Shown: piece after piece, positions 1 to 64,000 of the stretch
How positions within the stretch are numbered: the stretch's first letter is position 1
Layout of the letters: each line of letters begins with the position of its first letter
Assembly (NCBI RefSeq): GCF_003149185.1
Contig: NZ_QGDO01000001.1
Coordinates: 248,001 to 312,000, forward strand
Length of the DNA: 64,000 nt
DNA from: Sediminitomix flava
GTDB lineage: Bacteria; Bacteroidota; Bacteroidia; Cytophagales; Flammeovirgaceae
Direction: 5' to 3'
The notes under the pieces: generated by a model
The model's database searches: none
The model's input: the letters and a program-made list of their open reading frames with translations, nothing else
Told to the model about the DNA's origin: nothing
Position numbers and translations under genes: made by a program

Positions 1-566
1 ATTTGTTCTTCAAATGCAGTCAGGGTAGTCAGATAACTTTTCGCCACCTTTACGCCTTCGTGAGCTGCGGTAAGATTCCAATAGGCTTGGTCTGTTTTCT
101 CGATTACATCTGCATAAGTCAGCTGATACTGTTCCTTGCTGACTTCCTCTCCTATTTTAGCTTGCTTATTTATTGACTTGATTTTCCCTCCTGTATAAAC
201 TGGGAGAGTCATTGTAATATCAGCGGTTGCAAGTGTGAATGATTCTTGTGTCATCGTTACAAATCCATCTGCTGGCACTCCCATGTCTGGAGGTAATAAA
301 TACCCCGGAATATCTAATTCAGCATTCAAATTAGGAATATAAGACCCAGAAGCTGAAGCATCGATATTTGGTAAATGAGCTTTCTTTGCCAGTTTCATTT
401 GTGCTTCCGCTTTCTCAATGTTAATAGCTGCAGCTTTCAAATCTTTGTTGTAAGCTATTGCCTGTGCTCTGCATTCCTCAAGCGTCAAGTTATTTTGGGC
501 TTGAGTAGCAAGTGCAGACAAGAAAAGTACTGCACCTGCAACATATTTGATCACTTGGTTATACAT
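1..566 (-). CDS. TolC-family outer membrane efflux protein (partial)
   Basis: This is the N-terminal part of a TolC-type outer-membrane channel; the rest lies beyond the left window edge. It starts at the ATG at 564-566 with a short signal peptide (a hydrophobic run ending in ALATQAQ). Then comes the typical start of an OEP domain, LTLEECRAQAIAYNKDLKAA, and alanine/glutamate-rich helical stretches such as INIEKAEAQMKLAKKAHLPN. The first 8 bp overlap the end of the upstream RND pump gene, so translation is probably coupled. The gene order (fusion protein, pump, channel) is that of a tripartite efflux operon, and this protein would be its outer-membrane exit duct. The exported substrate cannot be told from sequence. 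Confidence 0.9.
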   Translation of the reverse strand, partial: MYNQVIKYVAGAVLFLSALATQAQNNLTLEECRAQAIAYNKDLKAAAINIEKAEAQMKLAKKAHLPNIDASASGSYIPNLNAELDIPGYLLPPDMGVPADGFVTMTQESFTLATADITMTLPVYTGGKIKSINKQAKIGEEVSKEQYQLTYADVIEKTDQAYWNLTAAHEGVKVAKSYLTTLTAFEEQ

Positions 567-3500
567 GGCTAATTTCTTTTTCTTTTTTAGAAGCTTTCAA
601 TGGGCTAATGTCAACTTTGTAGAACTGTGCATAGAACACAGGTACAAGAATCAAGATGATGAGTGTCCCGACGAATAGACCAAACATGATCGTGATTGAC
701 ATGGACTTAAACATGGCATCTGCTAAAAGTGGAGCCATCCCCAAAATGGTAGTCAATGAAGCCATCATTACAGGACGCATACGCGATACGGAAGCGTCAA
801 TTGTAGCTTGTAATTGTGTTTTCCCTTCATCAATTCCCAAATTGATTTCATCTAACAGTACTACTGCATTTTTGATCATCATACCGATAAGACCTAGCGT
901 ACCGATAATTCCCATAAAGTCATAAGTAGCTCCTGTAGTGATAAAGCCCAAAACAACTCCAATAAAAGCATAGGGGAAAATCAAGAAGATAATCACGGGC
1001 TGCTTCAGGTTATTGAAAAGACCAATGATGATTACTAGCATCAATCCTAAGGCAAGTGGTAAATAAGTGGCTAACGCTTTATTCGCTTTCATGGCATTTG
1101 CTACTGTACCATCCCAACGTAATGAATAACCATCGGGTAAAGGAATTGCCTCTATATCATCTTTGATACTCGCAAAGAGTTCTTCTGGTGTATGCCCATC
1201 TTTTACATCACATTGTACTTTGAGCGCTCGTTTTCCATTGTACCTATAAACAGCTTCATTTTCCCAATCCAACTTCAAGGTATCAATAATATGTGCCAGT
1301 GGCGTACTTGCCTGACTTCTTTGCCCCCAAACAGGAATGTTACCGATATTCTCTAAATCTGATGCGAGTGGCGTATTTGTTCGAAGAACGACAGGAACCT
1401 GATCTTTACCTTCATAAATAGCTCCTATAGGCATTCCATTGGTCACTACCAAAATAGAATTTGCCATATCATTTCTGGTCAGACCAACTTTTTGAGCTTT
1501 CTCTACATCATAAATTGGCTTTAATACTTTCGATTCATTCAACCAGTTATCTGTAATTGATACGGCTAATTCTTCTTTTCGAAGTATTTCTTTTGCCTGT
1601 TCTGCCAAGTCTTTCAACACTGCAGGGTCAGGACCTGAAAATTCCATTTCTGTTTCAAAGTCAGTAAATACAGCTCCGTACTGAAGTATTCTCACAAATG
1701 ATTCTGGAAATTCTTTTTCAAAGTAAGCTTCCAATTCAGGAATTAACTTCGCTACAGTTTCTTTGTCTGTTGTTTCTACAATGAATTCTGCATAGTTATT
1801 TCCACCCATTGCCATCGGACGCATCAGCAAATAACGAACAGGTGGTCTCCCAACAGAACCTGTTACTTTCGTCACTTCATCGTAAGTAAGGATATGTTTC
1901 TGTGCTTTTTGAATATCTCGTTCAACAGCATCAATATCGCTTCCTTGAGGCAAGGTGTACTCAATTAAGAATTGGTCGTAAGCAATTGATGGAAAAAATC
2001 CGAGTTTAATAAACTTGAAACCGCCAAATGAAAGTATCAGTACCAACACACTTGAGGCTACAAATAATCTTTTATGCTTCAATGACCATTTGATTGTTTC
2101 TATGAAAGCTTTATAAATGAAACCATTATACAATTCGTCATTTTCTGAATTTGATTTTGATTGTTGCTTCTTGTAAAAGTATTTCGCCATAAATGGAGTT
2201 TGAACCATGGCAAATACCCAACTAAGTGCCAGAGAAATTACAAGTACAGAAAACAAAGAACTCATAAACTCACCCGACATATCTGGTGAAAGAGCTAATG
2301 GCATAAAGGCAAGAATAGCCACCAAAGTTGACCCTAATAATGGAATGGCTGTTTTCTTGGCTGTATCTACAAAAGCAAATTTAGGCTCAATTCCTTTCTT
2401 CAAATCCATCAAGATACCATCGGCAACTACGATCGAGTTATCTACGAGCATCCCCATAGCCAGAATGATTGCAGATAGAGTCACTCGATGCAATGGAAGA
2501 TCAATTGCCAACATACAAATCAAGGTTGCCAAGATTGTGAAGACTAAACCACTCGAGATCAACAAACCAGATCGCATTCCCATCGCAAATAACAATACTG
2601 CGATAACGATACCTACCGACGAAATCAAGTTCCAAATAAAGTTCTGTACAGCAGCATCTACACGCTCAGGTTGAGAGTAAACGGTGTTAATCTCGATACC
2701 TGCAGGTAATTCAGCCTTTACTTCCGCTAGTTTCTCATCAATTCTTTCGCCAAGTTCAACTACATTGATACCGGTTTCATTTGATAGCCCCAATGCCAAA
2801 GCTTGCTGATCATTGAAGTACATTGCCTCTCTTTTAGGCTCGAAATACGACTTTTGAACTTTGGCAATCTCTCCTAATCGGAATGAACTCCCCTCTTGTG
2901 TGGAGATCAAAAGGTTTTCAATATCTTCTATTTTATTGAGTTTATTCCCTACCCCTAAACGGATCGCATCTTTACCCGAAGCAATTTTACCAGAGTTTAC
3001 AATTGCTCCTTGATTCTGCATTTCCATTGCAATCAGCATAGGGTTTATTCCCAATTTCGCTAGCTCTTCTGTTGAAAAACGAATTTCAATTGATTCATTT
3101 TGTTTTCCAAAAATCTGCGATCGTCGAACGCCTTCAACACTCAGTAGCTCTTTCTCAATAAACTCAGTATAATCTGTTAGTTCAGCTTTAGAATAACCAT
3201 CTGCAGAAACTGCATAGAACATCCCATAGGTATCAGCAAAATCATCATTGACAATAGTCGGATAAGCTCCTTGTGGTAAATGTCCTTGTGCATCGCCTAC
3301 TTTTCTTCGTAAATGATCCCATAACTGAGGCAACTCATCCGTCTTTACCGTTTGTCGGATATTCACCTCAATCATGGACATTCCAGGAGTTGAATTCGAC
3401 TCTATAAAATCTATATTTTCAAGTTTTTGGATTGCCTCCTCTAGTACGTCTGTTACTTCCAACTCTACTTCATGTGCCGAAGCTCCAGGGTAAGCCGTTA

Positions 3501-3636
3501 TGACCAAAGCTGTTTTAAAAGGAATCTCAGCATCTTCAAGTTTACCAATCTTCTGATAAGCAAACAGTCCTCCGAATAGCACAGCGATAAGTACCACTGT
3601 GATCATCGCTTTCTGATTTAATATTTTCTCTAGCAT
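559..3636 (-). CDS. RND-family efflux pump, AcrB/HAE-type inner membrane transporter
   Basis: At 1,025 aa this is full length for a proton-driven RND pump. It has an N-terminal membrane anchor, two large periplasmic halves and twelve expected membrane helices. The membrane-4 proton-relay region reads GMLVDNSIVVADG, so the usual Asp-Asp pair is Asp-Asn, a variant I believe is common in Bacteroidota pumps. The C-terminal half has the matching TLGLIGMMIKNAVVLLDE segment. The start ATG overlaps the stop of the upstream membrane-fusion gene by one base (TAATG), and the end overlaps the TolC gene by 8 bp. The three genes are therefore one operon. No regulator gene sits next to it. Drug versus metal specificity is not resolvable; it lacks obvious Met-rich metal motifs. 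Confidence 0.95.
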   Translation of the reverse strand: MLEKILNQKAMITVVLIAVLFGGLFAYQKIGKLEDAEIPFKTALVITAYPGASAHEVELEVTDVLEEAIQKLENIDFIESNSTPGMSMIEVNIRQTVKTDELPQLWDHLRRKVGDAQGHLPQGAYPTIVNDDFADTYGMFYAVSADGYSKAELTDYTEFIEKELLSVEGVRRSQIFGKQNESIEIRFSTEELAKLGINPMLIAMEMQNQGAIVNSGKIASGKDAIRLGVGNKLNKIEDIENLLISTQEGSSFRLGEIAKVQKSYFEPKREAMYFNDQQALALGLSNETGINVVELGERIDEKLAEVKAELPAGIEINTVYSQPERVDAAVQNFIWNLISSVGIVIAVLLFAMGMRSGLLISSGLVFTILATLICMLAIDLPLHRVTLSAIILAMGMLVDNSIVVADGILMDLKKGIEPKFAFVDTAKKTAIPLLGSTLVAILAFMPLALSPDMSGEFMSSLFSVLVISLALSWVFAMVQTPFMAKYFYKKQQSKSNSENDELYNGFIYKAFIETIKWSLKHKRLFVASSVLVLILSFGGFKFIKLGFFPSIAYDQFLIEYTLPQGSDIDAVERDIQKAQKHILTYDEVTKVTGSVGRPPVRYLLMRPMAMGGNNYAEFIVETTDKETVAKLIPELEAYFEKEFPESFVRILQYGAVFTDFETEMEFSGPDPAVLKDLAEQAKEILRKEELAVSITDNWLNESKVLKPIYDVEKAQKVGLTRNDMANSILVVTNGMPIGAIYEGKDQVPVVLRTNTPLASDLENIGNIPVWGQRSQASTPLAHIIDTLKLDWENEAVYRYNGKRALKVQCDVKDGHTPEELFASIKDDIEAIPLPDGYSLRWDGTVANAMKANKALATYLPLALGLMLVIIIGLFNNLKQPVIIFLIFPYAFIGVVLGFITTGATYDFMGIIGTLGLIGMMIKNAVVLLDEINLGIDEGKTQLQATIDASVSRMRPVMMASLTTILGMAPLLADAMFKSMSITIMFGLFVGTLIILILVPVFYAQFYKVDISPLKASKKEKEISHV

Positions 3637-4697
3637 TATAGTAGCCCTCCTATGTTAGTTGACGATGCTTCTTTAATGGCTTTCACCTCTTGCCCTTCAA
3701 ACAGGTAATTTACTCCTGCTGCCACAACCTGATCTTGAGTATTCAAACCTGCTTTCACCTCTACGTTACCATCTGATAAAAGCTTTCCTAGCTTCACTTC
3801 TTTCTTTTGGAGTTTGCCATCTTTAGCCTTCATAACCCACACATAATTTTTACCATTTTTGGTGAATAATGCGCTGATCGGAATAATGGCACTACTTACA
3901 TCAGAGGCTTCATTATATAAGCTAATGTCTGCCGACATCCCTGCTCTAATATTTTCTTTGGCATCATTTAAGAAAGTATATCGCACTTCGTATAAGTTAT
4001 CGCGCCCAGCCTTCTGACTGATGGATTTGAGCTTAACTTCTTTATCATAAATATTTTTATCCTTCAGACTGAGAAGTGCTTTCTCATTTTGCTTTACTAT
4101 ATCTAATTGTTTTGTTGTAGCCTTCACGACAACCTCAAAAGAAGAAATATCAATAATTCCGACAATCGGTTGACCTGGACCCACTGTCTCGAAATTATTC
4201 GCCATTGTATGTGTGATATAGCCCGAAAATGGAGTCTTTAATTGGGTATCTTTCAGTTGATTTTGAGCATGTTCATAAGCACTACTTGCCATTTCAAAAC
4301 CCGATTTTACTTTATCGTAATTATTGGCTGGTAATTTTCCTTTTTCATAAAGCGTTTTCATGCGCTCAAACTCAGCTTCTACTTGTTCAAACTGTGCTTT
4401 AGCTTGTCTTACAGCAATCTCATAATCTCGTTTATCTATAGTAGCGATTACTTGTCCTTTTTGTACATAATCGCCTTCACTAACAGATAATTTTGCCAAA
4501 GGACCGCCTACTCTAAAAGATAGATTTACAGCATCTTTCTCTAAGACTTGTGCATTAAATGAAATAGCCTTTGGGCTCTGAATAGATTGAATTGTTGTTA
4601 TCTTGACGAGCTTAGCGCTCTTAATTTCCTTTTCTTGGTCTGGCGAACAACTTGCTAGTAATGCTGAAGCCAAAATGATGTGAAGTACTTTTTGCAT
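3636..4697 (-). CDS. RND efflux periplasmic adaptor (membrane fusion protein), lipoprotein
   Basis: This 353-aa HlyD/AcrA-type adaptor links the inner-membrane pump to the outer-membrane channel. A lipobox (LLASC, Cys17) predicts lipid anchoring. A lipoyl/barrel-sandwich half motif (LSVSEGDYVQKGQVIATID) is followed by an alpha-helical hairpin (about residues 90-150, rich in Q, A and E) and the second lipoyl half (LKTPFSGYITHTMANNFETV). Beta-barrel and membrane-proximal domains come last. It is the first gene of the operon. The 229 bp upstream separate it from a divergent gene and would carry the promoter, but I could not pick a convincing -7/-33 pair. Confidence 0.93.
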   Translation of the reverse strand: MQKVLHIILASALLASCSPDQEKEIKSAKLVKITTIQSIQSPKAISFNAQVLEKDAVNLSFRVGGPLAKLSVSEGDYVQKGQVIATIDKRDYEIAVRQAKAQFEQVEAEFERMKTLYEKGKLPANNYDKVKSGFEMASSAYEHAQNQLKDTQLKTPFSGYITHTMANNFETVGPGQPIVGIIDISSFEVVVKATTKQLDIVKQNEKALLSLKDKNIYDKEVKLKSISQKAGRDNLYEVRYTFLNDAKENIRAGMSADISLYNEASDVSSAIIPISALFTKNGKNYVWVMKAKDGKLQKKEVKLGKLLSDGNVEVKAGLNTQDQVVAAGVNYLFEGQEVKAIKEASSTNIGGLL

Positions 4698-4926
4698 GAA
4701 TTCTGATCTGATTAATGATTTGATGTTTCAAAAGTAGATCAGTGTATCCTCAGAAAGTGTCAAAAAAAATGTTGAATGCTAAAATTAGGTAATGAAATGC
4801 ATCAAAGTAAAGGTGAAGTGAAAGGGGATGAAATTGTATTATTTATTTTCTACATTAGTAACACCATAAACCATAAATCACACTTTCAATAGATCTATTT
4901 TTTTATTTCACGATTAACCAACTACT

Positions 4927-5343
4927 ATGAAACGAATTTACTTTATCCCTATCGGTAAAAAAAGGTGGTTTTGGCTACCACTTATACTCTTATCTGGCAT
5001 ATTTATCATCTCAGGACTCTTTGAACCCATTATTTTTGGTAACCCGAAACTATATAAATACTTTGCTACCATAGGTCACCTTATTCTAATAGGATTTTAT
5101 AGCCGTATGTTTTGGCATAAAAATTCTGTTCAGTGGAATAAATTAGGAATGCATATTAGACTCAATTCGATCTTTGGAAAATCAATCTCTTTTGCAGATG
5201 TAAAGACTGCTGAAATTCGTGAAAGTGAATTAATCATAATTGAAAAAGATAATCGTAAAAGAGTTTTCAATATAAAAGATGTACAAAAAGATGATGTTGT
5301 GAAGCTTCATAAAATCATTGAAAAATACTCTTCTGTTGCGTAA
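4927..5343 (+). CDS. Small membrane protein of unknown function, copy 1 of a tandem duplication
   Basis: A 138-aa protein I do not recognise. Two hydrophobic segments (about residues 15-36 and 45-62) are followed by a soluble, beta-rich C-terminal half, IRLNSIFGKSISFADVKTAE onward. That half has the look of a PH-like or YcxB-like domain seen in small bacterial membrane proteins, but this is only a resemblance. It is nearly identical to the gene at 5742-6158: the last roughly 75 residues are the same and the differences are confined to the membrane part. The identity continues through the stop codon and the terminator. The start ATG follows the shared element CAACTACTATGAAAC. Confidence 0.75.
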   Translation: MKRIYFIPIGKKRWFWLPLILLSGIFIISGLFEPIIFGNPKLYKYFATIGHLILIGFYSRMFWHKNSVQWNKLGMHIRLNSIFGKSISFADVKTAEIRESELIIIEKDNRKRVFNIKDVQKDDVVKLHKIIEKYSSVA

Positions 5344-5388
5344 TTTAAATTCATCAAAATGAAGGTTTCTCAGCTAAATGAACTACAT

Positions 5389-5429
5389 AAAAAACCTTCC
5401 TTATAGACAATCTTTAAGGAAGGTTTTTT
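5389..5429 (+). terminator. Rho-independent terminator of the 138-aa gene, copy 1
   Basis: The perfect 15-bp arms AAAAAACCTTCCTTA and TAAGGAAGGTTTTTT flank an 11-base loop. The arms end in A and T runs, so the hairpin could work on both strands. It is duplicated with the gene. Confidence 0.9.
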
Positions 5430-5455
5430 GAGTTTGGGCAAACTTCAGATTATAG

Positions 5456-5725
5456 AGCTATTTATCAGATAAGTCAAGTATATTTTTTAATGTAATGATT
5501 ATCAAGGATTTTAATTTGAATTCAAATATTAATTATTCAAAATATAATACCCCTTTAGATATTGAAACAAGTCATAATTTAGCTATTGGCACTGGATTTC
5601 AATACAATAATAAAATTAGTATTGAGTTAAGTTATGAAACTGACAGAAACCTTCTTATTACTTACCAATCGTGGTATACTAATTTTCAGACAACATCTAT
5701 TAAATTAGGATATAGATTATTCTAA
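5456..5725 (+). pseudogene. C-terminal fragment of an outer-membrane beta-barrel protein
   Basis: A frame open from 5456 (first ATG 5495) encodes about 90 residues with alternating polar and hydrophobic strands, such as HNLAIGTGFQYNNKISIELS. It ends in TSIKLGYRLF, a terminal aromatic typical of the last strand of a porin-type barrel. There is no signal peptide or N-terminal barrel. The open frame begins almost exactly where the upstream duplicated block ends (about 5453). I therefore read it as the tail of a larger outer-membrane protein cut by the duplication event. Expression is unlikely to give a functional product. Confidence 0.6.
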
Positions 5726-5741
5726 TAATAAAACAACTACT

Positions 5742-6158
5742 ATGAAACAAATTCACTTTATCCCTACCGGTAAAAAAAGGTGGTTTTGGTCACCGCTTAT
5801 ACTCTTGTCTTGCATATTTATCATCTCAGGACTCTTTGAACCCATTATTTTTGGTAACCCGAAACTATATAAATACTTTATAACCATAGGTGACCTTATT
5901 CTAGTAGGATTTTACAGCCGTATATTTTGGCATAAAAATTCTGTTCAGTGGAATAAATTAGGAATGCATATTAGACTCAATTCGATCTTTGGAAAATCAA
6001 TCTCTTTTGCAGATGTAAAGACTGCTGAAATTCGTGAAAGTGAATTAATCATAATTGAAAAAGATAATCGTAAAAGAGTTTTCAATATAAAAGATGTACA
6101 AAAAGATGATGTTGTGAAGCTTCATAAAATCATTGAAAAATACTCTTCTGTTGCGTAA
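5742..6158 (+). CDS. Small membrane protein of unknown function, copy 2 of a tandem duplication
   Basis: A 138-aa paralogue of the gene at 4927, differing at only about ten residues, all in the N-terminal half. The first copy reads IPIGKKRWFWLPLILLSG where this one reads IPTGKKRWFWSPLILLSC. The soluble C-terminal half is unchanged at protein level and nearly so at DNA level, which points to a recent duplication. It lies 16 bp downstream of a broken outer-membrane protein tail and converges on the GHL10 gene. The function is unknown. Confidence 0.75.
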   Translation: MKQIHFIPTGKKRWFWSPLILLSCIFIISGLFEPIIFGNPKLYKYFITIGDLILVGFYSRIFWHKNSVQWNKLGMHIRLNSIFGKSISFADVKTAEIRESELIIIEKDNRKRVFNIKDVQKDDVVKLHKIIEKYSSVA

Positions 6159-6203
6159 TTTAAATTCATCAAAATGAAGGTTTCTCAGCTAAATGAACTA
6201 CGT

Positions 6204-6244
6204 AAAAAACCTTCCTTATAGACAATCTTTAAGGAAGGTTTTTT
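6204..6244 (+). terminator. Rho-independent terminator of the 138-aa gene, copy 2
   Basis: This is the same 15-bp-arm hairpin as at 5389-5429. Here it sits between two convergent genes and its A/T-flanked symmetry would let it stop both transcripts. Confidence 0.9.
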
Positions 6245-6272
6245 GAGTTTGGGCAAACTTCAGATTTTAGAA

Positions 6273-9059
6273 CTATTTTTGAATATAGACTTTTGAAGAA
6301 TAGATCTTATCACCTATAAATACTTGGAAAATATAGAGACCAACTTCTACATCTCTTACATCAACGAGAGTTTGATTATTATCTTCTACCATAGCTTTTC
6401 CTTCTTTGATAATTCCTCCACTTAGGTCTCTCAAGAGCCATAATTTAGGAGTAGACGAGTCCAATGTTTGGAACTTTATGTATTTAGTGGCTGGATTTGG
6501 AAATACAGTAATTCCATCATTCAGAAGAATATCACTATTTGTCAATACCACAGGAATTGTCGTAAAAGAAACGACTTCTGACCATTCTCCTTTTCCTGCT
6601 CCAGAATTTGATGCTGCGACTCTCACATAATACGTTTTATCTTCTTCTGTACCTGAGAAAACATAAGTCGTATCTTTCGCATCATACTTCCAGATATTCT
6701 TTAAAGTCTTACTGAAATCTTCCTTTTCAGAAATTTGGATATTATAACTACTAGTATTTTGAGTCTCAGTCCAAGAAACCTCTAAAGCATAACCTGGCTC
6801 AACTACTAAATGATGTGTAGGTGACAGAATTTGAGGAGTTTCCGCAGGGTAATGAAGTGTTTTAAAACGGTGAACAACCCAATCTGATTCATATTCACTA
6901 TTTACAACCTTCACTCTGATGTCATAATATTCTAACTCCTCTAAAGCTTCAGTGATCTGATAACTTTTTTCTGAAGCACTTACAGTCACGTCAACTAAAG
7001 GAGTATCATTTTCAAAAGTTGCAGTAGTGCTTTTGATCTGAATTTTGAAAGACTCAGCGGTTTCTAAAGCATCCCAAGTAATTGTCATTAATGGATCTAC
7101 ATCTTTTTCATTATCTGAAGGACTTAGTAAAGAGGGCTTTCTCAAGCGATCAATCTCAAATGAGGCTGTAGATGAATACTCACTTCCTCCTGCTAAATTT
7201 AAAGCTTGAATCCTCCAATAGTAAGTAATCTCACCATCTAAATCAATTTGAGAAATATGAAATGAATTTTGAGTAACAGTATCTGTTTCAAATACTAAAT
7301 CTTGAAAACTTGATGAGGTACTTACTTCTATTCGGTAAGACATTGCTCCTAAAGAATGCTCCCAATCTAACGTTCCCGTTTCGTAAGCCAACACTACATC
7401 TGATTCCGAAGTAATAATTGGCGTTTCAGGTACTTCAAGTCCTGACCATACTTCATTTGATTGTACATTCCCGAAACGATCATAAACCCAAATACTGTAG
7501 TATTTGTCTTCATTTGTCATTTCAGATCCAGTGGCATCAAATACATTGCCATACGCTATGGCTTTCATGTCTTCAAGGCTAGGTGTTGTGCTAGGGTCTG
7601 TGGTTTCTAAAACTATAAATCTATAGTTTTCTGCATCAGGATAATCCCATGTAAGAGTGGCTGTTTCACCTTCATTTTGTTCAAATCGGATATTTGTCAC
7701 ACCATCCCCCGACAACTCTAGTTCTTCATTGATCATGACAGGCAATAGCACCTTTGCTTGATAAACGTCTGTTAGCATGTAATCTGAAAGACCGCTTACA
7801 CGCCAAAAATCCATAGCCCTAAAGTATACACTCCCTTTCACTCCTTTTGCATCATTTGCACGGTTGATTTTTACTTGTCTTGTAATTTGACTTAACGTCC
7901 AAGCATCCGCGGATATTCGGCTATTTGAATTAGAACTTTGATCAAAATATTCCTTTTGTTCGTGTAATACATCAAGATTTGAATCACTCAAATCACTCTT
8001 GCGAGTGGCAGGACTATTACTCAATCTATATGTACCTTGACCTGTATAAATATGACTATCAAATTTATCAGACATATCTGCCCACCAATTATTCAGTGTT
8101 TCATAATCTTGCCCTCCACCTGTAGGCCAATACTGCTGAGGTGTGATATAGTCGACAGTTCCTTCTTTCATCCAAGCAAGCGCATCACAATAAATCGTAT
8201 TGTAAGCATCTAAGCCAACAATTCCAGCAGGCAAGTCAACATCATAATCTGCTGCAGCTTGTGCATCCGTACTCCAAATTCCAAATGGACTAATACCAAA
8301 ACGAACATATTCTTTCTTAGCCTTAATAGCTTGGTATACTTTTCTAACCATACTATTAATACTACCTCTTCTAAACTCGGCTAAACTCTGACCTTCTTCA
8401 GCATAAGCATCAAACTGCTCTTGATCTAAAGATGCATGTGTACCTCCGTATGCATAGAAATAATCATCAAAATGTACACCATCAACGTCATAACGATCTA
8501 CAACATCTTCTACCACTTCCGCTATATAATCTGCCACTTCAGGTATTCCTGGGTTTAAAATCATACTACCATCATCATAAGCTATAGCCCATTCTGGATG
8601 TTCTTTGTAAACGTGACCTTCTCCAAAGTAACTATCTGAAGGATTTTTCGCTGAAGATATTCGGTATGGATTCATCCATGCATGAAGCTCCAGTCCTCTT
8701 TTATGAGCTTCTTCAATAGCAAAAGTTAGAGGATCATAGCCAGGATCAACTCCTTGACTTCCTGTAAGGAATCGTGACCAAGGCTCTAGGTCAGAAGCAT
8801 ACAGTGCATCACACTCAGGACGAATTTGAAATAAAACTGCATTCATATTCATCGCTTGAAAGTGATCCAACATTTCTATTAAATCTTGCTTTTGAGCTTC
8901 TGAATCCCCTTTGTCACTATTCTTTGGCCAATCTAAATTACTCACAGAAGTTAGCCACACTCCTCTAAATTCTTTCTCTGGGCTTTCTTGCGCCCAAGAT
9001 GTATGTCCGAATCCTAATAGAAAGGATGATAAAATAAAAAGTAAAAATTGATTTCTCAT
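6273..9059 (-). CDS. Secreted GHL10/DUF187 glycoside hydrolase with Fn3 repeats and T9SS sorting domain
   Basis: I use the ATG at 9057-9059 because it directly precedes a good signal peptide (MRNQFLLFILSSFLLGFG, cleaved near WAQ); the frame is open 8 codons further upstream. The protein is 928 aa. The GHL10 barrel spans about residues 30-360, with FRGVWLTSVSNLDWP, AVLFQIRPECDALY, LELHAWMNPYRIS and DVDGVHFDDYFY. The last carries the acidic pair expected at the active site. Several Fn3-like domains follow, then a type IX secretion sorting domain (VFPNPATKYIKF to the C-terminus). E. coli DigH/YddW of this family cuts peptidoglycan glycan strands. The gene is downstream of a SusC/SusD cluster but separated from it by a hairpin at 9129-9164. 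Confidence 0.9.
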   Translation of the reverse strand: MRNQFLLFILSSFLLGFGHTSWAQESPEKEFRGVWLTSVSNLDWPKNSDKGDSEAQKQDLIEMLDHFQAMNMNAVLFQIRPECDALYASDLEPWSRFLTGSQGVDPGYDPLTFAIEEAHKRGLELHAWMNPYRISSAKNPSDSYFGEGHVYKEHPEWAIAYDDGSMILNPGIPEVADYIAEVVEDVVDRYDVDGVHFDDYFYAYGGTHASLDQEQFDAYAEEGQSLAEFRRGSINSMVRKVYQAIKAKKEYVRFGISPFGIWSTDAQAAADYDVDLPAGIVGLDAYNTIYCDALAWMKEGTVDYITPQQYWPTGGGQDYETLNNWWADMSDKFDSHIYTGQGTYRLSNSPATRKSDLSDSNLDVLHEQKEYFDQSSNSNSRISADAWTLSQITRQVKINRANDAKGVKGSVYFRAMDFWRVSGLSDYMLTDVYQAKVLLPVMINEELELSGDGVTNIRFEQNEGETATLTWDYPDAENYRFIVLETTDPSTTPSLEDMKAIAYGNVFDATGSEMTNEDKYYSIWVYDRFGNVQSNEVWSGLEVPETPIITSESDVVLAYETGTLDWEHSLGAMSYRIEVSTSSSFQDLVFETDTVTQNSFHISQIDLDGEITYYWRIQALNLAGGSEYSSTASFEIDRLRKPSLLSPSDNEKDVDPLMTITWDALETAESFKIQIKSTTATFENDTPLVDVTVSASEKSYQITEALEELEYYDIRVKVVNSEYESDWVVHRFKTLHYPAETPQILSPTHHLVVEPGYALEVSWTETQNTSSYNIQISEKEDFSKTLKNIWKYDAKDTTYVFSGTEEDKTYYVRVAASNSGAGKGEWSEVVSFTTIPVVLTNSDILLNDGITVFPNPATKYIKFQTLDSSTPKLWLLRDLSGGIIKEGKAMVEDNNQTLVDVRDVEVGLYIFQVFIGDKIYSSKVYIQK

Positions 9060-9128
9060 AACATAACTCTTACACATTGACACTATAAGACTACAATTGT
9101 AAAAAATTTCAGATGGCGATATTGTGGA

Positions 9129-9164
9129 AAAGCCCCATGTGCAACAGTGTTACAATGGGGCTTT
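9129..9164 (-). terminator. Hairpin terminator or attenuator between the lipoprotein and GHL10 genes
   Basis: The arms AAAGCCCCAT and ATGGGGCTTT surround a 16-base loop. The T-run on the minus strand is short (TTTT), so it may attenuate rather than fully stop transcription into the GHL10 gene. Confidence 0.7.
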
Positions 9165-9183
9165 AATTGAGTACTAATATTTA

Positions 9184-10884
9184 TTATTTCAAGTTGCTAT
9201 CTAATGCTAGACCATAAGCCTCAACACCTTCGATATACATCTCAACTTCATCTTTATCAGTAGTACCATCCAATTTGAAACGCTTGATACCAGAAACGTT
9301 TTCTTCATCTTCTGCAGCAGCTCTATAAGCCCAGTATACATAACCTGTATGAGCATCTACTGCAATACCAGTGATACCAACATTCTCGTTATCACCACCT
9401 TCAATTTGGAATGGAGCATCATCAATAACCTCTACGTTTGAACCATCAAGATTAGCTCTGTAAAGTACACCTACACCTACACCATCTACTTTGTTTGCAG
9501 AGAAGTAGATTTTTTGATTCGCTTTATCAACAGCAAAAGCCTTTACAGTGTGATCTCTCAACAATGCACCCGCAGCTGGTACTGAAGTAGGAGGATTATC
9601 TCCATTTGCACCAGGAACGATATCGCCTTCTTCAAACTTCCAAAGGCCTCTGTGGTTTGATGCTTTTGACCACCAGAACTCTCCGCCTTCCATTACTTGG
9701 AAATCACCGTTTAGAGCACCCCATCCGTAACCGTAACCATCAACTAAACCATAAGATGAGTAGTAACCTAGTTCAGCATTTTTTACAAACTGATAGTCAG
9801 CCATATTTACAGCTGGATCCAACTCTAATGTTTGATCATTCAAAGGAATAGCATAAACTCCATCTCTACGGTCTGCAAAGTAAATTTTACCATTTTCAAC
9901 ATCAACATCACCAGTAAATGCATCTTTGTAGTGTGCACTTGCAGAAGTGGCTGTCGTCAAGAATTTAGCATGAATTGTTACATTTCCTTCAGCATCAACT
10001 GAAGTAATTGAACCTGGTACTTCTTGTGTTGCAGTGGTCTCAGGGTTCACGTAAGTCAAAAGACTACCTGCATCGAAAATATAAACACGATCACCTTTAT
10101 ATCTTACTGTAAGTGGGTGAACTCCTAATGGAATTGATGTGTCAGCCAATTCAGGACCAGCTGCTAGCATTCTTGCAGTATGTAATGTACCTTCTTTTTG
10201 AGCAATATATAGTGTTGGAGCTAATTCAGCTTTTACATCTACTTCATACTCATATACCAAAACACCATCACCAGCGGTAGATAATGCTGTATCATTCATC
10301 GTTACAGTCAAACGAACAGTTACAATCCCATCGTTTGCAAACTTTACTACTGGAGCAGCGACTGAAGAAGCATTGTTTTCTACATCATCTCCTGTTGCTA
10401 CAATTGCAGCACCCGATTGAGCTGTCACAAATTCCCAGTTATAAGACTTAACACCTTTAGCATCTGGATCATAAACTGTAGCTGATAGCTCAACACCTTC
10501 TTGTGCAACAACCTCTTCTACATCCATGAAAATTTCTGGAAGTGCCTCGCCAATCGTCACATTTTTCGCTATTAGTTTCACGTCCCATCCATCAGGCACA
10601 ACTGATACATTATACATTCCAGGGTACTTAAATGTATAGCTCAAATTCTTCTCATTTGAAGTATGAATTTCTTGATCATTTTGAGAGATTGTCCATACGA
10701 AAGCAGAACCACCTTGTGAGATATTTTCAAATGTAATAGCTTGACCTGCTACAGGAGAATCAACTGATAAATTGAACCCCACATCATATACTGGAGCTTG
10801 CTCTTCGTCTTCAGAACATCCGACAAAAATTGAAAGCGCCAAGATTGCAGCAAGAAAGTTCTTGCCAAATTTTAGATAATTCAT
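9184..10884 (-). CDS. Surface lipoprotein with PKD domain and YWTD-like propeller
   Basis: A 566-aa lipoprotein (lipobox IFVGC, Cys23). Residues about 35-115 look like a PKD domain: SPVAGQAITFENISQGGSAF, then YTFKYPGMYNVSV. A second Ig/PKD-like module ends near residue 220. The C-terminal half has repeated blades such as KIYFSANKVDGVGVG, LYRANLDGSN and GYVYWAYRAAAE, as in low-density-lipoprotein-receptor-type propellers. It lies 43 bp after the previous lipoprotein gene in the SusC/SusD operon. It is probably a surface glycan-binding or sensing accessory in the SusE/F position. No enzymatic motif is visible. Confidence 0.8.
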   Translation of the reverse strand: MNYLKFGKNFLAAILALSIFVGCSEDEEQAPVYDVGFNLSVDSPVAGQAITFENISQGGSAFVWTISQNDQEIHTSNEKNLSYTFKYPGMYNVSVVPDGWDVKLIAKNVTIGEALPEIFMDVEEVVAQEGVELSATVYDPDAKGVKSYNWEFVTAQSGAAIVATGDDVENNASSVAAPVVKFANDGIVTVRLTVTMNDTALSTAGDGVLVYEYEVDVKAELAPTLYIAQKEGTLHTARMLAAGPELADTSIPLGVHPLTVRYKGDRVYIFDAGSLLTYVNPETTATQEVPGSITSVDAEGNVTIHAKFLTTATSASAHYKDAFTGDVDVENGKIYFADRRDGVYAIPLNDQTLELDPAVNMADYQFVKNAELGYYSSYGLVDGYGYGWGALNGDFQVMEGGEFWWSKASNHRGLWKFEEGDIVPGANGDNPPTSVPAAGALLRDHTVKAFAVDKANQKIYFSANKVDGVGVGVLYRANLDGSNVEVIDDAPFQIEGGDNENVGITGIAVDAHTGYVYWAYRAAAEDEENVSGIKRFKLDGTTDKDEVEMYIEGVEAYGLALDSNLK

Positions 10885-10927
10885 AGTGTAAACGATTAAA
10901 TAAAAAAATTATGTGTCTTAGTTTTAC

Positions 10928-11698
10928 TTAAATCACATTGATGTTTGACTCTTCTGAAAAATTACTCACACCAAAAGAACTGATCCCTTCAAACTTAGAA
11001 GTGATACTGTGCTTCTTGCCATAGTTGTAAGAATCTATAAGAGTCGATATACCAATTGTTGTGTATTTATTGATTAACCATGTTTTGCCCTCCGCTGTCA
11101 GTATCCCATCTTCATTGAAAGTTTGCATAACTTCCTCTTCAGTGGCTACAGCTAATACTTCAACCAATAACTTTTTATGGTTTGCAGAAGTAGCCGATAC
11201 TGCTAAATGTTCGTACATAGCGGTTTCAACTTCTGCTGGAACTACAGATATAAAATCGGCTGTAGCTACTTGAGATGGTCTTTGAGTATAAGTCTTAAAA
11301 CTCAGCGGGACATCTATACCAACCTCTTTCCTGTATGTTTTTGATTCTGGATCCCAATCCGAAAAATCATATTCATAAGAAGAAAGAATCTCATAAGCTG
11401 TTTTTTCAGCAAAAACACTTGTTTTAAATGAATAAGAAATCGAAGATATTTTTAATTCGTAAGCTTCTTCGGTATCCACTTTCCACCAAAGGTGTAAGCC
11501 ATTATAAACACGTTCTCCTTTTATCCAATAACTAACCTCAGTTGTCGTCATTTCTCCTGCTTTTGCTACTGGCTGAAAAGGCGAAAGATAGATACTTGGT
11601 GCTTGTTTATTTACTGCACCTAACTCTCCCACAGGGTCATTTTCCTCACATGAGGACAGCCCAATAATTGCCAAGCAGATAAATAGTAGTCTCTTCAT
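10928..11698 (-). CDS. SusC/D-associated surface lipoprotein of unknown function
   Basis: A 256-aa lipoprotein (lipobox GLSSC, Cys17) with no family I recognise. After the anchor there is a beta-rich segment (YWIKGERVYNGLHLWWKVDT) and a helical middle rich in Ala, Glu and Val (ETAMYEHLAVSATSANHKKL). It starts 12 bp after the SusD stop codon and is clearly cotranscribed with SusC/SusD. By position it is probably a glycan-binding accessory protein on the cell surface, but nothing in the sequence proves this. Confidence 0.75.
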   Translation of the reverse strand: MKRLLFICLAIIGLSSCEENDPVGELGAVNKQAPSIYLSPFQPVAKAGEMTTTEVSYWIKGERVYNGLHLWWKVDTEEAYELKISSISYSFKTSVFAEKTAYEILSSYEYDFSDWDPESKTYRKEVGIDVPLSFKTYTQRPSQVATADFISVVPAEVETAMYEHLAVSATSANHKKLLVEVLAVATEEEVMQTFNEDGILTAEGKTWLINKYTTIGISTLIDSYNYGKKHSITSKFEGISSFGVSNFSEESNINVI

Positions 11699-11710
11699 GT
11701 TAGGTATGAT

Positions 11711-13270
11711 TTAAAGTTCTATTTTTTTAGCCCAGAAAACAGGTTGATACATCCATGCAGGGTTTTGGAAAGCATCTCTTTTCAGAAGTTCTCCTCGGTT
11801 ATAGATTTCCTCCGTTTCAGGATCATACGGAAAACGTTGTAACCAAACATGCTCTCCTGTATTATCTTCCCAGTAATACGCCAAATCCACAGGTCGTTCT
11901 AGTCCTTCATAGATATTCGTATCGAAACCATGTCTACGCATATCTGCCCAAACTTCACCCTGTAAATAAAGAGCTACAACTTTTTGCTGCATGATATGTG
12001 AAAGCCTTAGTGCTGTTCCATTTTGTGGCATTTTCTCACTTCTTAAAAAAGCTTCAGCCTCATCTGATGGAACACCTGCTCTATTCATATGAACACTTAC
12101 TCCTTCTTGCAAAGCAGCTAACGACTCATTAAACTGCCCTTTCATAAATAGCACCTCAGACTTTATAAAGTGAAGCTCTTCTTCCATCAAAATGAATTGT
12201 GAAGCATCATCTCTTGTCTGATAATTTCCATACATATACGGATAAAGGTCATTATCTTTTGTCCCGTCTATTCCTTCTCCCGAGCGCATTCCGTAATAAG
12301 CAGGTTTAGTAGTACCGTCTCCCAAATCAAGTACATCTCTTGATGTCATTAAGTATGGAAGTCTTGGGTCTACATAATCTGCAGTAAGAGGGTCATAGCC
12401 CATCAAGTTATGCAAAAAGAAATAAGTTGGTCCACTCGCATCAAGTGCATTTTGCCAATAATCCCATTCGTATTTTGCCTTATTAGGTCCCCACTGACAC
12501 TGCATTATTTCTAAACTTGTTTCAGCGCCATTAGTATACTCATAAGCTGCTGTTTCAAAGTTTGAAAGTGCCATTTCTACTTCACTCAAAATCTCATCAT
12601 AAGGAGCACTAACGTTTGGCACATAATGCAATAACATTCTCGCTTTTACGGCATGTGCTAGAGCAATCCACTTATCCAAATCACCACCATAAATAAAATC
12701 ATTATAAAGTGGCGTATTTTGATCTTCTTGAGTCTTTGCAACTTCTAAAGCTGCTATCGCTCGGTCTAGCTCTTCTCCTACCCAAGTATAGATTTCTTGA
12801 TGATCATCATATTTTGGGAAAGTGTTTCCAACAAATGCCTCAGATAAAGGCATATCCCCGAATACATCTGAAGTAATGAGCGTAGACAAGGCTAGCACTA
12901 CACGTCCAATCCCTTCATAATTCTCATTTTCTTCCTCTACAGAGGTTGCAATCAGGTTTGAAGCATTCACCCCAACATCATGATAATGCACTCTCCAATG
13001 CCCTATTCTGTTTACATTCAGATAATCCCAACGATCTCTACGGGTATCTCCGCCACCATAAGTTGCCACCTGTTGCGTAATGTAGGCCACAAACTCTCCA
13101 TGCTCAAAAGATTGTTTTGCCCAATAGCCCAAAACAGGTGCTAATAAGTTCTTACTCGCCGATTGAGATGGCTTGTTTGGATCGTCATTTACTTCATAAA
13201 ATTCATCACATGAAACAAGCATACTAAGCAAACATGTGACACTGATAATTGTACTTAAAAATCTTCTCAT
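11711..13270 (-). CDS. SusD/RagB-like nutrient-binding outer membrane lipoprotein
   Basis: A 519-aa SusD homologue of the SusD-and-RagB-like type (lipobox MLVSC, Cys21). It begins after the anchor with DEFYEVNDDPNKP, a hallmark of this subfamily. TPR-like helices follow (IGRVVLALSTLITSDVFGDM; ALAHAVKARMLLHY), and the protein ends YQPVFWAKKIEL. SusD caps the SusC channel and binds the oligomer at the surface. The gene lies 14 bp downstream of susC, so the two form one transport unit. The ligand is not predictable from sequence alone. Confidence 0.95.
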   Translation of the reverse strand: MRRFLSTIISVTCLLSMLVSCDEFYEVNDDPNKPSQSASKNLLAPVLGYWAKQSFEHGEFVAYITQQVATYGGGDTRRDRWDYLNVNRIGHWRVHYHDVGVNASNLIATSVEEENENYEGIGRVVLALSTLITSDVFGDMPLSEAFVGNTFPKYDDHQEIYTWVGEELDRAIAALEVAKTQEDQNTPLYNDFIYGGDLDKWIALAHAVKARMLLHYVPNVSAPYDEILSEVEMALSNFETAAYEYTNGAETSLEIMQCQWGPNKAKYEWDYWQNALDASGPTYFFLHNLMGYDPLTADYVDPRLPYLMTSRDVLDLGDGTTKPAYYGMRSGEGIDGTKDNDLYPYMYGNYQTRDDASQFILMEEELHFIKSEVLFMKGQFNESLAALQEGVSVHMNRAGVPSDEAEAFLRSEKMPQNGTALRLSHIMQQKVVALYLQGEVWADMRRHGFDTNIYEGLERPVDLAYYWEDNTGEHVWLQRFPYDPETEEIYNRGELLKRDAFQNPAWMYQPVFWAKKIEL

Positions 13271-13284
13271 GTCTCAATTGTTTT

Positions 13285-16200
13285 TTAGAATGTTGCATTC
13301 AGATTAAATGAAAAACTACGTATTGAAGGTACACCATAGTAGTCTACACCATTTGTTCCTCCACCTCCAGTTGATGCACTTCCATAAATTGTATTTGGAT
13401 CTGCTCCTGAATATTTAGTCCAAAGCCCAAGGTTTCTAGCTGTAAAACTTAGTTCTAGGTTCTTCATACCCATCTTTTCGACAAGATTTAAAGGTAATTG
13501 ATAACCTAATTTGATGTAATCCAACCTCACCCAAGAAGCATCCTCTACAAAGTTTTCCCCTGCCAATAAGAAATTCTGACTGAAGTATTCTCTGTCCATC
13601 AAAATCTCTTTTGTATTTTCAGCGAACGTCCCATCTGCTTGCTCAACCACACCATCAATCACAATTCCATGGTTTCTGTATTGTTCTAGATTTTTATGTG
13701 TACCATTTGAGTACATACTGCTTGCTGTAGCATTGATTACATCTCCACCTTTTCTGAAATGGAACATAAAACCAAGACTCCAACCTTTGTATTTAAAATC
13801 GTTAGTTAAACCAATTTGCCAATCAGGCTCTCTATTTCCTAGATACTGATTGGAGTAATCAACAGCTCTAGAACCATCTTCTTCAAGAACATAGTCCCCA
13901 TTTTCATCTTTTAGGTAAGCTCCAATTCTCGGATAACCATTTTCGTCAACCACTATTCTACCATCTTCATTTCGGATATAAGTAGAACCTGTAATTCCTT
14001 GAACAGGATAACCTGGTTGTGTTGCAGGTTTTGCAGTCCCTAATACTTGGCCAGCTGTCACGATCATTTCAGACATATGTGACGGTAATTCAACTAAAGT
14101 AGATTTATTTCTAGAGAAGTTGAGTTGTGTTGACCAATTAAAGTGTGGGGAAAAATCTGTTTTCTGATCAAGAATAATTTCCCATCCTCTGTTTTTGATA
14201 GACCCTGCATTAAAAGTCTGCATAATCCAACCTGAAGCTGGTGTAACTCTAGTACGCATGATCTGATTAATTGAGGTCATATCATACAAAGCTACATTGG
14301 CTCCAATCTTTCCATTAAAGAACCTTGTATCCAAACCTATTTCCCAAGACTCTGTTATTTCAGGCATCAAATCAGGATTACCAGCATAGTAGTCATATTT
14401 ATAACCACCTCCATATCCAGGATATGGCTCCAATACAGCTGTAGTACTATGTGGGTTTGCATCTTTACCTACTCTAGCCCAGTTAGCCATCAACTTACCG
14501 AATGAGAGTACATTGCTATTTGGAGCAAATACTTCACTAAAAATAAAACCAGCACTAAATGATGGATAATTAAAAGGATTATTTTTTTCAGGTAATGAAG
14601 AAGACCAATCATTACGATAAGAAGCTCCTATAAAAGCATAACCGTCATAATCTACTTTTACATCAGTATATACCCCTGCTCTTATTCGATTAGATAGGTA
14701 TTGGCTATATCTTTTATCAGTTGCATTAAAATTTTCTAGTGAGATAAAATCTGGATTCAGAAAATCAACACCACTAAAAGAAGTTGACCTTGTATTTGTT
14801 AGCTCAACATTATTACCAACCAAAGCGGTTACACGAACTTTATGAGCAAATTTCTTATCAAAAGTTATGTTGAATGTTGAGTTAGTACGGCTTGTAAATC
14901 TATCTGAATCTGAAATACTACCCCCTAAAATTCCTGCCGTAAGCGGCATTCTCAATCTTCTTGAATAACTATTAATTATATCTGTACCAACTCGATAAGT
15001 CAGATCAAGTTCTTTAATCGGCTTCCAACTTGCTGAAACTTGCCCAATCAAACGATCAGATTCTGATACATTAAAGTTGTTATCTTTTATCCAATACGGA
15101 TTTTCAATTCCTTGAAACTGTAACTCTTGATCTATTAGCCATTTCTTCTCTCCATTTGGGAAAAGATAATCAGACATATTATTATTTAATGGCCAGTTAT
15201 AGATCGTAAACATAGATGCTGCCAACCTCGTAGTATTAGATTTCACGTAATTAAGAGAAGTATTAAATGACACCCTTTCAGACATCTTAATTGTTCCCTT
15301 TGCTAGCAATCCAATACGTTGGTAATGTTCGGTAGGTACGACACCTGTTTGATCCAATACGTTTACAGAAGTATAAAAAGTTGTTTTCTCAGAACCTCCT
15401 GAAACTGACAAATCATATTTCTGCATTAAACCATCTTGAAAGAAATCACTTGTGTTATCGCTATAGATTTGATCGCCTTCTAAAAACATAGCTCCCCAAG
15501 AACTAAAAACAGCATCATTGTAAATACCATTTACACCTTGCATATACATTTCTTGTCTTGGTGCTATTCTTAATGGTTGATCAATTGTATGAGATGTAGA
15601 GAAGTTTACACGCGTTTGTCCGTTCTTCCCTGATTTGGTCGTAATCACAATCGCTCCTTGTGATGCATCGATACCATAAAGAGCTGTTGCGGCTGCACCT
15701 TTTAGTACATTCAGTGTCTCAACATCATTCATATTGACATCTAGGATTCCTCCTCCTCCAACTACAGGCAGACCATCAATTACAATCAAAGGTTGGTTAT
15801 CTCGGTCGTCACTTAATGATGTAACACCTCGAATTAAGATTTGCGACGCAGCTCCAGGAGAACCACTTGCTTGCGTAATCTGAACCCCTGCAACCTTACC
15901 ACTTAGTGTCTCGGCTATATTTTGCTTCCCAGATTGCACTAGGTCAGCACCATCAACTTGTTGTACCGTGTAGTTCAGTGTTTTCTTTTCATGTTCTATA
16001 CCAAAAGCTGTTACGACTACTTCTTCAAGCTCTTCATAATTGGCTTCTAGTGACACATTAAGAATGGATTGGTTGACAATACTTACATCCTTAGTTTTAT
16101 AACCCACCATACTAAAAGCAAGTACAGGATCCTGTGTTCCCGTAGGCAACACTAGTTTATAATTCCCGTCAAAATCTGTAACAGTACCAACACCAGCAGC

Positions 16201-16347
16201 CCCCTTTAACAAAACGTTCACCCCAATAAGTGGTGACTGATCTGTGGCATCTGTCACATTTCCTGATATTACTTGCTGTTGTGCTAGTGACATATTAGCT
16301 AACAGTAAAAGTAAAGTAACCACTCCTGAAAAAAATTGCCCTCTCAT
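13285..16347 (-). CDS. SusC/RagA-family TonB-dependent outer membrane transporter
   Basis: A 1,020-aa transporter with a signal peptide (cleaved near SLAQQ) and a carboxypeptidase-D-like regulatory domain (about residues 25-110). The plug domain carries the SusC signature (GKVAGVQITQASGSPGA, ILIRGVTSL, PLIVIDGLPV, AATALYGIDASQGAIVITTK). A 22-strand barrel ends SFSFNLNATF. It imports large ligands using TonB energy and pairs with the SusD gene 14 bp downstream. The N-terminal extension that contacts anti-sigma factors is absent, so sigma/anti-sigma control is not indicated. It heads an operon of at least four genes. Confidence 0.97.
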   Translation of the reverse strand: MRGQFFSGVVTLLLLLANMSLAQQQVISGNVTDATDQSPLIGVNVLLKGAAGVGTVTDFDGNYKLVLPTGTQDPVLAFSMVGYKTKDVSIVNQSILNVSLEANYEELEEVVVTAFGIEHEKKTLNYTVQQVDGADLVQSGKQNIAETLSGKVAGVQITQASGSPGAASQILIRGVTSLSDDRDNQPLIVIDGLPVVGGGGILDVNMNDVETLNVLKGAAATALYGIDASQGAIVITTKSGKNGQTRVNFSTSHTIDQPLRIAPRQEMYMQGVNGIYNDAVFSSWGAMFLEGDQIYSDNTSDFFQDGLMQKYDLSVSGGSEKTTFYTSVNVLDQTGVVPTEHYQRIGLLAKGTIKMSERVSFNTSLNYVKSNTTRLAASMFTIYNWPLNNNMSDYLFPNGEKKWLIDQELQFQGIENPYWIKDNNFNVSESDRLIGQVSASWKPIKELDLTYRVGTDIINSYSRRLRMPLTAGILGGSISDSDRFTSRTNSTFNITFDKKFAHKVRVTALVGNNVELTNTRSTSFSGVDFLNPDFISLENFNATDKRYSQYLSNRIRAGVYTDVKVDYDGYAFIGASYRNDWSSSLPEKNNPFNYPSFSAGFIFSEVFAPNSNVLSFGKLMANWARVGKDANPHSTTAVLEPYPGYGGGYKYDYYAGNPDLMPEITESWEIGLDTRFFNGKIGANVALYDMTSINQIMRTRVTPASGWIMQTFNAGSIKNRGWEIILDQKTDFSPHFNWSTQLNFSRNKSTLVELPSHMSEMIVTAGQVLGTAKPATQPGYPVQGITGSTYIRNEDGRIVVDENGYPRIGAYLKDENGDYVLEEDGSRAVDYSNQYLGNREPDWQIGLTNDFKYKGWSLGFMFHFRKGGDVINATASSMYSNGTHKNLEQYRNHGIVIDGVVEQADGTFAENTKEILMDREYFSQNFLLAGENFVEDASWVRLDYIKLGYQLPLNLVEKMGMKNLELSFTARNLGLWTKYSGADPNTIYGSASTGGGGTNGVDYYGVPSIRSFSFNLNATF

Positions 16348-16830
16348 AGAATGGAATGTTTAGTATTAATTCAAAAACTTTATCGAATTTAACTCCAAAC
16401 CACAGGCTTCATATCACAGAAAATAGGGATAAAAAAAATTAACTGAAAAATTCAAACGTACACACAACACTTATTCAATCCATAAAACACATCATAACAT
16501 TACACACAAGCCCATTCTAGCGTGTTTTTATGTAGTATATCGAATAATAGCAGAATATAATTTTTAGAGTCATTTCACACCTATCGTATAGTTGCGAAAC
16601 AAAAACAGAAGTGAATTCAGATAAAATTGATTTCAAAAGGAAAGAAAAAATGACTATCAAACTTCATCTTCTGAGTTCAATAGCCATCAATTTATTTAAT
16701 GAAAAAAGGTGATATTTATAGAAAGAATATTCAGTGTTCTGAGTTAGGAAAATAAAGATTGTGGGCTAAGTAAATTAAAATTCAACTGTTTGATGGGATT
16801 TAATAAATTAGGTTATTAAATGCTTACTTG
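16348..16830 (-). other. 483-bp gap upstream of susC
   Basis: AT-rich, with no credible gene. It must contain the promoter of the SusC/SusD operon and the tail of the Fe-S protein transcript, but I could not identify a clear -33/-7 pair or a strong hairpin. Confidence 0.6.
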
Positions 16831-17784
16831 CTAGTGTGAAGCTCTCTCATTTTTTTGCTCATACACCGATTTTATTTTATCGTATTTACCACTTGTAAAA
16901 ACACATGAAGTCACACACATCGAGCATCCTTTTGAAAATGGATCTATACATTTCAAAGGATCTATAAAAACTCTACCGCCTTGGTCATTGTAAGTTGGTT
17001 TAGTATAAATGGCTTGAGCAGGGCAATTTTTAACACAAAGATTACAACTCTCACAAAAATCTGTAATCCATTCATGCTCATTCTCTTTTGAAAAAGGTAA
17101 GTTTTCTATATCAACAAACACTGCAGCTAACCTCAAACTAGGCCCAAACTCCGGACTGATAAGTATTCCATTTTTCCCGATACAACCTAAACCAGCATCT
17201 TGGGCTGTTGGTACAGTGTTGATATCACCACCAAATGCAGGGCTAGCGTGACAGTTATATCCCTTCGATCGTAAATAGTCTGCCATAATATTCACTACTC
17301 GTCCTAAACCATCGTAAGTTCGCATAATTTCATTCATACTCTCTTGCCCTTCACCTTTTGCCATTAGGTTTTTATCCATTTCCATAGTAAGCATAATCGC
17401 ATTATCATACAGGATTTCGAAGTTTTTAAAAATGTGGTTAGGATTCACTTTCGTATAACCTAGTGTGGAAACCCCATTTTCCTTTGCAATTTTCTCTAAT
17501 CCCTCTAAGTCTTTCAGGCTGATTCTACGCTTTCCAATTTTAGGATTGTGAATGATGCTCTTCGCACTCTTACGCATATTCACCAATATCGACTTAAACA
17601 TTTTGGCTAAGGGAAGAATCATTTTCAGTTTAGTACTGAGACTTCCATACTGCGCCTCCAAAAGAATAATATTTTTAGGGTTCCTCGCTTCTGTTCCAGC
17701 TTTAATCGGGTTATCATCTTTTCGTATCCAAGTTGATACACTGAGAAACCAAGGTGGTTTACGCATTAATCTATATAGTCTCAT
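16831..17784 (-). CDS. 4Fe-4S protein related to epoxyqueuosine reductase (QueG-like)
   Basis: A 317-aa protein. The central segment GLGCIGKNGILISPEFGPSL matches the cobalamin-side motif region of QueG and reductive-dehalogenase-like proteins. Two [4Fe-4S] motifs follow: CESCNLCVKNCP at about residue 243 and CSMCVTSC near residue 290. It is shorter than standard QueG (about 350 aa) and has an atypical basic N-terminus (MRLYRLMRKPPWFLSVSTWI), possibly a membrane-associated helix. It stands alone between SusC and a CvfB-like gene with no queuosine genes nearby. I therefore call the superfamily with confidence but not the reaction; it may be a redox protein on another substrate. Confidence 0.75.
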   Translation of the reverse strand: MRLYRLMRKPPWFLSVSTWIRKDDNPIKAGTEARNPKNIILLEAQYGSLSTKLKMILPLAKMFKSILVNMRKSAKSIIHNPKIGKRRISLKDLEGLEKIAKENGVSTLGYTKVNPNHIFKNFEILYDNAIMLTMEMDKNLMAKGEGQESMNEIMRTYDGLGRVVNIMADYLRSKGYNCHASPAFGGDINTVPTAQDAGLGCIGKNGILISPEFGPSLRLAAVFVDIENLPFSKENEHEWITDFCESCNLCVKNCPAQAIYTKPTYNDQGGRVFIDPLKCIDPFSKGCSMCVTSCVFTSGKYDKIKSVYEQKNERASH

Positions 17785-17890
17785 TGTTATTATCTTTTGA
17801 AGTTGATTACTTATGTATACTTCAAAAGTATGGACCTGTAGAAAGATATCTTTTGATAAAAGTCAAAAAAGGATTTATACCCTCAACTAA

Positions 17891-17933
17891 ACAAAAAACG
17901 GTTATTAAACTTCGTTCAAAGCTTAATAACCGT
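17891..17933 (-). terminator. Terminator of the CvfB-like gene
   Basis: The 11-bp arms ACGGTTATTAA and TTAATAACCGT have a 14-base loop and are followed on the minus strand by TTTTTTGT. They lie 27 bp downstream of the stop codon. Confidence 0.9.
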
Positions 17934-17959
17934 CACAAGGCATTGGAAATACAATAAGA

Positions 17960-18796
17960 TTATTTATTGAGAATAATTCTGTGCTGTTCTACTCTTATGA
18001 GTTTTTGTTTCAGCAAGTTCCCAACAGCCTTCTTAAAAGTCTTTTTGCTCATACCAGTGTATTGCAGTACTTTTTCTGGATCACTTTTATCAGATACAGG
18101 TAAGATCCCTCCTCCTGACTTCAATTTATCAAGTAATAATTGAGCATTTGGTTCGTCTTTTTGTCTACCCCAAACTTGAAGTGTTACATCGACTTTACCA
18201 TCTTCTCGTACTTGTTTAATATATGCCTTTCTTTGATCTCCAATTCTTAAACGCTCTGGGGCATCTGTATTAAAAATCATCCCAAGGTATCTATCATTGA
18301 TCAGTACATCGTAACCGATTTTATTTGGTTTCAGTACATAAATATCAACCTCTTCTTTTACCCTTAGCTTAACATTTCTGTTTCTTAAGAATAACTCCAA
18401 ACGAGCAGAACCAATCAGACGGCCAGTTCTCTCATCCAAATACATATATACCCAATAGAAATTACCTTCTTGCATTTTAGGAGATTGCTCCTTGAATGGA
18501 ACGAACAAATGTTTTTCCAACCCCCAATCTAAGAAAGCTCCTAATTCAGTCACTGAGACAACTTCCAAATACCCAATTTCACCCAAAATCATTTTAGGTG
18601 TAAGCGTTGTTGCTACAGGACGTTCAGAATGGTCTAGATATACAAATACCTCAATATCATCTCCCACAACCACGTTTTCAGGAACATATTTGTTAGGAAG
18701 AAGTACATCATTGCCTTCATCATCTCCTAAAAACAGACCATAATCTGTATCTCTAAGTATCTCTAAAGTCTGGTATTTCCCTATTTCGATAGGCAT
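17960..18796 (-). CDS. CvfB/YitL-family S1 RNA-binding protein
   Basis: A 278-aa cytoplasmic protein. Tandem S1-like OB folds fill about residues 1-210; clear strands include GYLEVVSVTELGAFLDWGLE and RKAYIKQVREDGKVDVTLQV. A C-terminal winged helix spans about 215-278 (ILPVSDKSDPEKVLQYTGMS, then FKKAVGNLLKQKLIRVE). This is the layout of CvfB, an RNA-binding protein affecting virulence gene expression in staphylococci and widely conserved in Bacteroidota. It is a single-gene unit bounded by a strong terminator at 17891-17933. Confidence 0.92.
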   Translation of the reverse strand: MPIEIGKYQTLEILRDTDYGLFLGDDEGNDVLLPNKYVPENVVVGDDIEVFVYLDHSERPVATTLTPKMILGEIGYLEVVSVTELGAFLDWGLEKHLFVPFKEQSPKMQEGNFYWVYMYLDERTGRLIGSARLELFLRNRNVKLRVKEEVDIYVLKPNKIGYDVLINDRYLGMIFNTDAPERLRIGDQRKAYIKQVREDGKVDVTLQVWGRQKDEPNAQLLLDKLKSGGGILPVSDKSDPEKVLQYTGMSKKTFKKAVGNLLKQKLIRVEQHRIILNK

Positions 18797-19121
18797 ATTT
18801 ATATGTAATTAGTTATTTCGATTTCAAATTCTTGTAGAAACAAAAAAGGAACTAATCAGTGAAGTTAAACGGACATTACTGATGAGCTCCCGAAATGAAT
18901 GGTTTCTAACATAAGTACAAATATACGATATACTGCTATGGTCGCCAATACTTAAGAAAAATAATAATCATAAATAGGGTTTGATTGATGAGACTCTAGG
19001 TGATTTCACTTCAATATTCTGATCTACAAAAGTCCCTTAAAATAAAAACACTCAACCATATCTACTTGATTGAGTGCTTTCATCTATTTTTTTAGTATTC
19101 AGAATATCAGTACAATAAGTG
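18797..19121. other. 325-bp gap
   Basis: No gene is seen. It contains the amidase terminator (19049-19076) on its right and presumably the CvfB promoter on its left. Confidence 0.6.
19049..19076 (-). terminator. Terminator of the amidase operon
   Basis: The arms CACTCAA and TTGAGTG with a 14-base loop are followed on the minus strand by a T-rich tract. Confidence 0.75.
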
Positions 19122-21413
19122 TTAATCCTTCAACATTTTCAGATAGGTACTTTTACTATTCGCGTGTATTAACTGAAGAATGTACATTCCTTTAGGTAAA
19201 CTTGAAGTCGATAACTCAATCAATTGTTCTCCTTTTGTTACGTCAAAACTTTGGCTCGTTTGCTGTTCTCCACTTAGTTTGAATATATTAATCTGTACAC
19301 TTCCGCTATCTTCAGCTTCCCATTTTATTTTCACATACTCAGAAACAGGATGTGGATATAAAATAACATTTATACTCTTATTTTCATCAGAAGCTAGAAT
19401 CTCATTTGGGACTTCAGAATCAATTGGAATACCGTTAAAGAAATCCATCACAGATTGCATCAAGGTTGCTCGCTCATTCTTTTCTACAGTTTCCAATGGG
19501 AAAGAAATATAAATGAGTTTTCCACTTTTAGTACCTGTTCCAAACTGCCCTTCATAACTAACACCTGCTTTCCCTCCTTGTGAATATTTCAGCACATTGT
19601 TAGCTCCATCTACCGCTGCAATAACATCGGGATAATCCTCAGGGTATACTCGTCCAAAGTTGACCACTAAATTCTCAAAGTGTGTATTTTTTTCTCCTCT
19701 TGCAGGTGTCAAGTCAGCACTACCATCATCTATAAATTCCGCTTTTAGGTAGTTTGTAAAGAATGTCTGATCAGAAGAATTTCCTTTTTGCCATAAATCC
19801 CAACCGACTTCTGAACCACTTACAAAAAGGTAGCCTCCATTCTCCAAAAACTCTTTTAGACGTAATTGTTCTTTGGCACTAAAAGTCTCATCATCTGTAG
19901 ACTCATCTCCTAAAAACCAAAAGACAATATCATAATCCGTTAGTTGAATATCATCATTAGCTATCAGTTCATTTGCTACTGTTTCAATTCGTAGGTTTTC
20001 ATCATCAGGAATCGCATTCAGATAAGCTGTCGCAAAATCATGAGTAGGGAATTGATAAGAACCATTACTCCCAAAGCGATCAAAACCATCTACAATCAAG
20101 GCTTTTTTCCCATTGGCATTCTCAGACCTTGAGTAAATATCACTATCCACACTTTCGAGATATTCTCCCTTTCCATTGTCCTTGATTGCTATAACTTTAA
20201 AATGTTTGGCTTGTGAAGTTGGTACTTCTGTAAAATCATTTGCGGATTCTAGTATTACTTCAAATGTAGAATCAGTTAGTGTTTCTTCATTAGCAGCCAA
20301 TTTCCATGAAGTTAAATCATCATCTTCAGCATAATAAAGCCTGTAGGCTGTTGCTCCAATTCCATTTGTCCATTTGGCACTTAAAGAACTTCCTCCTAAC
20401 GGATTTTGAACTGACAATAATGTAGAACCTGTTGGTGGCTCGTTCATATTGATCATTGTTACATCTGTTTTAGTATATCCACCTTCACTTACAATTACAT
20501 CATGTTCTACAGTTCCATATTCTTCTTTCTCAAAACGAAGTGTATATGTTCCTTTATCTAACCAATCAAATAAATAGTAACCTCCGTCTGCATTGTCTAC
20601 AGTTATGACTTTCGCTTCGGGAGTATCAGGATTGATCGTTACTTTCACGCCATTGATTGGCTTACCTAACCCGCTTCTAACTAAGCCACCTACTTCTCCA
20701 TAAGGTAAAGAAGGAGCGTTAAAATAAGTGAGGAAAGATTTGAAAATTGCCCATGCTGCAGCTTTTCGATACAACGAACTCATCAATCGCTTTCCTTCTG
20801 GTTTATGATCATGAAATGAACCTTCAGAAAGTGTTGAAGGCATTTTTGTACCATTTAACACTCCCAAATGGTAAGGTAAAAAATCCTTATCTGCTCTGTT
20901 ATAGGCATCAGTTGTATACATATACTCATGCAATTTTTGAGTCATGATACCTCCCATTTTTTCAGCCTCTTTCCACGCAGCCACATTGTTTTCTCCTCTA
21001 TACAATAAAAGTGTATAATTAGCTGCTCCACCTCCTGCATTGGTATGAATCGAGTGCATATAATCGGCATCATAAGCATTTGCTACAGCTACACGCTCGG
21101 CAAGAGATGGATCTCTATCTTCAGCATTCGGATCATTATTCGTTTTGGTAAGCATGACATCCGCCCCTGATGCTTTGAGGATATCTTCTAATAATAAAGC
21201 CATTTCCCATACCCCTTCAGACTCCCAATAAGTAAAACCATTTCCTAAAGGCACTTCTCTATCATCTGAATCATGTCCTCCATGGCCAGGATCAATTGCT
21301 ATTTTCTTCCCCTCCAATACCTGTGGAACATCATTTGGAATTTGAGCTAAAGCAGAATGTGAGCATACGATACCACACAAACAAATTATGCTTAGAAATA
21401 TATATTTCGACAT
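19122..21413 (-). CDS. Secreted N-acetylmuramoyl-L-alanine amidase (Amidase_3) with T9SS sorting domain
   Basis: A 763-aa secreted protein with a signal peptide ending near HSALAQ. The Amidase_3 domain (about residues 33-235) has the zinc ligands in place: His in AIDPGHGGHD, Glu in YWESEGVWEMA and His in MHSIHTNAGG. The catalytic Glu is in STLSEGSFHDH. It is followed by a carboxypeptidase-like beta domain (GEVGGLVRSGLGKPINGVKV), an Fn3 domain and a Rossmann-like module (KALIVDGFDRFG; YDIVFWFLGDEST) resembling ThuA-type folds. A type IX sorting domain comes last (VILYPHPVSEYVKIKW to the end). It would cleave the peptide-glycan bond of peptidoglycan outside the cell. It lies 26 bp behind a propeller protein gene, forming an operon. 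Confidence 0.93.
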   Translation of the reverse strand: MSKYIFLSIICLCGIVCSHSALAQIPNDVPQVLEGKKIAIDPGHGGHDSDDREVPLGNGFTYWESEGVWEMALLLEDILKASGADVMLTKTNNDPNAEDRDPSLAERVAVANAYDADYMHSIHTNAGGGAANYTLLLYRGENNVAAWKEAEKMGGIMTQKLHEYMYTTDAYNRADKDFLPYHLGVLNGTKMPSTLSEGSFHDHKPEGKRLMSSLYRKAAAWAIFKSFLTYFNAPSLPYGEVGGLVRSGLGKPINGVKVTINPDTPEAKVITVDNADGGYYLFDWLDKGTYTLRFEKEEYGTVEHDVIVSEGGYTKTDVTMINMNEPPTGSTLLSVQNPLGGSSLSAKWTNGIGATAYRLYYAEDDDLTSWKLAANEETLTDSTFEVILESANDFTEVPTSQAKHFKVIAIKDNGKGEYLESVDSDIYSRSENANGKKALIVDGFDRFGSNGSYQFPTHDFATAYLNAIPDDENLRIETVANELIANDDIQLTDYDIVFWFLGDESTDDETFSAKEQLRLKEFLENGGYLFVSGSEVGWDLWQKGNSSDQTFFTNYLKAEFIDDGSADLTPARGEKNTHFENLVVNFGRVYPEDYPDVIAAVDGANNVLKYSQGGKAGVSYEGQFGTGTKSGKLIYISFPLETVEKNERATLMQSVMDFFNGIPIDSEVPNEILASDENKSINVILYPHPVSEYVKIKWEAEDSGSVQINIFKLSGEQQTSQSFDVTKGEQLIELSTSSLPKGMYILQLIHANSKSTYLKMLKD

Positions 21414-21439
21414 AGTTAATACGATTAAAAAATGAAGAC

Positions 21440-22273
21440 TTATTGGGCAATTTCGAGTAGATAAATATCTCCTGTAGGCGTATTGAAGACCAGCTTATTT
21501 GAAACCATATCAGGGTATAATGCTATTTGATCAATGCCTTCAGTTAACTTTTGATGTTCTAGATTTGATAAGTCTACCGTATAAATATCAGCTTTGATAA
21601 AAGAATCATGATCTTCCTCTGTTTTCATGTAGACAATCTTACTGTCATCTACCCATTTTGGACTGTCCAAGTCACCTAAATCATGTAAGATATTTCCTTT
21701 CAGATCAGCTACAAAAGCCGATAAACCAACAACCTTAAAAAGTACTTTAGTTTTATCAGGAGAAAGATTTACCCAAATGTATTTCTCATTCGTACCCATC
21801 GGACTCATAGACTGTCGGCTACCATCAGAATACGTAAGTTCATACTTATTTAGACGTTCGGAAGTTGATGCCACCATTGCTTCTACTTTTGAAACTCTAC
21901 TTGAAGTAGATACTTTTTGAGTAAGCCATTCGCGAGGACTCTTATCTGATTTTATAAGTACTGAATTCTTACTCAAAAGATTGTACTCTTTTAGGCGCTC
22001 AACTCCACCTACTTTTTCTTGAAATACAATTTTGCCATTATTAAAAAATGGTTGATAGCCTGCACCTATTTCTTCTGAAAGAATTTTCTCTTTCCTTTCC
22101 TTCAGATTATAATACTTGAGTCCTTTCAGACCTGTTGATGTATAAATTAGCTCATTGCCATTTGCTGATAATTTCGCTCTGTACCCTTTTACATCTAACT
22201 TTATCAGTTTGCTTGATTGTGCAAATACTGAGGTGGTCAAAAGGCAAAGCAGTATGATAAATGTGTGTTTCAT
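21440..22273 (-). CDS. Periplasmic TolB/PD40-like beta-propeller protein
   Basis: A 277-aa exported protein (signal peptide cleaved near VFAQ). It has repeated WD40/PD40-type blades: RAKLSANGNELIYTSTGLKG, then KGLKYYNLKERKEK, KYIWVNLSPDKTKVLFK, and YPDMVSNKLVFNTPTGDIYL. Such proteins mediate binding rather than catalysis. The stop codon is 26 bp from the amidase start, so the two are cotranscribed. It may present or sense cell-wall fragments for the amidase, which is an inference from position. Confidence 0.75.
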   Translation of the reverse strand: MKHTFIILLCLLTTSVFAQSSKLIKLDVKGYRAKLSANGNELIYTSTGLKGLKYYNLKERKEKILSEEIGAGYQPFFNNGKIVFQEKVGGVERLKEYNLLSKNSVLIKSDKSPREWLTQKVSTSSRVSKVEAMVASTSERLNKYELTYSDGSRQSMSPMGTNEKYIWVNLSPDKTKVLFKVVGLSAFVADLKGNILHDLGDLDSPKWVDDSKIVYMKTEEDHDSFIKADIYTVDLSNLEHQKLTEGIDQIALYPDMVSNKLVFNTPTGDIYLLEIAQ

Positions 22274-22487
22274 AATTCAGATAAAAAAACAGTTGATCTA
22301 CATGCTATCATAAACGGTATAATTCCATTTTTTTAGTGGCTGAAATATACATTTATGTAGACTTTAAATTAATTTTCTAAACTAGCTCATTTGAATACCA
22401 ATTAATTCACAAGATTCTATGAATTTGTAACTGAATTCAGTGAATTCCACAAGTTTCAAAGATCTGATGTTACTTTGAGTACAAAAC

Positions 22488-22523
22488 ATAAAAAAAGGAT
22501 AACCAAATAAATGATTACCCTTT
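22488..22523 (-). terminator. Terminator of the HupE operon
   Basis: On the minus-strand RNA, AAAGGGTAA pairs with TTATCCTTT (one G-U pair), followed by seven T. It lies 20 bp after the stop of the anchor-protein gene. Confidence 0.85.
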
Positions 22524-22543
22524 CTTAGAAGACAAAAGCCTTT

Positions 22544-23149
22544 CTATAAACGCTCAAACTCCCCTTCTAGGTGAATTTTCACTGTTACTTCTTCCTTATG
22601 ATTATTTTTAAAATACCATCCGTGCTTACCTTCAAAAGGAGCCGTAAACGTTCCAGCCATATTGTTTGAAAAAGCAATTGTATAGCTCTCATAGAATACT
22701 TCTTTTGGCGGATTGTTCTCTTTTACCTCTCCATGAAAATCAAGAAATAGATCACCCTTATCAGAAGTCCAATCATATTTTAGTTTTCCATACTTCAGCA
22801 TATTTACTTTTACTTCTATGCCTTTTCCTGCAGGAATTTTGACTGTAATTTCATCTCTTTTAAATGGAAGTTGTTCTTTAGGAGCAGGATTATCGTATTC
22901 TTTTGGTGTAGCTATATTTTTTGAGCCTAACTCATCAAGTTTGATTGTTCTATGCTTTGGTACTTCAACTACTGGAGCAACTTTTTCTTCTTCCAAATAT
23001 AACTTTGTGAAGCCTAAAGCTTCTCCTACTCCCGTAGGATCTTGCCCATATTCTGCAGGCATAACCGCTATCACAAGCAAAAAAGTCGCTATAATAAAAG
23101 ATAAGCCGAATAGTTTTATAATCTGTTTTTTATCTAAATTTTCTGCCAT
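22544..23149 (-). CDS. Membrane-anchored periplasmic protein partnered with HupE/UreJ
   Basis: A 201-aa protein with one N-terminal membrane helix (LFGLSFIIATFLLVIAVMPA) and a periplasmic beta-rich domain. That domain contains ITVKIPAGKGIEVKVNMLKY and ends FEGKHGWYFKNNHKEEVTVK. This matches the transmembrane anchor protein that commonly sits beside HupE/UreJ-type proteins. It starts 12 bp after the HupE stop. The function is not established; adjacency suggests a joint role with the metal-transporter-like partner. Confidence 0.75.
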   Translation of the reverse strand: MAENLDKKQIIKLFGLSFIIATFLLVIAVMPAEYGQDPTGVGEALGFTKLYLEEEKVAPVVEVPKHRTIKLDELGSKNIATPKEYDNPAPKEQLPFKRDEITVKIPAGKGIEVKVNMLKYGKLKYDWTSDKGDLFLDFHGEVKENNPPKEVFYESYTIAFSNNMAGTFTAPFEGKHGWYFKNNHKEEVTVKIHLEGEFERL

Positions 23150-23161
23150 GTTTTCCCTCTC

Positions 23162-23854
23162 TTAAAAACTCGAAATATAAGCTGTCATTTGTAGGCCGAA
23201 TAATAAAAAGCCTGCCGTCATCAATACGGTATTTGTTAAAGTAGAAAACCGAAGAAAGCTCTTATGACTTCTCCATAAACCAATAATAGCAACCACAAAC
23301 ATTAAGGCTACAAATTGACCGATCTCTACACCAATATTGAATCCTACTAGATTTGTAAATAGACCATCTTGATTAAAATTGAACTCTTGTAATTTTGTAG
23401 CTAGTCCCAAACCATGGAAAAGACCAAAAATTAAAACGGCCCATTTTGCATTCGGCTGCCTACCAAAACAAGCCTTGAAACCACCTAAATTATCAAAACC
23501 CTTATATACAATTGATAAAGCAATAATTGCATCAATCAAAAAAGCATTTACATGTAAATTCCCCATCACTCCCAAGAGCAAAGTCGCACTGTGACCGAGC
23601 GTAAAAAAACTTACATAAATTAAAATGTCTTTTGGTCTGTACAAAAAGAAGATCACCCCTACCAAAAATAGTAGATGGTCATAACCTGTAATCATATGCT
23701 TAGCTCCGATATACAAAAACGGGATAAAAGCAGCACCCTCATTATTGGTCAAAAAAGCTTGAGTATCTCCATCTACACCATGTGCTAAAGCCACTGTGCT
23801 TATTCCGTACATCAATAGCATCAGGCTAAATGAAATTAACTGTTTCATGTTCAT
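23162..23854 (-). CDS. HupE/UreJ-family membrane protein
   Basis: A 230-aa protein with a signal peptide ending in ALAHG and about six further membrane helices. The family core motif is visible: HMITGYDHLLFLVGVIFF, then FTLGHSATLLLG and FGLFHGLGLATKLQEF, with conserved His residues in several helices. HupE/UreJ members are secondary nickel or cobalt transporters or permeases tied to hydrogenase and urease, but many Bacteroidota copies have no such enzyme nearby and none is seen here. It is first in a two-gene operon with the anchor protein. Confidence 0.88.
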   Translation of the reverse strand: MNMKQLISFSLMLLMYGISTVALAHGVDGDTQAFLTNNEGAAFIPFLYIGAKHMITGYDHLLFLVGVIFFLYRPKDILIYVSFFTLGHSATLLLGVMGNLHVNAFLIDAIIALSIVYKGFDNLGGFKACFGRQPNAKWAVLIFGLFHGLGLATKLQEFNFNQDGLFTNLVGFNIGVEIGQFVALMFVVAIIGLWRSHKSFLRFSTLTNTVLMTAGFLLFGLQMTAYISSF

Positions 23855-24183
23855 CTGATTAATTTGAAGTTTATACCTACGATTGTCTCATTCAAAGAAA
23901 GTTGATTTGTTGTTAGTCATGATTGTTATTAGAAAACCTCCCATTTCTATTTTACAATCAATTACAAATGTATCTATAAACTTTCAAATTGTATTATAAG
24001 TAGATCAAATAGCCCTTTTAATACATCAGTTTTTAACAGAAGTAAAGTGCATAAAACTTACTGTCCAACTTACTTATCATTTCATAAGCTCAAGGAACTT
24101 GTTTAAGCAAAAGAAAGTCAATTAGAATAAAACTCGTACACTCTTTACTTACTACAATTATATACCTCAACAAAGATATCTAA
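23855..24183. other. 329-bp gap between divergent HupE and gpmA units
   Basis: AT-rich with no credible gene. It should hold the divergent promoters of hupE and gpmA. Confidence 0.55.
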
Positions 24184-24855
24184 ATGGCTAAGCTTATATT
24201 AATTCGTCACGGTCAATCTATGTGGAACATAAAGAATGTTTTTACGGGATGGGTAGATGTTCCTCTTTCGGCAAATGGGATTTCAGAAGCAATTGAAGCA
24301 GGAAAACAACTCGCTGATATTAACTTTGACGTCGTCTATACTTCAATGCAAATCCGTGCTCTAGAAACTGCGATGATCGCACTAGCTCAAAACAATAGTG
24401 ATAAAACACCCATCTTACTTCATACAGAAGCAAAATTGAAAGAGTGGACAACCATCTACGACGATGAAATGAAAAAAAATATGATTCCTGTTCATCATAA
24501 TTGGCACTTAAACGAGCGATATTACGGCGAGCTACAAGGAAAGAACAAAACAAAAACAGCTGAAGAGTTTGGTGAAGAACAAGTTCACCTTTGGAGAAGA
24601 AGTTATGATGTTCCACCTCCCAATGGTGAATCATTAGAAGACACAGCTAAACGCACCATTCCATTCTTTAAAGAAAGTGTGATTCCTGAGCTTAAAACTG
24701 ATAAAAATGTCTTGATTTCAGCCCACGGAAATAGTCTTCGTTCTATCGTTATGTATATCGAGAATTTGAGTAAAGAGGAAATCGTTCAACTAGAAATCCC
24801 AACAGGCAAACCTATTTTATATGAATATGAGGAGGATAAATTGATTCGCATATAG
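24184..24855 (+). CDS. gpmA: 2,3-bisphosphoglycerate-dependent phosphoglycerate mutase
   Basis: A 223-aa cytoplasmic glycolytic enzyme interconverting 3- and 2-phosphoglycerate. The phosphohistidine motif LIRHGQSMWN (His9) is present, followed by NVFTGWVDVPLSANG. Next come LNERYYGELQGKNKTKTAEE, the WRRSYDVPPPNGES loop typical of the cofactor-dependent enzyme, and the second catalytic His in ISAHGNSLRSI. It is slightly shorter than E. coli GpmA (about 250 aa), as I recall for Bacteroidota versions. It is a single-gene unit ended by a strong terminator. Confidence 0.95.
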   Translation: MAKLILIRHGQSMWNIKNVFTGWVDVPLSANGISEAIEAGKQLADINFDVVYTSMQIRALETAMIALAQNNSDKTPILLHTEAKLKEWTTIYDDEMKKNMIPVHHNWHLNERYYGELQGKNKTKTAEEFGEEQVHLWRRSYDVPPPNGESLEDTAKRTIPFFKESVIPELKTDKNVLISAHGNSLRSIVMYIENLSKEEIVQLEIPTGKPILYEYEEDKLIRI

Positions 24856-24928
24856 TTAGGATATTCTGTTCTGACTTAATTTTAAGAATTGGCTAAACTT
24901 AGGCTTAATTGATAGAAATTAATAAAAA

Positions 24929-24970
24929 TGAGTCATCCTAAATGAATATTCGGGATGACTCAGTTTTTTT
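24929..24970 (+). terminator. Terminator of gpmA
   Basis: The 10-bp arms TGAGTCATCC and GGATGACTCA with a 14-base loop are followed by GTTTTTTT. The A-rich left flank makes it usable by the convergent DoxX transcript too. Confidence 0.92.
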
Positions 24971-24990
24971 GATCAGAAGGCTTTCAATTT

Positions 24991-25359
24991 TTAAGCTACA
25001 GCTACATTTACCTTTCTGTAATAGAAGTAAGAAATAGATGCTAAAATTAGTGCGATCAAAGCACCATAGTATTCTCCGTCAGCAACATTTAGATGAGCTG
25101 ATATACCTAAGAGTAGATTAAATGCAAAACCTGCATAAGCCCATTCTTTGATTGTTTTTGGAACTTTCACCCAAATAGCAATGACTCCCAAGGTTTTCAT
25201 CACTCCCATTGGGTAAATCAAATATGATGGAAAATGTAATTGCTCAAACATTCCCTTCACCATTTCATAATTGAAAAAATACTGGCTTACGCCTAACATT
25301 ATAAGTAAAGAGAACAATACAGTTACAATACGGTAGATTAATAATTCTTTGTTTTTCAT
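24991..25359 (-). CDS. DoxX-like family membrane protein
   Basis: A 122-aa protein with four membrane helices. The DoxX-type pattern is visible: IVTVLFSLLIMLGVSQYFF, then YLIYPMGVMKTLGVIAIWV and EWAYAGFAFNLLLGISAHL. The last helix contains YYGALIALILASISYFYYRK. It sits 85 bp downstream of a marR gene, and a palindromic site matching the one upstream of marR lies in the gap (25410-25429). It is probably repressed by that MarR protein. DoxX relatives are linked to thiosulfate, quinone or oxidative-stress handling in different bacteria; the role here is unknown. Confidence 0.85.
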   Translation of the reverse strand: MKNKELLIYRIVTVLFSLLIMLGVSQYFFNYEMVKGMFEQLHFPSYLIYPMGVMKTLGVIAIWVKVPKTIKEWAYAGFAFNLLLGISAHLNVADGEYYGALIALILASISYFYYRKVNVAVA

Positions 25360-25409
25360 AATTGTAATTAGTTTTTGATTATAATTTTCAATTTTTAAAA
25401 TCCATGGAT

Positions 25410-25429
25410 ATATTTTCCATGGTAAATAT
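25410..25429. promoter_or_regulatory. Candidate MarR operator upstream of doxX
   Basis: A 20-bp palindrome with one mismatched pair, core TTTCCATGGTAAA. Its reverse complement matches the site upstream of marR (25922-25945). A short second CCATGG palindrome (25401-25408) is adjacent. Confidence 0.7.
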
Positions 25430-25443
25430 TGTGGTAAATTTTT

Positions 25444-25890
25444 TTAGCTTCTAAGCTTATCTAAAATTTCACTAAACATTCTAGCTTCTTCTTCTGTGAT
25501 TTTATTTAAAAACTCAATTTGCTCTCCGTTATCAGCTTCGTCTATAGCCTCTAACAAATCTTCTCCAGCTTTATCAATTGCTAAATAAACAACTCTACGG
25601 TCTTCTTCGCTCCTTTTTCTCTTAACCAAGCCTTTGTCTAGCATTTTGTCAGATAATCTAGTTGCATTAGGAGCCTTATCAATCATCAAGCTTTTGATTT
25701 GATTCATAGAAACCCAATCATTAGCTCCTTTCAATATTCTTAAAATATTCATTTGTTGAGGAGATATTCCAAAAGGTCTCAAAAATTCGATAAACCTATT
25801 TTGAAACCAATTTGATGTAAATACCAAATTGGCAATAAAACGGTGTCTATCGTTTTGAAAGTTGGTTTTTATTTCCTCGTCTATTCCCAT
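25444..25890 (-). CDS. MarR-family transcriptional regulator
   Basis: I place the start at the ATG 25888-25890 (MGIDEEIKTNFQNDRHRFIA), giving 148 aa, the usual MarR length. The frame is open 28 codons further upstream, but the palindromic operator lies inside that extension. The winged helix reads FGISPQQMNILRILKG, MNQIKSLMIDKAPNATRLSD, KGLVKRKRSEEDRRVVYLAI. The DRR wing signature and dimerising N- and C-terminal helices are clear. It probably represses itself and doxX through the two matching palindromes, and would be relieved by a small ligand or oxidant. No Cys is present in the core, so simple thiol sensing is unlikely. Confidence 0.92.
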   Translation of the reverse strand: MGIDEEIKTNFQNDRHRFIANLVFTSNWFQNRFIEFLRPFGISPQQMNILRILKGANDWVSMNQIKSLMIDKAPNATRLSDKMLDKGLVKRKRSEEDRRVVYLAIDKAGEDLLEAIDEADNGEQIEFLNKITEEEARMFSEILDKLRS

Positions 25891-25921
25891 GATTATCTCT
25901 ATTTGAAAACAAATATATAAA

Positions 25922-25945
25922 TAATATTTACCATGGAAAATATTA
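25922..25945. promoter_or_regulatory. Candidate MarR autoregulatory operator
   Basis: A 24-bp palindrome with one mismatched pair, core TTTACCATGGAAAA, 32 bp upstream of the likely marR start. It is the reverse complement of the site before doxX over about 20 bases. Confidence 0.72.
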
Positions 25946-26010
25946 CCTAGTTTTTTTTTATCAAATATACTCATCGATAATCCTAAGTGATCATGATTAA
26001 AACAAACTTG

Positions 26011-26520
26011 CTAACTCAAATTATCAGTCACTGTAGCACTCATACCTGCAGGAAATACCCCAATTAAAATGCGCTTAAATGCAAGATCAAAGTCTGTCAT
26101 AATTGGACATTTATTTATAATAGTCAAAAGAATACCAACGATAAATGCAGAGACTACAAAAGTTACAAATACGCGTTTCCAAAACTCCAAACGATACATC
26201 TTCAGATGTTTTCGGTATGCCTTGAAATACACAAAAGAAGCCATAAACAATACAGCTATGACATCTAAAAGAAATACCCTAGTCCATGAAAGTTCTTGAC
26301 CCAGATTCCAAACTTCTTCTGTAAAAGCAATAGGAACTGCCAAAATACTTGCACCTACCATAATCTCAAGCAAATCTTGAATTCTAAGCTCGACTTTAAG
26401 TGGTATATCAAAGCTTTGTACTACATTTCCTTCATCATCATTTATAATCAGAGTCTCATAAAGCTCGCCATCTATACGTTTTATCTTTTTTTCTACTTTG
26501 TGTATTTCTTCGTTTGCCAT
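26011..26520 (-). CDS. DUF2391 (TIGR02587-like) integral membrane protein
   Basis: A 169-aa protein. A charged N-terminal region (VEKKIKRIDGELYETLIIND) is followed by a conserved amphipathic stretch, KVELRIQDLLEIMVGASILA. About four membrane helices follow, with the family-typical FTEEVWNLGQELSW and the C-terminal GVFPAGMSATVTDNLS. This family is widespread with no established function. It is a single gene between marR and the DUF1254 gene. Confidence 0.75.
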   Translation of the reverse strand: MANEEIHKVEKKIKRIDGELYETLIINDDEGNVVQSFDIPLKVELRIQDLLEIMVGASILAVPIAFTEEVWNLGQELSWTRVFLLDVIAVLFMASFVYFKAYRKHLKMYRLEFWKRVFVTFVVSAFIVGILLTIINKCPIMTDFDLAFKRILIGVFPAGMSATVTDNLS

Positions 26521-26716
26521 TCTCTTTCTTAAAAACTAATTATTACTCTTCTGATCATGAAAACATATTCCTTTTGTAAAGTAATTAGCATTTAACTTAT
26601 GATTTATGTACTCTGATCACATACCTTACTTGAATGTAAAATTCTAAAAGCTTTCAATTATTAATTCTTAAGCCTGACTACCATACAAACAAAGTTTAGT
26701 TTGATAGAATATAAAA

Positions 26717-26748
26717 TAGCCTCAAAAGCTTTTCAACTGATGAGGCTA
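26717..26748 (-). terminator. Terminator of the DUF1254 gene
   Basis: The 8-bp arms TAGCCTCA and TGAGGCTA are followed on the minus strand by a TTTTATATT tract. Confidence 0.75.
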
Positions 26749-26788
26749 CAAAATGATTTTTTAAATAAGTGATGATAGGTTATCTATT

Positions 26789-28297
26789 TTATAAAATTTC
26801 AGATTTTACTTTTTCAATATCCGGAAGTATCCACTCTCTTTCAACTACAGACTTTTCTGGAGAATAAAAACGGAAGTATGGAAACCATGCACGTCCTTTT
26901 TCAGTTTGAATCCAGTTATTTTCCATTCCTTTCGGACATTTCGGTCCAAAATAAAGATCGATTGAACCGTCTTTATTTGTAATAAAATTGTGACGTGACG
27001 AGATATCTGCCTTTTCTGATGTATTATTAATGATTGTTCGAGTATTCACTTCATACAATGTTATGGACCAAAATGCTTCTGCTGGAGGAGTGCTCGGTAA
27101 ATGTAGTCTATAACTTTCATCACCATCAAGCCAATCTCCGTCATGATCTTTATAGGTTGTCAGATAAACCTGTCCCCATCCGCCATTTACAAGACCATGC
27201 ATCGCAATATCATTTGTTACAGCTTCATAAAACCAAGCTGCACGTCCATCTAAAGCATCATAATTTTCACGTCTCTGATCTGGAGGAGAAGTTGTTGCGT
27301 TTTCCCACATCGAACCTTCTGAATACAACGCATCAACGATTCGTTCTGTCCCAGCAAAATCAATTGCTTTTGTCATCGCTTCTCCAACTATAGCCGCTTC
27401 TTGCAAGATTTCTGCTTGCTCGGGTGTAGGATTAAATTCTTTCCCCCTTTCAATCCCTAGAGGTCGAAGCATAGCCATATATAAACGATCACGTTCATGG
27501 ATAGGACCATTGATATTTATTCCTTTTGACAATAATTCAAAATATTCAATTCCTCTAGGTGCAGCTCCCATCCAAGGACGTTCATCAGTTCTAATATATC
27601 CTCTAGGGTTCGGATTTGGCAATTCTGAATATGGATAAACCTTTATGTTTTCCAAAACTTGTTGGCGTACTTTAGCATCTTTAGACATCAAGCGTACCCC
27701 AGTCAAAACTGTATTTGTGTTAGAATTGATAATGATATAACCATCCTTTTCTGCACTGTCAGGTATTTTGGTCTCTGGTCCTACAAACATATACTTTCCT
27801 GGCTTTGTGATGGCGTATAAGCCTATTTGCCAAGAATTTGAAGCAGAACCTCTTACTCCTCCCTCTGGAATTTCCATAATCCAGGGATCTTCATGAATTT
27901 CGATAAAAGTTAAGGCATAAGGAGTAGTCGTATTGTAAGTAAGTCCACCCAATTTGTCTTTATATGTTTCTTGAAGAATGATCTGACCATTTTTTAGGCC
28001 TAATTCTTTCTGAAAAGACTCTTGCCAAGCAAGGAAAGATACATAAGGAGTAGCCCAAATGTAAGCTTGGGTTGCACGTTGAAAATCCATTTCATTGTAT
28101 AAAAGATCTACAGTTTCATTTGTAGGATATCCCTTTTCAAAATCATGCGTAAATTCTAGGTCTCCTATTCGTGTCGATACTACTTTTTCATCTAGACTTT
28201 GAGTTGTATTTTCTTGTGCAATTGCATTTGGTGTTAGGTTTATAGAAAGTATCAAAGCTGTAAACCCTTGAACTAATTTCATCTTGACATTTTTCAT
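26789..28297 (-). CDS. Secreted DUF1254/DUF1214 protein
   Basis: I choose the ATG at 28295-28297 (MKNVKMKLVQGFTALILSIN), which gives a clean signal peptide cleaved near AIAQ; upstream in-frame starts only add a non-signal extension. The protein is about 502 aa. The N-terminal half shows DUF1254 (RATQAYIWATPYVSFLAWQE; TYNTTTPYALTFIEI). The C-terminal half shows DUF1214 (YRLHLPSTPPAEAFWSITLY; LYFGPKCPKGMENNWIQT; GRAWFPYFRFYSP). Such proteins are common in marine and soil bacteria and their biochemical role is not established. An araC-type gene is divergently placed 122 bp away and is its most likely regulator. Confidence 0.88.
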   Translation of the reverse strand: MKNVKMKLVQGFTALILSINLTPNAIAQENTTQSLDEKVVSTRIGDLEFTHDFEKGYPTNETVDLLYNEMDFQRATQAYIWATPYVSFLAWQESFQKELGLKNGQIILQETYKDKLGGLTYNTTTPYALTFIEIHEDPWIMEIPEGGVRGSASNSWQIGLYAITKPGKYMFVGPETKIPDSAEKDGYIIINSNTNTVLTGVRLMSKDAKVRQQVLENIKVYPYSELPNPNPRGYIRTDERPWMGAAPRGIEYFELLSKGININGPIHERDRLYMAMLRPLGIERGKEFNPTPEQAEILQEAAIVGEAMTKAIDFAGTERIVDALYSEGSMWENATTSPPDQRRENYDALDGRAAWFYEAVTNDIAMHGLVNGGWGQVYLTTYKDHDGDWLDGDESYRLHLPSTPPAEAFWSITLYEVNTRTIINNTSEKADISSRHNFITNKDGSIDLYFGPKCPKGMENNWIQTEKGRAWFPYFRFYSPEKSVVEREWILPDIEKVKSEIL

Positions 28298-28419
28298 ATT
28301 AGGCATTTGAATAAGGTTAATTACTGATTGACAATACAAAGGTCATTGATCTAGCCAAGATTTAACTATAAAAAAATACATGGTATTTATAAAAAAGTAC
28401 ATTCCAGTGTTATAGTCAT

Positions 28420-29388
28420 ATGAAAGTCTATTACGTAAGACACACCATAACTAAAGAAACCTTTGAAGACATTTCAAGACAAGCACCCGATTATATTTTT
28501 GACGGAAGGGCTTTTAATATTCATAATGAACATATGAAGATGAAGTCACGCTTGTATTATGAACTTCCAGGGATAGGTATTGCGGTAAATGAAGCTTGGT
28601 CCGACGAAGATGTACTGCTAAAAGATGTGGATAGTAAAGAACCTATTATACTCATTCGATTTATTATAGATGAAAACCTATACCAAGAAAGTAGTGGAAA
28701 GTCATTAGGAAAATCAAGTCCACTAGGAGCTCAAATGTATCATACACATAATACCTTAGATGTACGAATACCAGCAAACAAATGGGTAAGATGGATTGGA
28801 ATTCGAGTGACTGCAAATACTTGGGATCAATTTACTCATGGGCGATGGGAAGAATTAGATAAACTGATGCACAATAAAGAAAAGTGGGTTATCTATGAAG
28901 CACTTACTTTTCAGATGGAAGAATACATCCGTAAAATATTTAAAGCACAAGAAGAAGATGAAGGAATGATCGGAGAAACCTTGGGAAATACGATTTTATT
29001 ACTTTCGGATTTCTTTCTTCAAATCTTAAAACGAAAAAAAGAGAATAGAAAACTTGGCGTACTCACTGCTGATATGGAAGTTCTTTTTGAAATGAAAGAA
29101 TATTTATTGAACCAACTTACTGAACCTCCTACAATTGCTGTACTAACTAAAAAATTCGGAATGAGCAGAACACGCCTTCTTAATAACTTTAAGAATGTTT
29201 TTGGTCTTCCTCCTCACCAATTTGTACTCAGAGCTAAATATAAAGAAGCCTATAGACTTGTGAGACAAACAGATCAAAGCCTAACAAGTATTGCACATAA
29301 TTTAGGTTTCTCTAATATTGGACATTTCACAAATGGTTTTAAGAAAGAATTTGGACTTACTCCTTCAAAACTTAGGAACGCAAAATGA
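28420..29388 (+). CDS. AraC-family transcriptional regulator
   Basis: A 322-aa protein. The C-terminal 100 residues are a double helix-turn-helix (PPTIAVLTKKFGMSRTRLLN, PPHQFVLRAKYKEAYRLVRQ, SLTSIAHNLGFSNIGHFTNG, FKKEFGLTPSKLRNAK). The N-terminal 200 residues are a putative sensing domain with beta-rich IRFIIDENLYQESSGKS and a helical linker, of no family I can name. It is divergent from the DUF1254 gene and probably controls it. Confidence 0.9.
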   Translation: MKVYYVRHTITKETFEDISRQAPDYIFDGRAFNIHNEHMKMKSRLYYELPGIGIAVNEAWSDEDVLLKDVDSKEPIILIRFIIDENLYQESSGKSLGKSSPLGAQMYHTHNTLDVRIPANKWVRWIGIRVTANTWDQFTHGRWEELDKLMHNKEKWVIYEALTFQMEEYIRKIFKAQEEDEGMIGETLGNTILLLSDFFLQILKRKKENRKLGVLTADMEVLFEMKEYLLNQLTEPPTIAVLTKKFGMSRTRLLNNFKNVFGLPPHQFVLRAKYKEAYRLVRQTDQSLTSIAHNLGFSNIGHFTNGFKKEFGLTPSKLRNAK

Positions 29389-29421
29389 GTTATTGAAAAA
29401 CAATATTCCTCCCCTTTTCTT

Positions 29422-30390
29422 CTACTCAATCTTTATTTCACCACTTATCCAGTCTGGCAAATAAAAATTCATACCAGTTTTTTTCTCGATCTCTACCAAC
29501 TTATTCCGCTGTTCAACTGATCTCAAACCTACATTTTGACGTAATTGATCTGTCTCTAAAAGTGTAGATTTTAAAGGTGAATTAAGAAAACCATATCCTG
29601 TTTGTTTTCTGTTTGAACTTACAGCTATGTACCAATCATCAATTAAAGCAAACTCATATGGTGACATCTCACCTTTTTCAATCGCTTTTAATAACTTTGG
29701 TTTTATGGAGCTATAAAGAGTATCATTCTTGACATATTCTGTTGTAATAGAATTATGATGACTTAAAATCGTTGACATCCAATAATTATTACCGATAAGC
29801 TGTTCTCCTGGATACCCTTGTGTATCAATGATTTTCAAAAACTTCTGATATTGATTTTCGCTGTGAGGAGCAAATTTATTGGTTAAATACTTATTCTGAG
29901 CCTTCTCTCCTATCCTAAACAATGTACCAAAAGCCATCTTTTGATCATCTTTAAACATCTCATGTACATTACCTCTAGTTATCTCATCAAGTCTAGAAAA
30001 GTATTTTTTTCTGAGATCGGGATACTCTTCTTCAATCAATTTCCATTCAGGTTCTTTCGTAAATTCTGATAAGAATTCATTCTTCTTTATGCTTTTCAAC
30101 TCCCAACCTGCTTCTATTCCATTTCTTATGATATCATATGCATGCTTAGTTTCCCCTAAATAAAAAGCGATCTGAGCGGCTGTTTTGTAATCTTTCAAAA
30201 ACACAAAATCATAAGAACTGAATACCTCTCGAAATATGCTTAATGCTTCTTCAAATTGCTCGTCACAGATTAGTTTCTCTGCTTCATCTATTCGTTCATG
30301 ATATTTCCAGTAATTCTTAGATTCAGAAGAATCAAGATTACTAAAACCAAAGATTGGTAATAATAAAACTAAAGTGATCAACTTTTTCAT
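29422..30390 (-). CDS. Secreted TPR-like protein with DUF6624-like C-terminal domain
   Basis: I start at the ATG 30388-30390 (MKKLITLVLLLPIFGFSN), which yields a signal peptide; the open frame extends 9 codons upstream. It has 322 aa. The N-terminal half looks like two helical TPR-like hairpins (RIDEAEKLICDEQFEEALSI; YKTAAQIAFYLGETKHAYDI). The C-terminal half resembles DUF6624, with FLKIIDTQGYPGEQLIGNNY, a His-rich STILSHHNS, LLKAIEKGEMSPYEFALIDD, and KQTGYGF. The function is unknown. It is the last host gene before the island, 541 bp from the 50-bp att core. Confidence 0.65.
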   Translation of the reverse strand: MKKLITLVLLLPIFGFSNLDSSESKNYWKYHERIDEAEKLICDEQFEEALSIFREVFSSYDFVFLKDYKTAAQIAFYLGETKHAYDIIRNGIEAGWELKSIKKNEFLSEFTKEPEWKLIEEEYPDLRKKYFSRLDEITRGNVHEMFKDDQKMAFGTLFRIGEKAQNKYLTNKFAPHSENQYQKFLKIIDTQGYPGEQLIGNNYWMSTILSHHNSITTEYVKNDTLYSSIKPKLLKAIEKGEMSPYEFALIDDWYIAVSSNRKQTGYGFLNSPLKSTLLETDQLRQNVGLRSVEQRNKLVEIEKKTGMNFYLPDWISGEIKIE

Positions 30391-30862
30391 TTCTTGAGTT
30401 TTTGGGAATACGATCAATCTAAATCTAATTTTTAGAGTAATAGGATTGATTCTATTTTCAGCTATTTTTTTGAATATAAAATACAGAGGGGGGGAATACT
30501 TTATTGATTAATAAATTTTTCATGTATTTCATTTCTTTTAACTATGAAACCCCACCAATTAGAGTTAGTACATTAATTATAATTTCACTTAGAACTAAGT
30601 GTATAATTCATTTCTAAACCCTAGATGATCTCAAATACAATTTGAATGGATGTAGCTTAAAGAATTGACTTGATAGTTACGTTAAATCAGATTTGATCTA
30701 CCGTTTATGTTGTTCGAAATATTTGAATTGATAATCCTAACATACTGGAAGCATTTTCATAATGTTAGCGTACTTCAAAAGTATATTTATATACTAAAGA
30801 AAAATGAAAATTTTCAATGTAAATAGTGAAAAAAAACATGTAAAAGATGCATGCTTTTAAAG
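30391..30862. other. Host intergenic region left of the island
   Basis: About 470 bp of AT-rich sequence with no gene seen. It includes a GAGGGGGGG tract near 30485. A tRNA 3'-end remnant occurs only further right, inside the att repeat. Confidence 0.55.
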
Positions 30863-30981
30863 TGCTAATTTGAAGGCATGTTCATCGAAGATCTTGTGGA
30901 AGAAAATGCTTTTCGATGAAAAAAAAGCCCTAAATCGCCATTTTAGAGGCATTTTGGAGCTAAGTGGTACTCGGGGCGGGA
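30863..30981. repeat. attL: left copy of an imperfect 119-bp direct repeat with a 50-bp identical core
   Basis: Bases 30932-30981 are identical to 58169-58218 and contain the terminator loop region and the 3' end of tRNA-Leu (ending GTGGTACTCGGGGCGGGA), after which the two copies diverge. The preceding 69 bp align at the same distance with partial identity: TGCTAATTT then TTCATCGAAGAT on both sides. It is thus the displaced tRNA 3' end left by site-specific integration. Confidence 0.9.
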
Positions 30982-31108
30982 GATTATGTAACTATTAATC
31001 ATCCAACAATATAGTTTAAAGAGCTATCACTGATGGAGATCTGCGATTTTATAGACAGAAAAAAGTCAAAGTTTTACATCACAATTTTCATCGAAAATCG
31101 TCATCGAA
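30882..31108. repeat. Candidate integrase arm-binding sites, left end
   Basis: The octamer TCATCGAA occurs at 30882, 31088 and 31101, and inverted at 30912. Two more copies lie at 58119 and 58131 beside the right core. Clustering at both ends of the island, next to an integrase gene with an N-terminal arm-binding domain, suggests arm-type sites; binding is inferred. Confidence 0.55.
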
Positions 31109-31209
31109 AATTCATATCACATGCAATTATCGTGATAGATATAAAATTGTCAAATCTTCATCTCCTATTCTTTGACCTGTGCATGTTTAACTACAAAATG
31201 TTATAGCAC

Positions 31210-32469
31210 ATGGATATTAAAGTGCATTTCCAATTAGGTGGCAAGAAAGACAAAAAAGGCTTAGATTACATTAGAGTGATTATTTACCTTGATAAATTCC
31301 ATCAGCTTTCTCTCACTACGGGGTACAAGATTAACCCAAAATACTGGAACCCTAAAAAACAAGAGGTTCGAAAAACCTTTTCTGACGCAGAGGTAATCAA
31401 CACTTTCTTAGCCAGCCGAAGCACACTAATCAAAAACCTTTACTTCCAAGAATATAGAACACGTGAAATTGACTGGGAAACCTTCAAGGAGAAGGCCAAA
31501 GCTCTCAGCTACCATAAGCAGAAGACAAAAGCAATGCCTGAACATATAGCCCCAAAAAAGAAACTGAGCTTTTATCAAGTTTTTTCTATGTTTCTTGAAG
31601 CTCAGTCTTCATCCTATGCACGAAGTACCTACAAAAACTATTTGGTTACCTTGAGGAACATTAAGGAGTTCAACCAAAGTCAACATAAATCAAACCTTCG
31701 CTTTGAAGACATCAACTTGGGATGGTTTGATCAATTCAAGAACTACTTGGTCTCCCAACAGCTCAGTAATGCAACGATCAACCAACAAACTAAGAATACA
31801 AAGGCTTTCTTGAATTGGGCGAGGGAACGAGAATACCATGCCATATCACTTGATGGTAGCAAGGTAAAATCCTTAAAAGAGCATGACTTCGATCCAATTG
31901 TACTGACCAAAGAGGAGTTGAAACGCCTATATGAAATGAAGTTGGAGCCTTTTTCTACAGAAGACAATATCAGGGACGTCTTCTGCTTTCTATGTTTTAC
32001 TCTCCAGCGTCATGAGGCATTAAAGAACTACTCACCCGTTCAGGTTGTAGACAAAAAACAAGCTTGGGAATTTACCTCACAGAAGACTCGTAAGAAAACC
32101 TATGTCCCATTCTCACTCTTTGGAGGGAGGGCAAAAGAAATTTTGGAAAAATATGATTACCAATTACCCCTACCATCCAAGAATCTAATCAACAAGATGA
32201 TCAAGAAGCTCTGCTTTAAGGCAGGGATCACAACACTTGTCTACAAACCCAAGTATATTGGAAGCAATGACCTTGGAGAGTATACAGAGAAATACAAGGC
32301 CGTAACGACTCATACAGCTCGCCGTACGGGGACAACTCTTGCCGCTGAACAGTTATCTCTACAATTCATCCAGAAGATCACCAATCATTCGTCACTGAAG
32401 ACACTGAAGAAGTACATTAAGGTACACAAGGATGTGATGATAGAAAAGTGTTCAGATGTATCCTTGTAG
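31210..32469 (+). CDS. Tyrosine recombinase/integrase (Bacteroidota type), attL-proximal
   Basis: A 419-aa integrase. The N-terminal arm-DNA-binding domain (about 1-90) is followed by a SAM-like core-binding domain (about 118-210) and a catalytic domain from about 230. The catalytic set is present: Arg267 (FTLQRHEAL), His368 and Arg371 (THTARRTGTT), His393 (TNHSSLKTL) and the nucleophile Tyr402 (KKYIKV). The box-I Arg context lacks the usual TG-R-sE form, as in the second integrase of this island. It lies 228 bp inside the 50-bp att core and is the best candidate for the enzyme acting at tRNA-Leu. Confidence 0.95.
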   Translation: MDIKVHFQLGGKKDKKGLDYIRVIIYLDKFHQLSLTTGYKINPKYWNPKKQEVRKTFSDAEVINTFLASRSTLIKNLYFQEYRTREIDWETFKEKAKALSYHKQKTKAMPEHIAPKKKLSFYQVFSMFLEAQSSSYARSTYKNYLVTLRNIKEFNQSQHKSNLRFEDINLGWFDQFKNYLVSQQLSNATINQQTKNTKAFLNWAREREYHAISLDGSKVKSLKEHDFDPIVLTKEELKRLYEMKLEPFSTEDNIRDVFCFLCFTLQRHEALKNYSPVQVVDKKQAWEFTSQKTRKKTYVPFSLFGGRAKEILEKYDYQLPLPSKNLINKMIKKLCFKAGITTLVYKPKYIGSNDLGEYTEKYKAVTTHTARRTGTTLAAEQLSLQFIQKITNHSSLKTLKKYIKVHKDVMIEKCSDVSL

Positions 32470-32703
32470 GGCTTCATTGCATTCATTTTTGGGTAACATG
32501 ACAAACCTACAGGAAGTCATGTTCCTTGTATTTATAGAGTCTTCTTCAACCTTTTTTTGTAAGCCTGAAGACAATTCTTCTTTAAGTACCGACTAAAGTA
32601 GCAGTAATCAGAAGCCTGTGCTCAAGGAATTGTAGGTAGAATGAGTGCCATCATTCAGTATTATTACTATTTGTATATTTAGTTTCAAATAATAAAATTT
32701 CAG

Positions 32704-33612
32704 ATGACTAGAGATAAAAAGCAGATTTTCCGTATCATTCGAATGATTCAGGACTTGTCTCGTTCTGAATACACAAGGAAAGAGTTAGAAAAACGCTATG
32801 GGGTAGGCAAGACACAAATACATAATGACTTCTTAACCATTGAAAAACTTCTTTACCCCGAATGTATCCAAAGCAGAACAATGTCAGGTTCGAGGGCTTT
32901 TTTATACAGTATCGATGACAAATACAAACTGAATATAAATACTTTCTTAAGTAGAGAAGAAGAGAAAGTCTTGTTAAGTGCTGTTCACCAACTAGAGCAG
33001 GAAGAGGTATATCATAGCATTAAGCGAAAACTCAAACAGTTTTCCACACAGATATGGACACAAATCACGACAGACTTAGACAAAGAAAATAAGATAGCCT
33101 TTGCCGTGACAAAAGGCTATTGTATCTCTCTGAGAGATTATGAAGCTCCTTCAACAAATACAATAGAAGATTATGAAATAGAACCTATAAAGCTATTTGA
33201 TGGAGGAAGAAGATTATATGCTTATGATTTAAAAAGTAAGCAACTCCTAGACTTTAAACTGACAAGAGCCGGTGCCGTAGAAATAACAAAACAGGAGATC
33301 AAACACCAGCATTTATATCAAGACCGTTTTCACGATGCCTTTGGCTGGTCTTGTGAAATAGGAAAAGAAATACCCATACAATTTGAAATGGACAGGCTTG
33401 CTGGGCGAATGATTCAAGAAAACTACCCTGATGTAAAGATCACTTCAATTCATAGGATTGATGGTGTTTTTATCTACCAGTATAAAGGAAAAGTAGCAAA
33501 CTATAAAGGTGTTGGTCGTTTTGTTCTTAGTCTACCGAGTCACATTCGAAATATACAGCCACAAAGTCTCAGAGACTACCTATTAGACCAAATGGGAAAG
33601 TATTTAGTGTGA
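32704..33612 (+). CDS. WYL-domain transcriptional regulator of the CRISPR locus
   Basis: A 302-aa protein. The N-terminal HTH (RIIRMIQDLSRSEYTRKELE, RYGVGKTQIHNDFLTIEKLL) is typical of the YafY/PafB group. The middle and C-terminal parts form a WYL-type ligand or nucleic-acid-sensing domain (IEPIKLFDGGRRLYAYDLKS) and an extension with beta strands. It is 203 bp upstream of cas6 on the same strand. A WYL protein has been reported to repress the type I-D locus of Synechocystis, so control of this cas operon is the obvious hypothesis. The ligand is unknown. Confidence 0.85.
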   Translation: MTRDKKQIFRIIRMIQDLSRSEYTRKELEKRYGVGKTQIHNDFLTIEKLLYPECIQSRTMSGSRAFLYSIDDKYKLNINTFLSREEEKVLLSAVHQLEQEEVYHSIKRKLKQFSTQIWTQITTDLDKENKIAFAVTKGYCISLRDYEAPSTNTIEDYEIEPIKLFDGGRRLYAYDLKSKQLLDFKLTRAGAVEITKQEIKHQHLYQDRFHDAFGWSCEIGKEIPIQFEMDRLAGRMIQENYPDVKITSIHRIDGVFIYQYKGKVANYKGVGRFVLSLPSHIRNIQPQSLRDYLLDQMGKYLV

Positions 33613-33743
33613 AGGGAATTTGTTTGCAACTTAACTTTATTTAATTTAAGATTAAAATATATGCTGACGCACTTTTAGAAGGTGATACCTTATTTTTTTT
33701 ATAGTTTTTTTAACTGACCACTAATACTGAACAGTTAGCAAAG

Positions 33744-33766
33744 ATCTTTACCTGTGTTAGGTAAAA
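33744..33766 (+). promoter_or_regulatory. CRISPR-repeat-like hairpin upstream of cas6
   Basis: An inverted repeat, TTTACCTGTGTTAGGTAAA, sits about 50 bp upstream of the cas6 start. Its left arm, with ATCTTTACC, is identical to repeat positions 6-14, and its right arm keeps GGTA from the repeat hairpin. It may be a Cas6 or WYL target, or chance; see findings. Confidence 0.45.
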
Positions 33767-33815
33767 CTTATCAGACCAAAATATTTTTTTAACCACGAAA
33801 AACAAATTTAAGCTT

Positions 33816-34616
33816 ATGACAGAATACAGCATTTTGTTCAAGCAAGTGAAAGGAAGTCATTGCATTAGCTATAACATAGCATTTGTATTATCCCAAGCAC
33901 TGAATAAAAACATTGGGAAAGTTGATCCTAAAGCGGGAGATTTTGCACATAACGAAGGACATAAAGGCGGACATCGCAACTTCAAGCTTTGGACACATAG
34001 CATCATGCCAAAAGCCTACGATGTATTGACAGAAGGAATGCTTTTACAAGGTGAATATTTATTGGAATGGAGGGTCCGTTTCTATGACAGATACTTAGCT
34101 AAAGCTTTTGAAAAAGCACTAATCCTTTGTCCTGAGTGGGAGATTGTAGATAGATTTGGGATACATCATTGGCAAATTATCAAAAGTGAACCTGTACTTC
34201 ATCAGCCTTCTTTTAACCCTGTGATGTCTTATAAATTGATTACACCTGCGGTGATTTCTATACCACATCAGAAGACCAGAAAACCATTTTATCTGACTTT
34301 CAGAGATCATAAGGAGCTTATTCCTGCACAAATTCAAAAGCATTTGCAAAATAAGGCACAGACACTCTACAATTTGGGTGCGGCACGAGATGGAATGGAG
34401 GAAGGCTTAGAAGACATGAGCTTTAAACTCTTGAATACTCCAAAGACAAAAAGGCTCACCTTCAAAGAAACACAGAATTACTCTCAAAAGGTATTTGCCA
34501 ATCAATTTGAGTTTGAATTGATAGCTCCTGTGGAGGTTCATAAACTTATTTACTATGGCGGTTTTTTAGAAAAAACAGCTCGGGGATGTGGATTTTTAAA
34601 AATACGAACATCATGA
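33816..34616 (+). CDS. cas6: CRISPR endoribonuclease Cas6
   Basis: A 266-aa Cas6 that cuts the CRISPR transcript within each repeat and probably stays with the crRNA. Two ferredoxin-like halves are expected. The C-terminal glycine-rich loop GGFLEKTARGCGFLKI (248-263) is diagnostic. A histidine-rich N-terminal segment (AHNEGHKGGHRNFKLWTHS, about 44-62) could supply the catalytic His. It heads a cas operon; its TGA overlaps the cas10d ATG (ATGA), indicating translational coupling. The family call is secure from the loop, the size and the neighbours. Confidence 0.9.
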   Translation: MTEYSILFKQVKGSHCISYNIAFVLSQALNKNIGKVDPKAGDFAHNEGHKGGHRNFKLWTHSIMPKAYDVLTEGMLLQGEYLLEWRVRFYDRYLAKAFEKALILCPEWEIVDRFGIHHWQIIKSEPVLHQPSFNPVMSYKLITPAVISIPHQKTRKPFYLTFRDHKELIPAQIQKHLQNKAQTLYNLGAARDGMEEGLEDMSFKLLNTPKTKRLTFKETQNYSQKVFANQFEFELIAPVEVHKLIYYGGFLEKTARGCGFLKIRTS

Positions 34617-37507
34617 ATCAGCACAAGAAATTAAAATTTGAGACAGGTACTCCCCTGTTTACAACAGAGCTATTCAATAAGGTATTTGATGATTTTCTTG
34701 ATAAAGTCATTCTTGCTCTAATCGAGGAAAAGGAAGGAAAAAAGATAGGTGGAATCATTGAGGCAAAAGGCTATTTTGAAAAGAATGGAGTCCGTTACAT
34801 AGGATATGACCAACCTTATCATATCCATATCCTGCAAGGTATGATTCCCGCGATGTTTCTTCTGGAGCATACGTTTAAACACAATGGATGGATCAATACA
34901 GAAGAAGGAGAATTGTATTTGAAACTCTTTGTGTTGGGCTTCTTTTGCCACGATGCGAATAAACTGATGTCGTCCTTCAATAAGGACGGAGAAGACGAAA
35001 AGAGCCTAGAACAAGCCCTAAAAGAAATGAAAGGTGAAGAGTTTATAAGTTCTTTAGGGATGGGTGACTTCTTCCCTGAAACGTCTTCCTATTTGGAAGA
35101 TATTGAATACCTCGCCTTGATGGCGGAGCATCGAACGTCTATGATCTCATTTGGTAAAAGTACCAAACTTTCCCAAACTCAGCTATTAGATAAATTAGCT
35201 CCGTATGTGCGCATAGCGGATAGAATTGCTTCGGCAGGTGGTTCGGTTATTGAATATTGGAACGAGAAAAAACAAATTTGGGAGCAGAAAGACAGCAAAG
35301 GGCATGATGATCAATATCAGAATATTAGTACGCTCTATCAGTACATCAAAAAGGAAGTCGATACACTCGGAACAGATTTTCCTCCTTTGTCTTATGTCCG
35401 TATTCAGCAAAATCCTTTTAGCCTGCTTTCAGATCTGATTCTAAGACAAACAGCAAAGATCTTGGAAGCTGATGGCATACATACTTTCTCTTTTATGAGA
35501 GATGGCTTTTTATATTGGGGAGAAGCTTTGACAGCGAGTCAAATAGAATGTATTAGAGGAACTCTAACAAAAGCTACAGAGAAAGGGGTTGATGTTATAA
35601 AGTTGACAAAAGTAGATTCTCAATCCTGTAATTTCGGATTTATTGGTGATATCCCTTTCTCCAAAAAAGTTTGGGAAAAGCTAATCAAGACTAAGGCTGA
35701 TTCATTCTTACAGATTGCACCCAACGGTTTGGATAAGCTTTCTGATAAAGCAATGAAAGATCTTATTAGTTGTATTGAGCAGTTAACAGAGCTATATGAC
35801 TTACCTATACAACAACCCAAGCTTGATGATAAAGGGAAACTGTATTTACGCTTTTCTGAAGACTGGGATGAAGACGAAGAGACTTTTAAATTTGTCAATT
35901 TATTTTGTTTGGTTAAATCTCGATGGATGAATGCCAAGATAAATAAAGCTTGGGATACGGAATTCAAAGAAAAATTAATCTCAGGTACTACATTCTATGA
36001 GGAACATGCACTCATCTTCGAAGAAGCCGAGCAGAAGGTGATCACCTATTCAAGGTTAAATGCTCACTTTGGAGGATTGATTGACAGACCCGCCAATATT
36101 TTGAAAATGTTATTGGCCTTGGTTGAAGCGATTAAAGCCCTTGAAGATGATGAAGGAAACTGTTCTGAAGACTGGTTCACAGATCTAGTAGGTGTCTTAG
36201 ATAAGCCTTCTGAAAAAGTACAAAGCACGCCAATTATTGAAGTATTTGAACACTATTTTGATTACAATGGGAATTTGTTGAATCGAAATTGGATAGATCA
36301 AATTGCGTCAATTCCTACTTCAGACAAAATTTGTGTCTTTACGGGTAGGCCTGCTACTAAGCCTTATAAAGAAGTCAATGCTTATGGGTTAGGTGCAAGA
36401 GGTTTTACAAAAAGGAGTAATACGACATTAAAGAATACAATTTCCTACGTCTCTGATGTTGCTGATGCAGAAAACAAGGCACGAAAGAATTTCTCGGACC
36501 GAGTGAAAGCAAACTCAGCGATCTATATGGACTTCTGTGAATCTTTTGGTGGGACAGTCTTCGATTGGAATTTTTTCAAGGAAATCGCCAAGAAAAAAGG
36601 TTTTAAGAGTGAACTAAGCAAAACCAATAAAGAGGAAGTGATCATGCTCAATAAGTCTGCTCAACTCAATCAAAATAAGTTTGCTTATGAATTGACTGAG
36701 GTGGGACGAGATTTAAAGAGTCAGGTTTTCTTGGTGAGAAATCACCTTGAATTAGCTGTCAAAACAGGTCTGCGGACTTATATAACTTCGATTATGGGGG
36801 AGTATAGACCACATAAAGAAATCTTTGTCTATGAACAGGCTCCCGCCTTTATTCAAAACTTAGGGTGGAACCGAGTACACTTGGTACATGCTTCAGCCAT
36901 TTTCAAGGAGGTTGCAATGTGTTTAGAACTGTTTAAGCACGGAAAAAATTTGGATACGGGTCTGATGACTCATTATTCAAATGACCGAAATATCATTTTC
37001 CAAGCCTACTATCAATTTGTATCGGGAAATGAAAAATCCGCAAAATCCATAAAAGAGAAAATCAACAATTTTATAGAAGAAAATCCTTTAAAACTGAAGT
37101 ATATGAGTGTTGTATCAGAATTAGCAGAAATCGCCTTGAGAATCCGTACAGCTAACAAAAACTTTAACCAAGAAAGTGAGCTTTTCCGATTGGCATTGGA
37201 TACGATGAGGGAGGAATTGAGACATGAACAATCTAAAGAAGATGTGATTGAGCGTATCACTGGTGAACTCTTCAAAAAAGAAAGGTTGGAGTATATGGGC
37301 AAAGACAAGAAACAGGCTTGTTCAGATTTTGCAACAAAGATGTACGAAGGACTTTTAGAAAAAGAATGGAAAGGGCAATTCCCATCACAAAACCGTGAAC
37401 GTAGAATTTTGTATCAATTTGCTTATCTCTATAGTGTCAAGGTCGATAAACTAAGAGCCCAACGAGCAGAAGAGAAGAAGCATCAGAAAGTACAGGATGC
37501 GAACTAA
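34613..37507 (+). CDS. cas10d: Type I-D large subunit Cas10d (Csc3) with HD nuclease domain
   Basis: I start at the ATG overlapping the cas6 stop (ATGA); an earlier in-frame ATG at 34586 lies within cas6. It has 964 aa. The N-terminal HD domain carries His70/His72 (QPYHIHILQG), His113-Asp114 (FFCHDANKL), His173 (AEHRTSM) and Asp203 (RIADRIAS). In type I-D the nuclease sits here rather than on Cas3. The middle (from about 570, KICVFTGRPATKPYKE) is a Csc3-like body without a GGDD cyclase motif. The C-terminal 196 aa are all-helical and could be made separately as Cas11d from 36917. It is followed after 59 bp by csc2. Confidence 0.9.
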   Translation: MNQHKKLKFETGTPLFTTELFNKVFDDFLDKVILALIEEKEGKKIGGIIEAKGYFEKNGVRYIGYDQPYHIHILQGMIPAMFLLEHTFKHNGWINTEEGELYLKLFVLGFFCHDANKLMSSFNKDGEDEKSLEQALKEMKGEEFISSLGMGDFFPETSSYLEDIEYLALMAEHRTSMISFGKSTKLSQTQLLDKLAPYVRIADRIASAGGSVIEYWNEKKQIWEQKDSKGHDDQYQNISTLYQYIKKEVDTLGTDFPPLSYVRIQQNPFSLLSDLILRQTAKILEADGIHTFSFMRDGFLYWGEALTASQIECIRGTLTKATEKGVDVIKLTKVDSQSCNFGFIGDIPFSKKVWEKLIKTKADSFLQIAPNGLDKLSDKAMKDLISCIEQLTELYDLPIQQPKLDDKGKLYLRFSEDWDEDEETFKFVNLFCLVKSRWMNAKINKAWDTEFKEKLISGTTFYEEHALIFEEAEQKVITYSRLNAHFGGLIDRPANILKMLLALVEAIKALEDDEGNCSEDWFTDLVGVLDKPSEKVQSTPIIEVFEHYFDYNGNLLNRNWIDQIASIPTSDKICVFTGRPATKPYKEVNAYGLGARGFTKRSNTTLKNTISYVSDVADAENKARKNFSDRVKANSAIYMDFCESFGGTVFDWNFFKEIAKKKGFKSELSKTNKEEVIMLNKSAQLNQNKFAYELTEVGRDLKSQVFLVRNHLELAVKTGLRTYITSIMGEYRPHKEIFVYEQAPAFIQNLGWNRVHLVHASAIFKEVAMCLELFKHGKNLDTGLMTHYSNDRNIIFQAYYQFVSGNEKSAKSIKEKINNFIEENPLKLKYMSVVSELAEIALRIRTANKNFNQESELFRLALDTMREELRHEQSKEDVIERITGELFKKERLEYMGKDKKQACSDFATKMYEGLLEKEWKGQFPSQNRERRILYQFAYLYSVKVDKLRAQRAEEKKHQKVQDAN
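36905..36911 (+). promoter_or_regulatory. Internal Shine-Dalgarno within cas10d
   Basis: AAGGAGG lies 5 bases before an in-frame ATG (36917-36919). Strong Shine-Dalgarno sites are otherwise not seen before the cas genes here, which makes it stand out. Confidence 0.6.
36917..37507 (+). CDS. cas11d: Candidate Cas11d small subunit, internal start in cas10d
   Basis: In frame with cas10d (codon 769), an ATG preceded by AAGGAGG would give a 196-aa, mostly alpha-helical protein. It starts MCLELFKHGKNLDTGLMTHY and ends in a basic, coiled tail (KVDKLRAQRAEEKKHQKVQ). Internal translation of small subunits from the large-subunit gene has been shown experimentally for type I-D and other type I systems. 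The size and position fit that precedent. There is no separate small-subunit gene in the operon. The call is an inference from sequence; expression of the short product is unproven. Confidence 0.6.
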   Translation: MCLELFKHGKNLDTGLMTHYSNDRNIIFQAYYQFVSGNEKSAKSIKEKINNFIEENPLKLKYMSVVSELAEIALRIRTANKNFNQESELFRLALDTMREELRHEQSKEDVIERITGELFKKERLEYMGKDKKQACSDFATKMYEGLLEKEWKGQFPSQNRERRILYQFAYLYSVKVDKLRAQRAEEKKHQKVQDAN

Positions 37508-37566
37508 GTCTTTATCTGCATTAATATTCACATTCTTATTTTTTTAAAATTAAACATTCAGAAAAC

Positions 37567-38514
37567 ATGCAATCTATATTTGAAAATATTCCAGCTCAAT
37601 TATTCCGTACAAACCTAAAAGAGAACAAAACAGGTGTGTTCAAAATTGCTTTGGTCAGAGAAGTGACAGGCACTCTTATCAATCGAAGTAACTTTGCAGA
37701 TGAAACCATCACTTTTCGGACACAAGAAGGAAAAACATTGATAGAAATCCCTGCACGGAAATTAAAAGCGCCTGAAAAATTGACAGGTCTAAAGTTGTGT
37801 CGCCAAACAAACTCAGTAGATGAAGAAGTACGCTACAATGTCATAAAAGACAGTAAACAACTTGCAAACCCAAACTCTATTCTATTTGGAGATTCTGTAA
37901 CGGCTTCAGGTGATGCCGTCGGTATAAAATCTCGTGTAATTTATGATTGGACATATTCGATCCGTCCTTGTGATGATTTGGTAGATACTCTCCAACACAA
38001 TGCCCTTAGCGAAGGAGGAACCATGTATGATGAGGAAGAAGGTAAGCTCAGACAATCCTTGTTTAGGGTGCAATATATCATGCCTCAAACCTATTTCCCT
38101 CATTTTATTACAATCGAAAATGCAACACCCGAGCTATTGTTCCATTTACTCTCATCGATTGTCTTTACGCAAAGGTATGGTGCGCAAACAACAACTACAG
38201 GCAGTAATATCCGCAACCATATTGTAGCCTTAGGTTATGATGCCACAGAAGCTCCATTAAATAGTTTTACCTTTTCCAATGAGTGGAACCAAGAAGAGGC
38301 TGTCAACTTAGAGAATGTCAAAGAAAAGATGCTTTCGAAGATGCAAAGCTATTACGGCAAACAACTGATACAAGGTGAAGAATTGGAAAGCCAAATCAGA
38401 GGTGCATGGAAAGAAGATCTTACAGAAAAGTATCAAATGCTTCAAGCTAAGTGTGAGGAATATCTAAAAGAGATCAAGGTGATTTCAACAGCAAAAGGAA
38501 AGAAAGGCAAATAA
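37567..38514 (+). CDS. cas7: Type I-D backbone subunit Cas7 (Csc2)
   Basis: A 315-aa protein that would line the crRNA in several copies. Diagnostic Csc2 segments are present: NPNSILFGDSVTASGDAVGI, KSRVIYDWTYSIRPCDDLVD, GGTMYDEEEGKLRQSLFRVQ, MPQTYFPHFITIENATPELL, QRYGAQTTTTGSNIRNHIVA. These establish subtype I-D rather than I-A, I-B or III. It ends in a helical basic tail. It lies 17 bp upstream of csc1 and 59 bp after cas10d, within one operon. Confidence 0.95.
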   Translation: MQSIFENIPAQLFRTNLKENKTGVFKIALVREVTGTLINRSNFADETITFRTQEGKTLIEIPARKLKAPEKLTGLKLCRQTNSVDEEVRYNVIKDSKQLANPNSILFGDSVTASGDAVGIKSRVIYDWTYSIRPCDDLVDTLQHNALSEGGTMYDEEEGKLRQSLFRVQYIMPQTYFPHFITIENATPELLFHLLSSIVFTQRYGAQTTTTGSNIRNHIVALGYDATEAPLNSFTFSNEWNQEEAVNLENVKEKMLSKMQSYYGKQLIQGEELESQIRGAWKEDLTEKYQMLQAKCEEYLKEIKVISTAKGKKGK

Positions 38515-38531
38515 TATAAAGTCAGGATTTT

Positions 38532-39185
38532 ATGAAAATATATGCATTAAAACTGACACTCCTCAATCACCTGTTCTATTTCACGGAGTCTACCAATGGT
38601 TCCCGAACAGGTGATTTTATAGGTGATTTGGCACTAACTTATGCTTTCCGACCTTGGCTTGCTCCAACTGATGAAGCAATTCCATTTCGGGCTAAACCCG
38701 AATATGAAGAAATCGCAGATTGGGGATTTTACTGTACACTGGCGATACCGCAAAAAACGAAGCCAACAAATGTATACGCTCGGAATACGCTTTTCCATGC
38801 AGATGGCATGTATGATAAGCCTAGTTTTGAAAGTGCGGCTAAATCCCCTTTCAAAAGCTTTTTCCACGTACAGGGTATCCAAGCCACTTCAGAATTCCAT
38901 TGTTTCTTGATCGCAAAAGAGGAGGTTAAACTCCCCCCAACTATCCGAGTAGGCAATGGAAAGGAAACCTTGGTCAAGGTCGAAGAAATTGATAGGGATA
39001 AGCAATCATTTTGGCTTAATGCTTTTACCCACAAAAAAGTATTCAACAATCTGGAACAGGTCGCTGACTTGATGATTGACAAAGGCATACACGACAGGCA
39101 ATATGTTTTAGAAAACTATATCCTGTTGAAGGGTTTTGATCAATCCTATTTAGAGGAAGTTTTTGAGCCATTATTTAGTGCTTAG
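38532..39185 (+). CDS. cas5: Type I-D subunit Cas5 (Csc1)
   Basis: A 217-aa protein expected to bind the 5' tag of the crRNA. The RAMP fold start MKIYALKLTLLNHLFYFTES is followed by the Csc1-typical GDFIGDLALTYAF, then YARNTLFHADGMYDKPSFES and a beta-hairpin SFFHVQGIQATSEFHCFLIA. The first element is the Csc1 counterpart of the opening RAMP strand and the igNyALtYA segment. It lies 17 bp after cas7 and 65 bp before the cas3' ATG. Confidence 0.88.
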   Translation: MKIYALKLTLLNHLFYFTESTNGSRTGDFIGDLALTYAFRPWLAPTDEAIPFRAKPEYEEIADWGFYCTLAIPQKTKPTNVYARNTLFHADGMYDKPSFESAAKSPFKSFFHVQGIQATSEFHCFLIAKEEVKLPPTIRVGNGKETLVKVEEIDRDKQSFWLNAFTHKKVFNNLEQVADLMIDKGIHDRQYVLENYILLKGFDQSYLEEVFEPLFSA

Positions 39186-39250
39186 AGAAATTGAAGGGCT
39201 GTCATTTGGATTGCCCTTCTTCCAAGAATCTAAAAATTGGCAATAAAAAC

Positions 39251-41281
39251 ATGGAGCAATTTCAAATTACCATACCGCCTCAATATGTACAACAAGTACA
39301 ACAAACCGCCTTGTTCAAGCGTCCTGACTCCCCCGAATTTGAAGGGAGAATGCACGAGATACAGCGTGTTATGAGAGACGATTTTGACAAATTACCTCTT
39401 ATTACAGAAGTAATAGCCCCGACAGGAACAGGTAAATCCTATGCCTTTGCCTTTCCGACTCTGAAAGCCAAACAAGAAAGACAAGTACAAAGAAAAGCAC
39501 TGCTTGTATTGCCTACGAATGTTCTGATTGATGAGCTGTATGAGGCTTTTTCTGCGATGTTCACAGAACTCAAAATAGTCAAGGCGACAAAAGAAACTTT
39601 GGATAAGATGGAAGCTAAAGGAAGTTACAAACGTTGGCAGGCAATTAGTGAAATGGCAGAAACGGCAGATATCATGATTACTAACCCTGATATTCTCAAT
39701 TATGCTATGCTGGGGGGGTATGATAAGCATATCTTCAAGGACAGTAAACTATCAGGAGGAAATACTTATTGGCATTTCCTAAAGAATTTTCAGTATATCA
39801 TTTATGATGAATTTCACCTGTACCGTGAGGAACAGATCGCATCCATTTTCACAATGATTGAGTTGAGAGAATGTTTTATCAATGATTCGGCTCGATTCTT
39901 TTTTGTGACGGCAACCCCTGAAGAAGAAATTACACATTTTCTGACAGAGCGAAATTACCGTTACCAAAGTATCTCTGAATGCCTATCGTCTTCGCCAACA
40001 ATGGAAGCGAAGCTTCCTGCAGTCTTCACAAGATTGGAAGAAACCGTTACGCAATCTCCAGAAGAATCACGTTGTATTCATGGAGAATTGACCATAGAAT
40101 TTGTCTTGTCCGATTCTGTGGGAGAGGTTTTGACATATAAAGAAGAAGAGCTGAAAGCCCAGAAGGAACAAGATATCCGTTCCTTATTAATTCTAAACTC
40201 ATTGGTAGATATACAGCGTCTGTATTTTCAATATAAGCCTAGTTGGCAAAACACCCACAGGCTGAGCGAGGTTTCCGGTTATTTCGATGAGGGTTATCAG
40301 CAGGCGGACATTATTTTCTCGACTAGTAAATCAGAGGTCGGGGCAAACTTTGGGGTGGATTATACCATCATGCAATCGGGTTTTGATTACAGAAGTTTCT
40401 TGCAACGTTTTGGTAGAACGGCAAGAGGGGAGATGAAAGGGAAAATAGTCATCTTTTTCTTGAAACAGAGAGAAGAAAAAAAACAATTCAATAAGCTGAA
40501 AAAGCTCTTTTCAGTGCAAGAAGAATGGGGCTATAACTCCTTTACAAAGACCGTAAAGAGTGTACTTCAGAAACCTGAATTTTATACTAATAAGATCAGT
40601 CCGTTTATGGGGCAATATCTCTATGCGGTTTATCACAATGCGGGGCGCTATAATTATGATACTAGAGAGTATATCCGTAACCGTATTATTGAAATGGATA
40701 TGCCTGATATTCAAAGAGGGCAGTTCAAGTTTTTTCAAATTATAAATGCTTCTATTGTTCATCTAGGAAAGGGAGGGTATGCAAGACAATGGCAAGAATG
40801 GTGGGAAAAGTATCTTGATTCTTACCTCTCTTTTAGGGGATCAAGTCTTCATATTTCGATCAAAGATATGGAGCGAAACGGGCAAATCTTTAGCTATTCA
40901 AAAGAATGGGTCTTACGCAACAAAGCTATTACAGACATCTTGGAAGGACAGGCTCCTGATGGAAGGGACTTGTTTGTTGTAGAAGGTCTTAGGGAGAAAC
41001 AAGACAATGAGTTATTGTATGAATCTGATACGATTCCTTCAGTAGGAGCTATGCAGAATCGCTTCTTTGAAAGGAAACACAAAAGCAATCAACGAATGCG
41101 TAAACAATTATTTTTGGGAGCACTCAAAAATATCGAAAATGGAAATGAGGGTATCGATAGTTTCTATGACAAACAAGAAGAGTTATTGGAAAAACTAGAA
41201 GGTTTAGCTCCGTTTTTTACAGAAAAGAGGCTAAATATTATCGGAGTTCAAGGAAGTGATGGCCTCTCTGTTATTTTCTAG
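39251..41281 (+). CDS. cas3: Type I-D helicase Cas3' (no HD domain)
   Basis: I use the ATG at 39251 (MEQFQITIPPQYVQQVQQTA); the open frame extends upstream only with a non-ATG start. It has 676 aa. SF2 helicase motifs are complete: APTGTGKSY (Lys62), DEFH at 186-189 (IIYDEFHLYREEQ), TATPEEE, and QRFGRTARG (385-393). No HD motif is found at either end, consistent with type I-D, where the nuclease resides on Cas10d. It is the last cas gene; the array begins about 35 bp after its stop. No cas4, cas1 or cas2 follows. Confidence 0.92.
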   Translation: MEQFQITIPPQYVQQVQQTALFKRPDSPEFEGRMHEIQRVMRDDFDKLPLITEVIAPTGTGKSYAFAFPTLKAKQERQVQRKALLVLPTNVLIDELYEAFSAMFTELKIVKATKETLDKMEAKGSYKRWQAISEMAETADIMITNPDILNYAMLGGYDKHIFKDSKLSGGNTYWHFLKNFQYIIYDEFHLYREEQIASIFTMIELRECFINDSARFFFVTATPEEEITHFLTERNYRYQSISECLSSSPTMEAKLPAVFTRLEETVTQSPEESRCIHGELTIEFVLSDSVGEVLTYKEEELKAQKEQDIRSLLILNSLVDIQRLYFQYKPSWQNTHRLSEVSGYFDEGYQQADIIFSTSKSEVGANFGVDYTIMQSGFDYRSFLQRFGRTARGEMKGKIVIFFLKQREEKKQFNKLKKLFSVQEEWGYNSFTKTVKSVLQKPEFYTNKISPFMGQYLYAVYHNAGRYNYDTREYIRNRIIEMDMPDIQRGQFKFFQIINASIVHLGKGGYARQWQEWWEKYLDSYLSFRGSSLHISIKDMERNGQIFSYSKEWVLRNKAITDILEGQAPDGRDLFVVEGLREKQDNELLYESDTIPSVGAMQNRFFERKHKSNQRMRKQLFLGALKNIENGNEGIDSFYDKQEELLEKLEGLAPFFTEKRLNIIGVQGSDGLSVIF

Positions 41282-41316
41282 TTTTGGTAATCATTTACCT
41301 AAACGTTCTTTGACAT

Positions 41317-44298
41317 CTTATTTTTTTACCAGAATGGTGTTATGACCTTGACATCTATATGGAATCGGTACGCGAGAACTTATGTAATCTTTACCAGAAT
41401 GGTATTCTGACTTCTTATCCTTTTCCCCAAAGTCGTTGAATTTGTCATGTAATCTTTACCAGAATGGTATTCTGACGATACTTCCTTCCATGTGAAGTTT
41501 TGAAGTAACGGCATGTAATCTTTACCAGAATGGTATTCTGACGTACCTCTTGACCAGATGTTAGTGTTCTCCTTTGCATGTAATCTTTACCAGAATGGTA
41601 TTCTGACTGAATATATCAAAGAGAATGTAATCCTTGAAACTTGATGTAATCTTTACCAGAATGGTATTCTGACGTTGTAGACTCTACATAGTTCTCACTT
41701 TCTTCTGTAATGTAATCTTTACCAGAATGGTATTCTGACGATAATTGAATTGTCTTGCTGATCTGAAGTTTAAACATGTAATCTTTACCAGAATGGTATT
41801 CTGACTTGTTTATCAACCGTAAATCAAGAACCCCAATTGGATGTAATCTTTACCAGAATGGTATTCTGACTCACTAAACATGGATACAATAGAAATAGTA
41901 TCTAAGATGTAATCTTTACCAGAATGGTATTCTGACGAGCCTATGCTTGAGGAATATGGGTTTAGAACTCTTATGTAATCTTTACCAGAATGGTATTCTG
42001 ACTAATAAGCCCCTGAAGACCTGCAATAGATTCGCTATTATGTAATCTTTACCAGAATGGTATTCTGACATGATTGCCATTTCTTGTCATTCGCTTTTTA
42101 TGGAAATGTAATCTTTACCAGAATGGTATTCTGACAACGAAAGAGGGCTGTTTTGCTAGTAAGCCCTTTAGATGTAATCTTTACCAGAATGGTATTCTGA
42201 CCTGCCCTGCCTCATGAGTTGAACCTTGCGAGTGCTATGTAATCTTTACCAGAATGGTATTCTGACCCCTACGAATGAATACAATCTCATTACCCGAAAG
42301 ATATGTAATCTTTACCAGAATGGTATTCTGACGCGTTAATCCACGATGCATTTATATTAATTGCATTATGTAATCTTTACCAGAATGGTATTCTGACAGA
42401 GATCTAACACCGCTATAAAATCCTTTCCATCATGTAATCTTTACCAGAATGGTATTCTGACATAATTCGGAGTGGTAAAAAAGTATATTTAATTTGTGAT
42501 GTAATCTTTACCAGAATGGTATTCTGACGAATCTTTCCCCATATGTTTATCTAATTGCAGGTGAATGTAATCTTTACCAGAATGGTATTCTGAACCTTGA
42601 TCATCGACAGGCACTTGCCCGTTTGTAGAATGTAATCTTTACCAGAATGGTATTCTGACTTGCCTCCAACTGCCTTACAAGCTCCCTGCCCGAAATGTAA
42701 TCTTTACCAGAATGGTATTCTGACTTGTAAATTTGAAGCCTTACAATGTTGAAAAAAGCATGTAATCTTTACCAGAATGGTATTCTGACTGAAATCTAGT
42801 AATTTGAAAAGGTGCATCCTCGCTAATGTAATCTTTACCAGAATGGTATTCTGACGTTTATAACGGTGAGACGGATAATACTTCTACGGTATGTAATCTT
42901 TACCAGAATGGTATTCTGACAAAGCAGCTCCTAAAGCAGCAGTAAGAAGAAAGCAAATGTAATCTTTACCAGAATGGTATTCTGACTGTTCTGTCTCGAT
43001 AATGAGTGCGCAATGCTCTTCATGTAATCTTTACCAGAATGGTATTCTGACATGATTGCCATTTCTTGTCATTCGCTTTTTATGGAAATGTAATCTTTAC
43101 CAGAATGGTATTCTGACAACGAAAGAGGGCTGTTTTGCTAGTAAGCCCTTTAGATGTAATCTTTACCAGAATGGTATTCTGACGCTTCCATAAATGGCTC
43201 ATGTCCAATCCCCAATACGATGTAATCTTTACCAGAATGGTATTCTGACCTGATTAATGGAAGTGTAATACCTTTCATTAGTCTTATGTAATCTTTACCA
43301 GAATGGTATTCTGACTTAATTAAATTCTCATACGGTAATATATATAGAGGCATGTAATCTTTACCAGAATGGTATTCTGACTCGGGCATTTCCATGACAT
43401 CTAGTTTTGTCATGTATGTAATCTTTACCAGAATGGTATTCTGACTGTTATAACATGTCTGCGGCATCGTGGTGGGTTGGAATGTAATCTTTACCAGAAT
43501 GGTATTCTGACTATTGACTTTGCATTTTATCAATTTTGACATTTGCATGTAATCTTTACCAGAATGGTATTCTGACTTTGATATGTCTATTGTTCAAAGT
43601 GTGACATATAAAATGTAATCTTTACCAGAATGGTATTCTGACTATTTTATTTCTGCGACAAGTGGTTATGACGTTGTATGTAATCTTTACCAGAATGGTA
43701 TTCTGACTTGTGAAAAGACTTCAAATGTCCCCAGCGTTGATTGATGTAATCTTTACCAGAATGGTATTCTGACTGATGATATAACCAAGGCATGTTTTGA
43801 ATATTTGGAATGTAATCTTTACCAGAATGGTATTCTGACCTTATGAAAACTGCACTGTTGTTAGCTCTTCCTCTTATGTAATCTTTACCAGAATGGTATT
43901 CTGACACGGATAGTGAATGGGCACAGAAGTGGGGTAAGAAAATGTAATCTTTACCAGAATGGTATTCTGACTGGGAATAGATTTTCTTTTCCATTTCGTC
44001 GGCTTCTATGTAATCTTTACCAGAATGGTATTCTGACGTAGTAGACTCTACATAGTTCTCACTTTCTTCTGATGTAATCTTTACCAGAATGGTATTCTGA
44101 CCTTCTAAACCTTGCTATTTGGTCTATTTGGAAGTATATGTAATCTTTACCAGAATGGTATTTTGATTTTTAGGAATGATGACCGACTAAAATAAGTTGA
44201 CCATGTAATTTTGACCAGTATGATATTATGACTTGCCCAACTCAGATAAATTGCCAATACTAAAGACAATGTAACTTTACTAAGTTCTACATAATATT
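41317..44298 (+). CRISPR. Type I-D CRISPR array: 43 good 30-bp repeats plus 3 decayed ones
   Basis: Forty-three repeats (41382-44167), all but two of them identical as far as I read them, alternate with 42 spacers of 34-37 bp. The 30-bp unit starts ATGTAATC, has a hairpin TACCAGAATGGTA in the middle, and ends ATTCTGAC. The exceptions are a last-base change in the copy before 42596 and three changes in the 44138 copy. Degenerate repeats flank it at 41317 on the left and at 44203 and 44269 on the right. On the plus strand the hairpin leaves an 8-base ATTCTGAC tag before each spacer, like the usual ATTGAAAC. I therefore infer left-to-right transcription, same as cas. Only 35 bp separate cas3' from the first decayed repeat, so a leader is short or absent. 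Confidence 0.97.
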
Positions 44299-44480
44299 AT
44301 TACCAATAATAAAGCCCTACTAGAGTAAGTTAAATCCCTTGAATTAAAGAACACAAACTAAATTTTAATTTAAAAGACTGAATAGTAGGGATAAAAATTA
44401 AATAGAATACTTTTATCAGTACGCTTTGCTCAGTGTTTTTGTATAAAAGAGAATGCTAAGAATAACTTTTCTTAAGGTGA
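44299..44480. other. AT-rich sequence after the CRISPR array
   Basis: No gene or further repeat is recognisable; the next expected repeat position (about 44335) has no match. It probably holds the array trailer. Confidence 0.5.
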
Positions 44481-44900
44481 TTATGATAGATCACCAAACT
44501 CTAAACTATTAAGCATATTACAGACTAAAGCAATACTACTAAGTCTCTTAGCCATCTCATAAGGAGAATTCCAATCTAAGTAGACATTATCTTTTTTAAG
44601 CCATTTATTGAACCCTTCTACAGAAGCAAAAACTCGATGTCCTTGATTTACTAAACCAATCAAATAAACAACCCTCTCCTGAATATCAGATTTAAAAGTT
44701 CTTTTCTTGTTAAGATAATTGTTCAACTCTGAAGTACTAATGTTCAGTAACTCTGAAAGATCTGTTTTTGACCATCCGCTAATTTCAAATAAATATAGTA
44801 GACTTTCTTGTTCTTCAGGAAACTCAGAAATGAAATTAAAGACTTGAGAATCTTTTGCCATATTTGGCAATTTTGATTTAAAATCATTTGATATAATCAT
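44481..44900 (-). CDS. Xre/MbcA/ParS-type antitoxin-like protein, no partner toxin
   Basis: A 139-aa protein. The central Xre-type HTH reads LFEISGWSKTDLSELLNIST and SELNNYLNKKRTFKSDIQER. The C-terminal toxin-binding-like domain (DUF2384 pattern) reads FNKWLKKDNVYLDWNSPYEM and ends NMLNSLEFGDLS, with the characteristic Leu-D-x-x-P and terminal E-x-G. Such antitoxins normally neutralise a RES-domain toxin encoded next door. None is seen within 2 kb on either side, so it is orphaned or acts as a plain regulator. Next to the array it could also bind nearby operators. Confidence 0.7.
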   Translation of the reverse strand: MIISNDFKSKLPNMAKDSQVFNFISEFPEEQESLLYLFEISGWSKTDLSELLNISTSELNNYLNKKRTFKSDIQERVVYLIGLVNQGHRVFASVEGFNKWLKKDNVYLDWNSPYEMAKRLSSIALVCNMLNSLEFGDLS

Positions 44901-45100
44901 AGTATAGAATTAAATGCTTTTATAAATATAAATAAAACTCTCACTATTAGATGTATAGAAACTAATTTCAATTCCATTCCTACAACAATTTAATATAAGC
45001 CATAACTAAAACGAATATTGATACAAATGCATTCCTAAAGTCATTCTTTAAAGGTTGATAAATTAAACAAAATGCTACAAACAATTAAGAAGTAAATAAA

Positions 45101-45190
45101 TGTCGTCTATTGTCATTTATTGTCACTTAATGTCGTCTATTGTCGTCTATTGTCATTTATTGTCACTTAATGTCGTCTATTGTCGATAAC
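45101..45190. repeat. Iteron-like array of nine phased decamers
   Basis: Eight complete decamers and one partial follow each other without gaps. The types are A = TGTCGTCTAT, B = TGTCATTTAT, C = TGTCACTTAA, in the order A B C A A B C A, then TGTCGATAAC. TGTC recurs every 10 bp, about one helical turn, and the 40-bp block 45101-45140 is duplicated exactly at 45141-45180. Directly repeated, helically phased sites are the form of replication-initiator iterons or cooperative operators. Confidence 0.85.
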
Positions 45191-45456
45191 AGAACTCACG
45201 ACAAAACACTTAAACAGCAAGGATAAAAATAGAAAATCCAAACAATAAAACATTTAAGAGGAATAAAACACAAAGGCAGGGAATCAAACTAACAAGGTGA
45301 CATAAAGGAAAAGAATTTATTTAATACTATTATAATGAAGTTTTGCCTATTTCTTTTAGAAAATAGTATCATTGATTAGTATCTACTAGTCTTTTAATGC
45401 CTTATAACACATAAGAAAACTATATCATCCTATTTAATTACATCTTTTAAATACTA

Positions 45457-45481
45457 AAAGGCTACCATTGTGGTAGCCTTT
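45457..45481 (-). terminator. Terminator of the outer-membrane protein gene in the island
   Basis: The 11-bp arms AAAGGCTACCA and TGGTAGCCTTT have a 3-base loop and lie 9 bp after the stop codon; the T-run on the minus strand is short. Confidence 0.8.
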
Positions 45482-45489
45482 CATCGTAT

Positions 45490-46137
45490 CTATTTCAAGA
45501 TTTCTAAAGATTCACCAATTTTGAATTCCACACCAACATTCAACCCATAAGCATAGGGCCTGAGAGTATAATCAAGCTGATCGATATGATAGAATGATAC
45601 CGCATAACGGTAATATCCATTCAAGATGATATTCATTTTATTAGAGACATCAATGATCACTCCAATTTCAGGTTGTATCGAACTTCCTGAACCTTTAGCT
45701 CTGGAGAGTAAATGAGAAACAGACTGAAAGTAAAACTCCGTTTCTAAATAGGGAATGAATTTACCTTCAGACTTAAGAAGGTGTCGATATCCCGCTGAAA
45801 AATGATACATGTTAATCAATGTACGTTTGAAATCAAATCCTGCCTCAGTATCAAAATGAACTGGAGAATTTCCAATACCTGCGGTGACAGCACTACGAGG
45901 GGTCAGATGGTAATAGACTCCCAGGTGTAATTGTGGGCTGATGCCTTGGCTTTCATATATACTAAAACTTGGCACGGCTATAAACTCCTGATAGGTAACT
46001 TCATAAGGGTAGTCCCCGTGATAACTGGTGTAGGCTGCCCCTGCCTCATTAATTAAATATAAATCCCCTTTTTTTCTTTGTTGAGCAACTAGACACAATG
46101 GTAGTGATAATAAAAATATCGTAATAATAGTTTTCAT
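45490..46137 (-). CDS. Predicted outer-membrane beta-barrel protein
   Basis: A 215-aa protein with a signal peptide (MKTIITIFLLSLPLCLVAQQ). Alternating amphipathic strands follow, such as PQLHLGVYYHLTPRSAVTAG, MYHFSAGYRHLL and GYYRYAVSFYHI, which fit a small 8-stranded barrel. Family assignment is not possible from sequence. It is a single-gene unit inside the island with its own terminator. It could be cargo altering the surface (phage receptor, adhesion), but this is speculation. Confidence 0.7.
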   Translation of the reverse strand: MKTIITIFLLSLPLCLVAQQRKKGDLYLINEAGAAYTSYHGDYPYEVTYQEFIAVPSFSIYESQGISPQLHLGVYYHLTPRSAVTAGIGNSPVHFDTEAGFDFKRTLINMYHFSAGYRHLLKSEGKFIPYLETEFYFQSVSHLLSRAKGSGSSIQPEIGVIIDVSNKMNIILNGYYRYAVSFYHIDQLDYTLRPYAYGLNVGVEFKIGESLEILK

Positions 46138-46568
46138 GATAAAAAATTCACATTTTATAGTGTGATGTCAAATTAAGTAAAATTTGAGAAATTTCAATAC
46201 ACTAACTTCTTTTATCGCAACTATAATATAAAAAACGCTCTATCCTGTGTCTTTATGAATTAGTATTAAGTTTATAAAATAGATGTCCTACTACAATTAT
46301 ATATCATAAAAGACTAATCCATAATTCCTATACTAGCTTAAAATGAACTAGGACCTAACGCTCATACCATCACACTTATTACGAAATTTAATAAACTTCT
46401 CTTCATCAAGAGAATAGGCATATAACCTTTGTGCTAGGAATCATTTGAAGCTTTAATTAAAACGGACCCAATAGAATCCTTTTCTAATAAAATATTAATT
46501 CAAGACACTGTTCATTAAAACGTAAATCTGTATATCTTTATTTAGATAGAAACACCTTATTAGGTTCT
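46138..46568. other. 431-bp gap
   Basis: Very AT-rich with no open frame of coding character; nothing recognisable. Confidence 0.5.
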
Positions 46569-47144
46569 TTATTCACTTTTATCTATCAAAATAGAATTCA
46601 AATATTCTCTCATCTTTGGAGCAAAAAATTCCCTCCAGTCTTTTTCAGAAATCAAGTTACTTTTAGCGTTATTACAAAAGGGACATGCTAAAACTGAATT
46701 TTCAAAAGTATAACCTTCATTAGGATCAAGTTTTTCTATCTCTAAAGTTCCTTTTGAACGTTTTGATTTTTGATTGAGAGTCATATTTCCATCTCTAATT
46801 GATACAATTTTATATAATTCATCCTGAGATATTTGGCAATAATGACAACAGCCCTCTTGCTCATCATACCATACAAGTAGTTCGTTATAATTATCGAAAA
46901 GTTTCTTTCTTTCAACATTCCCATTTCTGTATTTTCTATACAGATCATCATATAGCTTAAAATACTCTCTTAGTTCATGAAGTTTCGAATGATTAATTTT
47001 AAGTTCATCAAGATAAAACTCTTCTATTTTTTGGTAGTTTTCTTTGGCTTGACCTTTCTCCCAATTTTTATAAGAATCTATCTTTACATATTCATGGATT
47101 CTTTTAGTGTAGCATAAATAAAAGTATCTATCATTTAGACTCAT
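46569..47144 (-). CDS. HNH-family nuclease-like protein
   Basis: A 191-aa protein. The C-terminal half has an HNH treble-clef outline: a first Cys pair (EGCCHYCQISQDELY, about 98-112), then GTLEIEKLDPNEGYTFENSV and ACPFCNNAKSNLIS with the second Cys pair and the Asn. The usual first His position is occupied by Lys (IEKL), as the basic residue is in the DR-I-D subgroup of HNH proteins from phages and restriction loci. The N-terminal half is helical (YQKIEEFYLDELKINHSKLH). It could be a DNA endonuclease or homing-type nuclease; catalytic competence is uncertain. Confidence 0.7.
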   Translation of the reverse strand: MSLNDRYFYLCYTKRIHEYVKIDSYKNWEKGQAKENYQKIEEFYLDELKINHSKLHELREYFKLYDDLYRKYRNGNVERKKLFDNYNELLVWYDEQEGCCHYCQISQDELYKIVSIRDGNMTLNQKSKRSKGTLEIEKLDPNEGYTFENSVLACPFCNNAKSNLISEKDWREFFAPKMREYLNSILIDKSE

Positions 47145-47330
47145 ATCTATATCATTTTATGAATTATAACAACTGAATATTTAAAACACTTCATCATATC
47201 CCAACATGATTGAAAGCATATATCAAGCTTCAATACATTTTAAGAGAATGAGTTACAGTTTGACTATATTCAATTCCTTAAAGACTTTGTGTGTTTAGAA
47301 ATTCAACATATTCTTTTCAGGTAAAGCCTT

Positions 47331-47726
47331 CTAACCTTTGTTCTTATCAAAGAAAATAAATACCTCAGGTTTTAATGCAAAAATTGAACTTAGTTTCTCT
47401 GCATTTTTTGGAGATATATCCAGTTTATGGTTAAGAACTTTACTGACGGTACTATTATGAACATTCATTTTATCTGCGAGTATCCTTATTGACATTTCAT
47501 GACATTCCATTAGGTACTTAATTAATTCAACAGGGTGTATATTACCTGGCTTGATAGATGATGTACGTTCATCATAATTTTGAATTAGCAATGTTAAAAA
47601 ATCAATCTCAATGAAGTCAACCTCTCCTCCTTCAGCCTCTATTGTAACTAACCTTTCTAATTTATTACAGTATGAATAATACTGCTCATCACTCTGGATA
47701 TAAGTATACATGTTCATTTCAGCCAT
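47331..47726 (-). CDS. HigA-like Xre regulator, no partner toxin
   Basis: I use the ATG at 47724-47726 (MAEMNMYTYIQSDEQYYSYC); the frame extends 5 codons upstream. It has 131 aa. The N-terminal acidic domain (ERLVTIEAEGGEVDFIEIDF) is followed by the HTH (HPVELIKYLMECHEMSIRIL, ADKMNVHNSTVSKVLNHKLD, ISPKNAEKLSSIFALKPEVF). This is the arrangement of HigA antitoxins. No HigB-like or other toxin gene lies adjacent, so it may be a solitary regulator or the leftover of a toxin-antitoxin pair. Confidence 0.7.
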   Translation of the reverse strand: MAEMNMYTYIQSDEQYYSYCNKLERLVTIEAEGGEVDFIEIDFLTLLIQNYDERTSSIKPGNIHPVELIKYLMECHEMSIRILADKMNVHNSTVSKVLNHKLDISPKNAEKLSSIFALKPEVFIFFDKNKG

Positions 47727-47986
47727 ATAGAATAAAATCATAAAGATTGGATATTTGATTTCATTGAAAAAAATATCTTAGTTAAACATAATCAATTAGG
47801 TACTAGTAAAGTAGAATACTTAATAAAAATCTCAAGATGTTCATTTGCCTCATAATTATTAGATGTCGCTTTTATTAAAGTTCTCGTATTATATGTTTAT
47901 TTTAAGTTCATTGACACTAAATCATCATTACCTAAGATTAGCCAAACTAATTGATTTAGAACTTTAAAAAGGAATGATCGTGTTAA

Positions 47987-48217
47987 ATGAATACTACAAT
48001 AAACAATAATGAAACAATGGGATATATAAAAGAGCCAGATGGTGTAACGTTTGTAGTAGAGAAAAGGACTCTATCAATTGAAGAAGAAAAATTACTAAAA
48101 GACTTCCTTAAGGGAAGTAAAGCAAGGAATAAAGGTTTCTTAAAACAATTTAAGGCAAGGAATAAAGATTTCTTAAAGCAGTTTAAGAATACAAGTTTTA
48201 CTTCTAAAAGGAAATAA
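47987..48217 (+). CDS. Small basic protein with an internal 11-residue repeat
   Basis: A 76-aa unrecognised protein. After an N-terminal part (EPDGVTFVVEKRTLSIEEEK) it contains the direct repeat KARNKGFLKQF / KARNKDFLKQF and a basic tail (FTSKRK). The DNA repeat is equally clear (bases about 48120-48185). It could be a small nucleic-acid-binding protein or a chance frame; the basic repeat and the start context make a real gene plausible. Confidence 0.45.
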   Translation: MNTTINNNETMGYIKEPDGVTFVVEKRTLSIEEEKLLKDFLKGSKARNKGFLKQFKARNKDFLKQFKNTSFTSKRK

Positions 48218-49293
48218 TTTTTAATATCACGTACACTTTAAGTTTTATTACAACTGATAGTTTTTTTATCATCAGAATATCATGGATAGTTTGTTAGAAA
48301 TGAAAAGAAGAACCTAAAAGCAAGAACATAGATATATGTCTCCAAGTTTTTTTATTCATGTACTCTAAAGTTTTTCGTAAAACCTTTCCATTCTTGCCTA
48401 ACAATTTTTTAGAAGCAGAATAGAAAAATGATTCTATATTTTTTAGTATAGATCTATTTATTTCAATTCAAGTCTTAATTTACAACTTTATTAATAATGG
48501 CTTAACTGAGAAATTCTTTCAAAAAAGCATCATAAAATCCTATAACTCCTTTTTTTTATCTCCCATACTCCTTAATTAGAAGTATCTTTTCAAATTCGGA
48601 GAAAAAAATATCAATTTGTTAATTAGAAGTCATTACATATTACTTCAATGATGTTTGTTATTCCTTTTTCAAAGAAAAACTACCCCGAGTCCTAAATTCT
48701 TTTTTTTTGAAAAAAGTAAATATGAGGATAGATATCAGCTTGTTGAAATCATTCTGGATAAGATTGTAGAAATAGCAGACCGTTGACTTGTTCAAAGTCC
48801 GGTTTACATTCTCCACTTTATACGAATTTTGTAAATACAAGACGTTCTCTTTTATACCTTTAAATATATGTGATGTAATCGTCTCAAAACGGTAAATAGT
48901 ATGACGAATTTACTGTATTAACTATGCTTGTAATAAACTTTCAATAGCCCACTATAAAGCTTAATATAGATTAGTACAGATATGAAATAAGTGCATTATC
49001 AAAGTATTTATTAAATGTTAAGTCTAATCAGAAAAGGGGTTTATATCATTCTATGACTCTATAAGCTCCCCGATTTCAAAAAGTGTCCTATATATGCCCT
49101 GAGAGTGTAAAAATTTTGAAAATTTTCACATTATTAAAGATCGAGTCTCATTCGGAAATAATTGTCGTTTTGAGGAAAGTGTATTTTCTTCAATTAGGAT
49201 TCATCTAAGGCAGGGTTTGAAAAATTGCCAAAAACAAGGAAATAGAATGTCATCTTACTTAATAGGAAAACGACATCTATTTCCTCGATTTTT
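48218..49293. other. 1.08-kb gap without a credible gene
   Basis: AT-rich, with only short frames lacking coding character. A solitary CRISPR-repeat-like string at 48873-48905 is the only notable item. It may hold promoters, an origin or decayed genes. Confidence 0.5.
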
Positions 49294-52200
49294 CTATTTT
49301 TTGTTGTGTTCGTTCAACAGCGCCAACACACAATCTTCATTTTTTTCAAAATCGTTGCATGGTAGGTAAGCACTGATCCATTTTCGATAGGTTTCAGTGA
49401 TAGGTTTTTTCTTTTTTTCAAAAGTTTTTTGCAATTCCTTCACTCTTTTTTCAAAATCATTCTGATTTATGTAACCGCCAACGAGGTTTTCTCGAAGGTC
49501 TGACAATGCCACATTGTGTTCCTTATGCAGACTACTCAACTCAAAGCTGAACTCTGTCAAAATCTTTCTACCGTTTTGACGCATAAGTATCTTGTCTTCC
49601 CCAACCGTGTCTTTTATAGATTCAAGTATTTCGCTCAATACCAGCCTTAGTTCGGGGCGAAATCTCAATTGTGCCATCCCTTCAAAAACTAGTTCCTTGA
49701 CGATCTTACCCCCCATACGCTCTGTAGTATCACTGCTTCGCATAATACGCCCAATTATCTGTTTTAACATCCCTGCCTTCGCCTTATGAGGGTGTTGAAT
49801 CCCCTTTTCAAGACATCCCACAAGGCTTTCCGTGAGGTCTGAGATGTTTAATGTGAGAGTGAGTGTCTCATTGTAATTCCTGCCCACGAGTGCGGTACTT
49901 GAGTTAATATAGGTCAGCAAATTACCCGAATGATTAACATCTTCAATTACACTTTCTGCTGTAATCAATTTATCAGATACATCTGAAAGGATATAGCCAT
50001 TGAACCCATCGACTTTTTCAATCATGTGCTTTCGTGCGCATATAAACAGCGTGTCATTGCACTCTGTTGACTTTTGACAAATATTCTTGGGTGCAAGTAG
50101 TGTTCGGTGATCTCCTGTCTCTTTGAAGTTGATCAGTAGCTGATCTATGGAGGTTACCTTTGTTTCCAGCCGTGTGATCTCTCGATCAGGTACAGGCGTT
50201 GCACTTAATCGGGTGCTTTTGTCGAAAAGCGTGCTATCCTTTTTGAGAGCGATATGCCATAACCCATTCCCCTTCTCAATTGATCGTTGAAGTTGTCCTC
50301 TTTTGAATTCTTGAGTTTCTTCGTCCAATACAGGCTTATTATAGTAGAAAGGCTTAAAAAATAGCACTTTCCCTGCCGAGATGTGATTATAAAGGATTTC
50401 ATAAAACTCCTCGTATAAAGCGTCTTCGCTCCCCATACTTTGAAGATAGGCTTGCTTGAACTTTTCATAGCCTTCATGTCTCCATGTGGCAGAGTACACA
50501 TCCAGCATTTGTGTGTCGTTGGTCATACCCTGCCATGCTTCGGCAGGGGTGAGTTCGATACACTCGTCGAACAGGTATTTTCTGTCAAGTCTGTCATTGA
50601 ATTTTGTAAGCACTTCGGGTTTGAAGGTGTCACGGGTTTGATCTCGGTACGAGAAACTTTGAAAGCAGAAAGACAATTGCTCTGTAAAGTGACATTTCAC
50701 CTCCTCTTGCTCTTCGTCTTCGTTGCTTTCACCTTCTGATGACGGTATTGTATGTGTAAGCTTTGCGTATTCGGCATCCGTAATAGCTGAAAGCCTTTTG
50801 AAATCATCAGATTTGCATATCGAGAAGGTGTTGTGCAGTTTATTGAATTCATACGCATGTTCGAGCTGTACAACCTCATAGCGGTTGAAGAGGTGCTCTT
50901 CGTCCACAATTGAGTGTTCAATTATTGATTGAAAGGCATTCAGCCTAGACACATACTTCGGTAGAAAAGACTCCGATAAGTAGGCATGCGTAGTGATCAC
51001 TAGCTTTGCATTTTCAAGCATGCTGATGTCTGAAGTTGCCATGAACTTGATAACACCGAGTTCAGCCATGGTACTTTGTACCGATTTTGGGTCAATCTTC
51101 ACTTGATACTCTGAGGATAAGGCATCTATACTCGCACGAATCATGTCTTTGTAGACCGAATGTATTGTCTCTTTCGAATGAACAAACAATACAGAGACTT
51201 CACCTCGTAAAGCCCATTCCAGTAAAGCACTACCTGAAGCATACGTTTTACCTGAGCCTGTTGGTGCTTCAAGCGTTGTGTCAGGCTGTATCTGTCTTTT
51301 GATCTCAAGCGTTTTGTTTGCATACACCTGTAGGGCAGACTTTGCTAGTGCCTGCTTTACTTGCAAAACTATTTGTTGTACTTGAAGATAAGTCTCCTCA
51401 GAGATTCTGTGTACGATATCAGAAGAGTAGCCATCACCTGTTTCTGTATGGAAGTGCATTTTGAAGTATTCGTATTCACCTAGGACAGATACTTTACCCT
51501 TGTCAAGAATTTGTTTTGCCGTGTGCTTTTTACTGTATACCCTGCCACTTAACATATCTACAGTTTCTGTACCATCGTCAAGAATGAGATAAAGGCGTTG
51601 CGTTTCGGTATTGTGTGACCACTTCAACCCCTTGAGGTCTGCGCCTACTAATAGACTTCCTATCTTAGTTCCTGCATCACTATTAGTCGTTTTTACGCTA
51701 CTTGGACAGGTAGAGTCAAGCGGTGTAAAGGTGAAATATGGGGAAAGCTTTTTGATGTTGGGCTTGGTCAATTTCAGTACTTTTTTCTGTACCGTATTAT
51801 AACCACTGAGGCAGAGCACTCCTTGAGCAGGGAGTTCTGTAATAGAAAGTGTTTGCCTAACATCCTCTGACATATCTTCTTCTATTTCCTTGACCTCAAT
51901 ATGATAAGGTGAAGGCATTGTTGCTAAAACCCTCATGCGTCCCTTTGCTCTGTTTTCTTCACTGTATACGTGAAAATGCTTTTCAAAGAGTTTTCGTAGG
52001 TCTTTTGGAAGATCGTCAGGATGGGTACAGTCAAAATCTAACCAGACGGATTTTCCTTCTTCTACAGGTAGTGAATAACCATACATGCTTCTGTTCGACT
52101 CGTACGTCTCATGTATTTCATCGATTCCGTATCCCATCCCTTTTAAATTGTATATTTTCTTCTGCTGACCGCCAGAATAATTCGCAATGAGTTCTAGTGG

Positions 52201-54240
52201 GAACTCTGTCGACGTGATGATATTTGCATCAACAAGCTCTTGATAAGGTGTGAGGTTCTTGTAGTCAAAATTAAGAGGTTTCTGGGTATCAAATAGTCTG
52301 TTAAGCACCTTTGCATTCAAAAACGTTTCTGCCTTAGCAAGTGTATCATCTGCTGTATGAGTCGCATTGATATTCTGCGACTTGTTGCTGTACTTAAACT
52401 TTCTTCCACTCCCTTGTGAGAGAGTTGGATAAGTTCCCGAATATGTCCAGAGCCCTGCCTTTGAGCTTAACAACAGCTCTAACTCTTCTGATGAAAGTTG
52501 AATATTCTCACGAATCAACTCTAAGACAGGGGCAGGGAATTGTGAGCGATAAGGGTCTTTTGTTTGCCAAATGCCCTTCGCTTTAATGCGTTTATCATCC
52601 CCCACGGATTCCACAGCAAAGTAATTGTTGACATTGATCACATGCATCATCTCATACTCTGTAATCTCAAGAGGTATACTGTACGCCTTCCCAGCCTCGG
52701 ATGTGAATTTCTCAAAGTCTAGTGCTCCTCGCTTACACATGATTGTAATACCATCAGTGTTCGTCTGTAGAAGCTTCATTTCCCCTTCCAGCAAACTGTT
52801 GACATAGTAGATAAGAGCCGTAATGAAATATTGTCCCGTTAAGCAGGTCATCAAGTTACCTTTAGGCACACACAGTGACGAATATTCAGCATTCGTCAAA
52901 CCAAACAAGCTGTTGATGACGATCTTTTTGAGTTGAGCTTGCTGTGCCCATTTCTCTTCCTCTTCAATATTGCCCGCCTTTTTCGCTTGTTTAGCTTTCG
53001 CCTTAGCATCTAGTCGATCTGCAATCAACTGCTTGAGTATATCCGTAGAGAAATGAGACGTTTTGCCAAATACCATCGGTATAAAATTGGCTATCAGTAA
53101 AGGGTAAAATGAACCAAAGTCGATATCAACGATCTGCCATTCATCGTCACTCACAAACAAGCCCTTCTCTTCAGCATGTAAACCTCCTCGCTTGAACTTG
53201 TGCTCAACCCCCTTGATCGAGTAAAGAAATTCGTCCGATTTGCCTGTGCTGAATTTCATTTTAGCTTCCATGCTTTGAACGATACTTTCGGCAGTGCTCC
53301 CCTCGAAGAAAGCTTTTAGGTCGGCAGAGATAAGGTCTGTACCAGGAACTTTTATGTCCGTTATAGAGTAACTACCAACCTTTACTCCAACAGCGTTCGC
53401 CTCGGTGGGAAAGAGCTTATTAATTACAGAGTTAATCGATAGCAGGGTACTGAGTTGATATGACTTCCCTTGATCGAGAAGCAATTGTTCGTGTCCTTGC
53501 AACTTCGGCAGGGTATACTTCTTGAACATTTCAACAGTTACCAAGACATCCTTCTTCAAGTAATCAAGCAGAGTTGTGCGCTCATCTTCCGTCTCTACGT
53601 CCTTGTCAAACGCAGGAATGTCGATATAGCCCTGCCCGATACTATCAGCAAAGTGTTTAAGGGTTGCAAAAGTACCCGAATTGTCCATCATGCGTTTGCC
53701 CTCCCCAGAGGCTTCTATTGCATGCGAACATATTTTCTTGAAGACATGAAGAGCTGTTTTTTCAGTTTGTAGGTACTTCAGTAACCTAGCTAGTTGCTGT
53801 GCTTTAGGTTGAGTCATGTTGGCACAAAAGCCAAATTCACGTTTGAGGCGGTAGCGTGTACCTGTTTTAGTTCGAGTCTGTTCAAAAAAGGTAGACAGGT
53901 CTGAAAGGTTGCACTCAAACTCCTTGAATGCCTCTGGGTTGAGCTGAAAGTCATTGATGAATTCCCCCGTCAATGTCTTACCTTGCTTGTAGTGAACGTA
54001 ATTGATCATTAAGGTCGTGACATCAACAATTACATTATGCCCGACTAGAAAAGGCATGGTGTCAAGGCTTGCAAGATATTCTACCCACTGACCAATCTGA
54101 ATAGCACCTTCAAAGGTTTTGTAGTCACCAGAGCTAAATTGATAGGCTCCTGCAATATTGATGTTTTTATAGAATTCAGAGTCGAAGACAATCGCTTCGA
54201 TCTTCGTAGCGGATTGTAGTTTTGTAATGTTATGTTTCAT
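49294..54240 (-). CDS. Giant fusion: family-B DNA polymerase with proofreading exonuclease plus SF2 helicase
   Basis: I prefer the ATG at 54238-54240 (MKHNITKLQSATKIEAIVFD), giving 1,648 aa; a non-ATG start lies 15 codons upstream. Numbering here includes those 15 residues. The 3'-5' exonuclease motifs are Asp35/Glu37 (VFDSEFYK), Asn84-Asp88 (VGHNVIVDV) and Tyr242-Asp246 (DYLKKDV). Polymerase motif A is Asp389 (DIDFGSFYPLL), B is Lys454/Asn458 (KIVINSLFGLT), and C is QTNTDGITI (Asp511; its first Asp is Asn509). Residues 742-792 have a DxD-containing strand (VWLDFDCTH), of uncertain nature. The SF2 helicase has Lys1013 (APTGSGKTYA), DEEH 1128-1131, LSATP and QIIGRIMR (1509-1516). It is probably the replicase of the island. 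Its DNA is more GC-rich than its neighbours'. Confidence 0.88.
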   Translation of the reverse strand: MKHNITKLQSATKIEAIVFDSEFYKNINIAGAYQFSSGDYKTFEGAIQIGQWVEYLASLDTMPFLVGHNVIVDVTTLMINYVHYKQGKTLTGEFINDFQLNPEAFKEFECNLSDLSTFFEQTRTKTGTRYRLKREFGFCANMTQPKAQQLARLLKYLQTEKTALHVFKKICSHAIEASGEGKRMMDNSGTFATLKHFADSIGQGYIDIPAFDKDVETEDERTTLLDYLKKDVLVTVEMFKKYTLPKLQGHEQLLLDQGKSYQLSTLLSINSVINKLFPTEANAVGVKVGSYSITDIKVPGTDLISADLKAFFEGSTAESIVQSMEAKMKFSTGKSDEFLYSIKGVEHKFKRGGLHAEEKGLFVSDDEWQIVDIDFGSFYPLLIANFIPMVFGKTSHFSTDILKQLIADRLDAKAKAKQAKKAGNIEEEEKWAQQAQLKKIVINSLFGLTNAEYSSLCVPKGNLMTCLTGQYFITALIYYVNSLLEGEMKLLQTNTDGITIMCKRGALDFEKFTSEAGKAYSIPLEITEYEMMHVINVNNYFAVESVGDDKRIKAKGIWQTKDPYRSQFPAPVLELIRENIQLSSEELELLLSSKAGLWTYSGTYPTLSQGSGRKFKYSNKSQNINATHTADDTLAKAETFLNAKVLNRLFDTQKPLNFDYKNLTPYQELVDANIITSTEFPLELIANYSGGQQKKIYNLKGMGYGIDEIHETYESNRSMYGYSLPVEEGKSVWLDFDCTHPDDLPKDLRKLFEKHFHVYSEENRAKGRMRVLATMPSPYHIEVKEIEEDMSEDVRQTLSITELPAQGVLCLSGYNTVQKKVLKLTKPNIKKLSPYFTFTPLDSTCPSSVKTTNSDAGTKIGSLLVGADLKGLKWSHNTETQRLYLILDDGTETVDMLSGRVYSKKHTAKQILDKGKVSVLGEYEYFKMHFHTETGDGYSSDIVHRISEETYLQVQQIVLQVKQALAKSALQVYANKTLEIKRQIQPDTTLEAPTGSGKTYASGSALLEWALRGEVSVLFVHSKETIHSVYKDMIRASIDALSSEYQVKIDPKSVQSTMAELGVIKFMATSDISMLENAKLVITTHAYLSESFLPKYVSRLNAFQSIIEHSIVDEEHLFNRYEVVQLEHAYEFNKLHNTFSICKSDDFKRLSAITDAEYAKLTHTIPSSEGESNEDEEQEEVKCHFTEQLSFCFQSFSYRDQTRDTFKPEVLTKFNDRLDRKYLFDECIELTPAEAWQGMTNDTQMLDVYSATWRHEGYEKFKQAYLQSMGSEDALYEEFYEILYNHISAGKVLFFKPFYYNKPVLDEETQEFKRGQLQRSIEKGNGLWHIALKKDSTLFDKSTRLSATPVPDREITRLETKVTSIDQLLINFKETGDHRTLLAPKNICQKSTECNDTLFICARKHMIEKVDGFNGYILSDVSDKLITAESVIEDVNHSGNLLTYINSSTALVGRNYNETLTLTLNISDLTESLVGCLEKGIQHPHKAKAGMLKQIIGRIMRSSDTTERMGGKIVKELVFEGMAQLRFRPELRLVLSEILESIKDTVGEDKILMRQNGRKILTEFSFELSSLHKEHNVALSDLRENLVGGYINQNDFEKRVKELQKTFEKKKKPITETYRKWISAYLPCNDFEKNEDCVLALLNEHNKK

Positions 54241-54640
54241 ATGTAGGGAGTAGAAACCTTGACTCAAATGAAAAACCCTTACCAAAAAAAAAAGATAAAA
54301 ACAACGCTAATTAACTGATATTCAAATGAATTAAATTTTAAAAAAATTATTTTATCACATTAATGGTGTATTTACACACCTGTCTGGGTATATGGCTTAA
54401 CTTGTTGGGAGTACGGTTTGATTGACTCGGTATGTCGTATGACAATTTATCTTTCCGCATTCTATCTGCCAGTCTTGGAATATCAGTACCTACTTGATTG
54501 CCTTGTTTTGTTCTAATCAATAGGTTAAAAGTGTTAGTGTCTATTTAATTGATATTTTTTTCCTTCTCACCTTTTTCTTTCGTTGAAAGGTATCTATTCC
54601 ATAGCGATGAACATTTTCATAATTTAAAATCGCTAAAACA
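54241..54640. other. 400-bp gap between divergent polymerase and integrase genes
   Basis: No gene is seen. It should hold the divergent promoters of the polymerase-helicase and of the second integrase. The leftmost 45 bp could encode an N-terminal extension of the polymerase from a TTG start. Confidence 0.55.
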
Positions 54641-55903
54641 ATGGCTATTTCAATTTACTTTCAACTAGGCAAAAAAGAGGATAAAAAAGGGAAGGATTAT
54701 GTTTGTATGACAGTATACAAAGGTAGAGGTAAGCAATTCTCTTGTGCAACAGGTTATAAAATACATCCAAAAAATTGGGATGCAGAAAATCAAATTGCAA
54801 GACGTAGAGCAGAAGATGCACGAGTCATTAACTCGCACCTCGATCTTCGAAAAGATGATATTGAGGATATTTATATAAAAGAACTCGAAGCAAATTTGAT
54901 TGACTGGGATACCTTCAAGGCAAAAGCAAAATTTATTGCTCACAAGAAGAATAAGGGGAAAGTGTTTAACTTAAGCTCTACCCAAATCAAAAGTAAACAA
55001 GACTTCTTTCAAGTATGTGAAGCCTTCCTTGACATCAAAGGTAAGATATATTCCCGAAACACTATAAAAGGATATGAAGACCTTTTTTCAAAACTAAAAG
55101 AGTTTGAAGCAGAGAAAGAAACCAATATTATCTTCTCACAAATCACCTTACCTTGGTTTGATCAGGTTATTAACTTTCTCATAGATAGTCAACTCATGAA
55201 TTCATCTATTAACAACCATCTCAAGAACTTGAAAGCGTTTTTGAATTGGGCATCCGATAGAGGCTATTACCAAAAAAGATTTGACTTTACTAAGATCGGA
55301 AAGCTTCCTGAATCAGAGGGAGATACAATAGCTCTAAATAAAAAAGAGCTATTGAGACTGTATGAAATAGACCTTTCTGCTTTCCCTCACTTAGAGCCGG
55401 TTAGAGATGTGTTTTGCTTTTTATGCTTTACACTGCAACGTTACCAGTCATATAAAGACTATTCTCCCGATCAGATAATGAATAACGGGACTACTTGGGC
55501 TGCACAATGTGGGAAAGTATACGGTATTGCCTACGTCCCTTTAAATCTGTTTGATCACAGGGCTAAACACATTCTTGAAAAATACAATTATACTCTTCCA
55601 GAATATGCCGATGGATACTTGAACAAAGAGATCAAGAAAATATGTGAGATGGCAGGGATCAATGAAAAGGTTTTTGTCTCTAAGCGAATAGGAAATAGGG
55701 AAATAGGCATCTATAAATACAAATATGAAGTCATTTCATGCCATAGTGCACGTCGAACAGGAGTATCGTTAGCATCAGAGTTTTTGACACTTCCACAAAT
55801 TCAGAAAATCACTAAACATAAAAGCTTGAAAACATTACAAAAGTATATCAATATTGACCGTGAAAGTCTAAAAAATCACTGCACAAGAGTCACCTTATAT
55901 TAA
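54641..55903 (+). CDS. Second tyrosine recombinase/integrase (Bacteroidota type)
   Basis: A 420-aa paralogue of the integrase at 31210 with the same three-part layout: arm-binding domain, SAM-like core-binding domain (FFQVCEAFLDIKGKIYSRNT), catalytic domain. Catalytic residues are kept: Arg in FTLQRYQSYK, His and Arg in CHSARRTGVSL, His in TKHKSLKTL, and Tyr in QKYINID. It is clearly diverged from the first copy, so this is not a recent duplication. It may work with the first, or belong to an older element merged into the island. A terminator follows 7 bp after the stop. Confidence 0.94.
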   Translation: MAISIYFQLGKKEDKKGKDYVCMTVYKGRGKQFSCATGYKIHPKNWDAENQIARRRAEDARVINSHLDLRKDDIEDIYIKELEANLIDWDTFKAKAKFIAHKKNKGKVFNLSSTQIKSKQDFFQVCEAFLDIKGKIYSRNTIKGYEDLFSKLKEFEAEKETNIIFSQITLPWFDQVINFLIDSQLMNSSINNHLKNLKAFLNWASDRGYYQKRFDFTKIGKLPESEGDTIALNKKELLRLYEIDLSAFPHLEPVRDVFCFLCFTLQRYQSYKDYSPDQIMNNGTTWAAQCGKVYGIAYVPLNLFDHRAKHILEKYNYTLPEYADGYLNKEIKKICEMAGINEKVFVSKRIGNREIGIYKYKYEVISCHSARRTGVSLASEFLTLPQIQKITKHKSLKTLQKYINIDRESLKNHCTRVTLY

Positions 55904-55909
55904 GTCGTG

Positions 55910-55942
55910 AATGGAGCTTCGATACGGAGTTCCATTTTTTTT
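55910..55942 (+). terminator. Terminator of the second integrase gene
   Basis: The arms AATGGAGCT and AGTTCCATT (one G-U pair) are followed by eight T. Confidence 0.88.
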
Positions 55943-55990
55943 GAAATTTCTTTTACCCTGCCTTTTTTAATTGCTTTAACCTATCTATTC

Positions 55991-56017
55991 CATACTGTAT
56001 CAACTTAAAACAGTATG
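55991..56017 (+). promoter_or_regulatory. Inverted repeat covering the start codon of the multi-HTH gene
   Basis: The perfect 8-bp arms CATACTGT and ACAGTATG are 11 bases apart; the right arm contains the ATG (56015-56017). This could be an autoregulatory operator or an mRNA hairpin hiding the start. Confidence 0.55.
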
Positions 56018-57079
56018 AAAGAGATAAAAACCTCTGAGACAAACCAAATAAATCTAGTACCTAACAAACTCATTACTGGAAGTGAGCTGTGCTCCATTTT
56101 GGGGATTAGTATGCCGACTCTGAAATCATGGCGAGACAAAAGGCTTGTCAAAGCTATCCAAAGAGGAGACTATTACTATTTCAACAAAGAGAATACTCTT
56201 GATGCAATTCTCGGTAAGAAACGACGAAAAGAGTGTCAGCAATATGTTGACAAAGACACAATTGCAGAGCGACTCAAACTACCTCCTCATAGAGTGAAAT
56301 ACTACAGTAATAAAGGGCTTATTCCTATGTATACTTTTGAGCGCTCTCGGTTCTATGACCTGAATGAAGTTCTTAAACACTTGTTTCCTTCAAGGGTAGG
56401 AGAAGCTATCACAGTTCTTAACGAGAAAGAATTGTATGAATTGCTGGGTGTACAACGCAATACAGTAATCAAATGGAGAAAAGAGGGAGTCATCAAAGCG
56501 ACTTCTCTAGGTGCTGCCCATCTCTATGTAAAAGAAGATATCTGTGAGAGTGTCTTTAGAGATCAGCGCCCTTATCCTTGTAGTCGATTGTACAAAATCA
56601 AAGACATACAACTACTGCTTGGACTGTCACAAATGTCTATATACCGACGCATGAACAAGGACGAAATCCCAAGCCATCGCTTTCAAGGCAAGGATTACTT
56701 CGATTTGTCAGAGGTGTTTAAGGCTGTTACAGGAGAAGATCAAATCTTCGAAATCACTTCTGAAAAGCAAATACTTGACAAAGGTGAAGTAACTAAGCAA
56801 GAGCTTAAAGCAGCTGTCAATGATCAAAGAATCCGAGTTTATACATTCACAGGAGTGAGATTTTATTCTACAGAAGAACTTAAGGCTTACTTAGAAGAAC
56901 TTAATAAGAATAAGAAATGGCTTGGCATTGATGAGCTGTTTTCGATAGTACCAGACCTTTCTGAAACAAAGCTAAACTCGTATATCGAGGCAGGGACTAT
57001 CCGAGCATATACCCATAAAGAGACTATTGTGTTCAAGAGATCTGATATAAAAGTCTTGACCTCGAGTCAGGTCGCTTGA
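56015..57079 (+). CDS. Protein of about six tandem excisionase-like winged-helix modules
   Basis: A 354-aa protein built almost entirely of repeated HTH_17/MerR-like modules of about 45-55 residues. Module 1 has TGSELCSILGISMPTLKSWR and module 2 DKDTIAERLKLPPHRVKYYS. Module 3 has NEKELYELLGVQRNTVIKWR and module 4 KIKDIQLLLGLSQMSIYRRM. A shorter, degenerate module 5 has VTKQELKAAVNDQRIRVYTF, and module 6 has GIDELFSIVPDLSETKLNSY. Each module ends in a wing with aromatic residues (YYYF, FYDL, YFDL, FYST). Excisionases usually have one such module, so this may be a multivalent architectural protein that shapes att or origin DNA. It lies downstream of the second integrase. Confidence 0.8.
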   Translation: MKEIKTSETNQINLVPNKLITGSELCSILGISMPTLKSWRDKRLVKAIQRGDYYYFNKENTLDAILGKKRRKECQQYVDKDTIAERLKLPPHRVKYYSNKGLIPMYTFERSRFYDLNEVLKHLFPSRVGEAITVLNEKELYELLGVQRNTVIKWRKEGVIKATSLGAAHLYVKEDICESVFRDQRPYPCSRLYKIKDIQLLLGLSQMSIYRRMNKDEIPSHRFQGKDYFDLSEVFKAVTGEDQIFEITSEKQILDKGEVTKQELKAAVNDQRIRVYTFTGVRFYSTEELKAYLEELNKNKKWLGIDELFSIVPDLSETKLNSYIEAGTIRAYTHKETIVFKRSDIKVLTSSQVA

Positions 57080-57094
57080 GCTCCAGTAAATCAT

Positions 57095-57125
57095 AGCCAC
57101 TTCATATGTAATATACGTAGTGGCT
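57095..57125. terminator. Hairpin between convergent multi-HTH and GIY-YIG genes
   Basis: The 7-bp arms AGCCACT and AGTGGCT have a 17-base loop containing TACGTA; no strong T-run on either side. Confidence 0.55.
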
Positions 57126-57131
57126 CGATTG

Positions 57132-57977
57132 TTATTTGTCTCCGTTCTTCCAAAGTACCTTAAGAGTTCGTCCACCTTCATCTTTCCACTCTGTCCATCC
57201 AGACGCCACAACCCCAAGAACAGTTTCAGCAGCTGAAGACGGTGTGGGAAACAGGTGATCTTTCTCAAAAACGTATATTCCTTCTTTACGTATCATAACC
57301 CCTGTTTCCAAGAGTTTTTCTCTTAGCAGAACGATAGAATGATAGAGGCATGGCTTTATTTCAATACTTGCTTCAGATCCACGTAGTACAACAAAGCCTT
57401 CACTGGTGTATTCACCTGTTGCTTTAATTCCTTTCCTATTGATATAAAGGAGCTTGCTATCGATTTCGATAAGGGGCTTGAAAAGGTTATAGCCAGACTC
57501 CTCCATGACAAGCCTAATGATCTCAAAGCTCTCCAACAAACTTGCCTCCAAGCTTTCAGGTACCATAGGTTTGGGAGGTGTGACAGAGTTGTAAACTTTA
57601 TACCTGCCAATAGTCTTTGCGACCATATAAGAATGATTTTCAAGGTATTTTGTAGCTGTAGACAAAAGTTGTCCTTCTGTGCTGGAAGAAATGACTAGAG
57701 CATGGCTCCATTCAAACTTTGCACTATTTTCATGCCGTTGGAGTCGTTCAAAGGCATTACCTGCCTCTCCTATATAGACAGATGGTTCTAGGGTTTTCTC
57801 ATCGTTACCAAACAAGAAGTAAAGACATGCCCGTTTTAAATCAATTCTGTCTTTGTACTTTTCGATAAGGTTACGAGGTAGTCCTACTGCTCTGATAATA
57901 GAGTTGCTAACAGTCTTGATGACTACAGAGCTTTCCTCTGTATTGGGAATAAAAGTTGTAATTGTTTTGCCGTACAT
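57132..57977 (-). CDS. GIY-YIG nuclease-like protein with DUF4357 domain
   Basis: A 281-aa protein. The GIY-YIG domain (about 45-130) has ACLYFLFGNDEKTLEPSVYI and GEAGNAFERLQRHE, with the catalytic Arg and Glu region, though the first motif is LYF rather than GIY. The C-terminal DUF4357 domain (about 225-281) reads TPSSAAETVLGVVASGWTEW and KDEGGRTLK. This combination occurs in stand-alone proteins encoded on mobile or defence loci and is thought to bind or cut DNA. It is the last gene before the right att site, as is often the case for island-edge cargo. Confidence 0.85.
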   Translation of the reverse strand: MYGKTITTFIPNTEESSVVIKTVSNSIIRAVGLPRNLIEKYKDRIDLKRACLYFLFGNDEKTLEPSVYIGEAGNAFERLQRHENSAKFEWSHALVISSSTEGQLLSTATKYLENHSYMVAKTIGRYKVYNSVTPPKPMVPESLEASLLESFEIIRLVMEESGYNLFKPLIEIDSKLLYINRKGIKATGEYTSEGFVVLRGSEASIEIKPCLYHSIVLLREKLLETGVMIRKEGIYVFEKDHLFPTPSSAAETVLGVVASGWTEWKDEGGRTLKVLWKNGDK

Positions 57978-58099
57978 ACCAAAAGGTATATTTTATACAT
58001 TAAAGAAATATCATTGATAATGTAATGTAAGGAGGGGATTTTGTGTTATATTTAAAAAAAAACAGGCAAAAAGAGTACGGTTAGGAGTACGCTGTTTTA

Positions 58100-58218
58100 T
58101 GCTAATTTTAGGACGTTTTCATCGAAGATTTCATCGAAAAACTGACTTTAGATAACAAAAAAAGCCCCAAATCGCCATTTTAGAGGCATTTTGGAGCTAA
58201 GTGGTACTCGGGGCGGGA
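58100..58218. repeat. attR: right copy of the imperfect 119-bp direct repeat
   Basis: The core 58169-58218 is identical to 30932-30981. It covers the tRNA terminator arm and loop, the CCA end, the acceptor strand and part of the T arm of tRNA-Leu. The preceding 69 bp are partly conserved with the left copy, including TGCTAATTT and the TCATCGAA sites at 58119 and 58131. Confidence 0.9.
58160..58198 (-). terminator. Terminator of the tRNA-Leu cluster
   Basis: On the minus strand AGCTCCAAA pairs with TTTGGGGCT (one G-U pair), with an inner GCC/GGC stem, then seven T. It lies mostly inside the att repeat, so the integration event duplicated the terminator as well. Confidence 0.8.
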
Positions 58219-58288
58219 ATCGAACCCGCACGGTATTGCTACCACTGGATTTTGAATCCAGCGCGTCTACCAGTTCCGCCACCCGAGC
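58202..58288 (-). tRNA. tRNA-Leu (CAA), copy 1, att-containing
   Basis: A class II tRNA with a long variable arm. The anticodon loop is TTCAAAA (anticodon CAA) on stem CTGGA/TCCAG. The acceptor GCTCGGG pairs with CCCGAGT. The T loop is GTTCGATTCC. CCA is encoded in the DNA, unlike copy 2. Its 3' end (to 58218) is the island att core. Confidence 0.95.
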
Positions 58289-58330
58289 AAGGTGATAATA
58301 TGGCTTTAAAGTAACTTTAGAGTTGTTTTG

Positions 58331-58414
58331 TACCTGGGGCGGGAATCGAACCCGCACGGTATTACTACCACTGGATTTTGAATCCAGCGCGTCTACCAGT
58401 TCCGCCACCCAGGC
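58331..58414 (-). tRNA. tRNA-Leu (CAA), copy 2
   Basis: Nearly identical to copy 1 in the body. The acceptor stem is GCCTGGG/CCCAGGT and one variable-arm base differs. CCA is not encoded (ACAA follows). Confidence 0.95.
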
Positions 58415-58445
58415 AAAAATCTCTAATGTAATCAATAAAGGGTTG

Positions 58446-58529
58446 TACTTCGGGCGGGAATCGAACCCGCACGGTATTGCTACCACTGGATTTTGAATCC
58501 AGCGCGTCTACCAGTTCCGCCACCAAAGC
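58446..58529 (-). tRNA. tRNA-Leu (CAA), copy 3
   Basis: Same body and anticodon. The acceptor stem is GCTTTGG/CCGAAGT with one G-U pair, the most divergent of the four. Confidence 0.94.
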
Positions 58530-58567
58530 ATTTGCAAAGACCGTTTGTCTTTACTTTTTTAAGGTAG

Positions 58568-58651
58568 TACCTGGGGCGGGAATCGAACCCGCACGGTATT
58601 GCTACCACTGGATTTTGAATCCAGCGCGTCTACCAGTTCCGCCACCCAGGC
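58568..58651 (-). tRNA. tRNA-Leu (CAA), copy 4
   Basis: Acceptor GCCTGGG/CCCAGGT as in copy 2. It is the promoter-proximal member of the cluster. Confidence 0.95.
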
Positions 58652-58730
58652 TTACTTTTCGTAGGTGCTTTCCTTAAAAGCGATGCAAACATAGCAGGTT
58701 TATTTGGATAAATCAAACACTGTGTTGCAT

Positions 58731-58762
58731 AAAAAAAGCCTCTCCTAGGCGTCAGAGAGGCT
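58731..58762 (-). terminator. Terminator of surE
   Basis: The 8-bp arms AGCCTCTC and GAGAGGCT, with a 10-base loop, are followed on the minus strand by seven T. Confidence 0.9.
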
Positions 58763-58903
58763 AACATCTTGATAAATAAATGTTTTTCGAAGCGAAAAAA
58801 TTTCATTTTTTTTCAAAAAAAAATCTTCCGCTAATCAAATTGTCTTTTTGAGCATTTAAAATTGTATTGTCACAGGTTTACAGCTTAACAAACATTTAGA
58901 ACT

Positions 58904-59695
58904 CTATCCCTTCGACGACCAATTTTCTTCAATTTCTTTGAGTGCTTTATAGGCTGTCATGTCATAGGTGACAGGTACAACAGATACATAATTATTATCG
59001 ATCGCATGAATATCTGTTCCTTCTCCTTTGTCTTCACACACAAATTTACCCGTCAACCATAAATATTCTCGATTATATGGATCTTGTCGTTGGTCAAATG
59101 CTTCTTGCCATTTGGCTACAGATTGTCTACAGTATTTTATCCCTTTGATTTCCTCTTCAGATTTTGGAGGAAAATTGACATTTAGAGTGATGCCTTCTGG
59201 AAGTCCTTTTTCTAAAACATTTCTACAAATCTCCAAAATGAAATCATCAGTATGGCTAAAATCAGCATCATGACTATAATCACAAAGTGAGAAACCAATC
59301 GAAGGCAAACCTTCTATCGAAGCTTCAATGGCAGCTGACATCGTACCAGAATATAAAACACTCACAGATGCATTCGAACCATGATTAATACCACTTACCA
59401 CCAAATCAGGTACTCTCCCTTCATTCAGATAGTTTTTAGCCAACTTCACACAGTCTGCTGGAGTTCCCGAACATTCATATGCCTCTACTTCTTCACCCCA
59501 AATATTCGATTTGTAATATCTTAGTGGATCATTAATTGTGATAGCATGTCCCATTCCCGATTGCGGACTATTAGGAGCTACCACTAATACATCTCCCAAT
59601 TGCTGCATTAAATTCACTAAGTGACTAATGCCCTTTGCTGTAATTCCATCGTCATTAGACACAAAAATCAACGGTCTCTTATTTTCTGTCATCAC
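58904..59695 (-). CDS. surE: 5'/3'-nucleotidase SurE
   Basis: A 263-aa SurE, a metal-dependent phosphatase acting on nucleoside monophosphates in stationary-phase survival. Motifs are clear: the acidic pair in FVSNDDGITAKGI, VVAPNSPQSGMGHAITI, ECSGTPADCVKLA, and VVSGINHGSNAS with the metal-binding Asn. Two adjacent ATG codons compete for the start; I keep the first. It is transcribed towards the tRNA cluster and ends at its own terminator. Confidence 0.95.
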   Translation of the reverse strand: MMTENKRPLIFVSNDDGITAKGISHLVNLMQQLGDVLVVAPNSPQSGMGHAITINDPLRYYKSNIWGEEVEAYECSGTPADCVKLAKNYLNEGRVPDLVVSGINHGSNASVSVLYSGTMSAAIEASIEGLPSIGFSLCDYSHDADFSHTDDFILEICRNVLEKGLPEGITLNVNFPPKSEEEIKGIKYCRQSVAKWQEAFDQRQDPYNREYLWLTGKFVCEDKGEGTDIHAIDNNYVSVVPVTYDMTAYKALKEIEENWSSKG

Positions 59696-60086
59696 TAGTT
59701 CATTTTTAGTTCTATCCTCTAAAGGTGTAATATAAGGACTTGGTTTTAGTTTAATGCGATATAATTTCAGAAAGGGAACTGAGGGTCTAAAAAAATGACG
59801 AACGTCCTGTTTTTTTCTTTTTTTTTCTTCCTTCCGTTAAAAAACAGCTATATTGTGTGCTTGTATGAAGAATAAAAAGAGAATTAATCATTGGACTTTA
59901 TCACGATGTATTCTATAGTAGGGTTTTAATCTATCGCTATTCTCCATTTTAAATGTAGAATTTAATGGTTCTTTAAGGTTTAAAATGATATACAAAATAA
60001 AACGTGATAAAAGCTATAGATTAATTCTCTGTTGGGTACAGATATATCCATTTTTTTAAACATTTGAACTTCAAAAACTGAAACTA
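59696..60086. other. 391-bp gap between divergent surE and symporter genes
   Basis: AT-rich with a poly-T tract near 59810; no gene. Divergent promoters are expected here. Confidence 0.55.
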
Positions 60087-61817
60087 ATGCGAATATTTAG
60101 ATTATCTGAATACTCTTTAGAAGAGTTAAATGCGATATTGAACACCTTAAACGGCTATATCAGTGGTGAATGGTTCGTTTTCTTCCTATTGGGTACTGGA
60201 CTGTTCTTTACCTTATATTTGAAGTTTCCTCAATTCAGATTTTTCCGCCATGCTTTCCGTATTGTAAGAGGGAAATACGACAAGGATGGAGATGAAGGAG
60301 ATACTTCACATTTTCAGGCACTGACAACAGCGCTTTCAGGAACAGTAGGTACAGGTAATATTGCAGGTGTTGCTTTAGCAATTCATGTTGGTGGTCCAGC
60401 AGCCTTATTCTGGATGATCATCACAGCTGTTTTAGGTATGACGACTAAATTTGTTGAGGTAACGCTCTCTCACAAATACCGTGAAAAAGCAGAAGATGGT
60501 TCTATAGCTGGTGGTCCAATGTACTACATGAAGAATAAACTGAACATGAAATGGCTAGCGGCTATCTTTGCTGGTGCAACAGTTCTCTCTGCATTTGGTA
60601 CAGGTAACCTTCCTCAAAGTAATAGTATTGCTTCATCTATTGAGGCTACATTCGGATTAGACCCAAAATTGACTGGTGGTCTTTTGGCCGTTTTACTTGG
60701 TTTTGTAATTATTGGAGGTATTAAACGTATTGCAAATGTAACAGAGAAGTTAGTACCATTGATGGCTGTGGTTTACTTGATTGGTGCATTTGCTGTTATC
60801 TTCTTCAATATCGAAAATGTAATTCCGTCTATTGTAGCAATCTTCTCAGATGTATTCTCTGGTTCAGCAGCTACAGGAGGTTTCCTTGGTGGTTCTGTTG
60901 CATTGGCATTTACTAGAGGTGTAAACAGAGGTTTATTCTCAAATGAAGCTGGTCAAGGTTCTGCACCAATAGCTCACGCAGCGGCTAAAGCTCACGAACC
61001 TGTTTCAGAAGGTATGGTAGCTATCCTAGAACCATTTATTGATACAGTATTAATTTGTACACTTACAGGTATCACCCTTCTTTCTTCTGGAGTTTGGAAT
61101 GAGAAAATTGAAAATAAATTCCAAAAAACAGATCTAATTGTACTTACACAAAAGTATGATGAAACAAACGCTGAAGACATTCAAAAACTTTCTATTCACT
61201 TAGATGGAAATGAAAAACAACCTGTTTACACAGGAAACTTGAATGTTAGAGAAGGAATCATTACAAATTCTGTTTCATTATTACACGCTCGTTCTTTAGC
61301 TGAAGACATCAAAGTTTTCCAAGAAGGAAACCTCTTCAGTGGTACATTGAATGTTAATGCAGGAAAAATTAAATTCCCAGAAAAAGTAACCATCAGAGGG
61401 AAATCTTTAATGCATAGCTCCCCATTAACTACAGAAGCATTTAAAAGAAGCTTCTTAGGAGATTATGGTCAATATATTATTTCTATTGGATTGTTATTGT
61501 TTGCATTCTCTACTGCTATTGCTTGGTCTTATTATGGTGACCGTGCCATTACTTATTTGGTAGGTGCAAAAGGAGTAATCTATTTCAGAATTGTGTATGT
61601 TTTAGGGTTCTTCCTTGCTGCATTTACAGATACAACAATCATCTGGACACTTTCTGGAATTACAATTGCGCTAATGACAATTCCTAACTTATTCGGTATT
61701 CTGCTACTTCGTAAAGACATGAAAGAAACAGTTACTAAATACTGGAAAGATTTCGATTTGGAGTGGGGTGAAGCAAAAGAGCTTCCTATTGAGAAAAAAA
61801 AAGCTGAGGTAGAATAA
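60087..61817 (+). CDS. Alanine/glycine:cation symporter (AGCS family) with an extra soluble insertion
   Basis: A 576-aa inner-membrane sodium/amino-acid symporter. AGCS hallmarks are [51 protein letters not shown], and [20 protein letters not shown]. It is about 100 residues longer than common AgcS proteins because of a hydrophilic block at about residues 345-455, between two membrane helices. That block contains [20 protein letters not shown] and a beta-rich [13 protein letters not shown]. It stands alone, with a bidirectional terminator after it. Confidence 0.92.
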
Positions 61818-61844
61818 TCTATTCTGAATCTCAGTAAAAAATAT

Positions 61845-61879
61845 AAAAGCCATTCAAATTAAGATTTGAATGGCTTTTT
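61845..61879 (+). terminator. Terminator between the symporter and ferredoxin reductase genes
   Basis: The 15-bp arms AAAAGCCATTCAAAT and ATTTGAATGGCTTTT have a 4-base loop and T/A flanks on both sides, so it serves both convergent transcripts. Confidence 0.92.
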
Positions 61880-61898
61880 AGCTGATATAGTATTTAGG

Positions 61899-63164
61899 TT
61901 AAATCACTTCTTCTAAAATTAAATTTTTAGGCTTCAACTCCGTTAAGGGATCGCTCAATTTCTCCTTATCCACAAGCGTTCTTTCTTTGATAAACTTTGT
62001 GCCTATGACATAAGCTTTCGGATTATTGATCGCATCTACAGCTAGTAGTTCATCTCCTTTGAAATGCCAAACCGAAAACTTCAATGGATTGTCTGCTTCT
62101 TTTCGAACAACAGATTCTGTTAGCCCCTCAAACAAACCTATCATTTGTAATTTCACCTCAAACTGATCTGACCAAAACCATGGTATACTTTCATAGTTGG
62201 TAGGAATTCCGCAGATATTTTTTGCAGCGACCTTTGCTTGATCTACGGCATTTTGTACCGATTCCAATCTGTGTGAACGATCGTAATGAGGATTATGATG
62301 AAAGCTACAATCTCCGATTGCATAAATGTTTTCATCATTTGTTTGGGTAAAAGCATTGACTTTAATTCCATTTTCGAGCTCAAGCCCTGCCTTTTCTGCC
62401 AATTCAGCATTTACACTCACACCCACTCCTACAATAATGATATCAGCCTCAAATGTAGAACCATCAGCACAGGTTACCACATTTTGATTTTCGTCAGTAC
62501 GGATAGAAACAACATTCTTTTCACAGAATATTTCTACGCCTTTTTCTTTATGATAAGATTGGAAGAAAGTAGAAATTGGAGCTGTGGCTACTCTTGCCAA
62601 AACTCTATCTTCTCTTTCCAAAACTGAAACCATTCCACCCATTTTCTTGAGTGAAGCAGCCGTTTCCAAACCAATATAGCCACCTCCAATGATCAATACA
62701 CGCTTTTGCTCACTCTCTTTAAATGCAGTTTTTATATCAGAAACATCTTTAGCAGAACGTAAAGGAAATAGATTTTTAGCCTTTTCAATACCTTCAATTC
62801 TAGGAATAATAGGGCTTGCGCCAGTTGCAATCACCAATTGATCATAAGACTGCTCTGAACTATCTGAAAGTGTAATCTTTTTATTTTCTCTATCTATAGA
62901 AGTGACAGAAATCCCTAACTTCAAATCAATATTTTCTTGCTTATAGCTTTCCCAAGATTTCAATTGATTTTTCTCAATACCATCATCGCTAGTCAAATAT
63001 GCTTTGGATAAAGGCGGCCTGTGATACGGAATAGTTGAATCCGAATCAATAAGAATAATTTGACCTTCCCAACCTTCTTTTCTCAAAGAAAAAGCAAGGT
63101 TGACACCTGCATGACTCGCTCCAATGACCACACAACACGGATTGTTAGGGATATTTTCTGACAT
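61899..63164 (-). CDS. NAD(P)H-dependent ferredoxin reductase (FAD)
   Basis: A 421-aa flavoprotein that would pass electrons from NAD(P)H to the ferredoxin encoded upstream. FAD-binding start CCVVIGASHAGVNLAFSLRK; the loop YHRPPLSKAYL is typical of putidaredoxin-reductase-like enzymes. The NAD-binding motif is VLIIGGGYIGLETAASLKK, and the second FAD motif is IYAIGDCSFHHNP. A reductase C-terminal domain follows. It lies 33 bp downstream of the ferredoxin gene in a P450 operon. Confidence 0.94.
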   Translation of the reverse strand: MSENIPNNPCCVVIGASHAGVNLAFSLRKEGWEGQIILIDSDSTIPYHRPPLSKAYLTSDDGIEKNQLKSWESYKQENIDLKLGISVTSIDRENKKITLSDSSEQSYDQLVIATGASPIIPRIEGIEKAKNLFPLRSAKDVSDIKTAFKESEQKRVLIIGGGYIGLETAASLKKMGGMVSVLEREDRVLARVATAPISTFFQSYHKEKGVEIFCEKNVVSIRTDENQNVVTCADGSTFEADIIIVGVGVSVNAELAEKAGLELENGIKVNAFTQTNDENIYAIGDCSFHHNPHYDRSHRLESVQNAVDQAKVAAKNICGIPTNYESIPWFWSDQFEVKLQMIGLFEGLTESVVRKEADNPLKFSVWHFKGDELLAVDAINNPKAYVIGTKFIKERTLVDKEKLSDPLTELKPKNLILEEVI

Positions 63165-63197
63165 AAGTTTGAATGTTTAAGTCTTAAAAAGTTTATA

Positions 63198-63506
63198 CTA
63201 TTTAGCTACATGAAAAACAGCTCCATCTAATGCTTCAGAAACTTCCATCTGACAGCACAAACGGCTATAATCTGATACATTATCGTCTAGTTCGAGCATG
63301 TCTTTCTCAATCTCACTGGCTTCTCCAACTTTCTCAAAATGCTCTGGGGCTACATGTACATGACAAGTTGCACAAGAACATACGCCTCCACAATCGCCAT
63401 CAATTCCTTTTACATTGTGTTGTACTGCAAGTTCCATTACAGAACCCGAATTACTTTCTACCGTGATTGATTCATTTTCACTTGTGATAAATGTGATCTT
63501 TGCCAT
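63198..63506 (-). CDS. 2Fe-2S ferredoxin, adrenodoxin/putidaredoxin type
   Basis: A 102-aa electron carrier. Ligands are GDCGGVCSCATCHVHV (Cys-x5-Cys-x2-Cys) and the distal Cys in SRLCCQMEVSE. It lies between the P450 (18 bp) and the reductase (33 bp) and links them. Confidence 0.95.
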   Translation of the reverse strand: MAKITFITSENESITVESNSGSVMELAVQHNVKGIDGDCGGVCSCATCHVHVAPEHFEKVGEASEIEKDMLELDDNVSDYSRLCCQMEVSEALDGAVFHVAK

Positions 63507-63524
63507 AGTGTTCTTAGTTGTAAA

Positions 63525-64000
63525 TTAGTTTGCGTTGAATTTTACTTTGATTTGTTCGAAACCGACTTTACGTCTGAATTCGCCCCATTCCTCTATGTTT
63601 TCTTCTGCTTCCAGAATATCAATTGATTTTACTTTTTCAGCTAACGTAGCAAGTAAAATGTTCATAATCTGACGAGCATGTGTTGCTCCCAAACAATTGT
63701 GATGGCTAAAACCAAAACTGATATGAGGATTTATTTTACGATCCAATACCACTTCGTTCGGATTCTCAAAAACCTTTTCGTCTCTGTTTGCTGATGCCCA
63801 ACACAATGAGATTCTCGAATCATTTTTGATGGCATGTTCACAAACGGTTGTATCTTCTGTCACCACCCTTCCCATATGCGTAAGTGGAGCAAAATAACGG
63901 ATCAGCTCTTCTACTGCTTTTCCTCTGATTTCTGGTTCTGCCTGTAGTCTTCTCAAAGACTCAGGATGCTCCGCAAAGTATGAGATTGAATTTGTAACGG
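63525..64000 (-). CDS. Cytochrome P450, C-terminal part
   Basis: The gene runs off the right window edge, so about 158 residues are visible. The K-helix ExxR is in VEELIRYFAP and the heme-ligand loop is HISFGFSHHNCLGATHAR with the axial Cys. It is first in an operon with a ferredoxin and a ferredoxin reductase, that is, a complete class I P450 monooxygenase system. The substrate is unknown. Confidence 0.93.
   Translation of the reverse strand, partial: VTNSISYFAEHPESLRRLQAEPEIRGKAVEELIRYFAPLTHMGRVVTEDTTVCEHAIKNDSRISLCWASANRDEKVFENPNEVVLDRKINPHISFGFSHHNCLGATHARQIMNILLATLAEKVKSIDILEAEENIEEWGEFRRKVGFEQIKVKFNAN

Follow-up and report, generated by a model that had tools for sequence, protein, structure and literature searches.

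A type I-D CRISPR-Cas system which has lost its adaptation genes and nearly all of its leader was identified in Sediminitomix flava, in the 64,000-nucleotide stretch of DNA analyzed here (hereafter the window). The reading which we favor, and which we hold to be likely, is that this system, carried by a mobile element, was frozen recently and is probably still competent for interference.

Interference genes

The presence of a complete type I-D effector set (cas6, cas10d, cas7d/csc2, cas5d/csc1, and an HD-less cas3') was confirmed at positions 33816-41281. These five genes are all on the + strand, with open reading frames and intact catalytic motifs. They are listed here along with the gene preceding them and a candidate internal gene:

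32704-33612, +, WYL-domain regulator (PADLOC WYL 1e-12)
33816-34616, +, cas6, crRNA-processing nuclease (PF01881 9e-9, TIGR01877 3e-14, PADLOC Cas6b 6e-24)
34613-37507, +, cas10d, large subunit with an N-terminal HD nuclease (AlphaFold model versus PDB; HD motif invariant)
37103-37507, +, candidate Cas11d small subunit, putatively read from an internal ATG of cas10d (invariant Met)
37567-38514, +, cas7d/csc2 (TIGR03157 1e-30, PF18320 8e-34)
38532-39185, +, cas5d/csc1 (TIGR03159 4e-14)
39191-41281, +, cas3', helicase without an HD domain (TIGR03158 1.5e-32)

The TIGR03157 (Csc2) and TIGR03159 (Csc1) matches both lie above the curated cut-off. The helicase motifs GTGKS, DEFH, TAT, and QRFGRTAR of Cas3' are all intact, and no HD domain was found in this protein by profile search. 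The first-pass annotation of this DNA, which had based the subtype on the Csc2 and Csc1 signatures, an HD domain on Cas10d, and a Cas3' devoid of this domain, is borne out in all these respects.

The start of cas10d was placed at the ATG at 34613, which overlaps the cas6 stop codon, the longest ORF running from 34586. The methionine encoded at 37103, 134 codons before the end of cas10d, is invariant in seven and in 14 Bacteroidota Cas10d sequences, and Cas11d might be made from this internal start. The WYL gene occupies the same position as in Aureibacter tunicatorum and is 40% identical to the WYL gene found there.

Identification of Cas10d

No matches with the large subunit were obtained using the Pfam, NCBIfam, and PADLOC profiles, and with a profile built from seven Cytophagales homologs, the sole chain touched was 7sba_I (Cas10d of Synechocystis), in the region of the HD (E=0.022). 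In a fold search of the PDB with the AlphaFold model (mean pLDDT 71), the only entries below E<0.001 were four Cas10d structures (7sba, 7sbb, 6thh, and 6yes), and the Z score versus 7sba was 15.8. Judging from its predicted structure, the large subunit is Cas10d. Its N-terminus carries the residues HIH(79-81) and HD(122-123), and H122-D123 are invariant across the 14 Bacteroidota homologs. Since all three profile collections miss this protein, automated censuses may undercount or mis-describe the type I-D systems in this phylum.

CRISPR array and leader

The array is located just beyond the interference genes:

41305-41315, +, GTTCTTTGACA, promoter-like motif, sole remainder of the leader (same motif in Aureibacter and Flammeovirga)
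41317-44232, +, CRISPR array with 45 copies of the repeat ATGTAATCTTTACCAGAATGGTATTCTGAC, separated by 44 spacers of 34-37 bp

The repeat is 30 bp long and is perfect in 41 of the 45 copies, the others having one, two, five, and eight mismatches, respectively; the degenerate copies are located at both ends. Forty-two spacers lie between repeats with at most two mismatches, which matches the number given in the first-pass annotation; 44 are obtained upon counting the degenerate ends, and 42 of these are distinct, a block of two spacers being duplicated (11-12 = 26-27). The internal repeats show a single substitution in all over 42 copies, and therefore the freezing of the array was probably recent, unless their sequence is maintained by selection for processing. 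Spacers 5 (41674-41709) and 41 (44038-44071), which are far apart, agree at 33 of their 34 shared positions; since they are nearly alike and yet unequal in length, they suggest that two separate acquisitions were made from related targets in the past.

The gap between cas3' and the first repeat amounts to 35 bp, as against about 518 bp in Aureibacter. In Aureibacter, the GTTCTTTGACA motif stands directly 3' of cas3'; in Flammeovirga, it precedes the array by about 180 bp, and the leaders of the relatives span about 180-520 bp. The first repeat is a hybrid: six of its eight initial bases depart from the consensus, versus two of the remaining 22. The simplest reading of this pattern is that the leader, along with any newest spacers, was deleted from just past the promoter motif into a repeat.

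The Aureibacter array has perfect repeats at its cas3' end and decaying repeats at its cas4 end, which places the leader on the cas3' side and means that the array is read on the + strand. An array on the - strand, with a repeat starting with GTC, was ruled out on these grounds; it is also contradicted by the shared 3' end ATTCTGAC, which falls at the position of the 8-nt handle. Folding of the repeat yielded a weak hairpin from either strand (z about -1) and did not decide the orientation.

The protospacer search called for in the first-pass annotation gave no match in any of the collections tried. None were detected in phages or plasmids, apart from one match at E=0.1 with a Calothrix plasmid, which runs across a spacer junction and was attributed to chance. 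In the genome of S. flava itself, the array and chance matches were the only hits, and in the 390 genomes of the order, the matches were at chance level. Viral contigs yielded nothing either with four spacer patterns or with the 26-nt core of spacers 5 and 41.

Absence of the adaptation genes

Whole-genome profile searches for Cas1 (PF01867), Cas2 (PF09827), and Cas4 (PF01930), which were positive in control genomes, gave no matches in S. flava (6.60 Mb, 39 contigs, 99.4% complete), although a plasmid carrying Cas1 could be missing from this assembly. No cas4, cas1, or cas2 remnants were found in the window by tblastn, and the repeat is confined to this locus, no second array carrying it being present elsewhere in the genome. 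The absence of these three genes reported in the first-pass annotation thus extends to the whole genome, and its suggestion that the array might depend on Cas1 and Cas2 from elsewhere finds no backing within that genome; its other suggestion, that of a fixed array, is strengthened by the missing leader. The genes cas1, cas2, and cas4 are typical of type I-D but do not define it (PMC10212523).

The nearest relative of the locus is found on plasmid pAT6 of Aureibacter tunicatorum (NZ_AP025311.1), which is likewise a mobile replicon. The two loci share the gene order WYL-cas6-cas10d-cas7d-cas5d-cas3'-array and the 3' end GGTATTCTGAC of the repeat, and their proteins are 78% (Csc2), 66% (Cas5d), 53% (Cas3'), and 50% (Cas10d) identical. 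Unlike the window, pAT6 has cas4-cas1-cas2 past the array, the long leader mentioned above, and an intact leader-proximal repeat. Since the gene order is otherwise the same, the comparison indicates that cas4-cas1-cas2 were lost from the Sediminitomix locus. In the five cas genes, codon positions 1 and 2 are identical to those of Aureibacter at frequencies of 0.68-0.83 and third positions at 0.37-0.45; dN/dS could not be used here because the synonymous divergence is saturated. A block of pAT6 (L032, 8850-23186) is annotated as encoding tail-fibre and DUF2586 proteins, and pAT6 might therefore be a phage-plasmid, or else possess a tail-like apparatus.

The DNA 3' of the array carries an Xre/ParS-type antitoxin gene and is then AT-rich. 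The antitoxin gene (44481-44900, -), which is of the RES/Xre kind, occupies the place of cas4-cas1-cas2 in Aureibacter, and no toxin gene was recognised beside it. At 45101-45190, the AT-rich region holds a 10-bp unit of the TGTC(G/A)... type in nine head-to-tail copies, possibly an iteron-like site.

The integrative element

The carriage of the module on a mobile element, which had escaped the first-pass annotation, emerged from the following features:

30932-58218, integrative element carrying the I-D module, 27.2 kb (50-bp perfect direct repeat at its ends; integrases inside)
30932-30981, left att copy (50 bp identical to 58169-58218)
31210-32469, +, tyrosine integrase 1 (PF00589 8e-10, PF13102 2e-14, phrog_1 7e-28)
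49294-54285, -, family-B DNA polymerase fused to an SF2 helicase, 1663 aa (phrog_1252, PF00270)
54641-55903, +, tyrosine integrase 2 (PF13102 4e-12, PF17293 4e-6, phrog_1 1.6e-20)
56015-57079, +, multi-HTH protein, excisionase-like (PF12728 1.6e-26; phrog_66, excisionase and regulator, 8e-19)
58169-58218, right att site, over the 3' end of tRNA-Leu(CAA) (58202-58288, -)

The right att copy covers the final 17 nt of the tRNA-Leu(CAA), and integrase 1, to which integrase 2 is 44% identical, begins 228 bp inside the left repeat. Based on this architecture, the I-D module can be said to be the cargo of a tRNA-integrated mobile element. The polymerase-helicase fusion, which matches phrog_1252 (DNA polymerase, 1e-44) over residues 229-576 and PF00270 (2e-6) over residues 1001-1136, is presumably the replication protein of the element. 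None of the other 379 genomes searched within the order encodes it, its matches in plasmids are below 30% identity, and no close relatives were found in viral contigs. At the DNA level, the only match between the element and plasmids is one of 72 bp at tRNA genes. A tandem tRNA-Leu(CAA) adjoining surE recurs in the family, but the far side is non-homologous in the relative examined, where no empty site could be demonstrated.

A CRISPR-associated transposon was also considered. No Tn7-like or Mu-like transposase was recognised among the ORFs of the element scanned against Pfam and PHROGs, where the transposase profiles gave one weak overlap with an HTH protein (PHROGs), and this reading was therefore dropped. 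Type I-D CRISPR-associated transposons resemble the window in that their I-D effector genes are likewise borne by a mobile element (PMC11656645), but no Tn7-like genes were recognised here and both the HD and the helicase are intact.

Repeats resembling TTCATCGAAAAT are present near both ends of the element (30878-31112 and 58112-58135) and are possible integrase arm sites. Outside the element, two near-identical genes of 138 aa stand in tandem (4927-5343 and 5742-6158).

Possible functioning and status of the locus

In the system as we picture it, the array would be transcribed on the + strand, either from the promoter motif retained or by read-through from the cas operon, which is plausible since cas3' ends 35 bp upstream on the same strand. 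Cas6 would cut each repeat, leaving the 8-nt handle AUUCUGAC, and Cas5d, Cas7d, and Cas10d, along with Cas11d produced from inside cas10d, would form a complex on the crRNA and locate DNA flanked by a PAM, which would be degraded by the Cas10d HD nuclease and the Cas3' helicase (this division of labour is that given in PMC10212523). Interference would thus be expected from the intact parts. Without Cas1, Cas2, and Cas4 and without a leader, no new spacers could be added, and therefore the 42 distinct guides would constitute a frozen memory.

The loss of the leader and of the adaptation genes might alternatively have been an accident which left a decaying remnant, no longer expressed or useful and now disappearing. 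The leader deletion with its hybrid first repeat and the loss of cas4-cas1-cas2 are what one would expect of such a remnant, as is the fact that the system is known from one genome, the genus holding no other. The five open effector genes with their intact catalytic motifs argue in the opposite direction, and so does the greater conservation of codon positions 1 and 2 than of third positions relative to Aureibacter, although the latter mostly reflects the time before the loss; we give this explanation some weight, but a rather low probability. Adaptation might also take place in trans, with Cas1-Cas2 supplied by a visiting element or by a plasmid which the assembly lacks. Such cooperation is known between CRISPR types in one bacterium (PMC8092290) and between type IV-A and a host I-E system (PMC11656645), and the sister plasmid has its own cas4-cas1-cas2. 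This seems most improbable, however, as the assembly holds no Cas1, Cas2, or Cas4, the leader has gone from the front of the first repeat, and the repeats that follow were not copied from this leader-proximal, degenerate one.

Selection may have favored the loss of adaptation itself, the element keeping an interference-only system, with its guides, as a weapon against competing mobile elements. A fixed weapon, for instance against rival elements, had been put forward in the first-pass annotation, and the spacers yielded no evidence for it. The location of the system on a mobile element and that of its sister on a plasmid are compatible with this idea, as are the frequent absence of adaptation genes from CRISPR systems located on plasmids (modules of this kind accompany 36% of plasmid systems versus 88% of chromosomal ones) and the tendency of these systems to target plasmids (PMC9071438). 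We consider it unlikely, since none of the plasmids, phages, or genomes searched gave a match with a spacer, the diversity of the 42 spacers and the pair formed by spacers 5 and 41 resemble ordinary accumulation, and only one such locus is known, which gives no sign of maintenance over time. We are equally doubtful, if not more so, about a fixed-guide I-D system kept on purpose against competing elements, which would be a hard-wired counterpart of the type IV plasmid systems in which a DNA-degrading effector has been retained.

Mobile elements are already known to carry CRISPR systems devoid of adaptation genes (PMC11656645). Type IV systems and many plasmid loci combine a mobile carrier with the absence of adaptation genes, as is the case here (PMC9071438, PMC11656645); the window differs from them in that it keeps a complete DNA-cleaving type I effector and its host shows no Cas1 to borrow. 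The Sediminitomix locus is a clear example of an interference-only CRISPR on a mobile element rather than a new kind of system. What the recently frozen system favored here adds, along with its complete plasmid-borne sister, is a before-and-after pair in which the leader and adaptation genes of a complete CRISPR have gone while the effector is intact. It also provides a Bacteroidota example of type I-D carried as cargo by a tRNA-integrated element.

Distribution of type I-D in Bacteroidota

According to a review (PMC10212523), type I-D is abundant among archaea and cyanobacteria, one lineage of Cas10d belonging mainly to other bacteria; Bacteroidota go unmentioned in it. Csc2 was detected in one of the 395 genomes of the class sample, that of Sediminitomix, and in six of the 390 genomes of the order, the five others having Cas1 within a few kb. 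Scanning named genome contigs with a Cytophagales profile yielded 15 loci, all from Bacteroidota (including Fulvivirga, Flammeovirga, Microscilla, a Paludibacter MAG, and Bacteroidales MAGs), with Csc2 proteins 50-57% identical; along with the window and Aureibacter, they make up a set of 17 loci. No close relatives of Csc2 were found in viral contigs.

In the Csc2 tree, the 17 loci fall on one side with weak support (72/49), the window and Aureibacter forming a pair (93/96). This position means that type I-D is rare in Bacteroidota, yet judging from the tree it is established there and not foreign to the phylum, and the taxonomic novelty proposed in the first-pass annotation is no longer tenable. 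The other Bacteroidota loci have the same effector set as the window. Unlike the window, 12 of the 15 named loci (13 of all 17) have cas1 beside the effector genes, the array is mostly located after cas2, and no integrases like those of the window were found within the stretches retrieved. In one of the 12 (L050), cas1 is cut by the end of the contig; of the three remaining loci, L056 stops just past cas3', and L045 and L047 are described below. Synechocystis PCC 6803 (pSYSA) is comparable in terms of its type I-D effector set and the fold match with 7sba, but has cas3' first and cas4-cas1-cas2 present, and its Csc2 is distant (32% identity over half of the protein).

Two of the other loci show peculiarities of their own. 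In the Paludibacter MAG (L045, DYNA01000129.1, 9447-11629), an unknown ORF and then cas2 come after cas6, neither cas1 nor cas4 being interposed, and the contig ends soon after; this may possibly be an independent partial loss of adaptation genes. In a Bacteroidales MAG (L047, JAOZVK010000003.1, 13664-19265), the I-D genes run directly into an apparent further class 1 module, which has a Cas6 of its own; the two CRISPR types stand side by side and possibly share adaptation genes located beyond the stretch retrieved.

Follow-up and report, generated by a model that had tools for sequence, protein, structure and literature searches.

Internal translation of Cas11d, the small subunit of type I-D CRISPR-Cas systems, was reportedly first described by McBride et al. 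in 2020. In Synechocystis sp. PCC 6803, Cas11d corresponds to the C-terminal domain of Cas10d and is translated from an in-frame start within the gene (available text of PMC9123187), and the mechanism is established by this report together with PMC10212523, as far as their available text goes. The Synechocystis system is encoded on plasmid pSYSA (PDB 7SBA/7SBB). Its Cas11d (7SBA chain J) has 146 aa and begins at residue 830 of the 975-residue Cas10d. Cas11d by internal translation is therefore already known. In the open subset of PubMed Central, however, we found no work that deals with Cas11d or with internal starts in a Bacteroidota type I-D system, and no literature precedent was found for a form in Bacteroidota that starts without a Shine-Dalgarno (SD) sequence.

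We analyzed 64,000 nt of the Sediminitomix flava genome (contig NZ_QGDO01000001.1, positions 248,001 to 312,000; hereafter the window). It contains a locus that is best explained as a divergent type I-D CRISPR-Cas system of Bacteroidota. All genes of the locus lie on the forward strand. At its head is a gene for a probable WYL-domain regulator (32704-33612; Pfam WYL E value 0.0098, below the cut-off), and it is followed by the operon cas6, cas10d, csc2, csc1, cas3′. The cas6 gene (33816-34616) just missed the cut-off of TIGR01877 (E value 3.4e-14, 53.8 bits, cut-off 58.65) and matched Pfam Cas_Cas6_C above the cut-off. Its stop codon is overlapped by the ATG of cas10d (34613-37507) in the form ATGA. 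The two type I-D markers, csc2/cas7d (37567-38514; TIGR03157, E value 1.1e-30) and csc1/cas5d (38532-39185; TIGR03159, E value 4.4e-14), were both recognized above the cut-off. The separate Cas3′ helicase without HD domain, which is also expected of type I-D, was found at 39191-41281 (TIGR03158 for type I-D Cas3′, E value 1.5e-32, above the cut-off). The listed reading frame of cas3′ opens with TTG, and an in-frame ATG follows shortly after. A CRISPR array adjoins the operon (41382-44101, no strand assigned), in which a 30-nt repeat occurs 41 times without a mismatch, with degenerate copies at either end.

Synechocystis pSYSA and this locus have cas3′, cas10d, cas7d, cas5d and cas6 in common, but they differ in gene order (cas6 comes first here), in the recognition of Cas10d, which escaped the family models here, and in the proposed start of Cas11d, which has no SD-like AAGGA upstream in this genome. 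The adaptation genes cas1, cas2 and cas4, which are typical but not defining for type I-D, are absent from this part of the window, unlike in Synechocystis. Cas1 was not found in the whole genome by a search whose control was positive in 9 of 14 cases. Plasmid pAT6 of Aureibacter tunicatorum (NZ_AP025311.1) has the same order, WYL-cas6-cas10d-csc2-csc1-cas3′ with the WYL homologue annotated as such.

No Pfam or NCBIfam Cas10d model matched the window protein, and a PDB sequence search with this protein alone as query gave no match. Its assignment as the type I-D large subunit came from the structure model, which matched Synechocystis Cas10d (7sba_I) with a Foldseek E value of 3.1e-16 and a VIA Z score of 17.3 (rmsd 7.6, 740 residues aligned). 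An HD domain, a degenerate polymerase domain, a Thumb domain and a C-terminal Cas11 domain make up the protein. The HD nuclease domain expected of a type I-D Cas10d was indicated by the fold match (7sba_I, 6yes) and by the HD motif His113-Asp114, which is invariant in an alignment of 17 sequences. When a profile (A2) was searched against the PDB, 7sba_I was matched solely via the N-terminal half.

Taking the evidence together, we think it quite probable that this divergent type I-D system yields a free Cas11d from an SD-free start at Met831, and that an AAGGAGG motif farther upstream in cas10d is left unread. Two products would come from the 3′ part of cas10d, namely the C-terminal Cas11 domain of the large subunit and, from ATG 37103, a free protein of 134 aa (proposed cas11d, 37103-37507, forward strand; 16.0 kDa, pI 8.9). 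Initiation at Met831 would not need an SD sequence and would use the A-rich, weakly structured context that is typical of ordinary genes here. The free, basic Cas11d would then join Cas7d and line the belly of Cascade, in the way seen in Synechocystis, whose complex has two copies (available text of PMC9123187). Conservation, start context, structure mapping and the absence of SD use were observed; expression of the protein and its entry into the complex are what we infer. An earlier note on this DNA had also proposed an internally translated Cas11d. This idea is probably right in kind, but the site and the signal it named, the AAGGAGG at 36905 and the ATG at 36917 (Met769), are probably wrong, and the start that we propose is ATG 37103, without SD.

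The sequence itself was described correctly by the note. AAGGAGG (36905-36911, forward strand) is separated by the 5-nt spacer TTGCA from an ATG (36917-36919), which is in frame with the cas10d ATG at 34613, is codon 769 of 964, and opens a reading frame that reaches its stop at 37507 after 196 codons (36917-37507, forward strand; 196 aa, 23.3 kDa). The neighbouring genes indeed lack SD sequences, as seen in the 20 nt upstream of cas6, csc2, csc1 and the WYL gene. The motif nevertheless did not stand out from chance. AAGGAGG-N4-9-ATG occurs 102 times (39 + 63) in the 6.6-Mb genome, versus 129 times (62 + 67) for the reversed pattern, and AAGGAGG lies at -18 to -5 of 2 of the 2349 internal in-frame Met codons in a 464-kb sample. 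The motif spells Lys-Glu-Val codons; Lys-Glu is written AAG GAG with a probability of about 0.07, and all 17 aligned sequences share Glu766, which is encoded within the motif.

SD use was then counted at gene starts, which were taken in this and in the context test as the first ATGs of long open frames and not as annotated starts. Any 5-mer of AAGGAGGT was found before 7 of 300 starts (464 kb); two mock windows gave 9 and 7 of 300. With 4-mers of AAGGAGGT the count was 16 of 300 versus 19 and 19, and the E. coli control (50 kb) gave 20 of 40 starts versus 1 and 1 in the same 4-mer test. Because there was no excess of SD over the mock windows, this genome does not use SD sequences. That the other cas genes have no SD upstream is thus what one would expect in this genome, and the internal motif gains no significance from it. 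According to the available text of PMC9976891, the anti-SD of Bacteroidia ribosomes is concealed by bS21, bS18 and bS6, which form a pocket around it, so the AAGGAGG at 36905 would not be read and would be a by-product of the Lys-Glu-Val codons. That it stands before ATG 36917 is most likely due to chance, this bacterium making no use of such motifs. If so, little can be concluded from a perfect Shine-Dalgarno sequence in a gene of Bacteroidota.

A strong SD-like sequence in a genome otherwise without SD use has a known counterpart in the SD-based autoregulation of bS21 (gene rpsU) in Flavobacterium johnsoniae. The rpsU gene of the present genome has AAAGGAGG upstream of its ATG and its bS21 retains Tyr54, and both belong to the bS21 feedback known from Flavobacterium (available text of PMC9976891). 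The rpsU SD, however, is a conserved element at the start of a gene, whereas the cas10d motif lies within a gene and lacks conservation. Pairing with the anti-SD was calculated at -11.9 kcal/mol for the cas10d motif versus -11.7 for the rpsU SD of the same genome, and few of the 2349 internal Met codons match the former value. These energies assume a standard anti-SD tail because the assembly contains no 16S rRNA (searched with Rfam RF00177 and a 3′-end pattern). One could imagine that translation begins at both sites, normally at ATG 37103 and, only on the minority of ribosomes that lack bS21 and have a free anti-SD, at ATG 36917. The rpsU sequence, Tyr54 and the similar pairing energies fit this model, but the site exists in this one genome only, the motif occurs at chance frequency genome-wide and published rpsU SDs are mostly longer, which makes the model highly improbable.

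Conservation was evaluated with homologues collected by a scan of GTDB genomes. The scan gave 17 loci, of which 16 were usable (L030 covers 70 residues only and was left out), and Aureibacter pAT6 was added. Together with the window this made a set of 18 sequences, 17 from Bacteroidota and one from a Planctomycete metagenome-assembled genome (L024). L010-L012 were not counted because they are the same records as L016, L017 and L021, and L061, which is 85% identical to L024, was not added. Plasmid records were also taken in (5 of 13, namely H7, H9, H10, H13 and H14, plus pSYSA). A further profile search of 395 genomes of the phylum returned the own genome only, the class-level search returned the own genome and one weak partial match (L013, E value 8.5e-4), and a scan of viral contigs revealed no relative. 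Met831 is present in all 18 sequences and Met728 in 17 of them, while Met769 occurs in the window alone. The note had named loss of the SD in close homologues as grounds for rejecting its candidate, and this loss was observed. In Aureibacter, the nearest homologue (Cas10d 51% identical), both AAGGAGG and the ATG are missing at the Met769 position, where the sequence reads GAT GAA ATA GCA CTA TCA ATG; its Met831 is kept with an A-rich context. The ATG in this Aureibacter stretch lies two codons past the aligned Met769 position.

The structure models placed the two Met codons in different domains. The 196-aa candidate product was modelled with a mean pLDDT of 84 and aligned with 7sba_I by VIA-align (Z 16.1, rmsd 3.3, 183 residues), model residues 1 to 184 covering chain residues 758 to 975. 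Since model residue 1 was aligned to residue 758, Met769 corresponds to residue 758, which is 72 residues before the Cas11d start at 830. On S. islandicus Cas10d (6yes_B, Z 9.1) Met769 falls on residue 646. The Thumb of that protein comprises residues 624-719 and its Cas11 domain residues 720-847 (available text of PMC7689449), so Met769 is located in the Thumb and outside the Cas11 domain. In the full-length model, Met769 lies within the helix 757-776, whereas Met831 opens the helix 831-842 and thus stands at the boundary of the Cas11 domain, where the start codon of a Cas11d is expected. ATG 37103 is 186 nt downstream of ATG 36917 and its product comprises just the Cas11 domain. The helical C-terminus that the note had equated with the small subunit is accordingly half right: of the 196 aa, about 62 belong to the Thumb and 134 to the Cas11 domain. 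Met831 would correspond to Synechocystis residue 830 as judged by the domain boundary, because the structure alignment gives end ranges and not residue pairs. A C-terminal profile alignment of the Bacteroidota and cyanobacterial groups was poor (probability 4.4) and did not reliably pair residue 831. With the C-terminal model, Foldseek gave no match at E <= 0.001 (best 6yes_B, 0.14); the C-terminal assignment rests on VIA-align, among whose rows the free chain 7sba_J did not appear.

We now return to the proposal that AAGGAGG recruits ribosomes to ATG 36917 and that the 196-aa product is Cas11d. The motif, its spacing and its frame are real, its pairing with the anti-SD equals that of rpsU, and the window mRNA is more open at Met769 (-0.8 kcal/mol) than at Met831 (-2.8 kcal/mol). 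On the other hand, the start is unconserved in all 17 homologues, the motif is not enriched genome-wide, SD sequences are not used, and the product would begin in the middle of a Thumb helix, 72 residues too early. This proposal is very unlikely, and Met769 was rejected as the Cas11d start on the basis of conservation, genome-wide counts and structure.

Start context was quantified with a position matrix over -20 to -1. The training data were 261 starts and 2033 internal Met codons taken from this genome outside the window (held-out AUC 0.87). The start of cas10d itself scored 4.28. Met831 scored 3.85, the highest of the 20 internal in-frame ATGs in cas10d, which corresponds to the 99th percentile (99.3rd) of internal Mets and the 73rd of starts. 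In contrast, Met769 scored -2.75 (47th percentile of internal Mets, 4th of starts). An internal Met scoring at least 3.85 is present in 14 of 251 genes of this genome. The context of Met831 is A-rich and has no SD, and the 20 nt upstream (ATCCTTTAAAACTGAAGTAT, 37083-37102, forward strand) are proposed as an SD-free initiation region. Across homologues, Met831 is the best-scoring internal ATG in 13 of 18, and, when the set was reduced at 60% identity, it took first place in 6 of the 9 clusters (Fisher p 2.4e-4). Local mRNA structure, given as the mean percentile of the homologues, is low at Met831 (0.88), compared with 0.32 at Met769 and 0.46 at Met728. A blind scan of 866 alignment columns, in which codon identity was ignored, had its ten best columns all in 820-831, with Met831 at rank 4.

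Synonymous resampling was used to separate this signal from the encoded protein. The context at 831 had a mean z of 0.62 and was positive in 14 of 18 sequences, with -0.06 for the window itself; the structure at 831 had a mean z of 0.73 and was positive in 15 of 18. In a synonymous-only scan Met831 ranked 12 of 860. The context signal thus stems mostly from amino-acid choice, and the signal for the host ribosome expected upstream of a Cas11d start, which here is the A-rich context without SD, is weaker under the synonymous-only test. Met728 (ATG 36794) could in principle be the start instead: it is a Met in 17 of 18 sequences, and in the window its context reaches the 95th percentile of internal Mets. 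Its context is, however, unremarkable across homologues (mean rank fraction 0.30), its mRNA structure is average (0.46) and its product would include most of the Thumb. We give this start almost no weight, and it was rejected on homologue context and mRNA structure.

The dependence on amino-acid choice bears on another explanation, namely that there is no separate small subunit, that the Cas11 domain acts only within Cas10d and that Met831 is structural. Met831 is invariant as a protein residue, it opens a helix and may be kept for structure, its A-rich context is mostly dictated by amino acids, and the I-D Cas10d carries a Cas11 domain in cis (available text of PMC7689449). Nevertheless, two free Cas11d are found in the solved I-D Cascade (available text of PMC9123187). 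Because the aligned residue is not Met in some cyanobacteria, Met as a residue is not required there, although the linker alignment of more distant cyanobacteria is uncertain. An SD sequence at the homologous codon in Planctomycetes and an SD-like motif with start codon in four other hosts likewise argue against this explanation, which we consider unlikely. If the preferred SD-free start at Met831 holds, the small subunit has a corrected start (16 kDa instead of 23 kDa), which is relevant to expressing this Cascade. It would also provide a clean test of start-codon choice by SD-ignoring ribosomes inside a gene that is already being translated.

The signals in other hosts were surveyed in the last 260 codons of cas10d as start codons with at least 5 nt of SD upstream. 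In seven non-Bacteroidota sequences (L024, Synechocystis, Gloeothece, Picosynechococcus 7117, Stanieria, Pseudanabaena and Chlorohelix), 7 SD-plus-start matches were found, 5 of them at offsets of 0 to +4 codons relative to the Cas11 start. None of the seven matches came from Stanieria or Pseudanabaena. In the 17 Bacteroidota sequences, 5 matches were found and none of them was at the Cas11 start, that of the window being at -62. We lean towards the view that one internal cas10d start has been kept across phyla, with an SD sequence in Planctomycetes, Cyanobacteria and Chloroflexota and with an A-rich, unstructured, SD-free stretch in Bacteroidota. Bacteroidota would then have a programmed internal start that works without SD inside a translated gene, and the whole would be a natural experiment in the re-wiring of initiation signals following gene transfer. 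Synechocystis, Gloeothece, Picosynechococcus 7117 and Chlorohelix have an SD-like motif and a start codon within 4 codons. In the Planctomycete L024, AAGGAGGTG ends 6 nt upstream of the codon for Met831. Among 391 other genomes searched, one, also a Planctomycete and 85% identical, has AAGGAGGTG unchanged, although the surrounding synonymous identity between the two is not unusual (rank 230 of 858).

A second AAGGAGG with an ATG was observed inside csc2 (window 38012-38025), within 1.1 kb of the first one in cas10d, which also argues for a chance occurrence. GGAGGTA-ATG was also found at codon 786 of the Synechocystis cas10d (type I-D locus L033, 6880-6889), which is 44 codons upstream of the Cas11d start in the solved structure. 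The spacing between this GGAGGTA and its ATG looks too short for use. In the S. flava genome itself, AAAGGAGG precedes the ATG of rpsU (stretch L031, 1480-1494), and this upstream element is consistent with autoregulation by the rpsU product bS21.

The Pfam and NCBIfam Cas10d models gave no match to the Cas10d lineage represented by window 34613-37507 and by the gene on Aureibacter tunicatorum plasmid pAT6 (L032 5495-8317), and the plasmid gene is annotated as 'hypothetical protein'.

The CRISPR array (window 41382-44101) contains 41 exact repeats of 30 nt. Two blocks occur twice, which shows that spacer blocks have been duplicated: 42040-42201 has an identical copy at 43022-43183, and a copy of 41644-41707 with 98% identity lies at 44008-44071. 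Although the array is long, no Cas1 was found in the whole S. flava genome (99% complete); the adaptation function may have been lost or may be provided from outside. Four tandem tRNA genes are located on the minus strand at window 58205-58651.

Follow-up and report, generated by a model that had tools for sequence, protein, structure and literature searches.

The window analysed here is a 64-kb stretch of one contig from the genome of Sediminitomix flava. It contains an element of 27.2 kb flanked by two copies of a 62-bp direct repeat, which are 98% identical (one mismatch), and within this element a single gene predicted to encode an exonuclease, a family-B DNA polymerase (PolB) and an SF2 helicase on one polypeptide. 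The main features are as follows.

30920..30981, + strand: attL, the left copy of the direct repeat, 98% identical to 58157-58218
31210..32469, + strand: tyrosine recombinase 1, adjoining attL (Pfam Phage_int_SAM_5 and Phage_integrase)
32704..33612, + strand: WYL regulator of the CRISPR-associated type (PADLOC WYL, 1.1e-12)
33816..41281, + strand: type I-D effector genes cas6, large HD-containing subunit, csc2, csc1 and cas3'
41368..44201, + strand: CRISPR array, ~44 repeats of 30 bp each
45101..45185, no strand: tandem 10-bp repeats TGTCNNNTAT, 8.5 copies, possible iterons
49294..54240, - strand: gene for the fused replicase (1648 aa), made up of exonuclease-PolB, middle region, SF2 helicase and C-terminal tail
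54641..55903, + strand: tyrosine recombinase 2, divergent from the replicase gene, 44% identity to recombinase 1
56015..57079, + strand: repeated MerR/excisionase-type HTH protein (HTH_17 1.6e-26; excise 4.1e-9)
57132..57977, - strand: DUF4357 protein, matching the PADLOC candidate defence family PDC-S14
58157..58218, + strand: attR, the right copy of the repeat, overlapping the 3' end of tRNA-Leu(caa)
58202..58288, - strand: tRNA-Leu(caa), the integration target, nearest of four tandem copies

The tRNA, repeat and Pfam matches show that the tRNA-Leu island with two tyrosine recombinases described in an initial annotation of this DNA is real. Similarity between the att repeats reaches ~119 bp at 86%. 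We found no third full copy of the 62-bp repeat in the genome, and thus one single 27.2-kb element is the simplest view. The repeats suggest that this element is mobile, and the protein with several HTH motifs is a candidate excision factor or regulator. All four tandem tRNA-Leu genes (58202-58651) have the anticodon CAA.

The replicase gene reads as one coding sequence and not as two genes wrongly merged. From the ATG at 54240 there are 1648 open codons with no interruption; a TTG start upstream would give 1663. (Residues are counted here from the ATG, 15 fewer than in the initial annotation.) We draw the conclusion of a single coding sequence because the GC content by codon position is uniform along the full length of the gene, including across the domain joins, and because the remaining two minus-strand frames contain 89 and 136 stops. 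With one continuous frame and steady composition, there is no sign that a sequence error has affected the junction of the polymerase and helicase halves, a concern raised earlier. Downstream of the gene is ~1.5 kb without a long open frame (47742-49293), with inverted repeats near 49154-49292. The parts of the protein are encoded as follows.

49735..51294, - strand: SF2 helicase, residues ~983-1502 (APTGSGKT, DEEH, SAT, QIIGRIMR)
51295..52440, - strand: middle region, residues ~601-982 (~380 residues), no detectable homologue
52441..54195, - strand: 3'-5' exonuclease and family-B polymerase, residues ~16-600, assigned from PHROG 1252, a structural model, PDB matches and a motif alignment
52747..52773, - strand: polymerase motif C, LLQTNTDGI, residues 490-498, its NTDG common to the phage PolBs compared

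Every motif that had been listed for the exonuclease, the polymerase and the helicase is found in this single frame. The exonuclease has ExoI (D20-S-E22), ExoII (GHN 67-69 and D73) and ExoIII (YLKKD 227-231), followed in order by polymerase motifs A (D374-FGSFYP), B (K439-IVINSLFG) and C (Q492-TNTDGI), with VNNY at 537-540. The helicase motifs are Walker A (992-999), DEEH (1113-1116), SAT (1346-1348) and QIIGRIMR (1494-1501), which is the SF2 order of Walker A, DExH, SAT and QxxGRxxR. The claim that an exonuclease, a PolB and an SF2 helicase share one polypeptide in the tRNA-Leu island is thus upheld. To judge from the profile scores (PHROG 1252, 2.7e-44; Pfam DEAD, 2.4e-6), the domain matches are not due to chance.

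The polymerase half is of the type found in phages. The PHROG 1252 match (phage DNA polymerase, profile search) covers residues 214-561. A tblastn search of 50,697 phage records gave 650 matching records, each covering only part of the replicase; the best aligned over residues 184-569 at ~25% identity. When aligned with PolBs from phages, plasmids and cells, the replicase retains ExoI-III and motifs A, B and C, and has VNNY in place of KxY. A model of the polymerase built from 32 sequences has a pLDDT of ~90 over residues 340-560 (palm and fingers) and lower values elsewhere. Its best PDB matches by Foldseek and VIA-align are B-family polymerases, with VIA-align Z of ~14-17 over ~400 residues but an rmsd of ~8-10, and its top matches among viral structures are phage DNA polymerases. 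The model thus supports a B-family polymerase fold for the N-terminal half. The replicase is on a very long branch (2.66) in a tree of 52 polymerases, and its deeper placement is therefore tentative; such a branch would fit rapid evolution and, equally, decay.

Motif C had been singled out because Asn replaces the first Asp. The Asn is present, but it is not an oddity of this protein. NTDG is found at motif C in all six phage and plasmid relatives that were retrieved independently of the motif C sequence (MZH0603, FtMidnight, phiTHAF39, R7M, PWc and Megaera), and the Asn is therefore a property of the clade. Viral contigs retrieved by the pattern QTNTDGI also agree on NTDG, but they are biased by construction.

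The helicase half is recognised by one profile and by its motifs. Residues 986-1121 match Pfam DEAD above its curated cut-off and ResIII at 8e-4. Motifs II and III are ~230 residues apart, and a second, C-terminal RecA domain is putative, assigned by motifs. The C-terminal part of the replicase has no tblastn match in phage or plasmid records.

The middle region may be primase-like. It carries WLDFD at 733-737, followed by YSEENRAKGRMRV at 759-771, and these resemble the first two motifs of archaeo-eukaryotic primases. The DxD strand that had been reported in this part of the protein exists (D735-F-D737). LPAQG near residue 803 is the place for a possible third primase motif; an acidic residue is not evident there. 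No useful match to the middle region was found in Pfam, PHROGs, phage and plasmid records or the sampled genomes; tblastn against the phage and plasmid records gave nothing better than matches at E 2-3 to proteins of phages, of which some carry a tail protein annotation. A single-sequence model has a pLDDT of 33. Shallow hhalign comparisons with a few primase domains found nothing, and did not link those primases to each other either, so that the positive control failed. A weak resemblance to small phage proteins with WIGFDCxHxxDL (PHROG 14011, 0.084) was rejected because the match is too short.

We found no protein with the same architecture in the 50,697 phage records, in 72,556 plasmid records or in the sampled genomes of the same phylum. 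In the phage and plasmid records, tblastn matches were confined to the polymerase core. Searches with the whole protein or parts of it in 97 relatives, and then in 395 genomes of the phylum and 390 of the order, returned only the replicase itself or short weak matches, as did the C-terminal part in 345 genomes of the class and the middle part in 335 of the phylum (these samples overlap one another). There is no related replicase at the other integrase loci of this genome. Scans of viral and genome contigs with peptide patterns, which require near-exact words and are thus insensitive beyond close relatives, found no fusion. A helicase of the type III restriction type from a genome scan with IVDEEH was discarded, as the match was weak and misregistered. 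The best 80 viral PolB relatives in a profile scan have at most 860 aa, and the PolB of one viral contig from the pattern scan (L096) has 1229 aa. The evidence that the fusion is absent is good for phages and plasmids, moderate for the host phylum and weak elsewhere, since the sensitive searches were of the phage and plasmid records and of sampled genomes from a single phylum.

The initial annotation knew of no described family with this order of domains, and within the searchable literature that holds. It also allowed that the polymerase might group with an ordinary phage replicase already described as a fusion. The first part of this is the case, since the polymerase half is a member of an ordinary family of phage enzymes. 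However, no member of that family that we have seen carries an SF2 helicase fusion, and the objection therefore applies only in part. The fusion is real and intact, and so far it is an orphan. Single-chain replicases are already known; what is new here is an exonuclease-PolB followed by an SF2 helicase.

Several known elements resemble the one described here in part. Pipolins, whose hallmark is a primer-independent PolB (PMC7385651), are integrative elements as well, with a PolB, tyrosine recombinases and att repeats at a tRNA gene (PMC7385651), and the element shares the tRNA-associated direct att repeats and the tyrosine recombinases with them. In contrast to pipolins, its PolB belongs with the RNA-primed phage enzymes and is fused to a helicase. 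A link to pipolins had been suggested. However, the polymerase clusters with RNA-primed phage PolBs in both sequence and fold. Its motifs A and B are separated by 65 residues, compared to 134 in phi29, so that the phi29-type insertion between these motifs is missing. The nearest profile and structures and the spacing in phi29, rather than piPolB sequences themselves, thus argue against a pipolin PolB, and we consider this identity unlikely.

Other single-chain enzymes differ in order or in helicase. In HelPrimPolB proteins, PolB is preceded by an SF3 helicase and a PrimPol (PMC7544198), and helicase, primase, polymerase and exonuclease activities have been shown for one of them, GP55 of Lactococcus phage 1706 (PMC12205980). 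Like the replicase, this group, typified by GP55, has large single chains (1317 aa) with a helicase, an exonuclease-proficient PolB and an extra module between them. Their order is helicase-primase-PolB with an SF3 helicase, whereas here it is PolB-middle-SF2, with the helicase C-terminal. Motif C is KTDS in HelPrimPolB and NTDG in the replicase, and HelPrimPolB occurs in phages, whereas the replicase is in an integrative island. The tree of 52 polymerases unites the three HelPrimPolB members in a clade (support 100/100) that excludes the replicase. In Tlr1 and transpovirons a PolB is followed by a helicase, with no exonuclease, and in OmPLV an SF1 helicase precedes pPolB (PMC12721341). Tlr1 and transpovirons thus share the polymerase-then-helicase order of the replicase. 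However, the helicase of Tlr1 and OmPLV is SF1, and the PolBs of all three are of the protein-primed type and from eukaryotic elements.

Among phages, the stand-alone PolBs of PHROG 1252 (Vibrio phage MZH0603, FtMidnight, R7M and others) share the Exo and Pol motifs, NTDG and a VNNY-like motif with the replicase. They differ in usually having ~570-860 aa, in having no SF2 helicase fusion and in their ~20-26% identity to the replicase. Two viral contigs (L096 at 5064-8747 and L081 at 4694-6841) encode phage PolBs that are apparently a separate PolB-primase fusion. These have an NTDG PolB with an extra module on the C-terminal side, which we read as primase-like from its motifs. They lack a helicase, and the module (FECDD, SGSKSYH) has no detectable similarity to the middle region of the replicase. 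An exonuclease-PolB followed by an SF2 helicase is found in none of HelPrimPolB, Tlr1, transpovirons, OmPLV and the two viral contigs.

We think it probable, though well short of certain, that the replicase is an independently assembled enzyme that copies the 27.2-kb integrative element after excision. The recombinases, probably aided by the excisionase-like HTH protein, would cut the element out between the att repeats. The C-terminal SF2 helicase would open the DNA, and the N-terminal PolB would extend a primer and proofread. The primers could be made by the middle region, acting as a divergent primase, or supplied by host DnaG. The fusion may have arisen by the joining of two neighbouring replication genes. 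This origin is plausible because the closest PolBs are phage replicases and because a separate SF1/SF2 helicase gene is near the polymerase gene in some relatives (MZH0603 and phiTHAF39).

Support for a replicase of the element comes from the complete Exo/Pol and helicase motifs, the predicted PolB fold and the position of the gene, which the att repeats enclose together with the recombinase genes and an excisionase-like gene. It also comes from the lack of any other recognisable polymerase, primase or replicative helicase among the genes of the element, where the sole further helicase is Cas3'. By analogy, GP55 indicates that a one-chain replicase of another domain order can work (PMC12205980). 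Against it are the absence of a homologue of the whole fusion, the lack of close relatives of the middle region and helicase, and the long branch of the polymerase. We also found no SSB gene and no recognisable origin in the element. The repeats at 45101-45185, a unit TGTCGTCTAT with variants that is exact on a 40-bp period, could be an origin; nothing connects them with the replicase.

A more ambitious version, which we regard as doubtful, is that the middle region works as a primase that has diverged strongly. The protein would then be a self-sufficient exonuclease-polymerase-primase-helicase chain, built independently of HelPrimPolB (in the opposite order and with a helicase of another superfamily), and would found a class of CRISPR-Cas-carrying integrative elements able to replicate themselves.

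Two other functions are each unlikely in our estimation. One is that the protein serves the island in repair or defence, unwinding and resynthesising DNA after damage or phage attack in the manner of Pol theta end joining. Pol theta is a known polymerase-helicase repair fusion (PMC6764996), and the element does hold defence genes (type I-D CRISPR-Cas and PDC-S14), but the replicase gene adjoins the recombinases and not the CRISPR genes. In addition, the nearest polymerases are phage replicases, and the sole PADLOC match of the replicase is to the generic Walker region of a DinG helicase (0.0014). The other, to which we give a similarly low probability, is that the gene is the remnant of a captured prophage or satellite replication module, now decaying or silent. 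A phage-type PolB on a very long branch, in an element with no recognised capsid or packaging genes, is what a remnant might look like. However, every catalytic motif is preserved, and neither a stop nor a frameshift interrupts the 4.9-kb frame, whose codon-position composition is steady. Finally, the fusion comes from one genome with no homologue to confirm the join, but an assembly chimera or mispredicted junction of two separate genes is very improbable given a continuous frame within the 64-kb stretch of one contig, steady composition across the joins and matching att repeats on either side.

Single-chain replicases are rare, and are of interest for DNA amplification and for how a replisome can be reduced to a single enzyme. 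Should it prove active, the replicase would be a second, independently built bacterial solution, with an SF2 helicase placed after the polymerase. The element would then be an integrative, CRISPR-carrying element with its own replication machinery, and self-copying of excised islands would be directly testable.

The CRISPR-Cas locus of the element has the type I-D genes cas6, csc2, csc1 and cas3', recognised by the NCBIfam profiles TIGR01877, TIGR03157, TIGR03159 and TIGR03158, with Cas6 under its curated cut-off. The large HD-containing subunit is probably cas10d, as indicated by its context and HD motif. We found no cas1 in the genome, which is 99.4% complete, and therefore no recognised local machinery for spacer acquisition; the adaptation module is optional for type I-D effector function. 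The spacers have no convincing target. Between the array and the replicase gene, 46569-47144 encodes a small protein with CxxC pairs that looks HNH-like by eye and has a weak match to PtuB of Septu (0.002). There is internal duplication within the array itself: a stretch of 162 bp recurs exactly 982 bp away (42040-42201 and 43022-43183) and 44008-44071 is 98% identical to 41644-41707.
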